Shown piece after piece: positions 1 to 64,000 of a DNA stretch of 64,000 nucleotides (position 1 is its first letter; each line of letters opens with the position of its first letter). Below the pieces are notes generated by a model. That model worked only from the letters and a program-made list of their open reading frames with translations, was not told the DNA's origin and did not search any database. This DNA is from Nostoc sp. B(2019) (lineage in GTDB: Bacteria; Cyanobacteriota; Cyanobacteriia; Cyanobacteriales; Nostocaceae): assembly GCF_010091925.1 (NCBI RefSeq), contig NZ_WVID01000029.1:1-64000 (forward strand), written 5' to 3'. A program made the position numbers and the translations under genes.

Positions 1-564
1 GCCTAAAATCGCAATGAGTTTAGATGTATCTATATCTACTAGTACTGCACAGTAATTCCCCTTTCCTTTAATCAAAGCTATCTCGTCAATCCCAAGTCTT
101 TTTAAGTTTAAAGGTTTTGAATCTGATAATTCTTCCGATGCGTCTTTTAACATACGTTCTATCTCTTCTGTTGTCACTATTCCTTTTGAGGCGATACTGT
201 GAATGTCGTTTTCTAGAACTTCTTCTATTATTTTGTGTGCAAGCCTTTTTGTATAAGTCCTTTTTTTTCTGACAAAATCTAGGTTTTCGCTGAAGGGTCT
301 TTTACATTTCTCACATTTGAATTGTCGTCTATTAATTTCTAAAAATACTGGTTTTTCTCCAAAGGGTAAGTCTTTAACAATATGTCGATGATTCTGATGC
401 AATTTATGGCTTTTTGTACCACAATTAGGGCAAATACTATGTGATGCTTTTGATTCGGTTTGTAAAATCATTCCAATCCCACCATGAAGACGATGTGATA
501 TGACTTTTACATCCTCTAAACCAAGAAGTTCTGTTAGAATTTTAATATCTTTTTTGTTGACCAC
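1..564 (-). CDS. ISL3-family transposase, N-terminal part (runs off window)
   Basis: Reading leftward from a GTG at 564, the frame stays open to base 1 (188 codons), so only the N-terminal part is present. It has a zinc ribbon made of CPNCG and CEKCK pairs, separated by a stretch containing HRHIVKDLPFGEKPVFLEI. Next comes a helical segment, then the start of the catalytic domain with RLGIDEIA and VLVDIDTSKL, where the first DDE-type aspartates are expected. This arrangement is typical of ISL3-family transposases, which move insertion sequences by cut and paste. An in-frame TAA near 622 limits the start. I could not define the IS terminal inverted repeat on the right. Family call firm; activity unknown because the C-terminus is outside. 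Confidence 0.85.
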   Translation of the reverse strand, partial: MVNKKDIKILTELLGLEDVKVISHRLHGGIGMILQTESKASHSICPNCGTKSHKLHQNHRHIVKDLPFGEKPVFLEINRRQFKCEKCKRPFSENLDFVRKKRTYTKRLAHKIIEEVLENDIHSIASKGIVTTEEIERMLKDASEELSDSKPLNLKRLGIDEIALIKGKGNYCAVLVDIDTSKLIAILG

Positions 565-721
565 GACTGTAAATACACTAAAATATTTATTGTTAGATTT
601 ATAGCAAACAACAAAAATGTCTTAGATGTCAATTTTAATAACAGTTCCAGGCATCATTTTTTATAGTTTTTAACATAACTATTACAATGCATTCCTAACA
701 ATTTGGCATAACAAGTACTGA

Positions 722-1003
722 AGAACCACTTTTATCACCGCTTTTGATAACGCCAATAACCTGTTGGGTAGTTTCTCAGTTCTAAGTACTTCGTCGCTAG
801 CATTAGATAATTCGGCAGTTTTTTTGGGGGTTCGTAGTGACACTCCAAACATCTCGCGACTAGTTTTTAGTAGTTCTTATCCACAATACGGCTTAGCTAT
901 TAATAAGGTAAGCATTATTACAGTTCCCGAACCAACTTATACCTTAGCGCTATTAGCTTTTGGTATTTTAGGTGCTACTTTGAAACTACGCCAACGCACT
1001 TGA
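722..1003 (+). pseudogene. Beheaded PEP-CTERM domain protein remnant
   Basis: The frame is open from just after a TGA at 719-721 to the stop at 1003, and ends in a PEP-CTERM sorting signal: VPEP, a hydrophobic stretch (TYTLALLAFGILGAT) and a basic tail (KLRQRT). The preceding residues (FDNANNLLG, FLGVRSDTPNISRLVF) resemble the last beta-strands of cyanobacterial PEP-CTERM proteins, which are exported and carry an N-terminal signal peptide. Here no signal peptide and no ATG is present; a TTG at 764 gives only 79 residues. I infer that the 5' part was lost, possibly through the neighbouring ISL3 element whose gene starts about 160 bases to the left. A functional short protein is unlikely. Confidence 0.7.
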
Positions 1004-1362
1004 CACAACCACAGCGTCGAAATAGCTTTAATTTAAAAAGCATATCTACCCCATCAGTAAATTGATTAAAGATTATTAATAAAATAATAAACCTTCTATC
1101 TAGATCATGTAAAGTGTATTGCCATTTTTCAATAATTGGTCTTAGTAGCAATTATTGAAAATAGATAGAATTAGCTGTCCTCAAAACTCTTGCCAAACAA
1201 ATATTTTAGAGTTCGTTTTTTTATGCAAAGTTATCAAGAATTGATATAAGCTGAGAAAGCTTAACTCTAGTTAAGCAAATAAGTTAGAGATTTCGGACAT
1301 ACTTAAACTTATGTAATTACGTAAGTTTCGCATAATTGTTGTCTTTAGCCTAATTAAACTCA
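1004..1362. other. Intergenic stretch with a strong hairpin
   Basis: 359 bases without a gene, AT rich. It holds a 13-bp perfect inverted repeat, TTTTCAATAATTG at 1126-1138 and its complement at 1149-1161. A second, outer 8-bp pairing (TTCTATCT at 1094-1101, AGATAGAA at 1163-1170) could extend it. Nothing else is recognised. Confidence 0.6.
1126..1161. repeat. 13-bp perfect inverted repeat (hairpin)
   Basis: Arms 1126-1138 and 1149-1161 with a 10-base loop. It lies about 120 bases after the PEP-CTERM remnant and 200 bases before the next gene. It could be a terminator or the remnant of a small palindromic element; no U-tract decides this. Confidence 0.6.
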
Positions 1363-1536
1363 ATGTCATACAAAGAATTAGAAGACATCATAGACGCTAA
1401 GATACAAAAAGCTATACGGAAGCACGAGATCATAGTTGCTTTTATTAGTAGTATTATTGGCTTAATTTTTATAGTTGGTTTGTTCCACGCTATTTGGCTT
1501 AACCACATTCAAATTAAAGAACTTTGGTTTAACTGA
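1363..1536 (+). CDS. Small single-span membrane protein, 57 aa
   Basis: An ATG at 1363 opens a 58-codon frame ending TGA at 1534-1536. The product begins MSYKELEDIIDAKIQKAIRK, an acidic and basic amphipathic stretch. A clear transmembrane helix follows (IIVAFISSIIGLIFIVGLFHAIW), given here as a description of residues about 24-46, then a short tail ending KELWFN. No family is recognised. Codon use and the amphipathic-helix-plus-span plan argue that it is a real gene rather than chance. It lies 99 bases upstream of the MFS exporter on the same strand and might be co-transcribed with it. Function unknown. Confidence 0.5.
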   Translation: MSYKELEDIIDAKIQKAIRKHEIIVAFISSIIGLIFIVGLFHAIWLNHIQIKELWFN

Positions 1537-1635
1537 TTACTGGTTGCATTCAATGGGGCTTTATGGTCAGCGTTCCCTGATGTCCATAAAACTAATCCAA
1601 GTTACACATACTTTTTATAAAAGGGAATTGCATCT

Positions 1636-2856
1636 ATGGAGAGTAAACATAATGACAAGGCTATATTCGTCTTATTTTTGACTGTATTTATAGACTTGCT
1701 CGGCTTCGGAATTATCCTGCCAATACTGCCTTTGTATGCTGAACAATTTGGCGCAAAACCTAATGAAGCGACTCTACTTGTAGCTATTTATTCTTTAATG
1801 CAGTTCTTATTTGCACCATTATGGGGCGGTTTTAGCGATCGCTACGGTCGCCGTCCGATTTTATTACTCACTTTATTAGGTTCTGTAATTGCATACGCAG
1901 GGTTAGGCTTTGCAAACTCATTATGGATTTTGTTTATTGCTCGTAGCCTTGCCGGAATTATGGCAGGAAATATTTCCACTGCTCAGGCATACATAGCAGA
2001 TATTACCACGCCAACTAATCGAGCTCGTGGCATGGGCATAATTGGGGCAGCTTTTGGTCTTGGCTTTATTCTCGGCCCAGCGATTGGAGGTCTTCTGATC
2101 GGGCCTGATCCAAACAACGCTAACTTCCATTTACCGTCGTTGTTCGCAGCCGGATTATCTTTATTGGCGTTGCTATGTGCTTTGATGTTACTTCCAGAAT
2201 CCCTAAATTCTGAGACTAAAGCCAAAATTCAAGCTCATCGCTACCGTCAGCGACGGCTGAACTTGCTACAACTGTTACAGCGTCCACAGTTCTGTATGCT
2301 TGTTAGCATCTATTTTTTTGTTACCTTTGCTGTTGCAGCTATGGACTCTACATTGGCTTTATGGTCTAAGCAGCAATTAAACTGGGGCCCTCAACAAACT
2401 AGTTATCTTTTTGCCTTCATGGGGATTGTCAGCACAATTATTCAAGGAGGACTCATCGGATTCCTCAAAAAACACTTGGGTGAAATAAAGTTACTAATCT
2501 TGGGGATATTAGGATTAAGTTTAGGATTACTGCTAATTGGATTCTCACAAAGCTTAATTTTATTGTTGGTCGCCACCGCGCTTGTAGCATGGGGAATTAG
2601 TATAAGCCAACCAATATTGAATAGCCTGATTTCCCAGATGACAGCCCCAGAAGAACAAGGACAAATGTTAGGAATTGCCAGTTCTTGCTCTGCGTTAGCA
2701 CGCATCGGGGGGCCAACATGGGCAGGAGCTAGTTTTATGAAATTTGGGAGTGATGCCCCTTTTTTGAGTGGATCTTTAGTAATGCTGGTAGCTTTGATTT
2801 TTAGTTTGCGATTGACTAAAAGCGCATCTGAACCAAAGACAGAACGTGTCGCCTAA
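1636..2856 (+). CDS. MFS transporter, TetA/multidrug-exporter type
   Basis: 406 residues, the usual length for a 12-helix major facilitator superfamily drug/H+ antiporter. The N-terminus has a short polar lead, then the first helix with DLLGFGIILPILPLYAEQFG, which is typical of the TetA/Bcr group. Motif A (GFSDRYGRRPILL) sits in the loop between helices 2 and 3, and GAAFGLGFILGPAIGGLL in helix 5 is the antiporter signature (motif C). The two halves are joined by a basic loop around residues 190-215. An AAGGGAA purine run lies 9-10 bases before the ATG. The substrate cannot be told from sequence; an efflux role at the plasma membrane is the likely function. Confidence 0.85.
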   Translation: MESKHNDKAIFVLFLTVFIDLLGFGIILPILPLYAEQFGAKPNEATLLVAIYSLMQFLFAPLWGGFSDRYGRRPILLLTLLGSVIAYAGLGFANSLWILFIARSLAGIMAGNISTAQAYIADITTPTNRARGMGIIGAAFGLGFILGPAIGGLLIGPDPNNANFHLPSLFAAGLSLLALLCALMLLPESLNSETKAKIQAHRYRQRRLNLLQLLQRPQFCMLVSIYFFVTFAVAAMDSTLALWSKQQLNWGPQQTSYLFAFMGIVSTIIQGGLIGFLKKHLGEIKLLILGILGLSLGLLLIGFSQSLILLLVATALVAWGISISQPILNSLISQMTAPEEQGQMLGIASSCSALARIGGPTWAGASFMKFGSDAPFLSGSLVMLVALIFSLRLTKSASEPKTERVA

Positions 2857-2878
2857 AAATCATGATTTCAAAGTAAAT

Positions 2879-2995
2879 AGGACTTACGCAAGAACTCTCT
2901 AAAACTCTTATTCCTTTGCAACCTTTGCGTCCTTGGCGGTAGCCTGCGGCAAGCCGCTCCGCGTCTACGTTTTTTCATAATTTTGCGTAAGTCCT
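2879..2995. repeat. Dispersed palindromic repeat bounded by AGGACTTACGCA
   Basis: A 12-bp perfect terminal inverted repeat, AGGACTTACGCA at 2879-2890 and its complement at 2984-2995, encloses about 93 bases. The inside carries the phrase CTTTGCGTCCTTGGCGGT, which recurs in part at 5159-5185. It also holds a GC-rich segment at about 2939-2969 (GCGGCAAGCCGCTCCGCG) that looks like a second small element inserted into the first. The layout resembles a MITE-like or palindromic repeat common in Nostoc. Confidence 0.7.
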
Positions 2996-3058
2996 GGTAA
3001 AAAAGTTTTAATTACGAATTACGTTAGCGCCGCGGGGCGTAGCCCATTACGAATTAAT

Positions 3059-3751
3059 ATGACAGGTCGCCGGGTATTATTTTTAGGCATCTTTGTAAGC
3101 ATCCTCCTCACCTACGCAATTTGGCTAGGTGGAAGCATTCCTGCAAGCATCATCAAACTTCCTGACCAAGGATTAAACTGGTACTACTGGAAGCTTCCCA
3201 ACCCGACCTTTTGGAGTCGAGCGACGGCTTGGAGCATGTACCTTGGGCATCAGTTTAGCATCTGGGCGTGTATCTGGTGGGCGCAGCGATCGCAACTGAA
3301 ATACAAATATCATCCAATGGAAGCGACTTTGGGGCACTTAGTTGGTTTTCTCTATATGTTCTTGCTTCTACTGCAATCGTCGTTAATATTTAACCGCACC
3401 CATGTAAACCGTTGGTGGACATTCACTTTGGAAATATCAGTGCTTTTACATAGTGTCGTTGTGTCGTGGATGCTAGGACAGAGCAAGTGGCCAACATTTC
3501 TCTTTGGTTTTCTTGGCATTCTGGTGCTTACTCAACTCCACGGTCTACCTGTGGGTATCTCAACTAAACGTATTATCTACGGAGCCTTTTTAGTGAGTGT
3601 ACTGGCCGTTTATGGACTAACTGAACGCGGCTTGGGCAGAATTTACGAAGTAACCTATATCCCTCTGATTGAGTTTGGGCTAGTTGGCGCGATTTACTTA
3701 ATTTTCCTGCTCATTTTATGGACAATTTCCCGTTTACCTATCAAGACATAA
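3059..3751 (+). CDS. Unknown multi-span membrane protein, 230 aa
   Basis: I do not recognise a family. The 230-residue product has about six or seven hydrophobic helices: one at the N-terminus (residues about 6-26), then near 75-100, 120-140, 145-165, 172-190 and 203-224. Tryptophan is frequent in the first extramembrane loop (NWYYWKLPNPTFWSR, WACIWWAQRS). There is no signal for a catalytic motif. The ATG at 3059 follows a repeat-derived sequence (ATTACGAATTACG and its near copy at 3048), and no clear ribosome-binding site is seen. It is probably a lone gene between the exporter and the kinase. Confidence 0.6.
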   Translation: MTGRRVLFLGIFVSILLTYAIWLGGSIPASIIKLPDQGLNWYYWKLPNPTFWSRATAWSMYLGHQFSIWACIWWAQRSQLKYKYHPMEATLGHLVGFLYMFLLLLQSSLIFNRTHVNRWWTFTLEISVLLHSVVVSWMLGQSKWPTFLFGFLGILVLTQLHGLPVGISTKRIIYGAFLVSVLAVYGLTERGLGRIYEVTYIPLIEFGLVGAIYLIFLLILWTISRLPIKT

Positions 3752-3988
3752 TATGATGTCAGATCAAATTAGACGATCGCATTATGCTAAGTTCCAATCA
3801 GTGCGATCGCAATCCAACAAGACTTAACCTTAGTAAGTGGCAATTTATCACACTATCAGCGAATTCAAGTATTGGGTTACAGCCTGAAGCTGGATAATTG
3901 GCGAATATAAAAGTTAACTAGATCCATTAATAAACTACCTTTGGTCTGGGACAGGGCAAAATAAAGACATATAAGAGCTATTGCCTGT

Positions 3989-5149
3989 ATGAGCTACTGC
4001 CTTAATCCCCGTTGTCCAAAACCAGAAAATCCTCATGATGTCAAGTTTTGTCTGACTTGTGGTGCTAAGTTACTGCTTAAAGAACGCTACCGTGCCATCA
4101 AACCGATAGGACAAGGCGGTTTTGGTAGAACCTTCTTAGCTGTGGATGAGGATAAACCCTCAAAACCCCGCTGTGTGATTAAGCAATTTTATCCTCAAGC
4201 CCAAGGCACTAACACAGTGCAAAAAGCCGTGGAGTTATTCACCCAAGAAGCGGTACAGTTGGATGAATTGGGCAAACATCCGCAAATTCCAGAACTGCTG
4301 GCATATTTCACTCACGATGATCGGCAGTATCTTGTACAAGAATTTATAGATGGGCAAAATTTAGCTCAGGAATTGGCACAAAAGGGCGCTTTCAATGAAA
4401 CGCAGATTCGGCAACTATTGAATGATTTATTGCCAGTACTGCAATTTTGTCATGCCAGACAAGTCATTCACCGCGACATTAAGCCAGAAAATATTATTTT
4501 ACGTGGAAGCGATACCTACGGCAAGGGCGAAGCCCTACGCAGACTAGTTGTAGTAGATTTTGGTGCTTCCAAATCTGCCACCAGCACTGCTTTAAATAGA
4601 ACTGGTACTAGTATAGGTAGTCCCGAATATGTCGCCCCTGAGCAAATTAGAGGTAGGGCTGTTTTTGCTAGCGATATCTACAGCTTGGGTGCGACTTGTA
4701 TTAATCTATTAACTGGGCGATCGCCATTCGACTCGTATGATACCAACAACGATAAATGGGTTTGGCAGCAATATTTGCAAACTCCCGTCAACAATCAGTT
4801 GAGTCGCATTCTCGACAAGATGCTAGAAAGTATCCCGATTCGGCGTTATCAAACAGCAGATGAAGTCCTCAAAGACTTAAATCGACATTCACCAGTAGCA
4901 GCTACACCAGTATCAGTAAAATCTGTAACTCAATCACCGCCTACTTCTACGTCCCCCTTTGTCACGAAATCTCCGAGTCAAATTGAGCAAGAATTAGAAG
5001 AGATGAAAACTCAATTTATGGGTGGTGCAAAACCCCAACAAAATAAAATAAAATCGCCAAATCCAACACCTCAGCCTTCTAGCCCAAGCAAATTAGATGA
5101 AGAATTAGAGGAATTAAAAGCTAAATACCTTGGTAATAACAACTCCTAA
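3989..5149 (+). CDS. Ser/Thr protein kinase with N-terminal zinc ribbon and duplicated C-terminal motif
   Basis: 386 residues. Residues 1-25 carry a four-cysteine zinc ribbon (C4, C9, C21, C24). A Hanks-type kinase domain follows (about 34-290): glycine loop GQGGFGRTFLAV, lysine in CVIKQFYP, catalytic loop HRDIKPENII, DFGAS, and SPEYVAPEQ for the activation segment end. There is no transmembrane helix, so the protein should be cytosolic. After a Pro/Ser/Thr-rich linker, two related acidic segments occur: SPSQIEQELEEMKTQFMGG near 330 and SPSKLDEELEELKAKYLGN near 368, the last ending at the C-terminus. These may be docking helices (inference). The ATG is the only sensible start because it precedes the zinc ribbon. 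Confidence 0.9.
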   Translation: MSYCLNPRCPKPENPHDVKFCLTCGAKLLLKERYRAIKPIGQGGFGRTFLAVDEDKPSKPRCVIKQFYPQAQGTNTVQKAVELFTQEAVQLDELGKHPQIPELLAYFTHDDRQYLVQEFIDGQNLAQELAQKGAFNETQIRQLLNDLLPVLQFCHARQVIHRDIKPENIILRGSDTYGKGEALRRLVVVDFGASKSATSTALNRTGTSIGSPEYVAPEQIRGRAVFASDIYSLGATCINLLTGRSPFDSYDTNNDKWVWQQYLQTPVNNQLSRILDKMLESIPIRRYQTADEVLKDLNRHSPVAATPVSVKSVTQSPPTSTSPFVTKSPSQIEQELEEMKTQFMGGAKPQQNKIKSPNPTPQPSSPSKLDEELEELKAKYLGNNNS

Positions 5150-5282
5150 ACTCTTCCTTGGCGCTCTTTGCGTCCTTTGCGGTTCGTTAAAAAAAGTGAC
5201 TCTGAAACTCAGAGCCACCATTAAATATATATTCTGAAACTGTCTCAGCTTTCACAATCCGTCGATGTAAAGGCGTGAAAGT

Positions 5283-6713
5283 TTACTTCTCGGATTCAGC
5301 AATAGGAACCCATTCAGTGTGGAAGCTTCCGGGCTTATCAAGACGCAGGTAAGTATGTGCGCCAAAGTAGTCACGTTGTGCTTGAGTCAGATTTTGAGGC
5401 AAGCGATCGCGGCGATAGCTGTCAAAATAATCCAATGATGCACTAAATGCTGGCACTGGAATTCCCAGTTTTGCTGCCGTCATTATCACTTCTCGCCAAG
5501 CTGTTTGTCTGTCGAGAATAGTCTGCTTAAATTCGGGAGCTAATAACAGATTAGGTAATGCTGGATTTTCGCTAAAAGCCTTCTTAATCTTATTCAAGAA
5601 GCCAGCGCGAATAATACAGCCACCTTTCCAAATCCGCGCCATTTCGCCCAGATTCAGATTCCAGTTATATGTTTTGGAAGCTGTAGACAGCAGCGCCATC
5701 CCTTGAGCATAAGAACAGATTTTTGAGCAATATAGGGCATCTCGCACCTTATTGATAAAATCCTTAATGTCTCCATCATACTTGCCAGATGGGCCTGTAA
5801 GGACTTTGGATGCTGCTACCCGTTCTTCTTTAATAGAAGATATAATCCGGGCATTTACCGCCGCTGTAATTGTTGGAATAGAAACTCCCAATTCCAACGC
5901 AGTTTGTACAGTCCAGCGTCCAGTTCCCTTTTGACCTGCTGCATCAACAATCAAATCAACTAAGGGAAGATTGGTTTCAGGATCAATGTAGGGGAAAATA
6001 TTGGACGTAATTTCAATCAAAAATGAATTGAGTTCATCGGTGGTGTTCCATTCAGTAAACACCTCATGTAGCTGAGTATGGTCAAGTCCCGCGGCATTCT
6101 TCAGCAAGTCGTAGGCTTCAGCAATCAACTGCATATCGCCGTACTCAATACCGTTATGTACCATCTTCACGTAGTGACCAGAACCACCAGGGCCAATATA
6201 CGTGACGCAAGGGCCATCATCGACTTGGGCAGCAATTTTGTTGAAAATTGGCGATAGATACTCGTAGGAGCTTTTTGTACCTCCAGGCATTAAAGAAGGG
6301 CCATTTAGCGCCCCTTCTTCACCGCCACTGACACCCATACCAAGATACCGAAGCCCAGCGGGTTCTAATTCCTGAGTGCGTCGTTCTGTATCCTCAAACC
6401 AAGAGTTGCCACCGTCGATAATAATATCGCCTTCATCTAGCAAGGGTTTAAGTTGAGCAATTACCGCATCCACTGGCTTACCAGCTTGCACCATCACAAG
6501 AATTTTGCGAGGACGTTCCAATGCTGCGACAAATTCTTCTAGGGTAAAGGCGGCTTTGACGTTCCGTCCTGGCGCACGCTGCGCCATAAACGCATCCGTT
6601 TTTTCTCTGGAGCGGTTATAAACTGCAATTGGGAAGCCATTACGCTCGACGTTTAGAGCAATATTCTCGCCCATTACGGCTAAACCAATCACACCAAAGC
6701 TTTGTAGTGTCAT
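5283..6713 (-). CDS. gnd: 6-phosphogluconate dehydrogenase (decarboxylating)
   Basis: 476 residues, the normal length. It oxidises 6-phosphogluconate to ribulose 5-phosphate and CO2 with NADP+, in the oxidative pentose phosphate pathway, which supplies reductant in the dark and in heterocysts. The N-terminal Rossmann motif GVIGLAVMGENIALN and the NADP-specific YNRSREKT are present. So are GGNSWFEDTERR and the family signature VSGGEEGALNGPSLMPGG. The substrate and catalytic segment GGSGHYVKMVHNGIEY contains the catalytic lysine. The C-terminal all-helical domain with FHTEW is intact. It is a single gene; the next gene on the right is divergent. Confidence 0.97.
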   Translation of the reverse strand: MTLQSFGVIGLAVMGENIALNVERNGFPIAVYNRSREKTDAFMAQRAPGRNVKAAFTLEEFVAALERPRKILVMVQAGKPVDAVIAQLKPLLDEGDIIIDGGNSWFEDTERRTQELEPAGLRYLGMGVSGGEEGALNGPSLMPGGTKSSYEYLSPIFNKIAAQVDDGPCVTYIGPGGSGHYVKMVHNGIEYGDMQLIAEAYDLLKNAAGLDHTQLHEVFTEWNTTDELNSFLIEITSNIFPYIDPETNLPLVDLIVDAAGQKGTGRWTVQTALELGVSIPTITAAVNARIISSIKEERVAASKVLTGPSGKYDGDIKDFINKVRDALYCSKICSYAQGMALLSTASKTYNWNLNLGEMARIWKGGCIIRAGFLNKIKKAFSENPALPNLLLAPEFKQTILDRQTAWREVIMTAAKLGIPVPAFSASLDYFDSYRRDRLPQNLTQAQRDYFGAHTYLRLDKPGSFHTEWVPIAESEK

Positions 6714-7138
6714 AGAAAATTTTGGCTAACTCTTGCAGATCCTTTTATCTTTAAGGGTAGTCCGAGATTTTTACTTATCTCCTAAAGAAGACCTTAAGAG
6801 TTGATATAAATGACAAAAATCCACAATTAACATAGATAATTAATTTTAAATTGTATCTAAATCAACAATTGACTTGCAAAATTTGCAAAATTGTTTAGTT
6901 AAGGGATTGAGGGCTGGGAACTAGGTACTGGTGAGACAGCGCTGCGGGAGGGTTTCCAACGCCAGTCGCTCATGGGGGAAACCCCCAAGACCGCGCTGGC
7001 TCCTCCGCAGGCGACTGTAAACCCGTTGGCGCAGCCTCTCGTAGAGAAGGGGGACTAAGAAATTTTCTCTTAATTCCCAATATCTGACCCCCAATATCTC
7101 ATCCCTAGTCAAAGGACGCAATAAGGAGTAACCAAATA
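6714..7138. other. Intergenic stretch with GC-rich palindromic repeat
   Basis: 425 bases between divergent gnd and the ycf66-like gene, so it must hold both promoters. Bases 6714-6900 are AT rich. Bases about 6935-7050 are GC rich with short palindromic pieces (GGTTTCCAACGCC, GGGGGAAACCCCC, TTGGCGCAGCCTCTCGTAGAG) of a kind repeated at 38710-38850. A leftward open frame at 6921-7148 is only this repeat read as protein. Confidence 0.6.
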
Positions 7139-7864
7139 ATGCTGGCATATGTCCTAGCTTTAGTGGTCGGTCTGGGTAGTTTAGCCATTTACATAGCAGC
7201 TTTCTTTTTTCCAGAAATCCACCGTAAGAATGACTTTATTTGGAGCGGTGTAGGATTATTTTACGCTCTAGTATTATGGGTTTTTGCACCACGCATTTCT
7301 GGAGGGTTGTTGCTTGGTCATGTGGCTAGTGTGGCTCTTTTGGTTTGGTTTGGCTGGCAAACTCTTTCATTACGCCGACAACTAACCCCACAGCTACAAC
7401 AAACCCAAGTACCGAGTCCTGAGACAGTAAAAACTAGCATTCAGGAACAGGTGAATAAGTTGTCTGTTCAGCAACGACTTGCTCAGTTGCAACAGGGACT
7501 TGTTAGCACCTTCAGTGGCGTTAAAGGCAAGGTGCAACAGACTGTAAGTCAGACGCCTACAAAACCCCCAACAGGGACAACCCCTACACCTGTAGTTGAG
7601 ATTCTCAACAAAACTACTCCCATACCAGAAAAAGCAGCAGAGGAGGCAGTTGTTAATACCGACACCGAATCTCAAACAGAGAGTATACCGGAAGTGATTC
7701 CACCAAATCCCCCCTCTCCCGAATTGGTAGAGGCGGCGCAAGCGGATGCTGAGTCTGAGCACAAAACACCGATTTCTGTAGAGGAAATTGCTCCAGATGC
7801 GGTACTCGCTCCCCCAGCGGAAGCACCACCGGAACAAATACCGCCAAATAACCAGCCTAGTTAA
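7139..7864 (+). CDS. Ycf66 family protein
   Basis: 241 residues. The first 85 residues carry three hydrophobic helices and the conserved stretch HRKNDFIWSGVGLFYALVLW, with GLLLGHVASVALLVWFGWQT, which I recognise as a Ycf66 N-terminal domain. That family is found in cyanobacteria and in some chloroplast genomes, and its function is unknown. The rest (about 90-241) is a low-complexity tail rich in Pro, Glu, Gln and Thr, likely disordered and cytosolic. A perfect 13-bp hairpin follows directly after the stop. The ATG at 7139 follows AAGGAG at about 7123-7128, a good ribosome-binding site. Confidence 0.8.
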   Translation: MLAYVLALVVGLGSLAIYIAAFFFPEIHRKNDFIWSGVGLFYALVLWVFAPRISGGLLLGHVASVALLVWFGWQTLSLRRQLTPQLQQTQVPSPETVKTSIQEQVNKLSVQQRLAQLQQGLVSTFSGVKGKVQQTVSQTPTKPPTGTTPTPVVEILNKTTPIPEKAAEEAVVNTDTESQTESIPEVIPPNPPSPELVEAAQADAESEHKTPISVEEIAPDAVLAPPAEAPPEQIPPNNQPS

Positions 7865-7868
7865 ATTG

Positions 7869-7910
7869 AGTGAAACCCAACGTTAACCGAACATGATGTT
7901 GGGTTTCACT
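7869..7910. terminator. Bidirectional terminator between ycf66 and the PIN gene
   Basis: Perfect 13-bp arms, AGTGAAACCCAAC at 7869-7881 and its complement at 7898-7910. The hairpin lies 5 bases after one stop and touches the stop codon of the convergent PIN gene. A T-rich stretch (CTTGTTTT) follows on the plus strand, which fits intrinsic termination. Confidence 0.7.
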
Positions 7911-8365
7911 TAACTTGTTTTAATGTTCTGCCACAAATCGGCTGACACAAACCTAGATAAGTGACCAACATTAGTTGTTGCAATTACTATATCTGAAACA
8001 GCAAGAGTTACAGCTTGAGCTACTAAAATTATGTCACCGTCAATTGTCTTATCACCAGTTGTTGGTTGTCCTTGTTGACGAGCCTGCGCCCAGAATAATG
8101 CAGCTTGACGCATTGCAGTTGTTGTGATGGGTAGATATTCTAGAAGTTGAGTTAAGTCATTTAAGCGAGTAATACCTTTAAGTTTGTTTGCTCGTAATAA
8201 TTCTCGCCGCACTTCATAATCGGCAATTTCAGGAATTATGACTCGACTCCCAGAGGAAACGAGTATTTGCAGCCATTTAGTGCAAGCAAAGCTTTCAACC
8301 GATAGCTTTGGATTTGTGATTAGACCTATTGGCCCTGCATCTAAAAGAATAACCTGACTCACCAA
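7910..8365 (-). CDS. PIN-domain ribonuclease toxin (VapC-like)
   Basis: 151 residues, the usual size for a PIN toxin. The first acidic residue is in ILLDAGPIGLI. A second acidic site is in IIPEIADYEVRREL, a third in DGDIILVAQA, and the closing motif TTNVGHLSRF matches the T-N-x-x-H-hydrophobic end of this subgroup. PIN toxins cleave RNA with Mg2+ and are held in check by the partner antitoxin. The start overlaps the end of the upstream antitoxin gene by 7 bases, the usual sign of a toxin-antitoxin operon. The RNA target is not predictable. Confidence 0.85.
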   Translation of the reverse strand: MVSQVILLDAGPIGLITNPKLSVESFACTKWLQILVSSGSRVIIPEIADYEVRRELLRANKLKGITRLNDLTQLLEYLPITTTAMRQAALFWAQARQQGQPTTGDKTIDGDIILVAQAVTLAVSDIVIATTNVGHLSRFVSADLWQNIKTS

Positions 8366-8643
8366 GTTACACTTTTTAACTCAGCAGGAAATAATTTACG
8401 CTCAGATAATCGATTTTCATCCAAGGCATGAATTAAATACTCTCCTGTTTCTTGCTGCTCATCAGCGTCACCTTCATCAATCCAAGACTGAAGCATATTT
8501 ACCAATTTAGACTGTTTATATTTCGGCAGAATATATTCTTGCAAAATCTGCAAAGTATATGTTTCAACACAAAGCCCTTGCTGTTTAGCTTGCTGTGCAA
8601 GATACTGTTCTAATTCTGGTGGCAAGTTCAGGGTTAGGGTCAT
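8359..8643 (-). CDS. Antitoxin partner of the PIN toxin
   Basis: 94 residues from the ATG at 8643, chosen over an upstream in-frame start at 8700 because the conserved part begins MTLTLNLPPELEQYLAQQA and an AAGAAA purine run precedes it. The N-terminal strand-helix pattern is like a ribbon-helix-helix DNA-binding domain (strand TLTLNLPP, helix ELEQYLAQQAKQQG, helix CVETYTLQILQEYI). The C-terminal half is acidic and then basic (ALDENRLSERKLFPAEL) and probably wraps the toxin. It is likely to repress its own operon. No family name is certain. Confidence 0.75.
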   Translation of the reverse strand: MTLTLNLPPELEQYLAQQAKQQGLCVETYTLQILQEYILPKYKQSKLVNMLQSWIDEGDADEQQETGEYLIHALDENRLSERKLFPAELKSVTW

Positions 8644-8815
8644 AAGTTTCTTTTGAGTGACATCATAAATTTTACCCTTGGTAATCCACCTACAAAACAA
8701 TTAGCTGTGCCACGCCACTACAACTAACTATTGTATTTGTTATTTAAAAAGTCTATAAGTAATAGAGTCTAAAATATTGTATAATTTTGTCAGGTGTTAT
8801 ATAAGTTTATTACCT

Positions 8816-10516
8816 ATGGATCGAATTACAGTTGGCTTATTAAATACTTTCAGAAAACAACAGTCTTTTCCAGAAGATTTAAGAGAATCAGACCTTTTTG
8901 AACATTTTGTTAATTATTACGTGATTTCCAAAGAATATAATTATCAATTTGGACTCGAAGATGTTCATGTCGGAGGCAGTGGTGATAAAGCTTTAGATGG
9001 CATTGCAATCATTGTTAATGGAAGTTTAATTAACTCAAAAGAAGAAGTGGAAGATTTGCAAAAGAAAAATAAATATTTAGATGTTGAATTTATATTAATT
9101 CAATCCAAAACTAGTAGTAATTTTGATGCAGGTGAAATTGCTAAGTTTTTATTAGGATCTACAGATTTCTTTAATGAGGAATCTGAGTTACCAGCCAATG
9201 CTCAGATAAGAGAAAAATCTCAATTAATGGGATTGATATATGAAAGAAGTAGTCTATTCAAAAATAGGAAGCCCTTATGTAAATTATACTATGTTACAAC
9301 TGGCAAGTGGCTTGATGATAAACATTTAAAGGAAACTATTGAGAGTTTGAGAAAAAGACTTGATGATATGGAGATTTTTGAAAGGGTTACATTTAATCCT
9401 ATTGATGCCAATGGCATTCAGAATTTATATAGATTAGCAAATAACAAAATATCAAGACAAATTAAGTTTGAAAGACGCGCTACTATTCCTAAAATAGAAG
9501 ATATCAACCAAGCATATATTGCAATTTTACCAGCAAGCGAATATTTGAAATTAATTACTGATGATGATGATAATTTAATTAGAGGACTATTTTATGATAA
9601 TGTAAGAGGCTTTCAAGGTGAAAATGATGTAAACCAAGAAATAGAAGCAACTATAAAGTCTGATGAGCGTCAGTTTTTTGTATTATATAATAATGGTATA
9701 ACTATTGTTGCTGAATATGTTGATGTTATTGGAGACTTAATTACTATTAAAGATTATCAAATTGTTAATGGATGCCAAACCAGTTATATCTTATATAATA
9801 GCCGAGAATCAATAGATGATTCTTTATGTATACCAATTAAAGTAATTGCTTTAGATCGAGATAGTAAACTAAAAAATAACATCATTAAAGCTAACAATAG
9901 ACAAACACCTGTTAAATTAGAGGAACTTGAAGCATTAACTGATTTTCAAAAAAAATTAGAGGAATATTATAATTCTATGCCAGAGGATAAACGACTTTAC
10001 TACGAAAGAAGACCAAGGCAATTTAATGGAATAGATGAAATTGAAAAAATAAGAATAGTAGATATACGATCTCAAATGAGATGCTTTGCATCTATGTTTT
10101 TAGACCAAGCTCAAAATGCAGGTAGATACCATGCAAGATTGCAAGAAGAAACCAAAGAAAAAATATTTTTACCTTCTCATCAGCCAATAGGATATTACGT
10201 TAGTGCCTATGCAAAATTTTGTTTAGATGCTCTATTTAGAAAAAGACTAATAGATCCTAAATATAGTCCATTTAAATACTACATACTTAATATTTTAAGA
10301 ATGCAAGTTTCAGGGAAAACTATGCCTGACATAACATCTAATAAGTTTATTAAATATTGTGAAACACTAGAACACGCATTATGGAACGATAACAAGTGTA
10401 AAGATGTATTATTAGATACTATTAATATTATTGATAAAGTTGTTAATGGAAACTATGATCGTGCAGTAGCAAAAACTGTAGGATTTTCAAATGCTATCGA
10501 TAATTGCTTGAAGTAA
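8816..10516 (+). CDS. AIPR family (abortive infection phage resistance) protein
   Basis: 566 residues from the ATG at 8816; an in-frame TTG at 8777 would add 13 residues with no support. The central and C-terminal parts match the AIPR family: GLFYDNVRGFQG, ERQFFVLYNNGITIVAE, IKDYQIVNGCQTSYILY and IIKANNRQTPVKLEELEAL. The N-terminal region has a nuclease-like pattern (GGSGDKALDGIAI with a later ILIQSKTS, that is D...QxK), a plausible PD-(D/E)xK-type site. The family name comes from proteins that stop phage growth by abortive infection. The gene is far more AT rich than its neighbours, which suggests transfer. It stands alone, divergent from the PIN toxin-antitoxin pair. Confidence 0.85.
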   Translation: MDRITVGLLNTFRKQQSFPEDLRESDLFEHFVNYYVISKEYNYQFGLEDVHVGGSGDKALDGIAIIVNGSLINSKEEVEDLQKKNKYLDVEFILIQSKTSSNFDAGEIAKFLLGSTDFFNEESELPANAQIREKSQLMGLIYERSSLFKNRKPLCKLYYVTTGKWLDDKHLKETIESLRKRLDDMEIFERVTFNPIDANGIQNLYRLANNKISRQIKFERRATIPKIEDINQAYIAILPASEYLKLITDDDDNLIRGLFYDNVRGFQGENDVNQEIEATIKSDERQFFVLYNNGITIVAEYVDVIGDLITIKDYQIVNGCQTSYILYNSRESIDDSLCIPIKVIALDRDSKLKNNIIKANNRQTPVKLEELEALTDFQKKLEEYYNSMPEDKRLYYERRPRQFNGIDEIEKIRIVDIRSQMRCFASMFLDQAQNAGRYHARLQEETKEKIFLPSHQPIGYYVSAYAKFCLDALFRKRLIDPKYSPFKYYILNILRMQVSGKTMPDITSNKFIKYCETLEHALWNDNKCKDVLLDTINIIDKVVNGNYDRAVAKTVGFSNAIDNCLK

Positions 10517-10770
10517 GCTCAATAGCAATTAAAATATAATGATATAGCGTTTCCTAATCTGCTGAGGTACGAATTTACAGGGTTTTCAGGTAAATGAAGT
10601 ACACGGATAGGGGCACAGTTGGAGTCAACTGGACATTGAAGGTAACTTGATTTCGAGAACCGTTTTCTTCCCTTTGCATCTACTGTTATTTACAGTGAAC
10701 AGTTTCATCTACAATCATGCCATCTTCTATAATTGATAAAACCTGCACAACTAATCTTAGGCATGAGACT

Positions 10771-13686
10771 GTGACCGAATCAGGAAGCTATAAAGATACT
10801 GTAAACTTACCAAAGACTAATTTTGATATGCGGGCAAACGCCATCAAGCGTGAACCCGAAATTCAGAAATTTTGGGAAGAAAATAAAATTTACGATCGCC
10901 TTTCCGAAAATAACCCCGGCGAATTATTTATACTGCACGATGGGCCTCCCTACGCTAATGGCTCACTTCATAGTGGTCATGCTTTGGGTAAAATTCTTAA
11001 AGATATTATTAATCGCTACCAACTGCTAAAAGGACGTAAGATTCGCTATGTCCCCGGTTGGGACTGTCACGGTTTGCCTATTGAATTGAAAGTTTTGCAG
11101 AACATGAAGTCAGCAGAACGGCAAAACTTAACGCCTTTACAACTGCGGCAAAAAGCTAAACAATTTGCACTAGAAGCAGTAGCAGACCAAAGCAAAAGTT
11201 GTATACGCTTTGGGATGTGGGGCGATTTTGAACACCCTTATCTGACTTTGCAGCCAGAATATGAAGCGGCGCAAATTGGCGTGTTTGGTCAGATGTTCTT
11301 AAAAGGCTATATTTATCGCGGTTTGAAACCTGTTCACTGGAGTCCTAGTTCTAAAACTGCTTTGGCTGAAGCTGAGTTGGAATATCCAGAAGGTCACACT
11401 TCCCGCAGTATCTATGCAGCTTTCCCAATTACAGGTTTGGCGGAGGCGGTTAAATCGCAGTTGGGAGAATATTTGTCGGAATTAGGTGTGGCTATTTGGA
11501 CAACTACGCCTTGGACAATTCCGGGGAATTTGGCTGTGGCGGTGAATGCAGATTTAAACTACGCGGTGGTGGAAGTCTCACGCCAAGACGCAGAGACGCA
11601 AAGTAATCTTAGCGCCTTTGCGCCTTTGCGCGAGATAAATTTCAAATATCTAATCGTTGCGGCAGATTTGGTGGAGAGTTTATCTTCTACTTTGGGAGTT
11701 GAGTTAAGTGTAAAAGCAACGTTCAAGGGGAAAGATTTAGAACGTACAACTTACCGTCATCCCCTATTTGACCGCGAAAGTCCGATTGTTGTTGGTGGTG
11801 ATTACATCACAACTGAGTCGGGTACTGGACTGGTACATACTGCACCTGGTCATGGTCAAGAAGATTACATTGTTGGTCAGCGTTATGGTTTGCCTATCCT
11901 CGCGCCAGTGGATGATAATGGCAATTTCACCCAGGAAGCGGGAGAATTTGCTGGGTTGAATGTGCTGGGTGATGGGAATCAGGCGGTAATTGATGCACTG
12001 AGTGCGGCTGGTTCGTTGTTGAAGGAGGAAGCTTACGCCCACAAATATCCCTATGACTGGCGGACGAAAAAGCCGACGATTTTCCGCGCGACTGAACAGT
12101 GGTTTGCTTCGGTAGAGGGATTTAGGGAAGAAGCGCTAAAGGCGATCGCAACTGTAAAATGGATTCCAGCCCAAGGTGAAAATCGGATCACGCCAATGGT
12201 AGCGGAACGTTCCGATTGGTGTATCTCTCGTCAACGGAGTTGGGGTGTACCCATTCCCGTTTTCTATGATGAAGAAACCGGGGAAGTACTTCTGAATGAG
12301 GAAACAATCAACTACGTCCAAGCAATTATCGCCGAAAAAGGCTCTGATGCTTGGTGGGAATTGTCGGTGGCTGAGTTGTTACCAGAATCTTACAGAAATA
12401 ATGGTCGGTCTTACCGCAGAGGTACAGACACAATGGACGTATGGTTTGATTCTGGTTCATCTTGGGCAGCAGTGACTAAGCAGCGTCCTGAATTGCACTA
12501 CCCCGCTGATTTGTATTTGGAAGGTTCCGACCAACATCGTGGTTGGTTCCAATCAAGTTTGCTTACTAGTGTAGCGGTTAATGGTATTGCGCCTTACAAA
12601 ACTGTGCTAACTCACGGCTTTGTTTTAGATGAACAAGGGCGGAAAATGAGCAAGTCAGAAGGAAATGTGCTTGACCCAAATACAATCATCGAAGGCGGAA
12701 AAAATAAAAAAGAAGAACCGCCTTATGGTGCAGACGTATTGCGGCTGTGGGTGTCGTCGGTAGATTATTCCTCTGATGTCCGCATTGGTAAAAGCATCAT
12801 TAGACAACTCAATGATGTTAGAGGTAAGATTCGCAATACAGCGCGGTTCCTGTTGGGTAGCTTGCATGATTTCGACCCCGAAAAAGATGCAGTACCTTTA
12901 GAGGATTTGCCAGAACTTGACCGCTATATGCTGCATCGCATCACCGAGGTGTTTAATGAAGTCACGGAAGCCTTTGACAGTTTCCAATTCTTCCGCTTCT
13001 TCCAAACAGTGCAGAATTTCTGCGTCGTGGATTTATCCAACTTCTATTTAGATGTTGCCAAAGATAGGCTGTACATCAGCGCCCCCGATGCTTTTCGCCG
13101 TCGCAGTTGTCAAACAGTGCTGAAGATTGCTTTAGAGAATTTAGCACGAGCGATCGCCCCAGTGCTATGCCACACAGCCGAAGATATCTGGCAATATCTC
13201 CCCTACAAAACACCTTACAAATCGGTGTTTGAAGCCGGTTGGGTGCAGGTAGAAGAAAAATGGCGTAATCCAGAATTAGCAGAATTTTGGGAAACGCTGC
13301 GACAACTCCGCACTGATATTAATAAGGTGTTAGAACAAGCCAGGGTAGAAAAAATGATTGGTTCTTCTCTGGAAGCAAAAGCTTTGATTTACATACCTCA
13401 CAGACAGTTAAGCAATGCTATCAAAGCCTTTAACCCTGTTAACGGTAACGGTATTGACGAACTGCGGTATTTATTGCTGACTTCCCAGGTGGAATTATTA
13501 GATTCTCCTGATGCAATGAAAGCATTAAAATATACAGCACAGACGCAAGACTGGGTAATTGGGGTAGTGAATGCAGAAGGGGAGAAGTGCGATCGCTGCT
13601 GGAATTACTCCACCCATGTGGGAGAATCAGCAGAGCATCCCCTAATTTGCGAACGTTGCGTTGCAGCCTTAGCCGGAGAGTTCTAA
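10771..13686 (+). CDS. ileS: Isoleucyl-tRNA synthetase
   Basis: Charges tRNA-Ile. From the GTG at 10771 the protein is 971 residues; an ATG at 10717 in the same frame would add 18 residues that do not look conserved, whereas the sequence after the GTG (TESGSYKDTVNLPKTNFDMR) begins like the family. The HIGH motif is HSGH at residues 67-70 and KMSKS lies near residue 625. The editing domain includes TTPWTIPGNLAVAV and ESGTGLVHTAPGHG. The C-terminal zinc site is CDRCW plus CERC. Residues 271-288 of the editing domain are encoded by an intergenic-type repeat (separate entry). This is an essential gene inside an otherwise accessory stretch. Confidence 0.96.
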   Translation: MTESGSYKDTVNLPKTNFDMRANAIKREPEIQKFWEENKIYDRLSENNPGELFILHDGPPYANGSLHSGHALGKILKDIINRYQLLKGRKIRYVPGWDCHGLPIELKVLQNMKSAERQNLTPLQLRQKAKQFALEAVADQSKSCIRFGMWGDFEHPYLTLQPEYEAAQIGVFGQMFLKGYIYRGLKPVHWSPSSKTALAEAELEYPEGHTSRSIYAAFPITGLAEAVKSQLGEYLSELGVAIWTTTPWTIPGNLAVAVNADLNYAVVEVSRQDAETQSNLSAFAPLREINFKYLIVAADLVESLSSTLGVELSVKATFKGKDLERTTYRHPLFDRESPIVVGGDYITTESGTGLVHTAPGHGQEDYIVGQRYGLPILAPVDDNGNFTQEAGEFAGLNVLGDGNQAVIDALSAAGSLLKEEAYAHKYPYDWRTKKPTIFRATEQWFASVEGFREEALKAIATVKWIPAQGENRITPMVAERSDWCISRQRSWGVPIPVFYDEETGEVLLNEETINYVQAIIAEKGSDAWWELSVAELLPESYRNNGRSYRRGTDTMDVWFDSGSSWAAVTKQRPELHYPADLYLEGSDQHRGWFQSSLLTSVAVNGIAPYKTVLTHGFVLDEQGRKMSKSEGNVLDPNTIIEGGKNKKEEPPYGADVLRLWVSSVDYSSDVRIGKSIIRQLNDVRGKIRNTARFLLGSLHDFDPEKDAVPLEDLPELDRYMLHRITEVFNEVTEAFDSFQFFRFFQTVQNFCVVDLSNFYLDVAKDRLYISAPDAFRRRSCQTVLKIALENLARAIAPVLCHTAEDIWQYLPYKTPYKSVFEAGWVQVEEKWRNPELAEFWETLRQLRTDINKVLEQARVEKMIGSSLEAKALIYIPHRQLSNAIKAFNPVNGNGIDELRYLLLTSQVELLDSPDAMKALKYTAQTQDWVIGVVNAEGEKCDRCWNYSTHVGESAEHPLICERCVAALAGEF
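11581..11634 (+). repeat. Intergenic-type repeat translated in frame inside ileS
   Basis: Bases 11581-11634 read CGCAGAGACGCAAAG ... GCGCCTTTGCGCCTTTGCGC, the same vocabulary as the noncoding repeats near 18187-18216 and 5159-5185. They make an imperfect inverted repeat and add exactly 18 codons (RQDAETQSNLSAFAPLRE) without a stop or frameshift. Composition and repetition differ from the rest of the gene. Insertion is inferred from the repeat match; an alignment was not possible here. Confidence 0.65.
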
Positions 13687-13698
13687 AAAAGGAAACTT

Positions 13699-13757
13699 CT
13701 CTGTGTCTTTGTGTCTCTGTGGTTACAAAATTGCTTTTTACCACAAAGACACAAATA
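13699..13757. repeat. Palindromic repeat CTTTGTGTCTT...AAGACACAAAG, copy 1; likely terminator
   Basis: Arms TCTTTGTGTCTCTGTGGTT and ACCACAAAGACACAAA face each other between the convergent ends of ileS and parA. Related copies lie at 28352-28418 and 56752-56854. Position and fold suggest a bidirectional terminator derived from a mobile palindrome. Confidence 0.65.
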
Positions 13758-13791
13758 CACTAAAGTGAAAATTTCAAACCCTAGCCACTAT

Positions 13792-14676
13792 TTACAACTT
13801 TTGCAACAACTCTTGAGTTAATTGAAAGAAAGCTTTAGAGCCAGCTGACTGGGGAGCATTGATAACAACCGGCGTAAAACTATCAACAGCCTTAGCAACA
13901 TTAACATCGACTGGTATTTGAGTTTTACAAATTTTTTCTACGCCAAAATCTTCAACAACGCGGTGCATCACTTGTTTATAGTATCTGCCAGTGAGCAAGT
14001 TAGCACTAGACATACTAAATACAATTCCCAGCATTTTTATATTTATCTTAGTTTCATTTCCGTGACTGTCTTTTAATTGAGCAATCCGTCTTTCCAGTAA
14101 TTGAATACCCACCACAGATAAGGGTTCTGGCTTAGCAGGAAGTATATAGAAATCACTACCAGCTAAAGCGCTACGAGTCAATAGATTATAACCAGGGGCA
14201 CAATCCAAGAGGATAAAATCATACTCTTGGCGAACAGATTTTAAGATGTTATTAATCAAAACTCTTTCAAAGCGATTCCAAATCGTTTCAAAATCCTGTT
14301 CGCCCAAAGCAACTGCTTGTTGATGCAGCATTTCTGAGACAACAAATTCATCATATAAGTCTATATCTCCCGGCAATAAATCTAGTCCAGGTAGATTACA
14401 AACTTGAGATTGAATTATCTCTTGAATCGTCAGTTTTGCGTTTGGTTCTGGATTGACAACTTCATCTATTAAATATCTAAATGTCAGTCTTTGTTTGCGA
14501 CGCTTGGCAAAGTCCAAAGGCGACATCAGGCTGAGTGTGGCACTAATTTGGCTATCTAAATCAAGCACAAGCACCCGTTTGCCATGATTTTTAGCTAAAC
14601 AAGTAGCTAAGTTGACGGTGAGGGTGGTTTTCCCTACACCACCTTTCATATTTGCAGTAGCAATTACATATCCCAT
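13792..14676 (-). CDS. ParA family ATPase
   Basis: 294 residues. A deviant Walker A motif (KGGVGKTT, residues about 12-19), VLDLDSQ for the A' motif and FILLDCAPG for Walker B define a ParA/MinD-type ATPase. Such proteins position plasmids, chromosomes or protein cargo on the nucleoid or act as regulators. A proline-free insert with RKQRLTFRYLIDEVVNPEP sits after A'. No parB is adjacent on this strand. The gene is divergent from the nuclease-ParA operon, sharing a 510-base control region. It could be part of the same system or a chromosomal orphan; I cannot decide. ATG start at 14676. Confidence 0.85.
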   Translation of the reverse strand: MGYVIATANMKGGVGKTTLTVNLATCLAKNHGKRVLVLDLDSQISATLSLMSPLDFAKRRKQRLTFRYLIDEVVNPEPNAKLTIQEIIQSQVCNLPGLDLLPGDIDLYDEFVVSEMLHQQAVALGEQDFETIWNRFERVLINNILKSVRQEYDFILLDCAPGYNLLTRSALAGSDFYILPAKPEPLSVVGIQLLERRIAQLKDSHGNETKINIKMLGIVFSMSSANLLTGRYYKQVMHRVVEDFGVEKICKTQIPVDVNVAKAVDSFTPVVINAPQSAGSKAFFQLTQELLQKL

Positions 14677-15019
14677 TGGTTAATTCCTCTGATGACGCCT
14701 TCTCATCTAGGTAGCGTACACCCCTGCTGAACAATTGAAACTTCCGTTAAATTTAATATTTTCGGTGACTCAAAAGAGTCGTTTCAGTCATGTTTCCTCG
14801 ATTGAGGCAGTCAGATTATATAGCAATCCGACTTGAATTGTTAAATTCTGGCAAAGAAAAACACTCGTTACTCTGAAGCATACGTCTACACTTAATCTAA
14901 CCTGTACGCTTAAGTTGGGAACTTATATTAAAGCTCATAGGTCGTTGGTAGAGACACACAGATGATGTGTGCTCTTACAACATTTTGCTTTTACTTAGCC
15001 TAATAATTTTGAACATGAC

Positions 15020-15059
15020 TAGCTCTCAGAAAGAGCTAATTTCCTAGTGGAAACACTAG
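15020..15059 (+). promoter_or_regulatory. Two consecutive small stem-loops upstream of the nuclease-ParA operon
   Basis: Stem 1: 7-bp perfect arms 15020-15026 and 15032-15038 with a 5-base loop. Stem 2: 6-bp perfect arms 15044-15049 and 15054-15059 closing a GAAA (GNRA-type) tetraloop. They are 5 bases apart and lie 127 bases before the start codon, so could act in the 5' leader or as protein sites. Role is inferred from position only. Confidence 0.4.
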
Positions 15060-15145
15060 TTATATTATGATTTTTTACATTTTTTTAAGTATATTTTATT
15101 ACTCGAAATAATTAACGCCATGCCATAATTTAAAGAGAAAATCCG

Positions 15146-15160
15146 ATTATTGACAATAAT
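15146..15160 (+). promoter_or_regulatory. Operator-like palindrome ATTATTG-A-CAATAAT
   Basis: Perfect 7-bp arms around a single A, 26 bases before the TTG start and just ahead of the AGAGGT ribosome-binding site. Its placement suits an autoregulatory operator, perhaps for the winged-helix protein encoded third in the operon. This is inference. Confidence 0.35.
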
Positions 15161-15186
15161 TGTAATTTTTTAGAGGTAGAAAAAGA

Positions 15187-16569
15187 TTGCCTTTTAATCC
15201 TGAGCTATGTCGTAACGAAAGCGAAGTTGAAAGCAAACTCATAGTGCAATATTTGCTACCACAGCTAGGGTATACTCCTGATACTTGGCATCAAGAAGTT
15301 GCCCTTGGTAGCATCCGCTTAGACTTCTTAGCATTTGCCGCACAAGTAATTCCCTTGGTTTTAGATGCCAACTCGCCGCTGAGTGTCGTCATGGAGGCAA
15401 AGCACCCTAAACAAAACTTAAATAATCACGTCCTCCGACTCAGGCATTATTTAACAAGCTTGAATGTGCGGTATGGATTGCTAACTAATGGAAAAGAGAT
15501 CAGAATTTATGAGAAATTTCAAACTGATGTTCGGTTAGTGTTTCAATGCTCTGGCAAGGATATTGAGACGAAGATAGATGCAATTGCAGGCTTCATTGCT
15601 AGAGAAAGTTTAAGAGATAGACAGGTTATAGACAAGTTAGATATTCAAGTATTTGAAGATAATTTAAATTTGGAAAATAAGAGAGTGGATTCAATGAAGA
15701 CAATTGCAATTTATCATCATAAAGGCGGCGTTGGTAAAACTACAGTTGCTATTAACTTAGCTGCTGCATTGAGTAAGAAAGGGAAAAAAGTTCTTTTAAT
15801 TGATATAGATGCTCAGGCAAATACAACCTTTGCTACAGGCTTAATTAAGTTTCAATTTGAAGAGGATGATGATTTAAAAGACCGTAATGTTTCTCACTTG
15901 CTAGAAAAGACAGACTTTAACTTTATTCCAGATATTGTTCGTAAATCTAAGTTTTTTAATAATCCAGAAGTAGATATTATACCTTCACATATTACCTTAA
16001 TTTCAAAGCAAAACAATCTTGTCCAATATGGAGCTAGTCGAAATAGGCTAGCTAAAAAATTAGAGAAGGTAAAGAATGAATATGATATTGTAATAATTGA
16101 TACTCCTCCGTCATTAGACTTGTATGCACAAGCTGCCTTAACTGCTGCTGATTACTTAATAATTCCTTCAGACTTAAAGCCATTTTCAAATCAAGGTTTG
16201 CCCAGTGTTCAAAGCTTTATTAAACAAGAAATCAATGAAAATAAAGAAGGTCTAGGAAAGCCACCTATTATTATTATGGGTGTTCTTCCATCTAAAATTT
16301 CTACCAATGCTCAGTATCTCAAATATACCTATGCAAAACATAAAAGTGTAATTACTGATCGTTACAATATGCCAATTATGGATAGTATGATCTCAGAAAG
16401 AACAGCTTTATCAGCTTGTGTTAATAGAACTATATCTGTGGGAGATATGGAGATTCCAGATCCTAAATCTATTCTTGACTTTGCTATTAATGAACCTTCA
16501 GCTAATCAAGCTGCTGCTGAGTTTGAGTTTCTGGCTATGGAAGTTTTGACAAAAATGGAGATGAAATAA
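15187..16569 (+). CDS. Restriction-type nuclease domain fused to a ParA ATPase
   Basis: 460 residues in two domains. Residues 1-140 match the N-terminal nuclease fold of type I restriction HsdR proteins: ESEVESKLIVQYLLPQLGY, then RLDFLAF with D46, then VVMEAKHPKQ with E70 and K72, giving the D-(x23)-ExK of a PD-(D/E)xK active site, and YGLLTNGKEIRIYE. Residues 170-460 are a complete ParA ATPase: KGGVGKTT at 179-186, LLIDIDAQ, and IVIIDTPPS. The start is TTG at 15187, fixed by AGAGGT 9 bases upstream and by domain coverage, as no ATG precedes the nuclease motifs. It overlaps the next gene by one base (TAATG), so translation is coupled. This fusion is unusual; it may be a defence or plasmid-interference protein. 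The function is not established. Confidence 0.85.
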   Translation: MPFNPELCRNESEVESKLIVQYLLPQLGYTPDTWHQEVALGSIRLDFLAFAAQVIPLVLDANSPLSVVMEAKHPKQNLNNHVLRLRHYLTSLNVRYGLLTNGKEIRIYEKFQTDVRLVFQCSGKDIETKIDAIAGFIARESLRDRQVIDKLDIQVFEDNLNLENKRVDSMKTIAIYHHKGGVGKTTVAINLAAALSKKGKKVLLIDIDAQANTTFATGLIKFQFEEDDDLKDRNVSHLLEKTDFNFIPDIVRKSKFFNNPEVDIIPSHITLISKQNNLVQYGASRNRLAKKLEKVKNEYDIVIIDTPPSLDLYAQAALTAADYLIIPSDLKPFSNQGLPSVQSFIKQEINENKEGLGKPPIIIMGVLPSKISTNAQYLKYTYAKHKSVITDRYNMPIMDSMISERTALSACVNRTISVGDMEIPDPKSILDFAINEPSANQAAAEFEFLAMEVLTKMEMK

Positions 16570-17321
16570 TGACTGAGTTTTTTATGTTAGATGTTTCAAG
16601 CATTACATCTAGTGTTTCTCGTTCAAACTTTCAAGAAGCTGACTTAGAAAATCTTGCGGACATGATATTAGAGTCTGGAGGAATTCTCAAACCTCTAGTT
16701 TTAAAAAAAATTGGATTTGAAAAATATGAGGTAATTGATGGACACTTTGAATACTATGCATCTGTAAGAGCTAGAGAAAAAAATCCTAGTGAAGGTGAAA
16801 TGGTCAATTCTTTGATTATCTCATCTGAGAAAGAAGAAGCAGTATTAAAGCAAGCTGCCGTTCTTAGAAGCGCAGAGCCTTTTGACAAGTCATCAACAAC
16901 TCTAATAAAAACTAATCATTCAGAATCAAATTCCACAAATAGCGATTTTAGTTTGTTGGAAAAGCAAATTAATAATTTAAGGTTAGAATTAGCACAAGAA
17001 AGACAAGAAAGACAGAAACTATACGATACTATCAAGCTGATTGAAAGTCAGATACCCAAACAAGTTACACCATTAGATGTATTTAATAGTCTAAGTTTAG
17101 TAGAACTGACTTTTAGATTAAGAACTGCTGGATTTACTGATAAAAAAGCTGTTCAGGTTGCTGAAAGTGTAGACAAAGAACGTACTAAGAAAAGGTTTGA
17201 ATCTCTGAAAGATGTACTAGCAAGAGTAAAGGTTGCAACTGGCAAAAAACAGGTTAAAGGTATAAGTGGCGAGAAAATGGTAGACATTGTTGATAGCTGG
17301 TCACGCATCTTGTTTATTTAA
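16569..17321 (+). CDS. ParB-N/Srx-like protein, partner of the nuclease-ParA fusion
   Basis: 250 residues. The first 80 residues look like a ParB/sulfiredoxin-fold domain: LDVSSITSSVSRSNFQEADL, LADMILESGGILKPLVLKK, then YEVIDGHFEYYASVRARE, which aligns with the V-x-DG-x-x-R-x-x-A segment of ParB. The usual CTP-binding GERR is replaced by DGHFE, so CTP binding is doubtful. Residues about 115-170 are polar and coiled-coil-like (LEKQINNLRLELAQERQERQ). The C-terminal 80 residues are helical and basic. There is no clear HTH. Its start codon shares a base with the upstream stop. It is probably the cargo- or DNA-side partner of the ATPase (inference). Confidence 0.7.
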   Translation: MTEFFMLDVSSITSSVSRSNFQEADLENLADMILESGGILKPLVLKKIGFEKYEVIDGHFEYYASVRAREKNPSEGEMVNSLIISSEKEEAVLKQAAVLRSAEPFDKSSTTLIKTNHSESNSTNSDFSLLEKQINNLRLELAQERQERQKLYDTIKLIESQIPKQVTPLDVFNSLSLVELTFRLRTAGFTDKKAVQVAESVDKERTKKRFESLKDVLARVKVATGKKQVKGISGEKMVDIVDSWSRILFI

Positions 17322-17364
17322 ACTTTACTTATAGTTAATTTGCAATAATAATTCGGGGATCAAT

Positions 17365-18120
17365 ATGGATGATCTGGAATCCAAAATACTTGAGATATTG
17401 AAGCGTGGCACTCCCCTAAGAGCAGCAAAAATTGCTGATATGCTGGGAGTTGAAAGACGAGAAGTAAACCATTACCTGTATTCTTCATTGAAGAATATGG
17501 TTGTCCAAGATAGTGAATATAAATGGTCATTTAAGACAAATCAAATAGGTAATAATCAGCGTATCCCAACTCAACCTCGAAAATCTCAAAATCAATCATC
17601 AATGCCTGTACAGCAAGATACCTCGTATAGTTTTACTAAAAAGGAGATTAAACAAGATACTCCAAATCAACCGCCAATTTCTCCAACTCCATCATCACAA
17701 CCAGCCAAGTATGAGAAACTAGAAAGATTTTCTCAAAAACATTTTGAGCCAAACTCTCCAACTCCATCCTCACAGCCTGTAAAGCAAACTAATCCGTATG
17801 AAGTTGTTAAGACAGAACTTGCTCAACTATCTTCAGAACAAAAGGTGAAAGTTTTAGAAAATGCTTTTAGGCAAGATAGATTTTCAGAACTAGAAGACGA
17901 TCAGATAAATGCTCTCCAATCAATCTTGGAAGCGGCTAAGCGGGAAGTAAATATAACCAATACTGCATATACACAAGGGAAACTAAGCTCTTGGAAGGCT
18001 AATCGTTTAGCGATCGCAGTCGTATCCATTACCTTAGCTTTTGGTACATTCTTTGTGATCAGTCAACTTAGATCCAGTTCAACTTACCAACCTACCCCAA
18101 CTATCCCACAAAATAGGTAG
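17365..18120 (+). CDS. Winged-helix protein with C-terminal membrane anchor
   Basis: 251 residues. Residues 1-55 form a Z-alpha-like winged helix: LESKILEILKRGTPLRAAKI, MLGVERREVNHYLYSSLK and an aromatic end (YKWSF). A long Gln/Pro/Ser-rich linker (60-145) follows, with a near-duplicate phrase SPTPSSQPAK / SPTPSSQPVK. Next is a helical segment (TELAQLSSEQKVKVLENAF) and one transmembrane helix at about 212-232 (AIAVVSITLAFGTFFVISQL) with a short tail. It lies 43 bases after the ParB-like gene on the same strand, with GGGGA before the ATG, so likely one operon. Similar winged helices occur in biological-conflict proteins. A membrane-tethered sensor or effector is possible. Function unknown. Confidence 0.65.
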   Translation: MDDLESKILEILKRGTPLRAAKIADMLGVERREVNHYLYSSLKNMVVQDSEYKWSFKTNQIGNNQRIPTQPRKSQNQSSMPVQQDTSYSFTKKEIKQDTPNQPPISPTPSSQPAKYEKLERFSQKHFEPNSPTPSSQPVKQTNPYEVVKTELAQLSSEQKVKVLENAFRQDRFSELEDDQINALQSILEAAKREVNITNTAYTQGKLSSWKANRLAIAVVSITLAFGTFFVISQLRSSSTYQPTPTIPQNR

Positions 18121-18186
18121 ATTCTCCAACCCTTAACTGAGTATTTGTATTACATAATTGTGGGGCATTGCTTAGCGTTTACAGGC

Positions 18187-18216
18187 TTTCTTTGCGCCTC
18201 TGCGCCTCTGCGTGAG
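18187..18216. repeat. Short tandem GCGCCTCT repeat
   Basis: TTTGCGCCTCTGCGCCTCTGCG carries the unit GCGCCTCT twice in tandem. It is the same vocabulary as the translated repeat inside ileS. It lies between the winged-helix gene and the glycosyltransferase. Confidence 0.6.
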
Positions 18217-18277
18217 GAATTCTCATATATACGTCTACGCATTCCACATAACTTGTAATCATCGGAGACATACTTAA

Positions 18278-19510
18278 GTGACGATTTCCCCGATTCGCAC
18301 TTTATTTATCACAAAAGAGGTTCCTTATCCACCTGTGGGCGGGGTAAGTTTACGTACCTGGCAAAACATCAATATTATGATGAAGTTTGGCCCTGTTGGT
18401 ATTTTTTCAGCCTCCAACTGGACTCCTAAAAGCACATCCTTACCGGGGGTTACACTATGGAAGCATTCCAACTTTGCCACACATCGGTCAAACTGGGAAA
18501 ACTTAGAAAGTCGGTTGTGGTGGCTACATCCCCGCAGACATCCAGATGCAGATTGGGCTTATACAAAAACTGCTGCTCAAGAATTAGACGAAACCCTGAC
18601 CAAATTTCAGCCTGATGTTGTAGTTCTTGTGGAGGTGTGGCTATACCCTTACTTGAGTGTGGTCAAGAAACATAAATGTCGCATTATCTTCGATAACCAT
18701 AACGTGGAAGCATCTCTATGGCAGCAGAGATACCATGCAGTTCAGGGTATAAAGTCAAAGTTAAAAGCCAAGATTCAGCTAGACCATCTCAAGTCAATTG
18801 AGAGCAACTTTACTAAGCAAGTTAGCCAAGTATGGGTATGCAGCCAAGATGATGTGAGCTTGATAAACGAGTTTTACGGACAAGTATCGCCCACTTACGT
18901 TGTACCTAATGGTATCAATGTAGCGCACTATGACTGTGTGCGTTCCAGTGAATACAACCCGAAGACTGGATTGGAGAATACCAGCCGGAATGTTCTTTTT
19001 CTTGGTCAACTTTCATACTCACCCAATACAGTGGCGGCTGAGTTATTAATTAACCAAATCTACCCCCAACTGCGAAAGCTTTACCCAGATAGCCGTTTGC
19101 TGCTAGTGGGGCGTAGTCCGGCTCAATTTATGCTGGATGCTGCTAAGCGATCGCCTGGAATTATCGTTACTGGTAGCGTACCAGATGTTCGACCCTATTT
19201 GGCTGCTGCCAGCGTGATGGTTGTACCATTACTTCAAGGTGGAGGTACGCGCCTGAAAATCGTAGAAGCCTTTGCTGCTGGTTGTCCTGTTGTTAGTACA
19301 GCTAAGGGTGCTGAGGGAATCAATGCTAGAGATGGGGAACACCTGCTGATTAGAGAGGTGGAAGAGTTAGTTGCAGGAGTGTCCCAAATCTGGTCAGACC
19401 CTTCTCTAGGAGAGAAACTAGCTCGTTCTGCTTATGAATTAGTACAAGCAGAATACTCCTGGGAGGCGGTTAGTTGCAAGGTGGAAAAGGCTATCCACAA
19501 ACTGTTTTGA
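18278..19510 (+). CDS. Glycosyltransferase family 4
   Basis: 410 residues from a GTG start. The N-terminal domain opens FITKEVPYPPVGGVSLRTWQ, a typical GT4 donor-side loop. The C-terminal Rossmann-like domain has NVLFLGQLSYSPN, RLLLVGRSP, VTGSVPDVRPYLAAASVMVVPLLQGGG and KIVEAFAAGCPVVSTAKGAEGI, the E-x7-E region that binds the nucleotide sugar. No membrane helix is seen, so it is likely cytosolic or peripheral. It is convergent with the methyltransferase gene and related in plan to the GT4 at 23834-25060, which shares the opening STFPYPPTRGG type. It probably acts in polysaccharide or glycoconjugate synthesis; sugar unknown. Confidence 0.88.
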   Translation: MTISPIRTLFITKEVPYPPVGGVSLRTWQNINIMMKFGPVGIFSASNWTPKSTSLPGVTLWKHSNFATHRSNWENLESRLWWLHPRRHPDADWAYTKTAAQELDETLTKFQPDVVVLVEVWLYPYLSVVKKHKCRIIFDNHNVEASLWQQRYHAVQGIKSKLKAKIQLDHLKSIESNFTKQVSQVWVCSQDDVSLINEFYGQVSPTYVVPNGINVAHYDCVRSSEYNPKTGLENTSRNVLFLGQLSYSPNTVAAELLINQIYPQLRKLYPDSRLLLVGRSPAQFMLDAAKRSPGIIVTGSVPDVRPYLAAASVMVVPLLQGGGTRLKIVEAFAAGCPVVSTAKGAEGINARDGEHLLIREVEELVAGVSQIWSDPSLGEKLARSAYELVQAEYSWEAVSCKVEKAIHKLF

Positions 19511-19525
19511 AGAAGTTATTTAAAA

Positions 19526-20347
19526 TTAGATTGTTTTTTCTAGCACAATGCACTGTGTAAGAACGTTATCAACGACTAAAAATTCATCTAAACGCTGACG
19601 AATATTTTCAGGTTCAAACTCGGAATAGCCGTACAATTCTTCAGGATTACCTATTTTTAGTTTTAATCCTGAGTGTTCAATTAGGGAACTAATTGAGATA
19701 TTAGAACCATATTTATTAGAAGGTTTATTGGTAAATGGATAACAATCTAAAAACAAATCTATTGTTGCTATAAAACAGCCACCAGGTTTCATCAGGCGTT
19801 CAATTTCTTTTGCCAATGATGGTAATTCTTCTGGTGGAATATGTTCAATTGCAGAGATAGAGAAAATGCGATCATAATAATTACTCTTCAAATTGGCGTT
19901 TTGCAAGAAATCTTGAATAAATTTAACTTTACCACCAAAAGCATTATTCAATTGATGAAACTGCTCAATAGTAAATATCCAATCAACTTTTTTGCTAGGA
20001 TTAACAAGAGGATCAACGGAGGTAATATCCAGACCACATTGAGCTAATACAAATTGAAAACCAGAAGCTCCAGTTCCAACTTCGACTACACGCATACCCG
20101 CTTCTAACGGTGTGGCGAAAAAACACCAGGGATATTCAAAGATGCGTGTAAGGCTATTGATTTGAAAACCGAAAGGCCCAATCTGTCTAATTAACTCACT
20201 AGGTAAGTTATAGCGATTACGCCAAGCAAAATTGTTTCCAGTAATTTTGGAATTGGTGTATTGATACCACCATGAAGCTCCCACAGGTGCTTTGTGCTTT
20301 TGGTTCCAGATAAAAAACTTAGAAGGTATAATCTTAGGTGCTAGCAT
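19526..20347 (-). CDS. SAM-dependent methyltransferase, class I
   Basis: 273 residues. The SAM-binding motif I is MRVVEVGTGASGFQF. The acidic residue after strand 2 is in DITSVDPL, and post-I motifs are RIFSISAIEHIPPEEL and MKPGGCFIATIDLFL. The extra N-terminal 95 residues, rich in Trp and aromatic residues (WNQKHKAPVGASWWYQYTNS), may recognise the acceptor. No neighbour names the substrate, but the gene lies among glycosyltransferases, so modifying a sugar or a glycan end is plausible. ATG at 20347 is the first good start. Confidence 0.8.
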   Translation of the reverse strand: MLAPKIIPSKFFIWNQKHKAPVGASWWYQYTNSKITGNNFAWRNRYNLPSELIRQIGPFGFQINSLTRIFEYPWCFFATPLEAGMRVVEVGTGASGFQFVLAQCGLDITSVDPLVNPSKKVDWIFTIEQFHQLNNAFGGKVKFIQDFLQNANLKSNYYDRIFSISAIEHIPPEELPSLAKEIERLMKPGGCFIATIDLFLDCYPFTNKPSNKYGSNISISSLIEHSGLKLKIGNPEELYGYSEFEPENIRQRLDEFLVVDNVLTQCIVLEKTI

Positions 20348-20438
20348 AATTCAGTAATTTACTTTTAAATTTAAGAGTAAGTAAACTAGATTTTTTAATC
20401 AACCAGATACTTCTCAGATTTTCTTTTATTAGATAATA

Positions 20439-21386
20439 TTAACCTCTTGCTTGTCGCAGTACGTTAAACGCTTTACTCCGTAACCCAACTGGTAATAGCG
20501 ATAAACCTAAACCAGTCCACGCTTTAGTAGTTGAAAAAGACTGTCCTGCCAAAATCAATTCTCTGCCTCTTGGTGTTTCACCCTTTTCGACTAAACGCAA
20601 ACCCAATAATAATTGTGTTTCAGCAAGACGATTTTTTCTGATTATCTCCAGTTTTTCTGAATCAAACTTATAATTTTCTAAATATTGGATTTTATCGAAT
20701 AAATAAGGAATAGCTCGATTAATACCTTGCTGTTCTGCATGATAGCGATATTCCATCAATAACTCTGGTAAATAATAACCCTTTTTCCCAGCTAAAGCTA
20801 GCCGCACAAACAAATCATTATCCTCACAATTTTGCAGATTAGGCAACATAAATCCTAATTCTAGTAAGGCTTGACGGCGAAATAATGTTGCTCCAATTTG
20901 GAAGCTTTGATGAATAAACACAATTTCCAGCAAGTTATCTACTACACCTTTTGGTAAATTCGTTCTACCCCAGCGACGAGAATTTTCTTGAGTTTTCTCT
21001 TTATCGCGGATATTATTAATATCGATTATCCAATGGTCTGTGCCAACAAAATCAATAGTAGAATCTTGTTCAAAAATTGCGGTAGTACGTGCTAAAAAGT
21101 CAGATGTTAGCCTATCATCGTCGTCAAACTTCATAAAATATTTGCCGCTTGCAGCATCAAAGCCAGAGCGCATATTATTGCTTTTACCAATATTTTGCGG
21201 ATGACGGATGTATTTAATACGGTTATCTGTATACTGTGACATTAATTCAGGTGTATCATCACCAGAACCGTCATCACAGACAATTAATTCAAAGTCTTGC
21301 TCGGACTGGTGAAGTACACTGTCAATGGCATAAGGTAGGAGATAGGCACGATTAAAAGTAGGAATGCAAACACTAATTTTAGGCAT
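20439..21386 (-). CDS. Glycosyltransferase family 2
   Basis: 315 residues with a GT-A fold. The opening ISVCIPTFNRAYLLPYAIDS and ELIVCDDGSGDDTPELM form the nucleotide-binding part. The metal-binding DxD is in YFMKFDDDDRL, and CEDNDLFVRLALAGKKGYY is the acceptor-side segment with the catalytic acid. No transmembrane helices are seen; the C-terminal 60 residues are basic and may associate with the membrane. It precedes or follows other sugar-transfer genes on the same strand with gaps of about 85-90 bases. The sugar and acceptor cannot be read. Confidence 0.88.
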   Translation of the reverse strand: MPKISVCIPTFNRAYLLPYAIDSVLHQSEQDFELIVCDDGSGDDTPELMSQYTDNRIKYIRHPQNIGKSNNMRSGFDAASGKYFMKFDDDDRLTSDFLARTTAIFEQDSTIDFVGTDHWIIDINNIRDKEKTQENSRRWGRTNLPKGVVDNLLEIVFIHQSFQIGATLFRRQALLELGFMLPNLQNCEDNDLFVRLALAGKKGYYLPELLMEYRYHAEQQGINRAIPYLFDKIQYLENYKFDSEKLEIIRKNRLAETQLLLGLRLVEKGETPRGRELILAGQSFSTTKAWTGLGLSLLPVGLRSKAFNVLRQARG

Positions 21387-21470
21387 ATTTTATTTTATAT
21401 AGAAACTACTGTAATAGGATCAACTACAAATTAAATGTATGGTGATACTTGACCACCATACAGCTAAAAA

Positions 21471-22490
21471 TTAAGCGATAGTTCTTTGAATTTTCTTGAT
21501 AGTTTTTTTGATAAATCGATTGGTTTTTGATGCCATGCTTGGTGGTTTTAGCTGTTGTGGTCTTTGTTCTGGTTGTTTGAGAAAACGATAATATAAAAAC
21601 TCATCTCTATAAAGAATATTGACATCTTCTCCTTGAGATAAACGGGCAAAATCACTAGAGGAATAGCTCATGTAGTGAATGCGATGAATGGGTTTTAATC
21701 CATCTTGATTGTAAAGAACATTATCAATATTTACGAAGGGATCTGCATTAGCGCAGTTGCCGGTTCTATCTTGACCATTAGGGCTGAGCGTGAAGTTAAA
21801 TAGTGGGCGATCGCACCGCAAGGTCATATAATTAAACAAAAAAGCATCATCCCACCATCCATGTCCATTGATCCATTCAATTTCTCTGTTGTCAATTAAT
21901 TGCTGCTTCATCACTTTAATTTCTTGAGCAGTAAATAAGCCTCGCTTAGACCCAAAAAAACTAGAACAATGCAGCTTAGGACGGATATCAGTTTCCGTAT
22001 ATAGTCCAGTTTTTTCTATAACTGAAATATCCAAAGCAGCCACATTTCTATTCTTAAGATGTTCCCAATCATCAAAAACAAAGTCATACTTCTCTAGCTT
22101 TTCAATTACATCGGTGGCTGGCTTCATCGCCAAGCTATCACCGTCATAAAATACAAATTTATCAAAAACACCCTCAAAAGCAACAAACTTTCTTTGTAAA
22201 TGACTTTTGTACCAACTAGGACGTGATGCTTTTGTCTCTCTTTCTCTGGGATGAGCCGCCCAAACTTGATGAGCAAATTCTTCCCAGCATTGAATCACAT
22301 CCCAATTCTCAAATAACATTACGTTCTTTCGAGAATTAACTTCTTGCTTAACTCGGTCTAGTCGTTCATCATAAGGAATAATACAAACTGGGATATCTGC
22401 ACTAACATTCATCTCAATGCTATTTAGCAAAGCTACTAGTTGGTCATAGACTACATCATTCGCAAGGGTGTAAATACCGAAAGATTCCAT
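21471..22490 (-). CDS. Nucleotide-diphospho-sugar transferase-like protein
   Basis: 339 residues. The N-terminus (FGIYTLANDVVYDQLVALLN) and PVCIIPYDERLDRVKQE look like a GT-A/GT8-type transferase. A metal site is FVFYDGDSLAMKP (DxD). HCSSFFGSKRGLF and GWWDDAFLFNYM follow. I recall this as a cyanobacterial family named after Nostoc punctiforme loci, but I cannot confirm it. The C-terminus is basic. It probably acts on a surface glycan with the neighbouring genes. ATG at 22490. Confidence 0.65.
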   Translation of the reverse strand: MESFGIYTLANDVVYDQLVALLNSIEMNVSADIPVCIIPYDERLDRVKQEVNSRKNVMLFENWDVIQCWEEFAHQVWAAHPRERETKASRPSWYKSHLQRKFVAFEGVFDKFVFYDGDSLAMKPATDVIEKLEKYDFVFDDWEHLKNRNVAALDISVIEKTGLYTETDIRPKLHCSSFFGSKRGLFTAQEIKVMKQQLIDNREIEWINGHGWWDDAFLFNYMTLRCDRPLFNFTLSPNGQDRTGNCANADPFVNIDNVLYNQDGLKPIHRIHYMSYSSSDFARLSQGEDVNILYRDEFLYYRFLKQPEQRPQQLKPPSMASKTNRFIKKTIKKIQRTIA

Positions 22491-22797
22491 TTGACAAAAT
22501 CCTTTTTTTCCAGGTGATAAATAGTTTTAGCAATTATATAAACAGCTTGGGGATGAGATAATTAAATATGTATGCTTGTTACAGTGCTAGGCTAGCTAGC
22601 TTGAAGCATAAAATCCACCCCACAAATAAGTCTACAACCAAAAACATGATGTATTTTGGTTGCTCTATTTGCTAGGATTCCCAGATATTCAATTGAATAA
22701 ACATCTTAATAGTAGCTTTTTCGTTACCCTATCCGTCAAGGTAAGGGGATTCGCAAGATTCCCGACTGCTTTAAAGTAGCCGGGAATCTTAAATTGA
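22491..22797. other. Intergenic stretch with a terminator-like hairpin
   Basis: 307 bases. The only structure is the inverted repeat AAGATTCCCG ... CGGGAATCTT at 22755-22790. The part nearest 22490 would hold the promoter of the transferase gene; no clear motif is visible. Confidence 0.5.
22755..22790 (-). terminator. Hairpin after the DxD transferase gene; repeat family AAGATTCCCG
   Basis: 10-bp perfect outer arms at 22755-22764 and 22781-22790, with partly paired inner bases. It lies 7 bases beyond the stop codon of the leftward gene ending at 22798. A relative lies at 49386-49418, so the same sequence is a dispersed repeat that can serve as a terminator. Confidence 0.6.
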
Positions 22798-23595
22798 TTA
22801 CGCAAATTGTGAGATATTATTAATTTTATACAGGCTAAACTCTTCATGAGTTGATTGTGCCATCCATCTATAATCTAATAAAGCTTTCATTCTTAAAAGC
22901 CTTGATTTTAGAGGTAGTGCTTTATTTTTGTTTGCAACTCCAAAATAAACATTTTCACCATTTTTGATATAAATAGCACCTGGAAAAGGTAGAGGTTCAA
23001 GCGGTGTTCCTTTTTTTGCCAGAGTATTTGTTATATCACGATGACGATAGGAATTAAATATATATTGTGTATATTCTTTATCATATACAGCATTGACAAT
23101 TTTAGGTACATTATATAAATCATATCTAATTATATTGCTTGTGCCGCAGTATTGATCAAAACCTTTTCTCATAATACGTATGAGACTACTGCCTTCACTA
23201 TAAACGTAGCCTTTTTTGATAAACCAACCATTAGCTTGAGGATTGCTATTAACAAACTCTGCTAAATATTTGCTAACGCAGTCATCAGCATCAACACACA
23301 TAACGTGTGATGGGTTGAGTTGCCGCGCATATATTAATCCTGTGGTAAATTTGGACAGTTTATCTAACTGTTTGCTTTTCCAGTCTGTCCCTTGTAATTT
23401 AAAATTATGCTGAAGATATATAATGTGAGGATGGCTAAATTCTATATCAGGCTTTTCATTGCAAACAACAATCACTCTAAAGTCGTTTACAGTCTGGTTG
23501 CAGATGGATTTTAGGCATCTTTCAAATAACTTAGACACGCTTTCCCATGATTTAGAAATATATTTGCTTTTAACTGGGACAATAAAAACAAGCAT
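22798..23595 (-). CDS. Glycosyltransferase-like protein (GT-A fold)
   Basis: From the ATG at 23595 the product has 265 residues; an upstream ATG at 23658 gives a longer form. The internal start is preferred because AGGAAG lies upstream and the chain then opens MLVFIVPVKSK, as GT-A proteins do. The segment FRVIVVCNEKPDIEF and VMCVDADDCVSKYLAEFV (DxDD) support a nucleotide-sugar site. CGTSNIIRYDLYNVPKIV follows. Family placement beyond GT-A is not possible by eye. It is divergent from the GT4 gene on its right and likely part of the glycan cluster. Confidence 0.65.
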   Translation of the reverse strand: MLVFIVPVKSKYISKSWESVSKLFERCLKSICNQTVNDFRVIVVCNEKPDIEFSHPHIIYLQHNFKLQGTDWKSKQLDKLSKFTTGLIYARQLNPSHVMCVDADDCVSKYLAEFVNSNPQANGWFIKKGYVYSEGSSLIRIMRKGFDQYCGTSNIIRYDLYNVPKIVNAVYDKEYTQYIFNSYRHRDITNTLAKKGTPLEPLPFPGAIYIKNGENVYFGVANKNKALPLKSRLLRMKALLDYRWMAQSTHEEFSLYKINNISQFA

Positions 23596-23833
23596 CTTAA
23601 TCTTCCTATCTGGTCTGGCTATGGTTACATTTTGCCCTAGGCTTCTATGTAAAAACAACAGTTAATGGGGAACTATACAGTAAATTTACTATTGTTGTCA
23701 GTCAATAGGTAGCTAGCTTTTTGGCTGCTTTAATTTATGAAAATTTTACGAATAATATATAAGGGATATTTGTGATGACATCTAGCCTGAAATGAAGTCA
23801 TGGTGTATGTATCACTTACCGAATATCACTTGT

Positions 23834-25060
23834 ATGAATATTTTAATGCTATCTTCTACCTTTCCCTATCCGCCAACACGTGGAGGAACTCAAGTAAGGA
23901 CATTTAATTTACTTAAGTATCTGAGTCAACGCCATGCTATTACTCTTGTGACTCAACGCGATATAGATGTTACAGACACCGAAATAGCGGGATTACGCGA
24001 TTGTGTAGATCATCTAGTAGTTTTTGATCGCCCCCCAAATTCTGGAACCACCGCAGGAATACTGAGGAAAATCCAGCGCTTTGGCATATTTCTGCAACAG
24101 GGGACGCCACCAAGCGTACTCAACCGCTACTCAGTCGAGATGCAAGCCTGGGTTAATAACTTTGTCCAGGGAGGGAAATGTGATGTGATTACTTGCGAAC
24201 ATAGCGTTAACGAAATTTATGTACAACCGCATTTACATAAACAGCTAAAAACCATAGTCAATGTTCATAGTTCTGTTTACGGTAGTTGTCGTAACCAACT
24301 AGCAACAGGCATTTCTGAAAATGCACTCAGAGACAAAATTAATTTACCGCTTCTGCGTCGTTATGAACAAAACTACTGTTCTAAATTCTCGGAAATTGTA
24401 GTTACAACCGAAGAAGATAAAATTCAACTACAAGAATTCAGTCCCAATAGTCAAATTACAGTTATTCCTAATGGCGTAGATTTGGTTTCTTTCCCCAACC
24501 GTATCGCCGATCCAGGAGGACATCGCTTAATTTTTATTGGCGCAATGGATAATTTAGCAAATATTGATGCTGTTTGCTTTTTCAGCAATGAAGTCTTGCC
24601 AAAAATTCAAAAATATTATCCTGAGACAACTTTCGATATTGTTGGTTCTCATCCTGCACCAGAAGTTTTAGCACTTCAAGAAAAACCGGGAATTAATGTG
24701 ACTGGGCGTGTGCCTTCGATGGTAGAGTACTTACACAAAGCCACCATCTGCGTTGTGCCCATGCGGACTGGGTTTGGTATTAAAAATAAAACTTTAGAAG
24801 CAATGGCAGCAGGTGTGCCTGTAGTGGCAAGCGATCGCGGTTTAGAAGGGCTAACTGTAGATGGTACGAGCAAATCACTTCGAGCATTACGAGCAAATCA
24901 GCCAACCGAGTACATCACCGCTATTAGTCAACTATTTGATAATCCATATCTGCGCTCAGAATTATCTCGCAACGGTAGACAACTAGTAGAAACTGAATTT
25001 ACTTGGGATATCGCTGGTAAAAGTTATGAACAAGTTTGCCTTGGCGGGGATAATTTGTAA
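23834..25060 (+). CDS. Glycosyltransferase family 4
   Basis: 408 residues from the ATG at 23834. An earlier in-frame ATG at 23792 adds 14 residues that do not fit the family start MNILMLSSTFPYPPTRGGTQ. GT4 features are VIPNGVDLVSFPN, LIFIGAMDNLANID, FDIVGSHP, VTGRVPSMVEYLHKATICVV and KTLEAMAAGVPVVASDRGLEG. It is cytosolic or peripheral. It is convergent with cmpD, with a strong hairpin between. Likely role: sugar addition in an extracellular polysaccharide or lipid-linked glycan. Confidence 0.88.
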   Translation: MNILMLSSTFPYPPTRGGTQVRTFNLLKYLSQRHAITLVTQRDIDVTDTEIAGLRDCVDHLVVFDRPPNSGTTAGILRKIQRFGIFLQQGTPPSVLNRYSVEMQAWVNNFVQGGKCDVITCEHSVNEIYVQPHLHKQLKTIVNVHSSVYGSCRNQLATGISENALRDKINLPLLRRYEQNYCSKFSEIVVTTEEDKIQLQEFSPNSQITVIPNGVDLVSFPNRIADPGGHRLIFIGAMDNLANIDAVCFFSNEVLPKIQKYYPETTFDIVGSHPAPEVLALQEKPGINVTGRVPSMVEYLHKATICVVPMRTGFGIKNKTLEAMAAGVPVVASDRGLEGLTVDGTSKSLRALRANQPTEYITAISQLFDNPYLRSELSRNGRQLVETEFTWDIAGKSYEQVCLGGDNL

Positions 25061-25074
25061 TTGATCTGTAATCT

Positions 25075-25107
25075 ATGTAGAGACGTTGCAATGCAACGTC
25101 TCTACAT
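25075..25107. terminator. Bidirectional terminator, 16-bp perfect arms
   Basis: ATGTAGAGACGTTGCA at 25075-25090 and its complement at 25092-25107 with a one-base spacer. It lies between convergent genes. The half-unit is repeated once more (GCAATGCAACGTCTAC) to 25123, so the element is also a dispersed repeat. Confidence 0.7.
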
Positions 25108-25120
25108 AGCAATGCAACGT

Positions 25121-25990
25121 CTACCCAACATCATCATGGGCAAAGCGGTTAAAGAGGAAGTCTAAGGCATAGTTACGCAGTTGATAATATTGTGGATCTT
25201 CCATGATGCGGGCGCGATCGCGGGGACGTGAAAACGGAATTTCCATGACTTCACCAATCTTGGCGTGAGGGCCATTGGTCATCATCACCAATTTGTCTGC
25301 TAAAAATAGCGCCTCATCGATATCGTGGGTAATCATCAACACTGTACAGCGGTTATCGCCCCAAATTTTTAGCAATTCTTCCTGTAACTCTTCTTTGGTA
25401 ATCGCATCCAGCGCCCCAAAAGGTTCGTCTAAAATTAAGACTTTGGGACGAATCGCCAAAGCACGGGCGATAGAAACCCGTTGTCTCATCCCGCCAGACA
25501 TTTGCATTGGTTTCTTTTCCATAGCATCACCTAGTCCCACCATTGCTAAATGATCCCGGACGATCGCTCTTTTCTCAGCTTCCGGCTTCTTGGGATAAAC
25601 GGCGTTAACAGCTAGGTAAATATTTTCAAAAGCAGTCCGCCAAGGTAGCAGAGCATAGTTTTGGAACACCACCATCCTATCTGGCCCTGGCTTAGTAATT
25701 GGCTCTCCTTCCAGTAACACTTGCCCAGAGGTGGGAAAGTTAAAACCGGATACCATATTTAGCAGCGTCGATTTGCCACAACCAGAGTGACCGATGACAC
25801 AAATAAACTCGCCCTTTTCGACGTTGAGGTTAACACCGTCGAGTACGGTGAAAGGGCCTTTCTTTGTCGGATAGACTTTGGTAACGTCTTTAATTTCTAA
25901 AAAAGGCTGGCGGCTGCTGGTTGAGGTGACAAATTGTCTTCCCATTTCTTCTGTAGCGATGTTGGTTGTTCTAAAATTGTTGTTTTGCAT
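25121..25990 (-). CDS. cmpD: Bicarbonate ABC transporter ATPase CmpD
   Basis: 289 residues. One of two ATPases of the high-affinity HCO3- importer. Walker A is GHSGCGKST, the signature is MSGGMRQRVSIARAL, and Walker B is VLILDEPFGALD, with a switch histidine in MITHDIDEA. The N-terminal 25 residues are variable. Last gene of the leftward cmpABCD order; the gap to cmpC is 319 bases and holds a 21-bp tandem repeat. By sequence alone CmpD and NrtD (nitrate) are hard to tell apart; the call rests on the CmpA sequence in the same operon. Confidence 0.88.
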   Translation of the reverse strand: MQNNNFRTTNIATEEMGRQFVTSTSSRQPFLEIKDVTKVYPTKKGPFTVLDGVNLNVEKGEFICVIGHSGCGKSTLLNMVSGFNFPTSGQVLLEGEPITKPGPDRMVVFQNYALLPWRTAFENIYLAVNAVYPKKPEAEKRAIVRDHLAMVGLGDAMEKKPMQMSGGMRQRVSIARALAIRPKVLILDEPFGALDAITKEELQEELLKIWGDNRCTVLMITHDIDEALFLADKLVMMTNGPHAKIGEVMEIPFSRPRDRARIMEDPQYYQLRNYALDFLFNRFAHDDVG

Positions 25991-26035
25991 AGCGATTTAG
26001 GAATTCAAAAGCTTAATGTTAAAGTTCCAGGGCTT

Positions 26036-26170
26036 GTGAGCGAGTATCAAAGACTCGTGAGCGAGTATCAAAGACTTGTGCGAGAGTATCAAAGACTCGT
26101 GAGCGAGTATTAAAGACTCGTGAGCGAGTATCAAAGACTCGTGCGAGAGTATTAAAGACTCGTGGGCGAG
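26036..26170. repeat. 21-bp tandem repeat between cmpC and cmpD
   Basis: The unit GTGAGCGAGTATCAAAGACTC starts at 26036, 26057, 26078, 26099, 26120, 26141 and 26162 (partial), with few changes (TTGTG, GCGAGAG and TATTAAAG variants). As 21 is a multiple of three it keeps an open frame leftward (heptapeptide RVFDTRS), which explains a 74-codon open frame at 26019-26243 that I do not call a gene. Confidence 0.9.
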
Positions 26171-26309
26171 AAGAGTAGGTTGGGTTTTGCTGTTGCTTTA
26201 CCCAAGAAAGGCTTGAAAACATTGGGTTTTGTTTCTCAACCAACCTACGCGAGTTTTAATTTTTAGCCTTAACTGGGCTGTATTGGCTTCTCCCCCCACT
26301 CCTCTTTCG

Positions 26310-28313
26310 TTACGCGACTTTTCTTCTCGGTGCATCAAGAACAACTTCCGCTATTGAAAAATCGCGTTTAATCTGTAAACTGTTGAGATAGGAAATTGGG
26401 TCATCGGCGTTAAAGGGAGTACCATCGAACAACTTGATGGGTTGGCGAGTGTAGCTAATATTTAAACCTAATTCTCGTGCAGCAGTGCTGAAGACACGTA
26501 CTCGACACACTCGTTCAACGATTTCTACCCAATTTCTGGGGAAGGGAGTATCACCCCAACGCGCCAATTGACTCATAATCCAAATTTGTTCGGTGCGGCT
26601 AGGGCGGTTGATGGCAGACTCAGAATAAAATTGGTGATGGGCGTAATCCCGTAAAGGATGGTTTAAGTCACAGGTGAGACTATTTGGATCTTCGAGTTGG
26701 ATGTACTCTAAATCTGTGCTGACATACTCTCGCCCTGCTAAAATTTGCCGAATCTCTTGGGCATTGTCAGGATTTGCACAATACTGGCAAGCTTCTAACA
26801 AAGCTTTAGTCAAGGCAATATGCGTATTTGGATAATTTTCTGCCCAATCTTCCCGCACTCCTAGAACTTTACCGGGGTGTCCCAGCCAAACTTCTAAGTC
26901 GGTAGCAATGGTAAAGCCGACATTTTCCACAGCAGCGCGGTAGTTCCAAGGTTCGCCGACGCAGTAACCATCAATGCTTCCGGTTTTTAGGTCAGCTACC
27001 ATCTGGGCTGGGGGAATGGTCTTCATGTCCACATCGCCATCGGGGTCAATCCCACCAGCGGCTAGCCAGTAACGCAGCAGCAAGTTGTGCATAGATGCGG
27101 CATGGACTACCCCCATTGTGTGGCGTTGCTCACGGGTGCGAAGCAGGTATCTTTTGAAGTCTGATAAAGTGTGTACACCTTGGTCGTAAAAGTGTTTTGC
27201 CAAGGTGATGGCGTTACCGTTGCGAGTCATGGTGAGGGCGGTGACAACTGGTAAGGGTTGGTTATTATGTCCTCCCAAACTTAACCACATCGGCATCCCG
27301 GAAGGCATTTGAGCAGCATCTAAATAACCACCAGTGATGCCATCTTCTATACCCCGCCAGCTACTTTCTCGCACAAGGTTAACTTCATCTAAACCATGCT
27401 TGGTGAAAAAACCTTTTTCTTTAGCAACTGCTAAGGGGGCGCAGGCGGTAAGGGGTAAAAAACCAATTTCCAGGTTAACTTTTTCCAACCCATGACGGGC
27501 AATGTCTGCGGTTTTTCTGGCTCGAATTTTCTTGATCCGTTTCTGCTGATTGAGGAAGTAAATCATCTCACTCCGCAAGCTGTAGTAGCTAGGATGTTCT
27601 ACTACTTCCATCCGCTTACGGGGTCTGGGAATATCTACTTCGAGAATGTCGCCGATTTTGGATTCGGGGCCATTGGTCAGCATGACAATTCTGTCAGATA
27701 ACAGCACCGCTTCATCTACATCATGAGTCACCATGACAGCGGTAACTTGATTTTCTTCGCAGATTTGCATGAGTTGTTCTTGCAAATTACCGCGTGTGAG
27801 GGCATCTAAAGCACCAAATGGTTCATCTAGCAACAGCAACTTAGGACGAATCGCTAAGGCGCGGGCGATCGCAACTCGCTGTTTTTGTCCACCAGACAAC
27901 ATCCCTGGCTGTTTGTCAGCATGGGGACGCAAACCCACCATATCGATATGTTTTTCAATAATGGCTTTGCGATCGCCTGCGGGTAAACCTTTCATTACCG
28001 AGTCCACAGCCAGAGCAATATTTTCTCTAACAGTCCGCCAAGGTAATAGCGAATAATTTTGGAACACCACCATCCTGTCTGGCCCTGGTTTGCTGATCTT
28101 TTGTCCTTCCAGAGTCACAAGACCTTCAGTTGGCAAATCCAAACCCGCAATCATATTTAAGAGAGTGGATTTGCCACAACCGGAGTGACCAATTAAAGAA
28201 ACGAATTCTCCTTTTTTGATTTGCAGGTCGATTCCTTTAAGGGCGATGTATTTCCCACCACCGGTTAATTCAAAAACTTTTTCAATCTGGTCAACAGCAA
28301 CGAATATAGACAT
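26310..28313 (-). CDS. cmpC: Bicarbonate ABC transporter ATPase-regulatory protein CmpC
   Basis: 667 residues in two parts. Residues 1-260 are an ATPase: Walker A GHSGCGKST, signature LSGGQKQRVAIARAL, Walker B LLLLDEPFGALD, and VTHDVDEA. Residues 280-660 resemble the substrate-binding protein CmpA/NrtA (IGFLPLTACAPLAVAKEKGFF, GSIDGYCVGEPWNYR) but carry no signal peptide, so this domain is cytoplasmic and is known to have a regulatory role in the family. This fused plan is diagnostic of the Cmp/Nrt group. The gene lies 113 bases after cmpB, and the gap holds a palindromic repeat. Confidence 0.9.
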   Translation of the reverse strand: MSIFVAVDQIEKVFELTGGGKYIALKGIDLQIKKGEFVSLIGHSGCGKSTLLNMIAGLDLPTEGLVTLEGQKISKPGPDRMVVFQNYSLLPWRTVRENIALAVDSVMKGLPAGDRKAIIEKHIDMVGLRPHADKQPGMLSGGQKQRVAIARALAIRPKLLLLDEPFGALDALTRGNLQEQLMQICEENQVTAVMVTHDVDEAVLLSDRIVMLTNGPESKIGDILEVDIPRPRKRMEVVEHPSYYSLRSEMIYFLNQQKRIKKIRARKTADIARHGLEKVNLEIGFLPLTACAPLAVAKEKGFFTKHGLDEVNLVRESSWRGIEDGITGGYLDAAQMPSGMPMWLSLGGHNNQPLPVVTALTMTRNGNAITLAKHFYDQGVHTLSDFKRYLLRTREQRHTMGVVHAASMHNLLLRYWLAAGGIDPDGDVDMKTIPPAQMVADLKTGSIDGYCVGEPWNYRAAVENVGFTIATDLEVWLGHPGKVLGVREDWAENYPNTHIALTKALLEACQYCANPDNAQEIRQILAGREYVSTDLEYIQLEDPNSLTCDLNHPLRDYAHHQFYSESAINRPSRTEQIWIMSQLARWGDTPFPRNWVEIVERVCRVRVFSTAARELGLNISYTRQPIKLFDGTPFNADDPISYLNSLQIKRDFSIAEVVLDAPRRKVA

Positions 28314-28351
28314 GGCAGTTTAGAAAATGTAAATTGAGATGATGTATTTTT

Positions 28352-28418
28352 CTTTGTGTCTTAGTGCCTTTGTGGTTAAAAATTCTCTTCTAAACCACAG
28401 AGACACCAAGACACAAAG
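28352..28418. repeat. Palindromic repeat CTTTGTGTCTT family, copy 2
   Basis: 26-base arms at 28352-28377 and 28393-28418 with three mismatches. It lies between cmpB and cmpC in the middle of an operon, so it is not expected to be a full terminator. It could stabilise or process the mRNA. Confidence 0.7.
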
Positions 28419-28426
28419 TTGAATAA

Positions 28427-29266
28427 CTATTTTTGTTCTGCTGGTAAAATCTTGTTTTGCACCCAACCCATCATTTTATCTAGCACCAGACCAACAACAC
28501 CGATATAAATTAGAGCCAAAATCACTTCACTAACGTTGTTGTTTTGATAGGCATCCCAGATAAAAAAGCCAATTCCGACAATACCGGACATGACGATTTC
28601 TGCGGCGATAATTGCCAACCAAGCCAAACCGATCGCAATTCTCAACCCAGTAAAAATGTAGGGTAAAGCCGCTGGAATCAGAATATTCGTGAAATATTCT
28701 TTGCGGCTAAGTTGCAGAACTTTGGCGACGTTGTTGTAATCTTGGGGAATTTGGGTGACGCCAACAGCAGTGTTAATTAAGATGGGCCAAATCGCTGTAA
28801 TAAAAATCACGAACAGGGCGGCTGGTTCATTTTGTCGCAAAGCTGCCAAAGAAATCGGAACCCAAGCCAGAGGTGGTACAGTTCGTAGTAACTGAAAAAT
28901 TGGGTCTAGAGCCTTGGACATTGTTTTATTGACACCAATCAAAACTCCTAAGCCAATACCAACGATCGCAGCTAGGGTATAACTAATCGCAACCCGTTTG
29001 AGGCTAGCGAGAATCTGCCAAAATAGACCTTTATCTATGCCACCTCTGTCATAAAATGGCCAGAAAATAAGTACCCAAGTATCTTGAATAACCTGTATTG
29101 GGCCAGGTAATGTTGCGCCAGGAGTCAAAGCGAACAGTTGCCAGATAATTAGAAAAATTGCGATCGCGATCGCAGGCGGTATCAGGTCAGGAAATTGCTT
29201 TTGCAGACCGGATATAAAGCCGTTACTAAATTTAGGGCTTGCAGGGCGTTTTTGGGCGAGTGTCAT
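28427..29266 (-). CDS. cmpB: Bicarbonate ABC transporter permease CmpB
   Basis: 279 residues with about six membrane helices: one near residue 30-50, then five in the permease core. The cytoplasmic EAA loop is seen as IPAALPYIFTGLRIAIGLAW, which docks the ATPases CmpC and CmpD. The N-terminal 25 residues are polar. It forms the channel for HCO3- in the plasma membrane. The gap to cmpA is 92 bases and contains an inverted repeat. ATG at 29266. Confidence 0.9.
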   Translation of the reverse strand: MTLAQKRPASPKFSNGFISGLQKQFPDLIPPAIAIAIFLIIWQLFALTPGATLPGPIQVIQDTWVLIFWPFYDRGGIDKGLFWQILASLKRVAISYTLAAIVGIGLGVLIGVNKTMSKALDPIFQLLRTVPPLAWVPISLAALRQNEPAALFVIFITAIWPILINTAVGVTQIPQDYNNVAKVLQLSRKEYFTNILIPAALPYIFTGLRIAIGLAWLAIIAAEIVMSGIVGIGFFIWDAYQNNNVSEVILALIYIGVVGLVLDKMMGWVQNKILPAEQK

Positions 29267-29305
29267 ATTCTTGCGTTCTCCTCAAATTTTATTTGTTATT
29301 TCTTT

Positions 29306-29347
29306 GTTCGTAGTTGGCGCTTTAGCGCTAAAGCACCAATTACGAAC
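29306..29347. repeat. Inverted repeat GTTCGTA...TACGAAC between cmpA and cmpB
   Basis: GTTCGTAGTTGG at 29306-29317 and CCAATTACGAAC at 29336-29347 pair with one mismatch, and inside them GGCGCTTTAGCGCTAAAGC forms a tight palindrome. The sequence is of the same family as that near 31277-31366. Confidence 0.75.
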
Positions 29348-29358
29348 TTTAATCATGA

Positions 29359-30744
29359 CTAAACACTGACTTTCTTGATTTTCAGACTCTTCAAGTATTC
29401 TTCTGGCTTCTCTGGGTCAAACTTGGTGCCATCAAAAAATTCTTCTACACCACGGGATGTATTTGTCGGAATATCAGCAGCAGCAAATCCTGCTTCTTTG
29501 GCAGCTTCTTTCCAAATATCTTCGCGGTTAACTTTGTTGATCAGTTCTTTAGCCTTAGCTGCATTATTGGCGAGATAATCTTTTGGCAAAAATCCCCAGC
29601 GAACGTTCTCAACTATGAACCATAAATCATGGCTCTTGTAGGGATAAGAAACACTACCCTTTTCATCTTTCCAGTAGTAAGCTGCCATTGATTTATCATC
29701 AATTTTGCGACCATCACCCATGTCATACTTGCCTTGAAATGGATCTGCCAAAATTTCAGGTGAAGGAAGATTGAAATAATTTCGTCCAGCCAGAATTTGA
29801 GCTGCTTCTTTACGGTTGTCAAAGTTATCTAACCACTGCTGCGCCTCCATAATGCCCTTGAGTAGCGCTTTCGTTGCTTTGGGATTTTTGTCAACCCAAT
29901 CGGCTTTCATCGCAAAGTATTCTTCGGGGTGATTCTTCCAAATCTCTGCGGTTAATGCTGCCACGTAACCAATTTTGTCTTGAACAAGGCGATAAGGCCA
30001 GGGGTCGCCAGTACTGAAAGCATCCATTGTTCCGGTTTTCATATTGGCAACAGTTTGAGCCGCCGGTACTGTGAGTAGCTTGACATCTGCATCTGGATCT
30101 ATACCGCCAGCAGCTAACCAGTAGCGAATCCACAAATCTTGGTTGACGTGGGGGAAGGTGAAGGCGGCGGTGAAGGGGGTGGAGGATTTGAGTTGTGTGA
30201 ATAAGGACTTAGCGCTAGCAAGTTGTAAGTTAATACCTTTGCCTTGGTGCTTACTGGCGATCGCAATTCCATTTCCATGTGTAATTAATTGACACAAAAC
30301 ATACATGGGAATTTTTTGATTGCCCTTGGTAATTAAACCTTCTGTAATTAAATGTGGCATTGGCATTTGCCATTGACCGCCATCAATACCACCACCAGCA
30401 GAGCCAATTTCTACGTTGTCCCGTGCTGACCCCCAAGAAGCCTGTTTAGAAAGGTCAACTTTGGTCATGCCATACTTAGCAAAAAAGCCTTTTTCTTTAG
30501 CAATAATTAGAGGAGCCGCTTCCACAATGGGAATATATCCCAACTTGACTGTAGTAGTTTCAGGTGTTTGTTCAGGGCTAAGTTGAGCCACAGGCACAAC
30601 TGCTGACTGTACTTGAGTGCTACCACCACTCAGGTTTTCAGGAGGATTTCCTAAACAACCTTTAAGGAATACAGCACCCATAGATGCTCCGGCTGTGAAG
30701 ATAAATTTACGGCGAGAAAGTTGATTAAAAAATTCTGTCATCAT
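29359..30744 (-). CDS. cmpA: Bicarbonate-binding lipoprotein CmpA
   Basis: 461 residues. The N-terminus has a twin-arginine-like pair (SRRKF), a hydrophobic stretch and a lipobox ending FLKGC with Cys30, so it is a periplasmic lipoprotein. The fold opens [20 protein letters not shown]. Residues [15 protein letters not shown] and [19 protein letters not shown] match the bicarbonate form; nitrate NrtA proteins have GEPWN-type residues at the first site, by my recollection. A tandem ATG is present: the second, at 30741, has better spacing from AAGGAG. First gene of the leftward operon, with an 858-base upstream region that probably carries CmpR sites. Bicarbonate specificity is inferred, not shown. 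Confidence 0.88.
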
Positions 30745-31602
30745 GTCTCCTTAAAGGTGAAGTTTATTTTTTAAACATGACAATTTAGACAAAAGAAAAC
30801 TAATGTCTACTGCGTTATTAATGAGGATTTAAAGCTTTAGCCATTTTGCCGACTTCAGCCTTTTGTAATAGAAAAGCTGAATCAGGTTTATTTGGTCAAA
30901 TCTTGGATGACTTGATTGACTTAATTTCTTTGTGACTATAGGTTGTTGCTAAGCTTGTTTAAATTAGTGTACAGGCTTTTAAGATAAAATAGTTAACTCA
31001 GAAAGGTTAATTGTTAAATAAATATTAGATGGCAGGTATAAGTAAAAGTTTATCTATTTCCATGAGTAGTTAGGAAATTATTAATGAATAGTAAATAATC
31101 TATAGACATCATAAATTTCTATTTATAGAAAACTCTGTTTTTACAATTTAAATCAAATAAATATTTGCATTGGATATGTAGATTCAGGAGAAATATAAAA
31201 TAGCAAGCATGAGTAAAAGGTAAGTATTTGGCAGACTATTAAATAGGTAGACGTAATTAAATGTAAGATAAAATTTTGTTCGTAGTGTTCGCGTAGCGTC
31301 TCGCAGAGAGCGATTTATCGCTCTATATAAGGTTTTCAAGGTCTACATCTGCTTACTACGAGCGATTTAATTAACCGCTTCTACTTAATAAACTTCTTGC
31401 AAAAATTGAAATAACACTGAGATAAACCACAGATGAACACCGATAAATATCGAAGTTTATCTGTAGTTCTATTTAACAAATCTTGACTTATGCAAAAGGT
31501 CTAATAGATAACCAAAAATCTATAAATAACATAGATTTTTACTTATACTTTTAATGAGGCTAAAGTTCAAGGCATAAAGAAGTTTATCAAACTCAAGTTT
31601 AC
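30745..31602. other. 858-base region upstream of cmpA
   Basis: Noncoding and AT rich. It must hold the cmp promoter. LysR-type CmpR sites (TTA-N7/8-TAA) are expected, but such short motifs are too common in this AT-rich DNA to call. AAGGAG before cmpA is clear. Bases 31277-31366 carry a palindromic repeat with GCGATTTATCGC inside. I see no gene. Confidence 0.6.
31277..31366. repeat. Palindromic repeat with a smaller element apparently nested in it
   Basis: Outer parts GTTCGTAGT near 31279 and ACTACGAGC near 31358 face each other. Between them is GAGCGATTTATCGCTC, and the stretch GTTCGCGTAGCGTCTCGCAG lies between the left arm and this hairpin. That last phrase is close to one found at 56766-56805. 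The nesting is inferred from comparison of copies. Confidence 0.55.
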
Positions 31603-32121
31603 TTAGAGCATCTGTTGTAAATATTGCTCATAGCCCAGTTGTTCTAGTTTTGTTTGCTTTGCAATTACTGATTCAGATAGGGCTTGGCGATATTGTTGCA
31701 CTCTTTCTAGTAATTCTGGCTGCTGGGTAGCGAGAATTTGTACAGCTAAAAGACCAGCATTTTTGGCACTACCTATTGCCACTGTTGCCACTGGGATACC
31801 CGCAGGCATTTGTATAATCGAGTACAAAGAATCAACACCTTGCAAGTGACGAGTGGGTATGGGAACACCAATTACAGGAAGTGGGGTTAAAGATGCTACC
31901 ATTCCGGGGAGATGGGCCGCACCACCCGCACCAGCGATAATTACCTTAATACCGCGTTTGTGAGCTTGTTGGGCATATTGCACCATGCGTTCTGGGGTAC
32001 GATGAGCAGAAACGATCGCTACTTCGTTTTCAATACCAAACTCTTCACAGATTGCGATCGCATCTTTCATAGTGGGCAAATCGGAATCGCTGCCCATGAT
32101 AATACCGACAAGAGGAGTCAT
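31603..32121 (-). CDS. purE: N5-carboxyaminoimidazole ribonucleotide mutase
   Basis: 172 residues, normal for class I PurE. It converts N5-CAIR to CAIR in purine synthesis. The start [16 protein letters not shown] holds the catalytic and phosphate-binding serine and aspartate. [10 protein letters not shown] carries the catalytic histidine region, and [17 protein letters not shown] and [15 protein letters not shown] follow. No purK is nearby. It is divergent from nagA with only 75 bases between, so the promoters must share that short gap. Confidence 0.96.
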
Positions 32122-32196
32122 AGAATTTTAGATTTTGGATTAATCGCCGATTATTGCATCTAAAATCGGGTCAGATTTACTTATTCTCTAGCTAAT

Positions 32197-33387
32197 GTGA
32201 TGACCGCAATACAAAATTCCAACGCGACAAACATAGATATTATCAATGCTAGAGTACCTGGTTACAAAGATTTGCAGATGCTCTTAATTAATCAAGAGGG
32301 CATAATTGAGCAAATTTTGCCAATGGGTACTGTCCTCAAACGTGCTCCAGCAAAAGATTTGCAAGTGGTAGATGTTGCTGGTGACTGGATTTCTTTAGGT
32401 GGCGTCGATTTGCAGATTAATGGCGCATTAGGATTAGCATTTCCCGATTTGCACCCAGAAAATGCTTATATGCTCCAGAAAATCTCTCAATTTTTGTGGA
32501 ATGTTGGAGTAGATGGATTTTTACCGACTTTGGTGACAACTTCAGTAGAAAATATTCAGCGATCGCTTGCTGTAATTGCTGATATTCTCCCCAATCAACA
32601 AGCAGGGGCCAAGATTTTGGGAGTACATCTAGAAGGCCCATTCTTGAATTTCCAAAAGCGCGGCGCACACCCAGCAGAATACCTGTTACCCTTAACAATT
32701 GATCAAGTCAAGCGGGTTTTAGGCGATTATGCTCATGTTGTAAAAATCATCACCCTCGCACCAGAATTAGATCCAACTGGTGAAGTAATTCCCTATTTGC
32801 GTTCTTTGGGAATCACCGTTAGTTTAGGACATTCTCAGGCAACAGCCGCCGAAGCGCAAAATGCATTTGAACTAGGTGCGACGATGGTAACTCACGCTTT
32901 CAACGCTATGCCATCATTACATCACCGTGAACCAGGATTACTAGGAGCAGCAATTATCCATCCTCATGTAATGTGTGGTTTGATTGCTGATGGTGAGCAC
33001 GTTTCGCCCACGATGCTACAAATCTTACTTCGTGCTAGCTATTCTCCTTTTTCTCAGGGACTTTTTCTTGTTAGCGATGCTCTCGCACCTCTGGGATTAC
33101 CTGATGGGGTGTATCCTTGGGACAGTCGGCAAATTGAAGTAAAAAATGGTACGGCACGATTGCCAGATGGTACTTTATCGGGAACTACTTTGCCTTTATT
33201 AGTGGGAGTGCAGAATTTGGTGAAGTGGGGAATTTGTGATGTAGAAAATGCCATCGCGCTAGCTACCAACGCACCTAGAAAAGCGATCGCTTTACCAGGA
33301 ATTACCGCAAATCAACCCGCCAATTTATTGCGCTGGCATTGGGATGAAGCGACAAAAGAACTTACTTGGCAGCGATTATCTGGCTAG
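32197..33387 (+). CDS. nagA: N-acetylglucosamine-6-phosphate deacetylase
   Basis: 396 residues. It removes the acetyl group from GlcNAc-6-phosphate, feeding cell-wall sugar recycling. Metal and active-site segments of the amidohydrolase fold are seen: GGVDLQINGALGLAFPDL, HLEGPFLNFQKRGAH, SLGHSQATAAE, VTHAFNAMPSLHHREPG and FLVSDALAPLGLPDG with the catalytic aspartate. The C-terminal beta part returns to KAIALPGITANQPANLL. Single gene; a small leftward ribbon-helix-helix gene meets it 7 bases after its stop. Confidence 0.94.
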   Translation: MMTAIQNSNATNIDIINARVPGYKDLQMLLINQEGIIEQILPMGTVLKRAPAKDLQVVDVAGDWISLGGVDLQINGALGLAFPDLHPENAYMLQKISQFLWNVGVDGFLPTLVTTSVENIQRSLAVIADILPNQQAGAKILGVHLEGPFLNFQKRGAHPAEYLLPLTIDQVKRVLGDYAHVVKIITLAPELDPTGEVIPYLRSLGITVSLGHSQATAAEAQNAFELGATMVTHAFNAMPSLHHREPGLLGAAIIHPHVMCGLIADGEHVSPTMLQILLRASYSPFSQGLFLVSDALAPLGLPDGVYPWDSRQIEVKNGTARLPDGTLSGTTLPLLVGVQNLVKWGICDVENAIALATNAPRKAIALPGITANQPANLLRWHWDEATKELTWQRLSG

Positions 33388-33394
33388 ATTGCAC

Positions 33395-33637
33395 TTAACT
33401 TAACTGTAATTGCGATATAAGCTCTCTTATAGTATCAAGTTTAGCCAGTATTCTTAAGCCTTCTTCTAGGTTGCCAGTTGCAGCCATTGCTTTAAATTTA
33501 GTACTGGCATCAAATTTTGATAAAGCTATGGTGGAAAGTTCTTCAATCAGCTTATTAACACTTATGCCTTTAGCTTGAGCAAGTTCTTTTAATCTGTTGT
33601 GTTTTTCGTCTGTTAAACGAATAGTTAAAGTAACCAT
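33395..33637 (-). CDS. Ribbon-helix-helix protein, antitoxin-like
   Basis: 80 residues. The N-terminal strand MVTLTIRLTDEKHNRLKELA and the helix AKGISVNKLIEELSTIALS are typical of Arc/MetJ or HicB-tail ribbon-helix-helix domains that bind DNA as dimers. The rest is helical (GNLEEGLRILAKLDTIRELI). No toxin-like gene touches it: the neighbours are nagA and the PgpH-like gene. It is either an orphan antitoxin or a small regulator. Confidence 0.75.
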   Translation of the reverse strand: MVTLTIRLTDEKHNRLKELAQAKGISVNKLIEELSTIALSKFDASTKFKAMAATGNLEEGLRILAKLDTIRELISQLQLS

Positions 33638-33673
33638 TTTGTTTAACGCCGAACTGACTCAATCAAAGATGAA

Positions 33674-36349
33674 TTACGAATTCCGCGCAGTATTACTAGC
33701 CTGTAACTTGGGATAAGCAATACGTTTGTGATGGAATTGCTGCCAAACTTCCACAAAGATTTGGGCGATTTGTGACATTTCTTTGCGTGTTATCCCAGAA
33801 TCTACCATTTGATCATCTTGCCATCTGGCACGGAGGATGTTGTTAAGCATCGTTAAAGCTTGTTCTGGGGAAGCGTCCTTGAGCGATCGCAGTGCCGCCT
33901 CGCAAGAATCCGCCAACATCACAATTCCTGTTTCTCGTGATTGGGGAATTGGGCCATCGTAGCGAAAGTCTGCTTCGTCTACTGTTAGACTGGGGTCTTC
34001 CTGCGCCATTTGCTGGGCTTGATGATAGAAATAAGCAATCAGCATCGTTCCTTGATGCTCCGGTATAAAAGCTTGAATCGCTGTAGGCAAAAGGTGTTTA
34101 CGCGCCATTACTAACCCTTCACTGACGTGCTTTTTAATAATTTCTGCACTCTTCCAAGGGTCGTTAATCTCTGTATCGTGTTTATTTGGGCCCCCCATTT
34201 GATTTTCAATAAAAGCAAGAGGGTCGTGCATTTTGCCGATATCGTGATACAATGTCCCGGCCCTTACCAGTTCGACATTGCATCCCAGTTTTTTAGCAGC
34301 GGCTTCGGCAAGGGTAGATACAAACAAGGTATGCTGAAAAGTCCCAGGAGTTTCAGTAGCAAGTCGTTTTAGTAAGGGGCGGTTGGGGTTTGCCAGTTCT
34401 GCTAAACGGATTGGAGTGACTAAGTCAAAAAGTTTTTCTAGATAAGGACTCAAGCCCAAAGCTACAACACTCCAAGCTAAGCCAGATAAAGCAAATAACG
34501 CGGCTTCTCGGAGTACGATATACCATGTTGAACCAAATGCTTCACCGATTAAAAGCTTAATAATTAGGTAAATGCCACCTTGAGTTAAAGCAATGGCAAT
34601 ACCCAACAATGCTAGTTCTTCACGCGATCGCAGTCGTTGCGCCAAGGAACTCCCCAATATCCCTCCCGCAGCACCAGCTAAAAGCGAAATCTTGCTGATA
34701 TCTAAACTAATTCCTAGTAACAGCAACAGCAGCCCTACAACTGTCACCCCTAAAGTGGGGCCGTAGAAGCTACCCAACAATAAACCAATGGCACTCCAAG
34801 AGGTGTACGGTATACCCATCGTTACTAGTCCTGGCGTACTCAGGGTAAGCAGCAATACCAACAGGCGATCGCGTTGTCGCAATTGGTTCTTAAGATGGCG
34901 TTCTACAAAGACAAAAATGCCAACTGCAACCGTAATAACGCCTCCTAACTTCGTCAACTCCGACCAATTAACTTCCCGACGAATCAGGCGATAATGCTCC
35001 AGCACTTCAAAGTCCCACGCATTAATCTGCTCTCCCTTGCTGACAATTACCTGACCATACTGCACCTCCACCATCACGGGTGTCACCCCATCAACTGCCT
35101 TTTTAGCTTGTTGTCTGGTTTGTTCTACATCGTTCTTTAGATTTGGCTGGAGTACGGCCAATAACAGTCTGCTTGCTAAGGATTCGGCCGCTTTAGGTAC
35201 AAACACTTGCACTTGCAGATTCACTGCATCTTGTAAAATATTTTTTGGCAGTCCCGATGGGATGCCTTGGGTGAGAATCCGCTCGGCACTCTGATGGATT
35301 CCTGTTTGTGTTTTTAGCCACTCCTCATCTGACAAGTCTAAAAGAACAGTTTCCTCGTATACTGTTTCTGGGTTAAGTGTCTCCAACTGTAAAAGTTTAG
35401 CAGTGGCTTGGGTATATGCTTGACGTACTTGGGATATCTGGGCAATCAGTGAGGACAAGTTTTTTTCAGAAGTTGTGACGCGGTAAGCTGTTAGTTCTGC
35501 TACTGCTTGAGTAAAGTTGATGTTTTTGGAAAAATCAATGGGTTTTGCATCCTCTGGAGGTATTCCTGTAGGTGCGTTCCACCAAGCACCAGTCTGCTTA
35601 ACAGCAGAAGCGTTTTTAGATGTAGAAGTTTGTTGTTCTGCGATTTTCTTTTGATTGTTTTTAGTATTGTCTAAAGCTACTTGCAGCGCTTGCCATTCTG
35701 GTTCAGAACAAGAGCGCAGGTAACGCTGGATAGAAATAGGCAAAACTGAAGTGTCAAAAAAAGGTAATGATCCAGCAAGGGCACGAATTTCGTCGCCATT
35801 ATCCAAAAGTTGTTGTAGATATTGGTCGATTTGTTCATTCATTCGCACATCGACCATCAACACTGAGATGGAATCTTTACTGACGGCTTTGCGCTGGGCT
35901 TCTGTTTTTTTCTTATCTTCGATACTAGTTGTGTAGGGTGCTCTAATCGTCTGTGGCGCAGGAGTTCCTACTTTGAGTTGGGGCTGGTTATAGAATTTAT
36001 GCCCAATTATGCCTGTTAAAGTTACTATTGCGATCGCCAAAATTACAGAGGAACGCTGTTTATGCACCCAACTTAAAAAGATTGTATGAGTGCCTCTGTT
36101 TGTTTTGACCGATTTTGCCATTGACTTTAGAGCTATTCCTCGTTTTCGGTGTCCGCCTTTGTCACTGGTTTTTAAGAAATACAGGCGTACATTCCTGAAG
36201 ATAGTCTTGTGAAGTTCCTCTTTATAGCTTTGGCCGCCAGGACTTCTGTTATTTCCAAACAACTTTACTTTACGACGTAGTGCTTTGTACTGTCGCCGCC
36301 AGTAAGTCAATTGCTGGGTCAAGAACTGCAAAAATTGCTGCGTTTTCAT
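33674..36349 (-). CDS. 7TM-HD family hydrolase, PgpH-like (c-di-AMP phosphodiesterase)
   Basis: 891 residues from the ATG at 36349, chosen because AGAGGTA precedes it directly; an upstream ATG at 36385 adds 12 residues. A basic N-terminal stretch leads to a first helix (VILAIAIVTLTGIIG). A large extracytoplasmic 7TMR-HD sensor domain follows (about 140-450), then seven membrane helices (about 470-665). The C-terminal HD domain has AGTLYHDIGKMHDP, KHVSEGLVMARKHLLP and DSCEAALRSLKDASPEQA. In other bacteria such proteins hydrolyse the second messenger c-di-AMP. The substrate here is inferred from the family. Confidence 0.9.
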   Translation of the reverse strand: MKTQQFLQFLTQQLTYWRRQYKALRRKVKLFGNNRSPGGQSYKEELHKTIFRNVRLYFLKTSDKGGHRKRGIALKSMAKSVKTNRGTHTIFLSWVHKQRSSVILAIAIVTLTGIIGHKFYNQPQLKVGTPAPQTIRAPYTTSIEDKKKTEAQRKAVSKDSISVLMVDVRMNEQIDQYLQQLLDNGDEIRALAGSLPFFDTSVLPISIQRYLRSCSEPEWQALQVALDNTKNNQKKIAEQQTSTSKNASAVKQTGAWWNAPTGIPPEDAKPIDFSKNINFTQAVAELTAYRVTTSEKNLSSLIAQISQVRQAYTQATAKLLQLETLNPETVYEETVLLDLSDEEWLKTQTGIHQSAERILTQGIPSGLPKNILQDAVNLQVQVFVPKAAESLASRLLLAVLQPNLKNDVEQTRQQAKKAVDGVTPVMVEVQYGQVIVSKGEQINAWDFEVLEHYRLIRREVNWSELTKLGGVITVAVGIFVFVERHLKNQLRQRDRLLVLLLTLSTPGLVTMGIPYTSWSAIGLLLGSFYGPTLGVTVVGLLLLLLGISLDISKISLLAGAAGGILGSSLAQRLRSREELALLGIAIALTQGGIYLIIKLLIGEAFGSTWYIVLREAALFALSGLAWSVVALGLSPYLEKLFDLVTPIRLAELANPNRPLLKRLATETPGTFQHTLFVSTLAEAAAKKLGCNVELVRAGTLYHDIGKMHDPLAFIENQMGGPNKHDTEINDPWKSAEIIKKHVSEGLVMARKHLLPTAIQAFIPEHQGTMLIAYFYHQAQQMAQEDPSLTVDEADFRYDGPIPQSRETGIVMLADSCEAALRSLKDASPEQALTMLNNILRARWQDDQMVDSGITRKEMSQIAQIFVEVWQQFHHKRIAYPKLQASNTARNS

Positions 36350-36606
36350 TACCTCTACCTGAAGTTGCTGACTTTGATAGCTCAAAATAAGACAATCCGA
36401 AGAAAAGTCCGATCTGCGGCTTCCGCTATCGCAACTTCGGTGGTAGGAACTGGTTGAAGCCGATTTGCCACAATAGCTACCTGCACACTAAGGTTGAGGG
36501 TTTGCTAAGTAATTGTGGTATATAAAAATACTAAAAATTGTAGTTGCTGATTTCATTGGTGGTGTTTAGGATTTCACAACCGCACTGTTGTTTAGTGAGA
36601 GTAGCA

Positions 36607-37563
36607 TTAACGCGATCGGATGACGCGAGGAGCTGCGTAGACGGAAAACGGAGTAACTTCCAAAAATGTGGCACATCCGTCCTCTTTTAACTCACTAGGA
36701 TTTAAAGTGAAATTATACATTCCTGACCACACAGCCAAAAGCGCGTCAGCTAATTTTAGCATTTGAGAAAAGTTGGCTATTCCCCATGCTGTCAAATTTG
36801 CTTGTGAGAGCAAGACTCGCCAATTTACAGGAATACCTGCTGTACTGTTATATGCTCCAGATAAAGCTCCAGTAATTGCACCTGTAGCCTGTAGTTTTAG
36901 ACGTGTAGTATCTTGCACCTTGGAATTGCTATTGTGGGTAGCTCGCAAAACTGCAAGGCGAAAGTCTTCCAATGTACTAAGAAAGCAGTAAAATGCCATA
37001 GCAATCGTGTTACTCAGCTTTTCTTCCCTACTCAACTCGACTTGCGCTCTTTCTAATCCAGCTCCTTGCTCTAACAAAGTATGAACTTTTAATAATTGTT
37101 GTGGTACTGATGTCGGCGTTTCTCCAAGAAAAGAAATTATCTGTGGGATAAGAGTTTGTGGGTCAAGTTTTTCATTGAGTGATTGAGCGATCGCATATCC
37201 TACAGCTAATGTTCCATCTCGGATTACTGGGTCATCCTCCCAGATTTGTAGCACACGCAGCAAATTTTGTCGTAGTTTAATTGTATTGTCGTGAAAAAAA
37301 AGTGCCACTGGTAGTGTGGCAAGAATTACTTTTATTGAGATGATATCAGTTGCGTCTAAATGAGGAGATTCTAGTTGCTGACGCGCTATCCAGTCATTTA
37401 CATCCAATCTGCCAAGTGTTATTAAACTTTCAGTACCGACAACTGCCATTTTGCCGAAATGCAGGCAACTCTCAGACTTTGTTTCACGATCAGAGACTAA
37501 GCTTTCCCCTAGGAGTGCTCCCAATAAAGTGCCTCTAAATCGACTCATAACAGAGTAGCGCAT
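36607..37563 (-). CDS. ADP-ribosylglycohydrolase-like protein, probably degenerate
   Basis: 318 residues. The opening SRFRGTLLGALLGESLVSD follows the R-x-x-G-x-L-x-G-x-x-x-G pattern of the family, and LQATGAITGALSGAYNSTAG with IPVNWR matches its closing segment, where active members usually have D-x-D-T just before. In this protein the acidic pairs that bind two metal ions are absent (GES in place of GDA-type, and LQAT in place of DTN). I infer a structural relative without hydrolase activity. A closer ATG at 37548 is also possible. Confidence 0.6.
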   Translation of the reverse strand: MRYSVMSRFRGTLLGALLGESLVSDRETKSESCLHFGKMAVVGTESLITLGRLDVNDWIARQQLESPHLDATDIISIKVILATLPVALFFHDNTIKLRQNLLRVLQIWEDDPVIRDGTLAVGYAIAQSLNEKLDPQTLIPQIISFLGETPTSVPQQLLKVHTLLEQGAGLERAQVELSREEKLSNTIAMAFYCFLSTLEDFRLAVLRATHNSNSKVQDTTRLKLQATGAITGALSGAYNSTAGIPVNWRVLLSQANLTAWGIANFSQMLKLADALLAVWSGMYNFTLNPSELKEDGCATFLEVTPFSVYAAPRVIRSR

Positions 37564-37775
37564 AAAATTTCAGAAGGATGGCATGTTAAAACGTTTAGTA
37601 CTTCATCCTACCCTACCCTCACTTACTGTTACGAGCAGCTAGTATTATTATGTGTAATTCGTAATTGCGATTCCGTAAGCGTTTGATTGGGAATCGGTGG
37701 GTTTATTTACCCCACACTGTACAAATGGCTTTACCCCCAGGAAGCCCATAATCCTAGCCAACGCTTCTTTACATC

Positions 37776-38234
37776 TTAATCCTTTCTTAAAATATGCACT
37801 AAAGCTTGTAAGCCTAACAAATAACTTTGAACGCCAAAACCACTTATTTGCCCAATGGCTACTGGAGCAATATACGAATGATGGCGAAAATCTTCTCGGC
37901 GGTAAATATTACTTAGATGTACTTCTACTGTGGGCAGGTTAACAGCTGCGATCGCATCGCGCAAAGCTACACTTGTATGGGTGTAGGCTGCTGCATTAAT
38001 TAAAATTCCCTGATATTGTCCTAATGCTTCATGAATAGTATCTACCAAAACCCCTTCATGATTTGACTGCACTGGAAAAACTTTCACCTGTAACTTTAGC
38101 CCTTCTTCTTCTAACAGGCGATTAATTTCAGGTAGAGTCAAAGAACCATAAATACCTGGTTCCCTTTGTCCTAACAAATTTAGGTTTGGCCCATGCAGTA
38201 CTAGAATGCTTAAGGGATGCAATGTCGAATTTAG
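37776..38234 (-). CDS. aroQ: Type II 3-dehydroquinate dehydratase
   Basis: About 152 residues. It dehydrates 3-dehydroquinate to 3-dehydroshikimate in the shikimate pathway. Conserved segments: [20 protein letters not shown] (the catalytic tyrosine is at its end), [55 protein letters not shown] (catalytic histidine) and [15 protein letters not shown] prefer the GTG at 38234 because it leaves a 13-base gap from the stop of the small upstream gene and starts eight or so residues before the conserved strand. An ATG at 38270 would overlap that gene by 23 bases. Confidence 0.92.
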
Positions 38235-38247
38235 CACGCTTATGCTC

Positions 38248-38385
38248 TTACCGACGGCGCGATCGTTCATTTACAGGAATCGGAATCAGTTCCGGTTCCG
38301 GCTCAGCCTCCGGCCCTAGCAGGCTCTCAATTAGCTTGCGTGCTAATTCCTTAAGCTTTTCCAGCACCTTTTCTATATAGTCCAT
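38248..38385 (-). CDS. 45-residue conserved-looking small protein upstream of aroQ
   Basis: ATG at 38385, TAA at 38248-38250, 45 residues. The N-terminal half is an amphipathic helix ([20 protein letters not shown]), then a Pro/Glu run ([15 protein letters not shown]) and a basic end (RSRRR). I recall similar short proteins upstream of aroQ in other cyanobacteria. An AGGAG lies 12-16 bases before the ATG. It is probably co-transcribed with aroQ. Function unknown. Confidence 0.6.
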
Positions 38386-38877
38386 TGAACTGACCGCTCC
38401 TGAGATACTACCTCAATTTTTGATTAACAGGTACGCAACAACTAGTGTATTTTCGCACCTCTGGCTTCCAACCGGGCTGACACACTCTCCCGCGTTTGGG
38501 ACATTAGCCACTTCTAAAATTTGGTGTTGTCTTCTACCTTAATTCTTAGAGTATCACATTACCAAGCTGCCGGACTACACCTATCAAGGACAGGTATTTT
38601 GAATCAGTAATAAATCGTCATAGTCGTAAGCCATTAGTCAATGGTAAAAAAACCCGCTTACCATAAATTTCTGTCTTCTAACTCTTGACTCCTGAACCTA
38701 GTTGCTCTACTCCAGACGCTTGCAGACACGGCGAATCGGCGCTATTGCCCTAGGCGGGATCTCACGCCACTTTGTACAACGGGGTAAACCCCCGCAACGC
38801 AGTGGTTCCCCTTATTACAAGACGCTCCTTCGGGTTGGGAGAAGACCGTATTAGCTCCTCCTGACTCCTGACTTTAA
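38386..38877. other. Intergenic stretch with a GC-rich repeat
   Basis: 492 bases between topA's end and the small gene before aroQ (both leftward). Bases 38710-38850 hold a GC-rich repeat of the same kind as 6935-7050, with GGGGTAAACCCCC and GACGCTCCTTCGGG. The rest is AT rich with no gene. A T-rich stretch before the small gene may hold its promoter. Confidence 0.55.
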
Positions 38878-41541
38878 CTAACCTTCTGCATCATTTTTTT
38901 TCGCAGCAGTTTTTTTAGTAGTGGTTGACGCCTTAGTAGTTGACTTAGATCGGGAACTTGTTGATTTACTCGTTTTACGAGTCGATTTTGCTGTTGATGC
39001 TTTAGTTGCTAGCAATTTCAGCGCCTCAGACAGGGATATATCTTCCACTGATTGACCTTCTGGGATACTCACATTAGTTTTGCCATGCTTAATGTAAGGG
39101 CCGTAGGGGCCATCGTAGATGTTGATTGGTTCCCCATCTTCTGGGTGTGTACCTAATTCGCGTAAGGCTGCCTTAGACTTGCTGTTGGTGGAGTTGCGTC
39201 CTTTTTTCGGTTCGGACAACAATTCCAATGCACGTTCTAGAGAAATTGTCAATACATTGTCAGCAGCTTTGAGGGAGCGGTAATCTTTTCCTTCCTTACC
39301 CTGGTCATGAACGACATAAGGCCCAAAACGTCCCAAACTTGTTTGGATCTTGCCGCCAGTAGCGGGATGAACTCCCAATGTTCGCGGTAGTGCCAAAAGG
39401 CCAACAGCCATGTCCAGAGTCACAGTTTCCGGAGTGACGCCTTTGGGTAGGGAAGCTTGTTTAGGTTTTGGGTTTTCATCAGACTTGTCACCCAACTGGA
39501 CGTAAGGGCCGTAAGCACCAATTTTTACATAAATTGGTTCGCCAGTTTCGGGATGGCGACCGAGTTGGTCAGGCCCGGTAGTTTTTTGCCGCAGCAGTAC
39601 TTCTACCTGTTTTGGGTCGAGATCAGCTGGTGTTAGGTCTTTGGGAATGGAGGCGGTGATCACAGTGTCACCATTTCCAACTTCAATGTACGGCCCATAT
39701 TTACCAATGCGGACTTTGGCATCTAAATTTTCTAGTTCTACAGTTCTAGCTTTAGTGGCATCAATCTGGTTTTCCTGTTCTCTAACCAGGGTTTCCAGAC
39801 CTTTGTCTCCTAGATAGAATTCCCGCAAGTAAGGTAGCCAGGCAACTTCACCTTCGGCAATATCGTCCAAGGTTTGCTCCATTTTAGAGGTAAAGCTGGG
39901 ATCGACGATATCCGGGAAATGCTTTTCTAGCAAGTCGGTGACAGCAAAGGCAGTGAAGGTAGGAATGAGCGCGTTACTAACTAGCTGGGTATAACCCTTG
40001 TCGATGATAGTGCCAATGATACTGGCATACGTACTGGGACGACCGATGCCTTCGCTTTCTAAGGTTTTCACCAAGGTAGCTTCGGTGTACCTAGCTGGCG
40101 GTTGAGTTTCGTGCCCAACTGCTTCTAGTTCTCTACAATTTGGATGATCTCCTACCTTGAGTTTAGGTAAGATGATCTCTTGGTCTTCCAGTGCTGCTTC
40201 GGGATCGTCTGAACCTTCGACGTAGGCGCGTAAGTATCCCGGAAAGTCAATGCGCTTGCCAGAAGAACGGAATCCGGCGTCTTCAACTTGTAGCTGCACA
40301 GAAATTTGAGTTTGGCGGGAATCAGCCATTTGGCAAGCGACGGTACGCTTCCAAATTAAATCGTAGACAGCTAGTTCCCGGCCACCCAAAGCAGTTTCTT
40401 GGGGCGTGCGGAAGGTGCTACCTGCTGGACGAATGGCTTCATGTGCTTCTTGTGCGCCTTTAGATTTGGTGGTGTATTGCCGAGGTTGGGGACTGAGGTA
40501 TTGTTGTCCGTAAAGCTTTTCCACACAGCTACGAGCAGCCGCGATCGCTTGATCTGACAAATGCACTGAATCTGTCCGCATATAGGTAATATACCCTTGC
40601 TCGTACAAGTTCTGGGCAATCCGCATCGTGTCCCGTGCTGACAAACGCAGTTTCCGGTTAGATTCTTGTTGCAGTGTCGAAGTAGTAAACGGTGGCGCGG
40701 GTTTTCGCGTTACTGGGCGTTCTTCAATGTCAGTGACGCTCCAAGTTTTCCCAGTCAGGCGTTCTTTAAGGGCTACTGCTTGGTCTTCGTTGAGCAACAG
40801 TACATTTCGACCTGCGGTAATCTGTCCAGTGGCAGCGTCGAAATCGCTGCCATTAGCTATTTTGGTTCCTCCCAGTGTTACCAACTGAGAGCTAAAAGGA
40901 GCTTTTTCTTGAACCAAACTAGCTTTCAAATCCCAGTATGTACCTTCATGGAAAGCGCGGCGTTGGCGTTCTTTGGTGACTAAAAGTCTTACAGCTACGG
41001 ATTGCACTCGCCCAGCAGATAATCCCCAGGCGATTTTTTTCCATAAAAGTGGAGACAGGGTGTAGCCTACCAGCCGATCCAAAATCCGCCGTGTTTCTTG
41101 GGCACGAACCAACTGCTCATCAATGTTACGGCAGTTTTTCAAAGCTTTTTTGATGGCGTCTTGGGTAATTTCGTGAAACACCATCCGCTTTGTGGGAACT
41201 TTCGGCTTGAGCAACTGGTATAAATGCCAACTAATGCTTTCACCTTCCCGGTCTTCGTCTGTTGCCAGGATTAGTTCATCTACATCTTTGAGAGCTTCTT
41301 TGAGCTGGCTGACAATTTTCTTTTTGTCTTTCGGGACAACATATACCGGTTCAAAGTCGGCGTCCACATTCACCCCAAGCTGTGCCCATGTTTCCCCTTT
41401 GACATTGGCGGGAATTTCACTAGCCGACTGGGGTAGGTCACGCACATGACCCATAGATGCTTCTACCCGATAGTCTTTTGGTAGGTAGTTGCGAATGGTA
41501 CGAGCTTTGGTTGGAGATTCGACGATGACGAGAGTTGACAT
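38878..41541 (-). CDS. topA: DNA topoisomerase I (type IA)
   Basis: 887 residues. It relaxes negative supercoils. The TOPRIM domain opens [18 protein letters not shown], with acidic [12 protein letters not shown]. The active-site tyrosine is in [26 protein letters not shown] follows. Instead of the four-cysteine zinc fingers of E. coli, the C-terminus carries several glycine/tyrosine repeats ([54 protein letters not shown]), and then a 55-residue Lys/Ser/Thr tail. This is the standard cyanobacterial form. It is a single gene leftward. Confidence 0.96.
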
Positions 41542-42006
41542 GGAAATTTCAAAAAAAAGAATAGCTGCTAAGCTAAACAGTCAAGTTGAGGTAATTTCGG
41601 CGAATTGTCAAGATAAAACGTCACGCTTAGGGCTGTGATTTAATCCTCACACAAACTGCCTGTCAGAGTGAAAATTCCCTAAACTTCGGGCGTAGTCCTT
41701 CCCAGAGGATAGGGTAGGGGAACGTTGAGTGTGATCCAGCTACTTCAATCTTTAACTTATCTAGCGCAGAATTGGCGACTACAGTTTTCAAAATACCCCT
41801 GAAGTGTAATACGAGAATACCCTTTTGTGACTGAAGGGAGGGGGTAAGAGGAGAGGGAGATGGGGAGATGGGGGGACAAGAGTAGTTGTTTACTTACCTC
41901 CCTCGCTCCTTTATTCCCCCACTTTCAAAGATGTTGTGACAAAATTAAACCAAACTTGAGAGCAAAAGCGAAGTGGGGTTTGTACTCATCTCAGGGAAAC
42001 AAAACT
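41542..42006. other. Intergenic stretch with a purine-rich G tract
   Basis: 465 bases upstream of topA. Bases 41836-41876 are an almost pure purine tract with GGGGAGATGGGG-type heptamers, typical of cyanobacterial short tandem repeats and able to form a G-quadruplex. A repeat of CTTCGGGCGTAGTCC type lies near 41685. No gene is called. The proximal part must carry the topA promoter. Confidence 0.55.
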
Positions 42007-42267
42007 ATGCAAGCAATTCGACAAGGTGATGTCATCTCACTGCCTGTGCAGCAAGTGGAAGGACAAAAGATACCTCACTTAACTTTGGCAAAAGGCGAAG
42101 TTACGGGTCACAAGCATTGTCTTACTGAGGTAAAGGCAGAATTATATGAAAAAGATAGCACATTCTATCTGCGTGTGTTTTCATAAACAGCATTGCTTTC
42201 TTACCTGGAGCATAACGCTATTTCTATTCCCCAAGGTCATTGGATGATGAAAATTCAGCGGGAATAG
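42007..42267 (+). pseudogene. Decayed small gene, in-frame stop at 42184
   Basis: ATG at 42007 opens MQAIRQGDVISLPVQQVEG and later LAKGEVTGHKHCLTEVKAEL, then a TAA at 42184-42186 after 59 codons. The same frame continues past that stop with EHNAISIPQGHWMMKIQRE to a second stop at 42265-42267. I recall a family of about 95 residues with the same order (GEVTGH, then EHxAIxIPQGxWxVxIQREYEP). A GAA-to-TAA change would explain the first stop. So this is a family member broken by a stop and lacking its last residues. The pieces may still be expressed, but the intact product cannot be made. Confidence 0.7.
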
Positions 42268-42286
42268 GAAGCCTGAGATTAGCGCT

Positions 42287-42558
42287 ATGCAACTGATTGA
42301 CAAGCTAACGTCTGAGCAAGAGGCTTTGATTCAGTTTATTGAGAGAAGTGGCGTAAGATTGCACTTTCTACTAAGCGAATTGTTAAAAAGAAGGCAGCGG
42401 AAGCGGTAAAAGTTGCTCATACTGCATTTTGCTTTGAAGAGTTTGAGATTATTTTTTGTGATAGTCCACATTCTGCTTTCAATAAGATATTTTTGGATAA
42501 AATTTACCAATTGAAACACAAATTTGAATTATCAATTATTAACTGGACAATAAGCTAA
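42287..42558 (+). pseudogene. Decayed, frameshifted 5' fragment of a cyanobacterial hypothetical gene
   Basis: ATG at 42287 opens MQLIDKLTSEQEALIQFIER. At about 42345 the frame changes: in the new frame it reads IALSTKRIVKKKAAEAVKVA, then HTAFCFEEFEIIFCDSPHSA and a stop at 42556-42558. I recall a longer cyanobacterial family with this start (of the type LTPEQEALIPVYREKW, EAVKAAY, IIFCDSP), often next to the family decayed just upstream. So the neighbouring pair seems to have been lost together. The family name is from memory and unverified. The 3' part of the gene is missing. Confidence 0.65.
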
Positions 42559-42570
42559 AAAAAATAGTCA

Positions 42571-42601
42571 GTATAGGTAAAACTGATAGATTTTACCATA
42601 C
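42571..42601. terminator. Hairpin GTATAGGTAAAA ... TTTTACCATAC
   Basis: 7-bp perfect core (GGTAAAA/TTTTACC) plus GTAT/ATAC with a one-base bulge. It lies just after the decayed gene and about 160 bases before the RRM gene, so it may be an old terminator or leader structure. Confidence 0.45.
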
Positions 42602-42757
42602 CTCAGAACAAATGGACGGATTTGGGCTTGGCCAAATATAAAGTTATGGTAGGATAATTTTGGAGAAGTTAACGGCGATACGAATCTTGTTTTTAGTAAT
42701 AATTGCAAGCGGCTCTCCGGCTAAACATCTCTGCATTAATGGATTCTGGAGAGTTTC

Positions 42758-43045
42758 ATGTCTATTTACGTAGGGAACCTATCCTACACCGTCACGCAAG
42801 ACGACCTCACTAAGGTATTTTCTGATTACGGCACTGTGAAGCGAGTTCAATTACCCACTGATAGGGAAACTGGTCGCGCACGTGGCTTTGGTTTCGTAGA
42901 AATGGAGTCAGCAGCCGCAGAAGATGCTGCCATTGAGGCTTTGGACGGCGCCGAATGGATGGGGCGTGTGATGAAAGTTAATAAAGCTAGACCACGGGAA
43001 GAGAAAAGTACTCGTAGTAGTACTGGATACTCTCGACGCTATTAA
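42758..43045 (+). CDS. RNA-binding protein with one RRM domain
   Basis: 95 residues, one RRM. RNP2 is IYVGNL at residues 3-8, and RNP1 is RGFGFVEM near 43-50; the rest of the fold follows (AIEALDGAEWMGRVMKVNKA). The C-terminus is short and Arg/Ser-rich (EEKSTRSSTGYSRRY) rather than the long glycine-rich tail of cold-induced Rbp proteins. These proteins bind RNA and have been tied to cold response and mRNA localisation in cyanobacteria. The 190-base upstream region probably contains a long leader, as is usual for rbp genes. A hairpin lies 105 bases downstream. Confidence 0.92.
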   Translation: MSIYVGNLSYTVTQDDLTKVFSDYGTVKRVQLPTDRETGRARGFGFVEMESAAAEDAAIEALDGAEWMGRVMKVNKARPREEKSTRSSTGYSRRY

Positions 43046-43465
43046 GTCTTGAGGTCATTCAGCAAGGCAAACGCAGCTTATGCATTTGCCTAGCGCAAAA
43101 TCTTAAAATCCTCAGTTTAGTGGATAATTAATCTGTATAGTTTGTATGTGAGCAGTTCAGTAAATAGCTGAACTGCTTATTTGTGTGAAAATTAATGTTT
43201 GATAAAGAATCTGATTAACTACAGAAAGCTGTTGTTTACTTTAAATGTAAATTGCCAATTTCCACTTCAACATAATTTAATCTGATGGTGAAGATAGTAG
43301 AGATAATATCAAGGTCTGATAATATGCTCCACCATGCCATCAGCCGCTTTTATCTCAGCACACCTCTACACACAAATAGAAAAGTGGATGTAACTTTGGT
43401 GAAGAACAATAGATAGAATAAACAAAGTTAGCCTTAATGTCTAATCGCCAAAACCTATATATCTC
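43046..43465. other. Intergenic stretch between rbp and ndhB
   Basis: 420 bases. Besides the terminator at 43151-43177 no structure stands out. The part from about 43300 to 43465 should hold the ndhB promoter. No gene is seen. Confidence 0.5.
43151..43177 (+). terminator. Intrinsic-type terminator after the RRM gene
   Basis: 10-bp perfect arms AGCAGTTCAG at 43151-43160 and its complement at 43168-43177, loop TAAATAG, followed by TATTTGTG. It lies 105 bases beyond the RRM stop. Confidence 0.7.
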
Positions 43466-45028
43466 ATGGATTTTGCTAATCTTGCATCCCAGTTAAATGC
43501 TGGAACGATTTTACCAGAGGGGATTGTAATTATCACCCTCTTGGGGGTTTTGATTGTTGATTTGATTTTGGGGCGTACATCCTCACGCTGGATTGGATAT
43601 CTAGCGATCGCAGGTTTACTTACTTCGATTGTCGCCCTGTATTTTCAATGGGATGCTACCAATCCCATCTCTTTTAGCGGTGGCTTTAATGGTGACGACC
43701 TCAGTATCGTCTTTCGCGGTGTCATTGCTTTGTCTGCCGTTGTGACTATATTGATGTCAATTCGCTACGTAGAGCAGAGTGGCACTGCTTTAGCCGAATT
43801 CATCGCTATTTTGATGTCCGCTACCCTAGGGGGGATGTTTTTATCCGGGGCTAGTGAGTTGGTAATGATTTTCATCTCTCTAGAAACCCTAAGTATCTCC
43901 TCTTACTTGTTAACAGGTTATACCAAGCGTGACCCCCGCTCCAATGAAGCGGCGCTGAAATACTTGTTAATTGGAGCTTCCAGTACAGCAGTATTTTTGT
44001 ACGGCGTATCACTGTTGTATGGCTTATCAGGTGGAGAAACTGAACTGAGTGCGATCGCTAACGGCATCGCCACAGCTAACCTCGGTCAATCTCTAGGTTT
44101 GGTGATTGCCCTTGTTTTTGTAATTGCAGGTATTGGCTTCAAAATCTCGGCTGCACCTTTCCATCAGTGGACACCAGACGTTTACGAAGGCGCTCCCACC
44201 CCAGTGATTGCCTTTTTATCTGTTGGCTCCAAAGCAGCTGGGTTTGCCCTAGCTATCCGCTTGCTAACAACTGCCTTCCCACTTGTTGCAGAGGAGTGGA
44301 GGTTTGTCTTCACTGCCCTGGCCGTTCTCAGTATGATCTTGGGTAACGTAGTCGCTCTAGCCCAAACCAGCATGAAACGGATGCTAGCTTATTCATCCAT
44401 TGCCCAAGCTGGGTTTGTGATGATCGGCTTGATTGCTGGCACACAAGCAGGGTATGCCAGTATGATATTTTACCTAATGGTTTACCTGTTCATGAACCTA
44501 TGCGGCTTTACCTGCATAATCTTATTCTCCTTGCGAACAGGAACCGACCAGATTGCCGAATACTCAGGTTTGTATCAAAAAGATCCACTCCTAACATTGG
44601 CATTGAGTATCTCCTTACTTTCCTTGGGCGGTATTCCACCACTAGCTGGATTTTTCGGTAAGATTTACTTGTTTTGGGCTGGTTGGCAAGCAGGTCTGTA
44701 CGGTTTAGTTTTACTAGGCTTGATTACTAGTGTCGTCTCTATCTACTACTACATTCGCGTAGTTAAGATGATGGTGGTCAAAGAACCCCAAGAAATGTCC
44801 GACGTAGTGAAGAATTATCCAGAAGTGCGTTGGAATTTGCCTGGGTTAAGACCTTTGCAAGTTGGGTTAGTGGTAACGTTAATTGCTACTTCCATAGCAG
44901 GGATTTTGTCAAATCCGCTGTTTACATTGGCTAACAATTCCATCTCCCATACCCCAATTTTACAAGCATCAATTGTTGATAGAAATCAGGTAAGTACAAT
45001 TTCTATCAAGCAACCAGAAGAGTTGTAG
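43466..45028 (+). CDS. ndhB: NAD(P)H-quinone oxidoreductase subunit 2
   Basis: 520 residues, the usual length. It is an antiporter-like proton-pumping subunit of the NDH-1 complex in thylakoid or plasma membrane, used in respiration, cyclic electron flow and CO2 uptake. About 14 membrane helices. Key segments are [17 protein letters not shown] (with the conserved glutamate), [41 protein letters not shown] (lysine and histidine of the proton path) and [20 protein letters not shown]. Single gene with ATG at 43466. Confidence 0.97.
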
Positions 45029-45241
45029 ATTGTACTTTTATTGATGGTTAATAGTTAATCGTTAATTAACGAACAGCTATTAGCCATCTTGAATATTTAA
45101 TAAAATAGCAATGTTCTACTTTTAAATAACAGATTTTTAACTCTATTCAAGAAGGTTTATAATAAAATTTTAAGCTTTAAACCAACTAGTATTTAACCCC
45201 TTTTTCATCTATTAAAGTATTAATTTCCTAAATAAACCTAA

Positions 45242-46588
45242 CTAACAAGGAATTTTAATTACAAATTCTGTACCTTTTTCAGGAGTAGAGAAGCAGCTAA
45301 TTTCTCCACCATGTTTTTCAACTATAATCTGATAGCTAACAGATAATCCTAGTCCAGTACCTTTACCGACAGGTTTAGTGGTGAAAAAAGGGTCAAATAA
45401 TTTTGATTTTATTTCTTCATTTATTCCCACTCCATTATCAGCAATAGTAATAGTTACCCATTTCTCATCAAGTATCTTAGTGTGAATTTGAATTTGGGGA
45501 TTATACATTGTTAATTCTTGCTTACTGGTTATTATTGCTGATTCCTCAAGTGCATCGATCGCGTTGGCAATAATATTCATAAATACCTGATTGAGTTGAC
45601 AAGGATAGCAAGTTACATTAGGCAGTTGACTGTATTTTTTGATGATTGTAATTGGATACTCATTGATAGCTTGTAAGCGGTGTTCCAGAATCATTAAAGT
45701 ACTGTCAATTCCTTCATGAATATTGACCGATTTAAGTGCTGCCTCATCAAGCCTAGAGAAGTTTCGTAGCGATTTAACAACTTCCTGAATGCGTTGTGTT
45801 CCTACTCGCATTGACTGGAATAGTTTAGTGATATCTTTGATTAAAAAATCCAAGTCTATTAGTTCTATTTGCTCCTGTATTTCTAAAGTGGTATTTGGAT
45901 ATATTTGTTGATAAAATTGTACCAAATTCATTAAATCTTCAGTATATTTTTGTGCATGGTGAAGATTAGCATAAATAAAGTTTACAGGGTTATTAATTTC
46001 ATGGGCGACACCAGCAACCATTTGACCTAAACCAGACATTTTCTCGGCTTGAATAAGCTGGGATTGGGTAAGTTGCAGTTCATTTAGTGTTTCTTGTAAA
46101 GCAGTTGTCCGCTCCTCAACACGAATTTCCAAGTTTTTATTCGCCTTCCAAAGTGCTTCTTCTGCCTGTTTGCGTTTCTGAACTTCTTTTGCTAATTCGT
46201 CTATTTTCTTGTTAAGCAGAACAAAATTATTGTTGGCTATAACCCTATTTTCTAAGCGTAAGAGAATTAGAGCTGAAGACTCAGTAGACCAGGGTTGAAT
46301 AACCGCTCCTTGACTACGACATATTAACGTTTGCCCATCATTTTTACGTAAAGTCAAGCAACCCAAAACCATTGCTCTGCTACTTGAACAAGCTTGCAAG
46401 TACTTTAAAATCTCGTGAGAAGACTCAGCTACCAGATCAACGAGCATTCTGCTCCGTAATTCCTGACGGCGCAACCCCAGCATATCTGCTACTGGTTGAT
46501 TTGTAGCCAGCAGATGACCCTCACTGCTCACCAGGAGTAAAGGTTCTGGTAAAACTCTGGCAAGTTCAAGAAATTGTTCGGGAGTCAT
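45242..46588 (-). CDS. PAS-containing sensor histidine kinase
   Basis: 448 residues without membrane helices. Domains: PAS (about 5-115, LLVSSEGHLLATNQPVADML), coiled coil (about 125-190), a dimerisation/His domain with GVAHEINNPVNFIYANL, and a HATPase with MNIIANAIDALEES (N box), ITIADNGVGI and GTGLGLSVSY. No receiver domain. Its catalytic half is closely similar to that of the REC kinase at 47341-48675, which suggests duplication. It lies 84 bases after a MetOD1 protein gene on the same strand, so probably one operon. It is likely a cytosolic redox or ligand sensor. Confidence 0.92.
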   Translation of the reverse strand: MTPEQFLELARVLPEPLLLVSSEGHLLATNQPVADMLGLRRQELRSRMLVDLVAESSHEILKYLQACSSSRAMVLGCLTLRKNDGQTLICRSQGAVIQPWSTESSALILLRLENRVIANNNFVLLNKKIDELAKEVQKRKQAEEALWKANKNLEIRVEERTTALQETLNELQLTQSQLIQAEKMSGLGQMVAGVAHEINNPVNFIYANLHHAQKYTEDLMNLVQFYQQIYPNTTLEIQEQIELIDLDFLIKDITKLFQSMRVGTQRIQEVVKSLRNFSRLDEAALKSVNIHEGIDSTLMILEHRLQAINEYPITIIKKYSQLPNVTCYPCQLNQVFMNIIANAIDALEESAIITSKQELTMYNPQIQIHTKILDEKWVTITIADNGVGINEEIKSKLFDPFFTTKPVGKGTGLGLSVSYQIIVEKHGGEISCFSTPEKGTEFVIKIPC

Positions 46589-46672
46589 GTGGCTTTTAAT
46601 TTAAGAGTTTGACTACACTTTATACAGATGCACTAAGCTCATAACCTCTTAGTTGGCTTGATGCTGAAGAAT

Positions 46673-47278
46673 CTACACCGCTTCTAGTCCTCTAAAGTAT
46701 TCTCGACCTTCTGCATCTTCTGACTCAACTGTGGGTTTTAGGTAAATCACAACTCTACATCCGGGAGCACCCCCTGCTATAGTTTCTTGCAGTTCGACTT
46801 TGGCATATCCCAGATTATCAGCCGCTACAGTCCCAAAGACATTTGAAGTCATCATACACATAGCAGGACGATCAAGCACTTTCTCCCCAAATGGGCAGAC
46901 GCGATTACCAAACACAATCTTTTCATCATCCTGTTCAATAACATAAAAATCGCCTTGAATTCGTCTTTTTAAATCAACTAAGACATCAGCAACTTGTTGA
47001 GGGGAAAGATGAGAGACTATCAAGGCAGACTTATAATCTTGGTTTAGCTGTCTACCCATCCTTTCACCAACTACGCTAATAAATCCAGAGGCTTCTTCTA
47101 GACCAACTACGTCCTGCAAAGTCCCAGATAGTTCTCGAATTAATGTACGCAAGAATACATCACGTTCTAAAGGGATATTGAGAGCGTCTATTGAGTGCTT
47201 AAGCAAGTTATTAATAAATAAATTTTGAAAATGCAGTTTTTGAACTACAGTTTTAGAATTCCCTAAAATTGCTCCCAA
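46673..47278 (-). CDS. Methanogen output domain 1 (MetOD1)-like protein
   Basis: 201 residues. I recognise a MetOD1-type domain: conserved cysteines in [20 protein letters not shown], then [20 protein letters not shown] and [13 protein letters not shown]. The N-terminal part is helical ([25 protein letters not shown]), of the kind seen in these output modules, and [17 protein letters not shown] is a conserved stretch. The role of the domain is not established; cysteines could bind a cofactor or metal. The gene sits between two related histidine kinases, with gaps of 84 and 62 bases, so it may be a regulator of one or both (inference). Confidence 0.75.
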
Positions 47279-47340
47279 GTAACTGCTTCATATCTAACTA
47301 ATATTAATTTTTATGTAGAATTTAATGCGTGTGTCCTAAT

Positions 47341-48675
47341 CTAATGAATTGGAAGAGTAATTACAAACTCTGAACCTTGTCCTGATGCCGAATTGACCTC
47401 CAGAGTTCCTCCATGTTTGTCGACAACAATTTGACGGGCAATTGATAGTCCTAATCCCGTACCTTGACCTACTGGCTTAGTAGTGAATAAATGGTCAAAT
47501 ATTTTTTGCTGGACATCAGTTGACATCCCTACTCCATTATCTTTAATTCGGATTAAGACATAATTTTTGTCTTTAGTGAGAATAGTTTTAATCAAAAGTT
47601 GATTGGGGTTTGCCTCGATTTCAATATAGTTGCGTCCTAGATTAGACTCCTCTAAAGCATCTATGGCGTTAGCTAACAAATTCATAAATACCTGATTCAG
47701 TTGTCCGCTGAAGCATTTTACTTGTGGTAAATTATCGTAATCTCTAATTACTTGAATATCAGGGCGATCCTCAGATGCTTTTAAGCGGTGTTTGAGAATC
47801 ATAATTGTACTGTCTATGCCATCGTGAATATTGCAAGAAACCTTGCGATCGCTATCTGCTCTAGAAAATGTTCGTAGACTGGTGCTAATGTTGCGAATAC
47901 GCTGAACACCCTCTTTCATAGAAGAAATTAAGTTAGGTAAATCGGAACGCACATACTTCAGATCTATCGCTGTAATTTCCTCTTGAATTTCTAAAACTGG
48001 TTCAGGATAATGCTGTTGGTAGAGATCAATGAGGTTAATCATATCTTGGAAATATGCTGAAGCGTGACCAAGATTACCATGAATGAAACTAACTGGATTA
48101 TTAATTTCATGAGCAACCCCTGCTACTAATTGACCAAGGGCAGACATTTTTTCTTTCTGTACAAGCTGGAGTTGAGACTCTTGTAAATCTTGTAATGCTT
48201 TAGAAAGTGCCGCTGTTCTGTCTACTACTCGTTCTTCTAAAGTTTTTGTTAGGTTTCGTAATTGAAGATGGGTTTTTATCCTAGCTAGTAATTCCTTCTC
48301 ATGAAATGGTTTTGTAATGTAATCAACTGCTCCGATACTTAGACCCTCTACCTTACTATCTGTATCAGAATTTGCAGTTGTAAAAATTACGGGAATATCA
48401 CAAGTTTCTGGATTTAACTTTAACTTTTTACAGGTTTCAAATCCATCCATTCTAGGCATCATTACATCTAGCAAAATCAAATCAGGTAGTCTATATTGAA
48501 CTTGTTTAAGCGCTATTTCTCCATCAGATGCTAGAGCTACTTTAAAACCAGCATCAGTCAATATTTCCGAAATAAATTCTAGGTTCGTAGCTGTATCATC
48601 TACTATCAAAATTAAATTATCTTCTTGGATATAGGGCATTTTTATTACTTGTTTAAAACTCATGTCTTTTATCAT
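47341..48675 (-). CDS. Response-regulator/histidine-kinase hybrid (REC-HK)
   Basis: 444 residues. A receiver domain at the N-terminus (LILIVDDTATNLEFI, LILLDVMMPRMDG, FTTANSDTDSK, DYITKPFHE) is followed by a coiled coil and a kinase with GVAHEINNPVSFIHGNL, LNQVFMNLLANAIDALEES, IRIKDNGVGM and GTGLGLSIAR. The kinase half is a close paralogue of the one at 45242-46588. No membrane helix. It may begin at a later ATG (48663 or 48639), as no ribosome-binding site is decisive. It starts the leftward operon that contains the MetOD1 gene. Confidence 0.9.
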   Translation of the reverse strand: MIKDMSFKQVIKMPYIQEDNLILIVDDTATNLEFISEILTDAGFKVALASDGEIALKQVQYRLPDLILLDVMMPRMDGFETCKKLKLNPETCDIPVIFTTANSDTDSKVEGLSIGAVDYITKPFHEKELLARIKTHLQLRNLTKTLEERVVDRTAALSKALQDLQESQLQLVQKEKMSALGQLVAGVAHEINNPVSFIHGNLGHASAYFQDMINLIDLYQQHYPEPVLEIQEEITAIDLKYVRSDLPNLISSMKEGVQRIRNISTSLRTFSRADSDRKVSCNIHDGIDSTIMILKHRLKASEDRPDIQVIRDYDNLPQVKCFSGQLNQVFMNLLANAIDALEESNLGRNYIEIEANPNQLLIKTILTKDKNYVLIRIKDNGVGMSTDVQQKIFDHLFTTKPVGQGTGLGLSIARQIVVDKHGGTLEVNSASGQGSEFVITLPIH

Positions 48676-48967
48676 TAATATTTAAAAGTTTTCGGAATGA
48701 TAGTTATTTAATCATCCTTATTTCTAGTTCCAGTGGGTTAAATGGATTAAAACCCTTGATTTTACGTTAGTCCACGGAGGTGGACTTGGTTTGTGTAGTA
48801 GCGAATTCTATTCGCCTAATACTTTTCAAACATCCTCTAAGGCGACTAACTTTTGAGTACCATCAATTTGGATTAATTCGATTTCCTGCTACTTGTTCGC
48901 TATCCACCGAGCGATCGCAGCTAGATTACCGTCTGTTATCTGTAGTAAAATGCCCAGTCCTTAAATT

Positions 48968-49264
48968 CTAAGGTGTGCGTTCTTTTGCGTTCCGGCTTTG
49001 AAACCATTGGGTGAACTTTTGCAACTTTGTCGGCTGATAGAGTGGCTGAGGTGCAGTCATAAACTTTGAAAACAAGAGTTCGGGATTGTCTGACAAATCT
49101 ATAGTTCCCAGAAAATCTTGCAACCGCAACAACTTCAGACTAAAATTTTCTAAAAACCGATAAATTAAAGTGTAAATAAGATTATTAATATTGCGAAAGT
49201 CCCGAAAATGGCATCCAACTGATGTTTGAAGGTAAACAGTTAGAAAACTACCAATCTTAGCAAC
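48968..49264 (-). pseudogene. Possible remnant: open frame without start codon
   Basis: 98 codons open leftward between stops at 49265-49267 and 48968-48970. The translation has protein-like composition, e.g. FRNINNLIYTLIYRFLENFS, LKLLRLQDFLGTIDLSDNPE and KFTQWFQSRNAKERTP at the end. It lacks any ATG/GTG/TTG near its beginning, so if real it is the C-terminal end of a decayed gene. I do not recognise the family. It could also be chance. Confidence 0.35.
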
Positions 49265-49385
49265 TCACTGGTTACTTACTCTAGGTAACATGCAGTTCTG
49301 AAGACTAGTTAAGGTAGCAACACCTTAATTATGTTTAATCTAATGGGATTTAATTTTATCTTTAAGAAGCAGATAGCGAACAACA

Positions 49386-49418
49386 AGATTCCCGATTTCT
49401 TTAAGAAGTCGAGAATCT
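49386..49418. repeat. Hairpin repeat AGATTCCCGA..., second copy
   Basis: AGATTCCCGATTTCTT facing AAGAAGTCGAGAATCT with three imperfect positions. Related to 22755-22790; here it is far from any gene end. Confidence 0.6.
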
Positions 49419-49786
49419 GAGCCTTTTGATTTTCACGCAAACAAAAGTACGGAATCTAACATTATCTAGTTTTTAATACCCATGGCTATGTATTTTTAAT
49501 TCCTACGAAGATACACTGCTATGATGATTTTATTTTTATGCATAAAGTTATTATGAAGTTCTTAAGAAAATATTCTGTAATTTTGCGTATAATCAAAAAG
49601 TATCTGCTAAACCTCTCAGGCTAAGGTTTTCTTTCCTTAACGCGTCTTGCGTGGGCAAGGATTATCAACTGGGTGAAAGCGAAACACTAACTAATCTTGA
49701 GTGAGCGCTATCCCATCGCTCGCGGGATGCTTCATCTGTTCTATGAAGAAAAACGATGAATCCCAATATAATCTTCTGGAGAAGAG

Positions 49787-50242
49787 ATGTATCTGACACA
49801 TTCATTCATGAGTGATGAAAAGAAGCAAAGCTCTCAGCAGCCTTTGATTTTGGCAGTGGAAGATCATGACGATAGTCTACTGCTGATTAGTTATGCCCTT
49901 GAGTCACTTGGCTGTAGATTCATTTGTCAAGCAGACAGTTTAGCGACTGTACTGGTGGCTAAAGAATATCAGCCAGACTTGATCTTGTTGGATATTTTGT
50001 TACCAGGTCACAGTGGTATCGATGTTGTGCGTTATCTCAAGGAAGAACCCTTAACTTGTAAAATTCCAGTAATTGCAGTTACAGCTTTAGCTGGCAAGGA
50101 GGATCGAGAGCGTATTCTTAAGGCAGGCTTCAATGACTACATCAGCAAACCATATATGATCGAAGATTTAGAAGCAATGATTCGCCGTGTGCTTTGCGGG
50201 AAATTTGATTTTCACTCTGCTTTTGAGCTTTGTCAGGATTAG
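49787..50242 (+). CDS. Single-domain response regulator
   Basis: 151 residues, essentially one receiver domain. Acidic pair in LAVEDHDDSL, phosphoryl-accepting aspartate in LILLDILLPGHSG, threonine in VIAVTALAGK and lysine in DYISKPYMI. It lacks an output domain, as in CheY- or DivK-type relays. The ATG at 49787 is preferred over the one at 49808 because GGAGAAGAG abuts it. The divergent hybrid kinases to its right are likely partners. Convergent with the kinase ending at 50282. Confidence 0.9.
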   Translation: MYLTHSFMSDEKKQSSQQPLILAVEDHDDSLLLISYALESLGCRFICQADSLATVLVAKEYQPDLILLDILLPGHSGIDVVRYLKEEPLTCKIPVIAVTALAGKEDRERILKAGFNDYISKPYMIEDLEAMIRRVLCGKFDFHSAFELCQD

Positions 50243-50281
50243 TAGATCCGACAAAGATAACACTTATAGAAGACTAAGAAT

Positions 50282-51403
50282 TCAAGTGTGCTTAGGTATT
50301 TGCACAGTGAATAAACTGCCCTTACCTAGTTCAGAAGTAACTTCGATTGTTCCATCATGCGCTTCCACAATTCGGCGCGAGAGATGCAGTCCTAAGCCAC
50401 TACCTGAGCGTTTATTTCTACCTTGGCGAAATCGCTCGAAAACTGTTGCTTGGTCTTCGGGCGCGATTCCGTATCCCGTATCTTCTACCTCAATTTTTAC
50501 CGAATCTGGTTTCCCCGGAGTAGCTGATTCATAAATACGGATTGTTATACCTCCTGTATCTGTAAATTTGATGGCATTTGCGATCAAGTTGTTTAAAACC
50601 CGCCGCAGTTCTAACCGATCGCCCATGACCACACCAGCATTTTTGTCTAGTGACTCTAATTCACGAGTCTCTATTTTCAGGGTTAAACCTTTTTCACTAG
50701 TTAGAGGACTTAGTTCGCTAACAACTTCTTGAGCGATTTCCCGGAGATTGCAACTCTCATAATTTAATGTTTTTTTGCCTGCCTCGAAGCGATAGACTTC
50801 TAGCAAGGTGTTTACCATTTGCATTAAGTTTTGATTACTGCGAATCATAACTGCGATCGCCTGCTTCATTTCTGGCGAAATCTTGCAGAAGGTTTCCAAC
50901 TCAAACAAATTCAACATGCGATCGGCGGCTACCAAGGGAGTTCGCAAATCATGAGTCAGACGGGAAACAAAGTCTTCTCGTTGGCGTGCCATCTTTCGTT
51001 GTTCGTCAAGACTGTGCTTGAGACGTAGTAGCGATCGCACCCTTGCTAGTAGTTCATCAGTATCAAATGGTTTACGAATAAAATCGTCAGCACCAGCATC
51101 CAAACCTTCAACAACGCTAGATTCGTGAAAGGCAGTGATCAGCAAAATCGGAATATAAGCAAGACCAGGGTTATTACGGATGCGACGTGTTACTTCATAA
51201 CCATCCATTCCCGGCATCATTACATCTAGCAAAATCAGATCAGGTGGAGATTTTTCAACTTGTTGCAAAGCTTTTATACCATCTGAAACTAAGTCAATCT
51301 CATACCCTTCACTCTCTAGAATGGTCTGAACCAGAATGAGATTATCGCGAGTATCATCAACGGCGAGGATACGGTCTATTTGAGAATTTTCCACAACAGA
51401 CAT
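50282..51403 (-). CDS. Response-regulator/histidine-kinase hybrid (REC-HK)
   Basis: 373 residues. Receiver domain first (RILAVDDTRDNLILVQ, LILLDVMMPGMDGYEV, LLITAFHESS, DFIRKPFDTDEL), then a HisKA domain with the phosphorylated histidine in SRLTHDLRTPL, and a HATPase (LNNLIANAIKFTDTGG, VEDTGYGI, GSGLGLHLSR). No membrane helices. This type couples an upstream phosphorylation input to a kinase output. It lies 34 bases downstream of the next kinase gene on the same strand, so the two form an operon. Confidence 0.92.
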   Translation of the reverse strand: MSVVENSQIDRILAVDDTRDNLILVQTILESEGYEIDLVSDGIKALQQVEKSPPDLILLDVMMPGMDGYEVTRRIRNNPGLAYIPILLITAFHESSVVEGLDAGADDFIRKPFDTDELLARVRSLLRLKHSLDEQRKMARQREDFVSRLTHDLRTPLVAADRMLNLFELETFCKISPEMKQAIAVMIRSNQNLMQMVNTLLEVYRFEAGKKTLNYESCNLREIAQEVVSELSPLTSEKGLTLKIETRELESLDKNAGVVMGDRLELRRVLNNLIANAIKFTDTGGITIRIYESATPGKPDSVKIEVEDTGYGIAPEDQATVFERFRQGRNKRSGSGLGLHLSRRIVEAHDGTIEVTSELGKGSLFTVQIPKHT

Positions 51404-51437
51404 GACTTATCCGCTTCTTTAACTTTTTGTAATTAAT

Positions 51438-52769
51438 TTATAATTTGAGGTTGGGATATCCCATTGATGCTTTACTAAATTGAGAAGACGACTGATGAGG
51501 ATTTTTAGCGGAGCAAAAAATCTCGTTGCTATCCAAGTTTAAAGCCGGAGCATCGGCTGCTGTTGACAATGTTACTTGACGTGGCAATTCAATTCTAAAC
51601 ATTGAACCGACCCCCAATTGGCTTTCGAGAAATATTTTCCCGCTCATCATTCGCACCAACGAATCTATAATTGCCAAACCCAAACCAGTGCCAGGATATT
51701 TGCGCGTGATACTTTGATCGACTTGCCGAAATGCTTCAAAAATATGTGTGAAATCTCTGGGAGCTATACCAATGCCTGTATCTCGAACGGAAATTTCTAC
51801 TCTATTTCCAGCGAGTTCTTTAACCTCAACCCAAATACAACCAGAATCCGTGAATTTAATCGCGTTGGAGAGCAGGTTAATTAGAATCTGTCTGATACGA
51901 ACTGGGTCATTAAATAGCAAAGGATTTTGCAGGTCTGCTTGCACTAGCAAAGACAACTTTTTTGCGTCAGCTAGGGAACGCATTTCGGATACGGTGGTAT
52001 TGATGACCTTTAATACATCAAATATTTCCGGTTTGAATTCTAATCGTCCTGCCTCCAGTTTGGAAAAGTCGAGAACTTCATTGAGCAACATCAGTAGATG
52101 CTTGCCATTATTCAAAATACGCTCCACCATGTCTGTTTGCTGGTGCGTCAATTGACCAAACTTAGGACGCAATAAGATTTGTGAAAAACCAATAATCGCA
52201 TTCATTGGAGTTCTCAATTCATGAGATATGGTTGCTAAAAATTGTGATTTTAGCCGTGATGCCTCCAATAGCTTCAAGTTTTGCAGTTGAATTTGTTGTC
52301 TTTGTCTCTCTAGTTCTTGGTTCTTACGAATCAGCTGTTCATGACTTTCTCTAAGATGCTGGTTTGCTAAAGCTGCCTGCATTTCAGCACGATAAACCCG
52401 AATAGCATTTCGTAAAACCTGCGCCAAAGTTTCTGATGATACTCTGGACTTAGAGAGATAGTCTGTAGCACCGGCTTTGATCAATTGGACAGCAATTTGT
52501 TCATCTCCTTGACCAGTTAAAACTACTAAAGGAACTTTAATTTCCGAAGAACGTAGCTGTTGAATTAGGGTTAATCCATCCTGGTCTGGTAAGCGATAGT
52601 CGAGGAAAACGCAGTCATAGACAGCAGTTTTTAAGGCAGCGATCGCATTATTGCCATCACCTACCTCAGACAGTTCCATCCGAACACCTGCTTTAATCAG
52701 GGCACGACGTACTGCCATGCGGTCTACTTCGTCATCGTCTACAACCAGAATTCTCAGGGTTTGTTCCAT
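51438..52769 (-). CDS. Response-regulator/histidine-kinase hybrid (REC-HK)
   Basis: 443 residues. Receiver domain (LRILVVDDDEVDRMAV, CVFLDYRLPDQDG, VVLTGQGDE, DYLSKSRVSS) followed by a coiled coil of about 60 residues, then HisKA with SQFLATISHELRTPMNAIIG and HATPase with LINLLSNAIKFTDSG, VRDTGIGIAP and GTGLGLAIIDSLV. A short Ser-rich tail ends the protein. Receiver first and kinase second is shared by three proteins in this cluster. Ligand unknown. First gene of a leftward pair with the kinase ending at 50282. Confidence 0.92.
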   Translation of the reverse strand: MEQTLRILVVDDDEVDRMAVRRALIKAGVRMELSEVGDGNNAIAALKTAVYDCVFLDYRLPDQDGLTLIQQLRSSEIKVPLVVLTGQGDEQIAVQLIKAGATDYLSKSRVSSETLAQVLRNAIRVYRAEMQAALANQHLRESHEQLIRKNQELERQRQQIQLQNLKLLEASRLKSQFLATISHELRTPMNAIIGFSQILLRPKFGQLTHQQTDMVERILNNGKHLLMLLNEVLDFSKLEAGRLEFKPEIFDVLKVINTTVSEMRSLADAKKLSLLVQADLQNPLLFNDPVRIRQILINLLSNAIKFTDSGCIWVEVKELAGNRVEISVRDTGIGIAPRDFTHIFEAFRQVDQSITRKYPGTGLGLAIIDSLVRMMSGKIFLESQLGVGSMFRIELPRQVTLSTAADAPALNLDSNEIFCSAKNPHQSSSQFSKASMGYPNLKL

Positions 52770-53211
52770 CGGTTTTTATTTTCGCTGCCAAACATAGATT
52801 GATGTATAACATTTCTTTTTTTAGATTATCCAACTAAAGAATCTCGGATTTCGGACATCCAAAATCTGGACTTTCATTAACTAAGGTATTTTTCTAAAGA
52901 TCCTACACTTTTTTAGCACTGCTTTGATCTTAATAAAGTTAGGAAAGATCAAATTGTTGAATATAAATTAAGCAAAATTTAAGTTGTAATCTTTGACTGG
53001 GTTTTGCTCCTGGCTTGAGGTTGTGCTTACATCATGGTTATAACCAATGGCTCTAAAATAGTTACCAACTAACAAACTGAAAATGACTTATCTGCTTGGG
53101 CAGACAGAGCTAATATAAAGTAAAATAAAGTACTTTATTGAGCTTCAACACAATTGTAAATGAGTGAGCGAGCGCCCGTCCTCAGTCATTAGTGAGAGTT
53201 GCATATAAACA
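52770..53211. other. Intergenic stretch with a perfect palindrome
   Basis: 442 bases, AT rich. AATAAAGTACTTTATT at 53124-53139 is a 16-base perfect palindrome, possibly an operator. Nothing else is recognised. Confidence 0.45.
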
Positions 53212-53974
53212 TCATGTACCATAAGCTTGAGCAATTTTAGTCCTCAGATTGCTTAGACCAGGTAAATAAAAAATGTTGCATGTACTTACTTGTGAATTTG
53301 AAGTAATCGTACCTCCTTGTGTCTCAACAATTATCCTGGCGATCGCTAGCTCCCATTGGAAATAGTACAACTACTTCCCGGTAATACTCAGGAGCCATGT
53401 CTGTGTCATTTTTGACGGATAATTTTAAGTCTGCTCTATTGCTTGTAAGTGTGCTAGAATCACATCCAGTTATATAGCTAGCAACTTTATCAGCCAAAAA
53501 TACTCCCGTCACATAGGTGGCAGTAATACCAGTATTTTTTAGCTGCAATAAGACAATATCACTCACAGTAAGGCTGTTATCAGTAGTATCACGACGTTCA
53601 AAGATGAAAAGTATTACTTGCCCACTTTGATTGTTGATGGATTTAGTAGAAAAATTGATCGTTGCGGCTGTATCACAATCTGCCAAGACACTGACTTCGC
53701 AACGGATAAACTCTTCAAATGCTGGATGGGCGATCGCCCTTTGCAATTGCGCCTGAGTCTGTTTTGAAATTGTCCACCACCGAGCCTCAGCCAAGGAATA
53801 ACAGGTCGTCTCACTGCTGCTGAGTCTACCAAATTCTAACGCCGTTTGATTTATTTTAATCAGGACGCAAGTCAGTTCCATGAGTCCGATGAATCCAAAG
53901 CTTTGGTAAAAAACAGCTTGAAAGCATCGCTCACTTCTTCTTAAAGCAACTTCGACCTGTCCTAACTTATCCAT
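53212..53974 (-). pseudogene. Decayed PAS histidine kinase
   Basis: The frame from 53974 gives a PAS-like start (RRSERCFQAVFYQSFGFIGL, INQTALEFGRLSSSE, ARWWTISKQTQAQLQRAI, VILFIFERRDTT) and then loses similarity, ending at a stop at 53324. In a second frame, just before that stop, the DNA reads ELAIARIIVETQGGTITSNS and then CNIFYLPGL with a stop at 53212-53214. These are the G2-box end and last strand of a histidine-kinase ATPase domain. The phosphorylated-histidine domain and most of the ATPase are missing. So this is a PAS kinase with an internal deletion and a frameshift, unlikely to work. Confidence 0.75.
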
Positions 53975-54293
53975 TGTTGCAAGCCTTTTTCAAAGCTTTG
54001 TACAAAATAATAGAAAATAACTAATGAAACATGGTAAATGACGGCTAAATTTTGAGTAAGAGGTGGAAATTTGGCGTTCGTCTCAATATTTCATAGTTTT
54101 TGTGTAAGTATCCATATACCTTCAGCTAGATTTATGCTCTATCTAAATATAAAAAAACAGTAGATTTATTATTTCTATCGATGGATGCAAGCTTGTTAAA
54201 ATATCATCTATCTTTGGTTTGGGAAAATAAGAAGTAGCGCTTACAAAAGGTCATACTTTGAAAGATGCAAATAACGAAAGAGTGAGTGTAGCA
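53975..54293. other. Divergent intergenic region before the LuxR-type regulator
   Basis: About 320 bases, AT rich. It contains the promoter of the LuxR-type gene and possibly that of the decayed kinase. AAAAGGT lies near 54246. I see no further structure. Confidence 0.4.
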
Positions 54294-55016
54294 ATGAGTG
54301 AGATTAGCATTCTTTTGATTGAAGATCATGACTTAACAAGAATGGGACTACGAGCTGCATTACAGTCACACAGCGGATTGAAGGTGATTGGTGAAGCAGC
54401 AAATGCCACTCAGGGACTAAAACTATTAGAAACGGCTAAGCCGGATGTGGCAGTTGTAGATATTGGCTTGCCTGACATGGATGGCATTGAACTCACCCGG
54501 AAGTTTAAGCGCTACCAAGCTGAAACTGGGCAATCAACAACGAAGATTCTCATCCTCACAATGGATCATACAGAAGATGCGGTACTTGCTGCTTTTGCAG
54601 CAGGGGCAGATTCTTATTACATGAAAGAGACAAGTATCAGTAAGCTAACGGAGGCTATACAAGCAACTCACGGCGGTAACTCTTGGATTGATCCGGCAAT
54701 TGCCAATGTCGTATTACAGAAAATGCGACAAGGTTTTCCAGGAGAAACCCAATCATCTGATAAGCCGAAGACTGTCAAAATTGAAGCCCTAGCGACCGAA
54801 TACGAGCAAGTTTTGGAAACCTACCCTCTGACTCAACGAGAACTAGAAATCCTTGAGTTGATTGTAGCTGGATGTAGCAATGGGCAAATTGCTGAGAAAC
54901 TCTACATTACAGTTGGTACAGTCAAGACCCATGTTCGCAATATTCTGAACAAACTATGTGCTGATGACCGTACCCAAGCTGCTGTTCGCGCTCTGCGTTC
55001 TGGGTTAGTGGCGTAA
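54294..55016 (+). CDS. NarL/LuxR-type response regulator
   Basis: 240 residues from the ATG at 54294; a TTG at 54258 in frame would add 12 residues. Receiver domain: LLIEDHDLTRMGL, VVDIGLPDMDG (phosphorylated aspartate), ILTMDHTED and YYMKETSISK. The C-terminal LuxR-type HTH is TQRELEILELIVAGCSNGQI and GTVKTHVRNILNKL. A linker of about 45 residues separates the domains. It is a DNA-binding transcription factor and the only such output in this signalling cluster, so it may be the end of the relay with the nearby hybrid kinases (inference). Confidence 0.93.
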   Translation: MSEISILLIEDHDLTRMGLRAALQSHSGLKVIGEAANATQGLKLLETAKPDVAVVDIGLPDMDGIELTRKFKRYQAETGQSTTKILILTMDHTEDAVLAAFAAGADSYYMKETSISKLTEAIQATHGGNSWIDPAIANVVLQKMRQGFPGETQSSDKPKTVKIEALATEYEQVLETYPLTQRELEILELIVAGCSNGQIAEKLYITVGTVKTHVRNILNKLCADDRTQAAVRALRSGLVA

Positions 55017-55165
55017 TCTAGACATGTATTTAGCTTGTATTGATTGCGAATAGAGGAGTCAAGAGACAGGAGTTAGGGAATTGGGCATAGAAAAGAATAC
55101 TATGCTGGTGTTAGTGTTGGCGACACAAAGTGCAAGCCTCCGTACTTTGAATCGGAGGATTAAGC

Positions 55166-56530
55166 TTAACCCAATAGCTCCTGTAAACAACTAGCAATAC
55201 GTTGTGCTGCTCCCGGCTTCCCCATACGTTGAGTACCATTTTCGGCAATAGTTTGCAAGATGTCGGGATCTTTAAACAACGAATGTACTACCTTTGCAAC
55301 TTTTTCTGGTTGCTCGACTAAAATCAAAGATGCTCCTAAAAGGCGGCTTTGAGCTTCAGCAAAGTTAGGATTGTATTGAGGGCCATCACCGGGAATAGCG
55401 ATCGCAGGTTTTCCTAAACCAATGAATTGTTCTGTAGCTGTACCTGCCATTGCGATCGCCAAATCCCCCAAATGCAAGCAATCGTTATATGATTTTTGTG
55501 TCAGTAACAAATATGCGTTTCTTTGCTTAAATATTAAAGTATTAGGATCGGGAAGTTGGATAGGAGATTCCAAGTCAGATTGCCAACCTTGAGACTTAAC
55601 ATTTTGGGCGAGAATATTGCAATCTAAACCAGGTGCGATCGCACCTAAAAATACCACCGTACCAGAAGCATAAAACGCTGAATCTTTCTCGCGCAAACCT
55701 GCCATCAATGCAGACACCGCAATCATAATTTTCTCCCAGTTATTATATGCCTCTGGTGGACGGGAACCTGGGAGAAGAGTTACAACTAGCGGTCGAACTT
55801 TCTCTTGCTGCTGCGTATCATGACTATAAAATTTTTGGGACGAAAACGTCGGTTCTAAACCATCCATCATCGGATTACCCAAATTAAAAGCTGGAATTGG
55901 CCATTGTTTTAATATTTCCGCCGTCAGCGCATCTCTGGGAAACACCGCCTTACAACGGCGGCGACTCATCAACCAACGTTCCCAAGGATGGTAAATTGAA
56001 CCGGAAAAGTTTTCCCAACGCGCAGCTTTTGATTTTCGTGGTAATAATCCAACTTCATCACGCACGTAATATTCTGATTTCGCTGTACCGACAAAAGCGT
56101 ACTTAGCGCCACTCAAAGTTGCAAATAACAGTGGTACAATGTCTCCCACAGCTAAAATAGCTCTCTTATTACCTAATTTTTTTTGGGAACTCACCCAGCG
56201 GCGCATAGCTTTAATCTGGGTGAAAGTCAGTTGCAGCAAACCACCACGCACATCTCGCATCAATTGGCGTCCATCCATATAAACAAAGCCACCAGAAGGC
56301 ATAGTGCGTACTGAACCTATAAGTGGAATATTCAATTGTTGGTAAGCGTGTCCTTCACCCACTAGAGGTAAAGCAAAGATATCTGGTGGGTTTGGTTGTT
56401 GCTGGAGTTCCTGCAAAATGCGGACTGCAATCATATCCTCCCCATGACCATTACTCAAAACAAGCAATCGCAAACGAGAACTTGCGGCTTGGGGATGAGA
56501 AGCTGAAGATAACTGGGATAAATCACTCAT
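55166..56530 (-). CDS. Lipid-A-disaccharide synthase-related (LpxB-like) protein
   Basis: 454 residues. It has a GT-B plan: opening RLLVLSNGHGEDMIAVRILQ, then PLVGEGHAYQQLNIPLIG, SGGFVYMDGRQLMRD and a C-terminal nucleotide-sugar part with VVTLLPGSRPPEAYNNW, LAIAMAGTATEQFIGLGKPA and PGDGPQYNPNFAEAQ. I recognise a cyanobacterial family related to LpxB, distinct from the true LpxB, possibly transferring a sugar to a lipid. It is leftward and divergent from the Omp85 gene, 437 bases away. Peripheral membrane location is likely. Exact product unknown. Confidence 0.85.
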   Translation of the reverse strand: MSDLSQLSSASHPQAASSRLRLLVLSNGHGEDMIAVRILQELQQQPNPPDIFALPLVGEGHAYQQLNIPLIGSVRTMPSGGFVYMDGRQLMRDVRGGLLQLTFTQIKAMRRWVSSQKKLGNKRAILAVGDIVPLLFATLSGAKYAFVGTAKSEYYVRDEVGLLPRKSKAARWENFSGSIYHPWERWLMSRRRCKAVFPRDALTAEILKQWPIPAFNLGNPMMDGLEPTFSSQKFYSHDTQQQEKVRPLVVTLLPGSRPPEAYNNWEKIMIAVSALMAGLREKDSAFYASGTVVFLGAIAPGLDCNILAQNVKSQGWQSDLESPIQLPDPNTLIFKQRNAYLLLTQKSYNDCLHLGDLAIAMAGTATEQFIGLGKPAIAIPGDGPQYNPNFAEAQSRLLGASLILVEQPEKVAKVVHSLFKDPDILQTIAENGTQRMGKPGAAQRIASCLQELLG

Positions 56531-56967
56531 AGAACCTCGCTGTAAGTATTGTAGTTATCAAAATGATGCTGAATGTAATACTAAGTGTGCTGTTATAAAT
56601 AGTCACACAGTCAGACATTTGCTGACACGAAACAAAAAATCACAATTAACTGTCAGTTTGGGCAAAGGGATCAATGGAAATATAATTCGGCGAAGCCGCT
56701 GGAAGTTGATATTATCAACATTCCTAGCCCTTTCAAGGTGTACTACATTTTCTTTGTGTCTTCTCTGCGTTCGCGCAGCGTGTCGCAGACAGACGCTCCG
56801 CGAACGTGCCTTTGTGGTTAAAAAATTGACTTTATAACCACTAAGACACTAAGGTAAAAAGCCCAAAATTTAGGAAATTTTTTCGGGATTTTTACCCACC
56901 TTGAAAGAGCTAATCCCCATTCCCTAACTTCCCTATCACTAACTCCCAGTTAATTAGGTTAAATATT
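56531..56967. other. Divergent intergenic region with repeat copy 3
   Basis: 437 bases. Bases 56752-56854 hold the palindromic repeat with a nested element. Bases 56900-56967 include CTAACTTCCCTATCACTAAC and lead to the Omp85 start. A short rightward frame at 56619-56837 is repeat sequence, not a gene. Confidence 0.5.
56752..56854. repeat. CTTTGTGTCTT palindromic repeat, copy 3, with a nested palindrome
   Basis: The outer arms CTTTGTGTCTT ... GTGCCTTTGTGGTT and AACCACTAAGACACTAAG match copy 2 at 28352-28418. Between CTTTGTGTCTT (ends 56762) and GTGCCTTTGTGG (starts about 56806) lie about 43 extra bases, roughly GTTCGCGCAGCG ... CGCTCCGCGAAC, an imperfect palindrome itself. The extra block seems to be an insertion into the older repeat. 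Confidence 0.65.
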
Positions 56968-59052
56968 ATGCGAGTTTCTCCTACTGCAATTTTTACTTTA
57001 GCTACTTTAGCCGCTAGTAATGTCACTCAGCAGGTAATGGCTGCACCTGCTACTGCTCATACTGAAAAATCTGGAAACATAGTAGTGCCAGTAATTGAAG
57101 ACACCCCTGTACGAGTAGAGACGGTTGCTTTCCCGGAAACTGTAGTTGCACAACAATTTTCTCAAAATCCTATGGTTGTGCAAAGAAGCGCTAGCAACAA
57201 TTCCATAGTAATAACATCAAAAGACAAAGGAATAAAAGAACAAAGTAAAGAAAATTCTTCAGTAATACTTCCCTCATCTCCCACTCGTCCTCTTTCCCCC
57301 ATCTCCCCAGCTACTAACAACGATTTAGTCGTTACAGCTACAGATGTGCAAGTGGTGGGAGCCAGTCAGGAATTACAGCAAATAATTCGTAAGGTGATTA
57401 AAACCGAGGCGGGGGGAGAAACGAGTCAAAGCCAGCTACAAAGGGACGTAGCGGCTATTTTGGATACAGGTTTATTTACTAACGCTAACGTGAATAGCCG
57501 TACTACGCCTGCTGGGTTGAGTGTAGTCTATCAAGTGCAACCAGTGATCGTGCGATCGCTGCAACTTTCTGGTGCAAAGGTACTCACTTATAAAGTAGTC
57601 CAAGAACGTTTGCAGTCTCAAATTGGAACTACTATCAGTCCTGCTGGACTCCAGCAAGCTGTGACACAAATTAACAAGTGGTACGCCGACAATGGTTATA
57701 ACTTGGCACAGGTGTTATCAATTAAACCCACCCGTCAGGGAATTCTCACTTTAAATGTCGCTGAAGGCTTGGTGAGCGATATCAAGTTCCGTTTTATCAA
57801 CGATGAGGGTAAAACCGTTGATAGCAAAGGTAATCCAGTGGGGGGACGTACTAAGCCAGATTTCTTACAACAGCAACTCCAGTTAAAGCCTGGTCAAATC
57901 TTCCAAGAAAATGTAGTTAAGCAAGACGTGCAACAGTTATATCGTACTGGCTTATTTGAAACTGTAAATGTTGCCCTCGAAGGCGACGCGACAAAAGTTG
58001 ATTTAGTCTACAATCTCAAAGAAACTGGAGCGCGTGGTATTAACTTGGGGGGTAGTTACAACGCCGATCTAGGATTGTTAGGCACGCTAAACTATCAAGA
58101 TCAGAATGTCAATGGTATTAATGATACTTTGGCTGTGAATCTTGGGGTAAGTAGCCGAGACTTGCAGTTTGATACCAAATTTACTAGTCCTTATCGCTCA
58201 ACTGACCCCGATCGCTTGGGTTACACTGTGAATGGCTTTCGTAACCGAGAAATCTCCGAAACCTTTGATGATGACATCAAGCTGGCTAACGGCGACAAAG
58301 TGCGAGAAGGTCAGATAGGTGGTGGGATTAGTTTCCAAAGACCGATTGATGGTTGGGACACCTCTTTAGGATTTAACTATACCCGTACTAGTATTCGCGA
58401 TCGCCAAGGTAATATTACCCCAACTGATGCTAAGGGGAATCCTCTATCTGCAAGTGGAACTGGCGTTGATGATCTGACTACTGTATCTTTTACTGCCATC
58501 AAAGACCAACGGGATAATCCCATCAATCCAACTCAAGGTTCCGTCCTCAGTCTGAGTACAGAACAATCTGTTCCTGTCGGTCAAGGTAATATTTCTCTGA
58601 ATCGCCTCAAAGCCAATTACAGCCAATATGTGCCAGTTCAGCTATTTAACAGCAAACAACCACAAGTATTTGCCTTGAATGTCCAAGCTGGAACCGTCAT
58701 TGGTAATCTACCACCCTATGAAACCTTTAATTTGGGTGGTTCCAACTCAGTGCGCGGTTATGACGCTGGAAATGTAGGTAGTGGTCGCACTTATATATTA
58801 GCTTCCGCAGAATACCGCTTCCCCATCTTGCCAATAGTGGGGGGTGTGCTGTTTGCCGATTATGCCTCAGATTTAGGCTCTGGTGATACTGTATTGGGAA
58901 ATCCGGCAGGTATGCGGGGAAAACCAGGTCATGGTTTTGGTTATGGGGCGGGAGTGCGCTTAAATTCACCCTTGGGCTTAATCCGTGCTGACTATGGTAT
59001 CAATGACCAAGGAGATAGCCGAGTGCATTTAGGCATAGGTCAGCGTTTCTAA
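56968..59052 (+). CDS. Omp85 family outer-membrane assembly protein (BamA-like)
   Basis: 694 residues. A short signal-like start (MRVSPTAIFTLATLAASNV) is followed by a Ser/Pro-rich linker, part of which (PSSPTRPLSPISP) is encoded by a repeat-like CT tract at 57271-57308. Three POTRA-type domains follow (about 125-195, 195-265, 270-345: VTATDVQVVGASQEL, VIVRSLQLSGAKVLT, FLQQQLQLKPGQIFQE). A 16-strand barrel runs from about 350 to 694. The signature SNSVRGYDAG at about residue 590 and the terminal phenylalanine (GQRF) are typical. In cyanobacteria such proteins insert barrel proteins in the outer membrane. Single gene. Confidence 0.93.
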   Translation: MRVSPTAIFTLATLAASNVTQQVMAAPATAHTEKSGNIVVPVIEDTPVRVETVAFPETVVAQQFSQNPMVVQRSASNNSIVITSKDKGIKEQSKENSSVILPSSPTRPLSPISPATNNDLVVTATDVQVVGASQELQQIIRKVIKTEAGGETSQSQLQRDVAAILDTGLFTNANVNSRTTPAGLSVVYQVQPVIVRSLQLSGAKVLTYKVVQERLQSQIGTTISPAGLQQAVTQINKWYADNGYNLAQVLSIKPTRQGILTLNVAEGLVSDIKFRFINDEGKTVDSKGNPVGGRTKPDFLQQQLQLKPGQIFQENVVKQDVQQLYRTGLFETVNVALEGDATKVDLVYNLKETGARGINLGGSYNADLGLLGTLNYQDQNVNGINDTLAVNLGVSSRDLQFDTKFTSPYRSTDPDRLGYTVNGFRNREISETFDDDIKLANGDKVREGQIGGGISFQRPIDGWDTSLGFNYTRTSIRDRQGNITPTDAKGNPLSASGTGVDDLTTVSFTAIKDQRDNPINPTQGSVLSLSTEQSVPVGQGNISLNRLKANYSQYVPVQLFNSKQPQVFALNVQAGTVIGNLPPYETFNLGGSNSVRGYDAGNVGSGRTYILASAEYRFPILPIVGGVLFADYASDLGSGDTVLGNPAGMRGKPGHGFGYGAGVRLNSPLGLIRADYGINDQGDSRVHLGIGQRF

Positions 59053-59157
59053 TCTTTTTTACATTCACTTAAGTAATATTACAGACTTAAAACCTGAATA
59101 TAATTTTAACTGGGTATGAATATACAATGCTTACGTATAACATCCCGGATAAAAATC

Positions 59158-60021
59158 ATGACATCAATCACCACTTATACTTACGACGTTAATGGCGATC
59201 GCATTTCCAAGAGTATTGACAGCAATAACGACGGCATTGCAGATTCAGTAATCACTTACAGATATAACCTGATATCCCGAAGTTCTGACTCTGATAACGA
59301 CGGTATATTTGAATCTGTTACTACTTATACCTACGATGGCAAAGGTAATAGCATATCCCAAATCTCTGACAACAACAACGACGGTACACCTGACGTTATC
59401 AGCATTTATACTTATGATATCAATGGTAACAAGACATCCGAAAGCTATGACTACGAAGCTGACGGTATTTTTGATGAAATCTACACCTATACTTACGGTG
59501 CCAACGGTAAACAGACATCTTATGTCCATGACCAAGGCTATTTTAAAGATGGTTTTAGCTACAACTATGATGCCAACGGCAGATTAATATCCGAAACCCG
59601 TTTCACCCCATATAACTTTTTTGTTACAGATTATATCTATGATGCCAATGGCAAACTGATATCTACAATTCTCACTGATAAAGATAACGGAATTTATAGC
59701 TATAGTGAAACCTATACGTACGATGCTAATGGCAACAGGATATCCGAAAGTCATTTTGGTTATCCCGTAAGCTATATTATTACGTATACTTACGATATTA
59801 ATAAAAACATAACTTCTAAAACTATTGAATACGATGACGACAGCATTAATAACCAATTTAACGGGCTGCCTAACGAAGTTACCACTTATACCTACGATGA
59901 CAACGGCAACAAAACATCCGAAGCTATTAATGATTCTATAAATGGATTCTCAACCACAAATGACGCCATTATTGAAATTACTGGTTTTAGCGGTAATTTA
60001 GCTATGTTGGCGATTGTTTAA
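59158..60021 (+). CDS. YD-type repeat protein with acidic DxDNDG motifs
   Basis: 287 residues from the ATG at 59158; an earlier ATG at 59116 adds 14 residues without repeat character. The whole chain is about ten repeats of 25-35 residues around YTYDANGN, each often followed by DNNNDGTPD or DSDNDG, which look like calcium-binding loops. No N-terminal signal peptide. The last residues (TTNDAIIEITGFSGNLAMLA) resemble the C-terminal end seen on some cyanobacterial haemolysin-type proteins, perhaps a type I export signal (from memory). Probable extracellular or surface protein; function unknown. Nucleotide repeats reveal it is a low-complexity gene that can vary in length. Confidence 0.7.
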   Translation: MTSITTYTYDVNGDRISKSIDSNNDGIADSVITYRYNLISRSSDSDNDGIFESVTTYTYDGKGNSISQISDNNNDGTPDVISIYTYDINGNKTSESYDYEADGIFDEIYTYTYGANGKQTSYVHDQGYFKDGFSYNYDANGRLISETRFTPYNFFVTDYIYDANGKLISTILTDKDNGIYSYSETYTYDANGNRISESHFGYPVSYIITYTYDINKNITSKTIEYDDDSINNQFNGLPNEVTTYTYDDNGNKTSEAINDSINGFSTTNDAIIEITGFSGNLAMLAIV

Positions 60022-60508
60022 CCGGGAAAAATTTTCTAGTGGTATAGCTTTAAAGTGATCGCTTTGTCGAAGGAATGTCAAAACTTGACTTTTAAACTCT
60101 GTTAAAAAGTAAAACTTAAAGGCCAATTACATGATTTAGGTGAGCGATCGCTTCTAAATCTGCTTTCTCTACGAAGGGTAACAGGTAGCCTGCCAAGCAA
60201 TGTTTCCTCGTTGACAATCGCGTAAGCCAGTATAGACAGCTTGAGCTTGTTTCTCACTTTGGTTTTCGACACGTCCGCGCTATCCTATGAAAAAGACAAA
60301 GCTGTTGCGATCGCGGGGAGGTTTTTCTCATTTTTTCTCATTTAGAGTAATTCAACAACTAAATCATCCCGTAGGATAAGCAAACAAGCTTAGTTTGTAG
60401 CGGGCGAGGCTTCTGCTTCCAAAAATGGGAAGACTTTTTTAGAAATCTTCTAAGATTCAGGACTCAGTATTTATCTGCTCACTAAGGACTCACGACTCAA
60501 AATTTTCT
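60022..60508. other. 487-base intergenic region, possible decayed leftward gene
   Basis: No intact gene. Reading leftward, the frame around 60266-60169 gives ENQSEKQAQAVYTGLRDCQR and then IAWQATCY, ending in TAG. In another frame the DNA from about 60200 to 60116 gives YLLPFVEKADLEAIAHLNHV before TAA. Both look protein-like and abut each other, as expected for a frameshifted remnant. Family unknown. Bases 60290-60508 hold a GCGATCGCGG site and the promoter of the next gene. Confidence 0.35.
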
Positions 60509-62113
60509 ATGTTAGCAGGCACAATTTTGCAAGGTGGAAAATATACCTTAATTCAGGAAATAGGGCGGGGTGGCTTTGGCATCACGTTTAAGGCTACTCA
60601 TCAATACTTAGGCCATGAGGTGGTAATGAAAACCATCAATGAACGGCTGCGACAAAATCCCGATTTTGCCAAGTTCGAGCGCCAATTCCAAGATGAGGCC
60701 AGACGATTAGCCACTTGTATCCACCCAAATATTGTCCGAGTCAGCGACTTTTTTATTGAAGCTGGGCTGCCTTACATGGTGATGGAATACATTCCTGGCG
60801 AAACCTTGGGAGATGCATTTGTATTGCCAGGGATACCTTTGCCAGAAGTCAAAGCAATTCATTACATCCGTCAAATTGGGGCAGCGTTACAGGTAGTACA
60901 CAGCAATGGTTTGCTGCACCGGGATATTAAGCCAGATAATATCATTCTCCGCCAAGGAACTCAGGAGGTAGTGCTGATTGATTTTGGCATAGCTAGAGAA
61001 TTTAATGGCGGGGTGAGGCAGACTCACACAGGTTTAGTTACTGAGGGCTATTCTCCACTTGAGCAGTATCTCTCGCAAGCACCGCGCACACCTGCAACGG
61101 ATGTTTATGGTTTGGCAGCAACTTTGTATGCACTGTTGACAGCGCAAGTTCCCATGCCAGCACTGCTGCGCGATCGCGAAAAAATGCCTTCTCCCCGTGA
61201 ACTACAACCACATTTAAGTGCTGCTGTCAATCAGGCTGTAATGCGTGGGATGGCTGTTGAGTCTCGTTTTCGTCCCGCAACTGTTGCTGAGTGGCTGCAA
61301 CTGCTACCTGAAATTCGAGGAGATATGACACCACAAGCCTTACCCACCATCGATTTATCTGTTCAGCAGTCAGCAAAATTGCCTAGGAAAACTGCCCAAA
61401 ATCATGTTAATCAAGTATCAGTACAGAAGAGAACTGTACTGACTAAGAAACTGCGATCGTCTAAGGTGTTTTTAATAGGTATAAGTGTAGCCTTTGTTGC
61501 AGCTACAGCAGGTTTTGGCATCACTAGTATGCTCCCCAAATCTCAGCCGCAATCTACCACAAAGCCAATTTTTGAGCAGCCGTTTCAAGAGCCTGCCACA
61601 GAAGATAGTAAATCTTCACCTTCGGGTAGAGAGACAAATACGACTTCCGAAGCTGAATCTGCACCAGTCTCTACTTCTAAGCGTCGTCAGCGCAATCGCC
61701 GCGTTTCTCAAGACGAATCTCCCAGTAGCGCTAACAGTTCTACAGAAGAATCACAACGCCGTAATCTTAATCAATCTACACCTTCGCCTAGCGTATCCTC
61801 CTCGCCTTCAGTAGTGGATAGGTTACGAGCAGAGCGGGCATTGCGAGCATTGCGATCGTCTCGTAACGCTTCACCCACACCATCACCACGTAATAACTTA
61901 CCCTCTTTGAATAAGGATTCTGCCTTGCCCCAACCTGTCAGTCCGTCAAATCCTGTGATTCTACCAGCAGCGCCATTACCTGAAGAATCAAAACAGTCAG
62001 AGCCGAATGGTGTGGTAGTGCCAACACTGGAAGAGAAGCAAAATTTGCCTACTGACAGTCAACCCCAAAAGGAGGAGAAGTTTCAGCAAGAGCCGCTAGA
62101 TGACAAAGATTAG
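60509..62113 (+). CDS. Membrane-anchored Ser/Thr protein kinase
   Basis: 534 residues. Hanks-type kinase domain at about 10-280: [13 protein letters not shown], lysine in [28 protein letters not shown], and EGYSPLEQY for the end of the activation segment. A single transmembrane helix follows at about 319-341 ([20 protein letters not shown]). The remaining 190 residues lie outside the membrane and are rich in Ser, Pro, Glu and Arg, with a coiled-like [16 protein letters not shown]. Different in design from the zinc-ribbon kinase at 3989. Signal and substrate unknown. Convergent with the CapA-type gene. Confidence 0.9.
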
Positions 62114-62189
62114 TCGAGTCAACCACCGCCCTTAATTTAGGCAAGTATCACGACTTTTCCTTTCTTGCTTTATCTTTTAGATGAATTTC

Positions 62190-63356
62190 CTATTTCCTAT
62201 TAAGCACAATAATTTCTCCTTTCTTATTAATCTTCACCGGATTATTGGGAAAAGCTTGATTATTCAAATAACGCACAAGTTTCACAGTCTGGAAACGCTG
62301 ATCGATGTGAGGGATTCCCTGCTTATCCATACGAACGGGAATAATTTTACTCGATACTAAATTTCCCGCTGAATTAAGTTTGACTTCTAAAATCATCGAG
62401 TCACCCGTTTGGGCATTTGTAGATAAAGTCCGATATCCCAAAAAGTTTCCTAAAGAATATGCTATGAGCTTTCCTTTATAAATTTCCATCGCTCTCGGAA
62501 CATGAGGCCCATGTCCTAGAACTAAGTCTGCTCCGGCGTCAACCATTGTTCGAGCAAACTTAATCGAATTTCCTCGGTTTTCACCATAGAAAAACTCTGT
62601 TTGATTCTTCAGGTGTAGTGCCTCCGTTCCTTCGGCTCCAGCGTGCATTGATATAACTACAATTTTGGCGTTATTTTTGGCTTGTATTACGAGTGTTTTA
62701 GCTGCTGCTAGATCGTGAATAGAATTATATATGTTGTAAGGAGAAAACCCGATCATTGCAATTGGAATATTATTAGCTTCTGTATAGAGAATTTGATTTT
62801 TATGACCTAATGTTGCGATGCCCGCAGCCTCAAGATTGTTCATTGTATCTTTAAACCCCACCTTACCGAAGTCCATTGCATGATTATTAGCCATGTTGAA
62901 CACATTAAACCCAGCCTTCGCAAACATCTGGGCATATACAGGTGGCGAGCGAAAGGCAAAAACTTGCCCTCGACTGATGTCTTTAGTAGTGTAAGGATAA
63001 TTAGTTAAGCTACTCTCAAAGTTACCAAATAAAATATCAGCTCCTTGCAAGTATGCCCTTACCGACTTTGGCAATAGCTGATTGCTCAAGCGTGGCAATC
63101 TATAGTTAGGAAAATTGGTGCCAGGAATAATATCCCCAACTGCTTTGATGGTAATAGTATCTAGATGCTCTTTCCCTGGCGGTGGCGTGGGTTCCGGGAT
63201 AGCAAACGGAAATGGCTCAGTCTCAGTAGATGTAGTAGCGGCATCTGATGGTTGCAATTGCCCAAAGCGGATGAAAACTCCTATACCAATGCCTACACAA
63301 AAGCAGCAACTAATAAAACTTAATGATAGTAATTGTACTAGTCTTTGATTTGCCAT
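62190..63356 (-). CDS. CapA family protein (poly-gamma-glutamate/capsule type metallophosphatase fold)
   Basis: 388 residues. A signal-anchor helix at the N-terminus (LLSLSFISCCFCVGIGIGVF) places the rest outside the membrane. The CapA fold shows IKAVGDIIPGTNFPN, ILFGNFESSLTN, FNMANNHAMDFGKVGF, VVISMHAGAEG and VLGHGPHVPRAMEIY, with AYSLGNFLGY at the end; these match the metal-binding motifs GD, NxE, NNH, H and GHxPH. In Bacillus CapA acts in poly-gamma-glutamate export, but in cyanobacteria the role is not known. ATG at 63356. Confidence 0.88.
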   Translation of the reverse strand: MANQRLVQLLSLSFISCCFCVGIGIGVFIRFGQLQPSDAATTSTETEPFPFAIPEPTPPPGKEHLDTITIKAVGDIIPGTNFPNYRLPRLSNQLLPKSVRAYLQGADILFGNFESSLTNYPYTTKDISRGQVFAFRSPPVYAQMFAKAGFNVFNMANNHAMDFGKVGFKDTMNNLEAAGIATLGHKNQILYTEANNIPIAMIGFSPYNIYNSIHDLAAAKTLVIQAKNNAKIVVISMHAGAEGTEALHLKNQTEFFYGENRGNSIKFARTMVDAGADLVLGHGPHVPRAMEIYKGKLIAYSLGNFLGYRTLSTNAQTGDSMILEVKLNSAGNLVSSKIIPVRMDKQGIPHIDQRFQTVKLVRYLNNQAFPNNPVKINKKGEIIVLNRK

Positions 63357-63493
63357 CGTTCACTCCTCACACGATGGCATTAGTTTATCCCAAAAATTGT
63401 TGTTCTAGGTGTATATTTTAGCGGTGTATAAAAAATTATAATCCGTGTTTATGAGAATATAACTGCTATATGAATCACTGCAATATTTTAAAA

Positions 63494-63578
63494 CGGAGAG
63501 GGGGGGATTCGAACCCCCGTTGAGTTGCCCCAAAACGCATTTCGAGTGCGTCGCATTCAACCGCTCTGCCACCTCTCC
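63494..63578 (-). tRNA. tRNA-Ser, anticodon CGA
   Basis: 85 bases, class II with a long variable arm. Acceptor GGAGAGG pairs with CCTCTCC; the anticodon stem ACGCA/TGCGT encloses loop CTCGAAA with anticodon CGA, reading UCG. The T arm has GGGGG-TTCGAAT-CCCCC. The discriminator base is G, as expected for serine. CCA is not encoded. An open frame across it (63405-63620) is an artefact. Confidence 0.95.
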
Positions 63579-63738
63579 AGCTATTATTTTACAGATTTGA
63601 CATGCATTCAGTATGCTCAAATCTCGTGGGTTTAAGGAAATGCGATCGCATCCTCTTCGTCATAATAGCATTTTGAGCAATAAAGCGATCGCTCTTTGAT
63701 CGCCTCATATTACAGGCAACAATAACCGTAATACTTAT

Positions 63739-64000
63739 TTATAAGACAGAGGATCTATTTTCTGTTGCTTGAATAAACGTCTCAAATTGACCATTAGGTG
63801 TCCATTGGATTGCTCCATCTCGTCCTGTAAAAAATAGTTGTGTTTGGTTTTGACTAAGTTCAGACAAAGTTTTTTGATCAATATTGGCAGAAGAGGCGAT
63901 CGCCACTTTTGGTTTTAGAGCTAAAACTAAATCTTTCAAAGACTGAGGAGAACACCACAGCACTTGTGGCCTAGTTAAACTTCCATTCTTAACTAGCTGT
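63739..64000 (-). CDS. ComEC/Rec2-like protein, C-terminal part (runs off window)
   Basis: The leftward frame stays open to base 64000 and ends at a stop at 63739-63741, giving about 86 residues. It includes VLWCSPQSLKDLVLALKPKV, AIASSANIDQKTLSELSQNQ and FTGRDGAIQWTPNGQFETF. This matches, as I recall, the end of the metallo-beta-lactamase-like domain of cyanobacterial ComEC/Rec2 DNA-uptake channel proteins. The channel and the catalytic histidines are outside the window. A GTG at 63963 is an internal codon, not the start. Confidence 0.7.
   Translation of the reverse strand, partial: QLVKNGSLTRPQVLWCSPQSLKDLVLALKPKVAIASSANIDQKTLSELSQNQTQLFFTGRDGAIQWTPNGQFETFIQATENRSSVL

Follow-up and report, generated by a model that had tools for sequence, protein, structure and literature searches.

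A nuclease–ParA fusion with a ParB-like partner trades places with an FtsK–nuclease module in Nostocaceae, suggesting an undescribed restriction-like defence module

ParA and ParB proteins are known movers of DNA and cargo. In the ParABS systems (Soj/Spo0J, plasmid ParAB), a ParA ATPase with a deviant Walker A motif is coupled to a downstream gene for a ParB_N-fold protein, which reads parS through a helix–turn–helix (HTH). Outside parAB, the passages of a survey of ParB-CTPase-fold proteins (PMC12704722) describe this fold joined to varied lineage-specific domains, only a DUF3850 fusion consistently adjoining parA, and name no HsdR_N–ParA partner. According to passages of PMC7159879, ParA-like and FtsK domains, predicted to be inactive, serve as effectors in other conflict systems. 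Among restriction systems, passages of PMC3874153 present the ICR of E. coli as a restriction locus that has been swapped and retains a remnant, and McrB-S as an internal-start isoform, and passages of PMC8092258 assign SspH to an anti-phage restriction module.

The locus described here lies in a 64,000-nucleotide stretch of DNA from Nostoc sp. B(2019), referred to as the window. A sequence-only reading had proposed a three-gene unit of a nuclease–ParA fusion, a ParB_N-like partner and a winged-helix-like protein with a membrane helix. All three open reading frames (ORFs) are present, and both the TAATG overlap of the fusion stop with the partner start (16567–16571) and the 43-base gap before the third gene are exact. 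The fusion and partner are referred to below as the cassette. The features are as follows.

13792..14676, − strand: lone ParA, a site marker outside the cassette, with a match in 213/217 Nostocaceae
15187–16569, + strand: fusion ORF, 460 amino acids, TTG start
15187..15633, + strand: PD-(D/E)xK (HsdR_N-like) domain, residues 1–149 (HSDR_N_2, invariant D46/E70/K72, model topology)
15634..15693, + strand: variable linker, its end (15675–15690) with an internal Shine–Dalgarno-like stretch
15694..16566, + strand: ParA ATPase part, residues 170–460 (AAA_31, Met170, Foldseek), predicted to be made also alone from ATG 15694
16569–17321, + strand: partner (adaptor) ORF, 250 amino acids
16569..16883, + strand: ParB_N/sulfiredoxin-like domain, residues 1–105 (ParB_N, Foldseek), its start overlapping the fusion stop
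16941..17051, + strand: long helix, residues 125–161 (AlphaFold2 model), likely a coiled coil
17070..17318, + strand: exchangeable C-terminal tail, helix–hairpin–helix-like in the window
17365–18120, + strand: third ORF, 251 amino acids, an optional gene with an N-terminal winged-helix-like domain and a C-terminal membrane helix (about residues 215–233)
20439..22490, − strand: glycosyltransferase genes on the opposite side of the site, outside the cassette

The cassette resembles ParABS in its deviant Walker A ParA and coupled downstream ParB_N-fold gene, but its ParA carries a fused nuclease and its adaptor departs from ParB. None of 82 partners (five of them from a second, divergent fusion family, family 2) has the CTP-binding box II (GERR) or, in the first 40 residues, the ParA-binding motif LG[RK]GL as given in passages of PMC12704722, and the tail is helix–hairpin–helix (HhH), Rho_N or other where ParB has its parS-reading HTH. 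With type I restriction HsdR the cassette shares an N-terminal HsdR_N-type PD-(D/E)xK domain, but its motor is a ParA; no SF2 helicase domain exceeds the cut-off in the fusion (a ResIII match of 0.0039 overlaps the ParA P-loop), and neither hsdM nor hsdS was recognized by eye among the ORFs of 8–26 kb or among the recurrent neighbour clusters scanned. McrBC offers two parallels in the passages of PMC3874153: a long form accompanied by an in-frame, internal-start short NTPase form, shown for mcrB and predicted in the cassette, and a chromosomal locus that is swapped and leaves a remnant. However, the cassette contains no McrB or McrC domain and has ParA in place of the AAA+ GTPase. The cassette itself has no SspF, SspG or SspH match; it is the rival module discussed below that resembles SspFGH, as described in passages of PMC8092258, in its three genes and its SspH-like FtsK-type motor.

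Searches of the open-access literature gave no report of an HsdR_N–ParA fusion. The fusion matches no system-specific profile in PADLOC 2023, where it gives a generic ParA similarity (PDC-M28B, 6e-11) and weaker mad8 and Cas4 matches; the partner has no match there. New here are a predicted second product from an internal start, an exchangeable adaptor tail and the alternation with an FtsK–exonuclease–PD-(D/E)xK module. A ParA that bears a seemingly active nuclease, encoded by a chromosomal cassette of wide occurrence, would tie partition motors to the destruction of DNA.

The nuclease residues named in the sequence-only reading (D46, E70 and K72) are in place, and they are invariant in 63 of 63 fusions after dereplication at 90%. 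HSDR_N_2 scores below the Pfam cut-off for the window protein alone (9.7e-5) and slightly above it (25.5 bits) when the in-frame neighbours of that protein are included; it is found at E ≤ 1e-3 in 32 of 33 fusion homologues (best 2.3e-8), and family 2 passes the cut-off (26.9 versus 25 bits). The AlphaFold2 secondary structure (H10–25, E33–39, E42–49, E65–70, H77–91, E95–99) contains the α-β-β-β-α-β core of the PD-(D/E)xK fold that had been expected of this domain, strand 2 bearing the D and strand 3 the E-x-K, with K72 just beyond the strand end. A profile search with the nuclease domain alone retrieved no solved nuclease; what it gave was a designed protein (E = 4e-4) together with a match due to chance. 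The 50 Foldseek matches listed for the whole fusion model include no nuclease, all being ParA/MinD-type folds. The ParA is intact, with KGGVGKTT at 179–186 as claimed, an AAA_31 match over residues 170–351 (Pfam, 1.3e-55), similarity to Soj/ParA (Foldseek E = 2.5e-17), fold matches that include cyanobacterial McdA, and deviant Walker A, A′ and B motifs in 63/63 fusions. Both the nuclease and the ParA look active.

An internal methionine, Met170, is also present in all 63 fusions and, together with a Shine–Dalgarno (SD) sequence that is under selection, predicts a second product consisting of ParA alone. The anti-SD duplex before this codon amounts to −6.5 kcal/mol in the window gene; over the 63 homologues its median is −5.8, versus −0.2 at in-frame Met codons elsewhere (n = 341). 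It reaches −4 kcal/mol in 44/63 and falls short in 19/63, being near zero in 11, including all five Pseudanabaena rows. Synonymous recoding never gave a value as low, with 0/200 for each family (family 1, 16 and 14 dereplicated genes; family 2, 18 genes); the divergent family likewise predicts a ParA-only product. Of 43 Arg codons just before Met170, 74% are AGG, against 15% of the 1206 in the rest of these genes, and eight of ten nuclease-less relatives begin at the Met equivalent to Met170.

In the partner, ParB_N exceeds the Pfam cut-off (1.8e-6), and it is found at E ≤ 1e-3 in 46 of 49 partner homologues; Foldseek relates the protein to Spo0J, Noc and ParB with a probability of up to 1.0 and a best E of 4e-3, no value falling below 1e-3. 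Comparison of relatives indicates that its C-terminal, DNA-binding-type tail is interchangeable, Rho_N/SAP or a third type replacing the HhH-like one (HhH 62, Rho_N 9, third type 4 and no type given 2, n = 77). A repeat search of intergenic stretches gave no convincing parS candidate at the locus. In the window it detected an imperfect 15-nt inverted repeat at 15138–15168 (n = 1) and short, widely spaced repeat pairs in 14650–15260, with no inverted repeats in 17280–17400 or 18100–18290. No RNA element reached the gathering score in 7500–26000.

Conservation of the partner is clear: it directly follows the fusion in 105 of 106 full-length loci, a set that contains overlapping genomes and comprises 63 loci after 90% dereplication, and the sole miss is at a contig edge. 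Many filamentous cyanobacteria have the pair on the chromosome, its occurrence spans numerous genera from several phyla, and on this evidence the two-gene recurrence exceeds chance. Divergence over 29 loci is 0.18 for the nuclease, 0.36 for the ParA part and 0.54 for the adaptor, making the nuclease, by this measure, the best conserved part and the adaptor the most divergent. Genomes mostly have a single copy of the cassette; broken fusion copies and nuclease-less ParA–adaptor pairs also occur. Among 217 Nostocaceae genomes, in which all counts are set by E-value cut-offs, family 2 is found in 19; of 121 genomes with matches, 104 were assigned to family 1, a figure that takes in fragmentary and split copies, eight ParA-only genomes and nine with only a distant family 2 match being set aside.

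The sequence-only reading had also named proximity to known defence genes as a possible support, and this was not seen: six non-cyanobacterial loci, two of them short or one-sided, have mostly housekeeping flanks with no defence island evident by eye, in a reading that covers all but some small genes of one locus (L075). In the window, an AbiU-like gene at 8777–10516 was rejected as a cassette neighbour, with ileS and the lone ParA intervening. No self-DNA-marking gene was recognized by eye among the ORFs of 8–26 kb; the ORF at 19526–20347 resembles a methyltransferase of another kind. Across 81 loci (the window included, all lineages, contig-edge loci counted), the cassette lies within 6 kb of a lone ParA in 24, so that adjacency is not constant, and within 10 kb of a glycosyltransferase of three clusters in 45. 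A tblastn search of 72,556 plasmid and 50,697 phage records matched 23 and 93 records, respectively, none over at least 80% of the query, and an IMG/VR scan gave two matches only, both to the ParA part. There is thus no sign of mobile-element carriage in these collections, which hold no full fusion.

Sequence comparison indicates that the cassette and the rival module replace each other beside the near-universal lone ParA. The FtsK-type motor of the rival best matches SspH (PADLOC, 233 bits), and PADLOC matches neither of its two remaining genes. Of the 217 Nostocaceae, 102 have the fusion only, 84 the rival only, 20 both (58 expected) and 11 neither (49 expected; Fisher 3.6e-28, uncorrected for kinship), so that either module is present in 206. 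Among the 20, the rival is just a fragment or lacks FtsK in eight, and the fusion is broken in two; at least four of the 11 are less than 90% complete. Kinship was corrected for with a tree of 60 rows, which are distinct-sequence loci holding the lone ParA, 20 of them selected for the absence of a fusion from their genomes, rows with both modules being scored as fusion. On this tree there are about 15 switches (15 at fewest) with no clustering of the label, and of 15 independent pairs about 13 run in opposite directions (median p 2.4e-4). Where the lone ParAs are closest (eight pairs, up to 1.4% apart), the fusions differ by 24–39% in six pairs and by just 3–4% in the other two. A truncated or remnant rival adjoins the fusion in 11 distinct genomes (matched by contig coordinates) and an intact one in about nine. 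The underlying 171 loci, in which remnants number 20 and full rivals 12, are redundant, many being stretches of about 4.4 kb and some holding nuclease-less relatives; in L115, L143, L148 and L154 the 'remnant' is a rival cut by the stretch end. One genome (L067 = L197) carries the pair embedded in the rival gene, with the nuclease part of that gene (residues 1–488) on one side and an FtsK remnant (residues 784–858) on the other. The genus group g37 (53 genomes: three both, 43 fusion only, five rival only, two neither; p 4e-4) shows alternation that is not a swap at the site, since in seven genomes the rival lies away from both markers. This repeated alternation is a natural experiment in which two unrelated machines seemingly fill one role.

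That the cassette keeps exchanging with another kind of DNA-cutting machine points to a defence module of a restriction-like type not described before, and the earlier idea of interference gains indirect support from alternation with a module whose motor is most like SspH. We give roughly even chances to the cassette being a chromosomal restriction-like immune module against incoming DNA, one that is frequently replaced by divergent alleles, by the second fusion family or by the FtsK module. ATP would drive formation of ParA dimers that coat DNA non-specifically; dimerization of two long chains would pair the nuclease domains for a double-strand cut, and short ParA chains would dilute long–long dimers and restrain activity, much as McrB-S modulates McrB-L. 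The adaptor tail would pick the DNA or DNA structure where ParA loads or releases, a choice by which the chromosome would be spared and foreign DNA cut. The fuller proposal is more tentative: that a ParA Brownian-ratchet ATPase carries the nuclease along DNA, with pairing tuned by short ParA and the target set by a swappable-tail adaptor, and that the whole repeatedly replaces an SspH-like FtsK–nuclease module of the same role at a cyanobacterial 'immigration control' locus. Several observations speak against an immune role: the presence of either module is unusually constant for a defence system, the six flanks show no evident defence island, no self-marking gene was recognized, mobile-element carriage is not seen, the g37 rival is off-site, PADLOC gives the fusion only generic ParA and weak nuclease similarity, and two of the eight closest pairs have nearly alike fusions.

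A housekeeping role in DNA maintenance (for example at DNA ends or on unresolved chromosome copies in polyploid filaments), with the FtsK swap as non-orthologous displacement of one important function, would account for this constancy, for avoidance in g37 even with the rival elsewhere, for the pairing of a nuclease with a DNA-associated ATPase in each module, for the mostly single copy and for the frequent housekeeping flanks. We consider it unlikely, because the switches, the divergent alleles beside near-identical lone ParAs, the broken copies and the genomes with neither module point to turnover that is fast for such a function; outside Nostocaceae, moreover, only 88 of 364 cyanobacteria carry either module (47 fusions, 41 rivals; class draw, cut-offs as used). 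Less probable still is a selfish or homing-like cassette that inserts in or beside the rival FtsK–nuclease gene and destroys it with no gain to the host. The pair inside the rival gene, the adjoining remnants and the differing alleles among near-identical hosts fit such an element, but inspection of the window by eye revealed no recombinase close to the pair, three intergenic stretches tested contain no long repeats, intact rivals stand beside the fusion, the nuclease is strongly conserved, and no single homing site is evident because the point at which the rival gene breaks off differs among the remnants. A positioning role for the ParA, as in McdAB or PomZ, with HsdR_N only binding DNA or serving as a scaffold, would suit the McdA matches, the ParB-family resemblance of the adaptor and the nuclease-less pairs, but it is very improbable, since a mere scaffold would not need the invariant D46/E70/K72 or the highest conservation in the cassette.

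An obligatory place for the winged-helix gene in the unit was rejected: this gene is optional across loci and genomes and, against the fixed three-gene unit first proposed, occurs in only 36 of the 217 Nostocaceae. Its predicted C-terminal membrane helix stands, a hydrophobic segment being found near the C-terminus in all 20 copies that are 200 amino acids or longer (the window's own included, some sharing one genome). The label 'Z-alpha-like' is weakly based because the z-alpha (0.007) and AsnC-type HTH (0.0017) scores both fall below the cut-off. PADLOC gives the protein a ZorC C-terminal match (4e-7). In four of the 36 genomes the gene occurs without the fusion, and in three of these four the rival module is no more than 3.5 kb away.

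The source genome comprises 7.4 Mb in 109 contigs and has its nearest named relatives among the Nostocaceae. The three reading frames described in the sequence-only reading were borne out and lie among the following features:

7910–8365 (-) and 8359–8700 (-), small pair, oppositely oriented to the adjoining AbiU-type gene and by eye resembling a PIN-type toxin–antitoxin system
8777–10516 (+), AIPR/AbiU-type abortive-infection gene (PADLOC AbiU, 442 bits; Pfam AIPR, 1.7e-44)
13792–14676 (-), lone ParA, without partner
15138–15168, imperfect inverted repeat of 15 nt immediately 5' of the fusion start codon, a candidate operator for autoregulation
15187–16569 (+), nuclease–ParA fusion, 460 residues
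16569–17321 (+), partner (adaptor), 250 residues
17365–18120 (+), third gene, winged-helix-like with a C-terminal membrane helix, 251 residues

The first two genes (the cassette) form a real and widespread unit, of which no description was found in the open-access literature searched. The fusion consists of an HsdR_N-type PD-(D/E)xK domain (residues 1–149), a poorly conserved linker and a complete ParA (residues 170–460). The HSDR_N_2 match of the window protein scanned alone falls under the Pfam cut-off; 32 of 33 homologues match at E ≤ 1e-3, and the fusion of a second, divergent family (family 2) exceeds the cut-off. Both the proposed nuclease triad (D46, E70, K72) and the ParA motifs are invariant in all 63 dereplicated homologues. 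In an AlphaFold2 model (pLDDT 84), strands and helices follow one another as in a PD-(D/E)xK core, as the sequence-only reading had anticipated, with D46 in strand 2, E70 in strand 3 and K72 just past it, and the ParA part matches Soj/ParA structures. Searches of solved structures retrieved no nuclease for the N-terminal domain, so that its assignment as a PD-(D/E)xK nuclease rests on sequence profiles, motif and predicted topology.

Fusions of the window type (family 1) occur in 104 of 217 Nostocaceae genomes and family 2 in 19, with only one genome carrying both (Fisher p 4e-5); family 2 shares with the window protein 26–28% identity over the N-terminal domain and about 40% over ParA. Elsewhere in the cyanobacteria, family 1 was found in 47 of 364 genomes drawn evenly from the class outside Nostocaceae, counting only matches that contain the N-terminal domain at E ≤ 1e-60. 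The recurrence in different genomes extends, among the best 80 of 116 matches, to Desulfobacteraceae, Thiotrichaceae, Riflebacteria and Bacteroidales, together with one Chloroflexaceae MAG in which the frame is broken. No full fusion was found in the plasmid, phage and viral-contig collections searched. The fusion gene is split into at least two reading frames at L128, L129, L130 and L131 (genomes G077, G033, G113 and G156).

A ParB-like partner directly follows the fusion in 105 of 106 full-length loci; the sole locus where none was seen, L058, is cut by a contig edge. The two genes most commonly overlap by one or four bases (57 of 81 pairs). The partner comprises a ParB_N-like domain (46 of 49 homologues by Pfam), a long helix and a C-terminal tail, and its fold resembles Spo0J, Noc, KorB and sulfiredoxin with probabilities of up to 1.0 and a best E of only 4e-3. 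Neither the GERR box nor the ParA-binding motif was found in any of 82 partner sequences, and the partner is therefore, on its sequence, not a canonical ParB. Its tail, of no fewer than three kinds, is helix-hairpin-helix-like in 62 of 77 cases, Rho_N/SAP in nine, of a third type in four and unassigned in two. On an N-terminal-domain tree of weak resolution the kind has changed at least six times, supported branches forcing three to four changes per kind. Family 2 partners carry the same kinds (Rho_N in three of five, the third type in one and HHH_3 in one). The third type (∼80 residues; partners at L015, L073 and L137) is common to both families, and has no Pfam match at L015 and L137. ParA–partner pairs lacking the nuclease also occur; close relatives of the cassette are found at L118 (14639–16299), L120–L123 and L125–L127, that at L118 sharing its genome with a fusion cassette ∼9 kb away.

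A methionine is present at position 170 in all 63 sequences, despite the variable linker before it, and in 86 of 86 distinct contexts, one of which has a further methionine nearer the motif. Anti-Shine–Dalgarno pairing upstream of this ATG has a median of -5.8 kcal/mol, compared with -0.2 at 341 other in-frame methionine codons and -7.0 at the gene's own start. When the seven preceding codons were replaced using the gene's own synonymous codons, the observed mean was reached in 0 of 200 recodings (16 genes after dereplication at 70%, 14 at 62%). Of 43 arginine codons immediately preceding the ATG, 74% are AGG, versus 15% of 1206 elsewhere. In family 2 the internal ATG lies eight residues before the motif (nine in family 1), is present in 18 of 18 sequences and gives the same null result (0/200). 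Met170 is the exact start of eight out of ten nuclease-less relatives and follows a short extension in the other two. Counting against this, pairing is weaker than -4 kcal/mol in 19 of the 63 sequences, 11 of them near zero, including all five Pseudanabaena rows; at 70% dereplication that value is reached by eight of 16. The selected internal start predicts a second product, ParA alone.

In the window, the cassette sits between the lone ParA and glycosyltransferase genes. The lone ParA is near-universal in Nostocaceae (213 of 217 genomes at E ≤ 1e-80), with identities of 83% or more among the matches listed. It lies within 6 kb of the cassette in 24 of 81 loci; many Nostoc loci have a different upstream side and the same glycosyltransferases downstream. 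In 18 of 20 fusion-less genomes sampled around the lone ParA (L169–L178, L180–L185, L187 and L188), the site is occupied instead by a module of three genes (the rival), encoded on the opposite strand. The two exceptions are L186, which holds remnants, and L179, with nothing recognisable. In the product of the rival's first gene (∼860 residues), a 3'-5' exonuclease and a PD-(D/E)xK domain are joined to an FtsK motor; the second encodes an ATPase (∼690 residues; sub-threshold AAA_16 and NACHT matches) and the third a protein of ∼280 residues without family. The first gene is present in 104 of 217 Nostocaceae genomes (E ≤ 1e-100), further loci including L036, L118, L128 and L189–L195; around the last, from seven genomes of genus group g37, neither site marker (lone ParA or glycosyltransferases) was found within the 16–18 kb covered. 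At L128 the intact gene adjoins a split fusion. The FtsK part is closest to SspH and mad8 in PADLOC, the best match (SspH, 233 bits) covering only profile positions 1382–1739 of 1766; the second and third genes had no PADLOC match. SspFGH, as outlined in PMC8092258, is likewise a three-gene module, directed against phages; its SspH resembles FtsK and its SspF has a Walker-A motif. The rival itself resembles a restriction-like module in its own right.

Among the 217 Nostocaceae genomes, 102 have only the fusion, 84 only the rival, 20 both (58 expected) and 11 neither (49 expected); at least four of the last are less than 90% complete, and in ten of the 20 the rival is fragmentary or FtsK-less or the fusion is broken. 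The pattern recurs within g37 (43 genomes with the fusion alone, 5 with the rival alone, 3 with both and 2 with neither; p 4e-4) and outside Nostocaceae, where at the cut-offs used none of 364 genomes has both (5.3 expected, p 0.002). A lone-ParA tree of 60 rows requires at least 15 state changes (14 to 15 forced by supported branches), with states unclustered (17 observed, shuffled mean 17.0). In 15 independent pairs differing in the fusion, the rival differs oppositely in about 13 and the same way in 0.2.

Scars of replacement are visible. In one genome (L067, the same as L197) the cassette lies inside the rival gene, and FtsK remnants adjoin fusions at L014 (Brasilonema), L029 (Trichormus), L099, L199, L202 and L205; at L100 a downstream match to the exonuclease part (71%) may be a paralogue. 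At L196, L197, L203 and L155 (G060, G061, G066 and G065), an open frame of ∼490 residues beside the fusion retains the exonuclease and PD-(D/E)xK domains without FtsK, and keeps both companion genes where the stretch covers them (L196, L197, L203), possibly as a functional hybrid. About nine distinct genomes have an intact rival beside the fusion. In the eight closest lone-ParA pairs (0.7–1.4% apart), the fusions are 24–39% apart in six, reaching 39% in Fischerella (L042/L076) and Calothrix (L067/L196), and 3–4% apart in two. Fusion and partner diverge in step (Mantel r 0.79); against the lone ParA, the correlation is not significant for the partner (0.08, p 0.13), weak for the fusion (0.23) and strong for the rival (0.68, 22 loci). 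Together with the divergent fusions beside close lone ParAs, these relations indicate that cassette alleles are exchanged at the site, of which the rival seems to be the older resident.

Architecture, motifs, selected internal start, tails and turnover are documented at the sequence level, and analogy suggests a mechanism. ParA forms ATP-dependent dimers on DNA; such dimers would form here too, and ParA and McrBC biology suggests that the nuclease domains would be paired only within long–long dimers. The short form may act as a modulator, much as McrB-S interferes with McrB-L (PMC3874153); internal initiation in frame also yields the defence subunit Cas11b (PMC11899642). Over 29 loci, divergence is 0.54 for the partner, 0.36 for the ParA part and 0.18 for the nuclease. 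Specificity probably resides in the adaptor tail, given that tails are swapped and that no other part of the cassette diverges as fast as the partner. Restriction-like defence is the best reading, to which we would give an even chance, because the cassette turns over rapidly, combines a conserved effector with a recognition part that diverges, and alternates with a nuclease motor resembling SspH. The main alternative, a maintenance role, is suggested by the presence of one of the two modules in 206 of 217 Nostocaceae genomes, and we regard it as rather unlikely.

The third gene had been taken for a fixed companion of the fusion, which did not hold: it is found in 36 of 217 Nostocaceae genomes (E ≤ 1e-20), 29 with family 1, three with family 2 and four with neither. 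It is tied to the site and not to the fusion, and in three of the four fusion-less genomes it lies 0.06–3.5 kb from the rival module.
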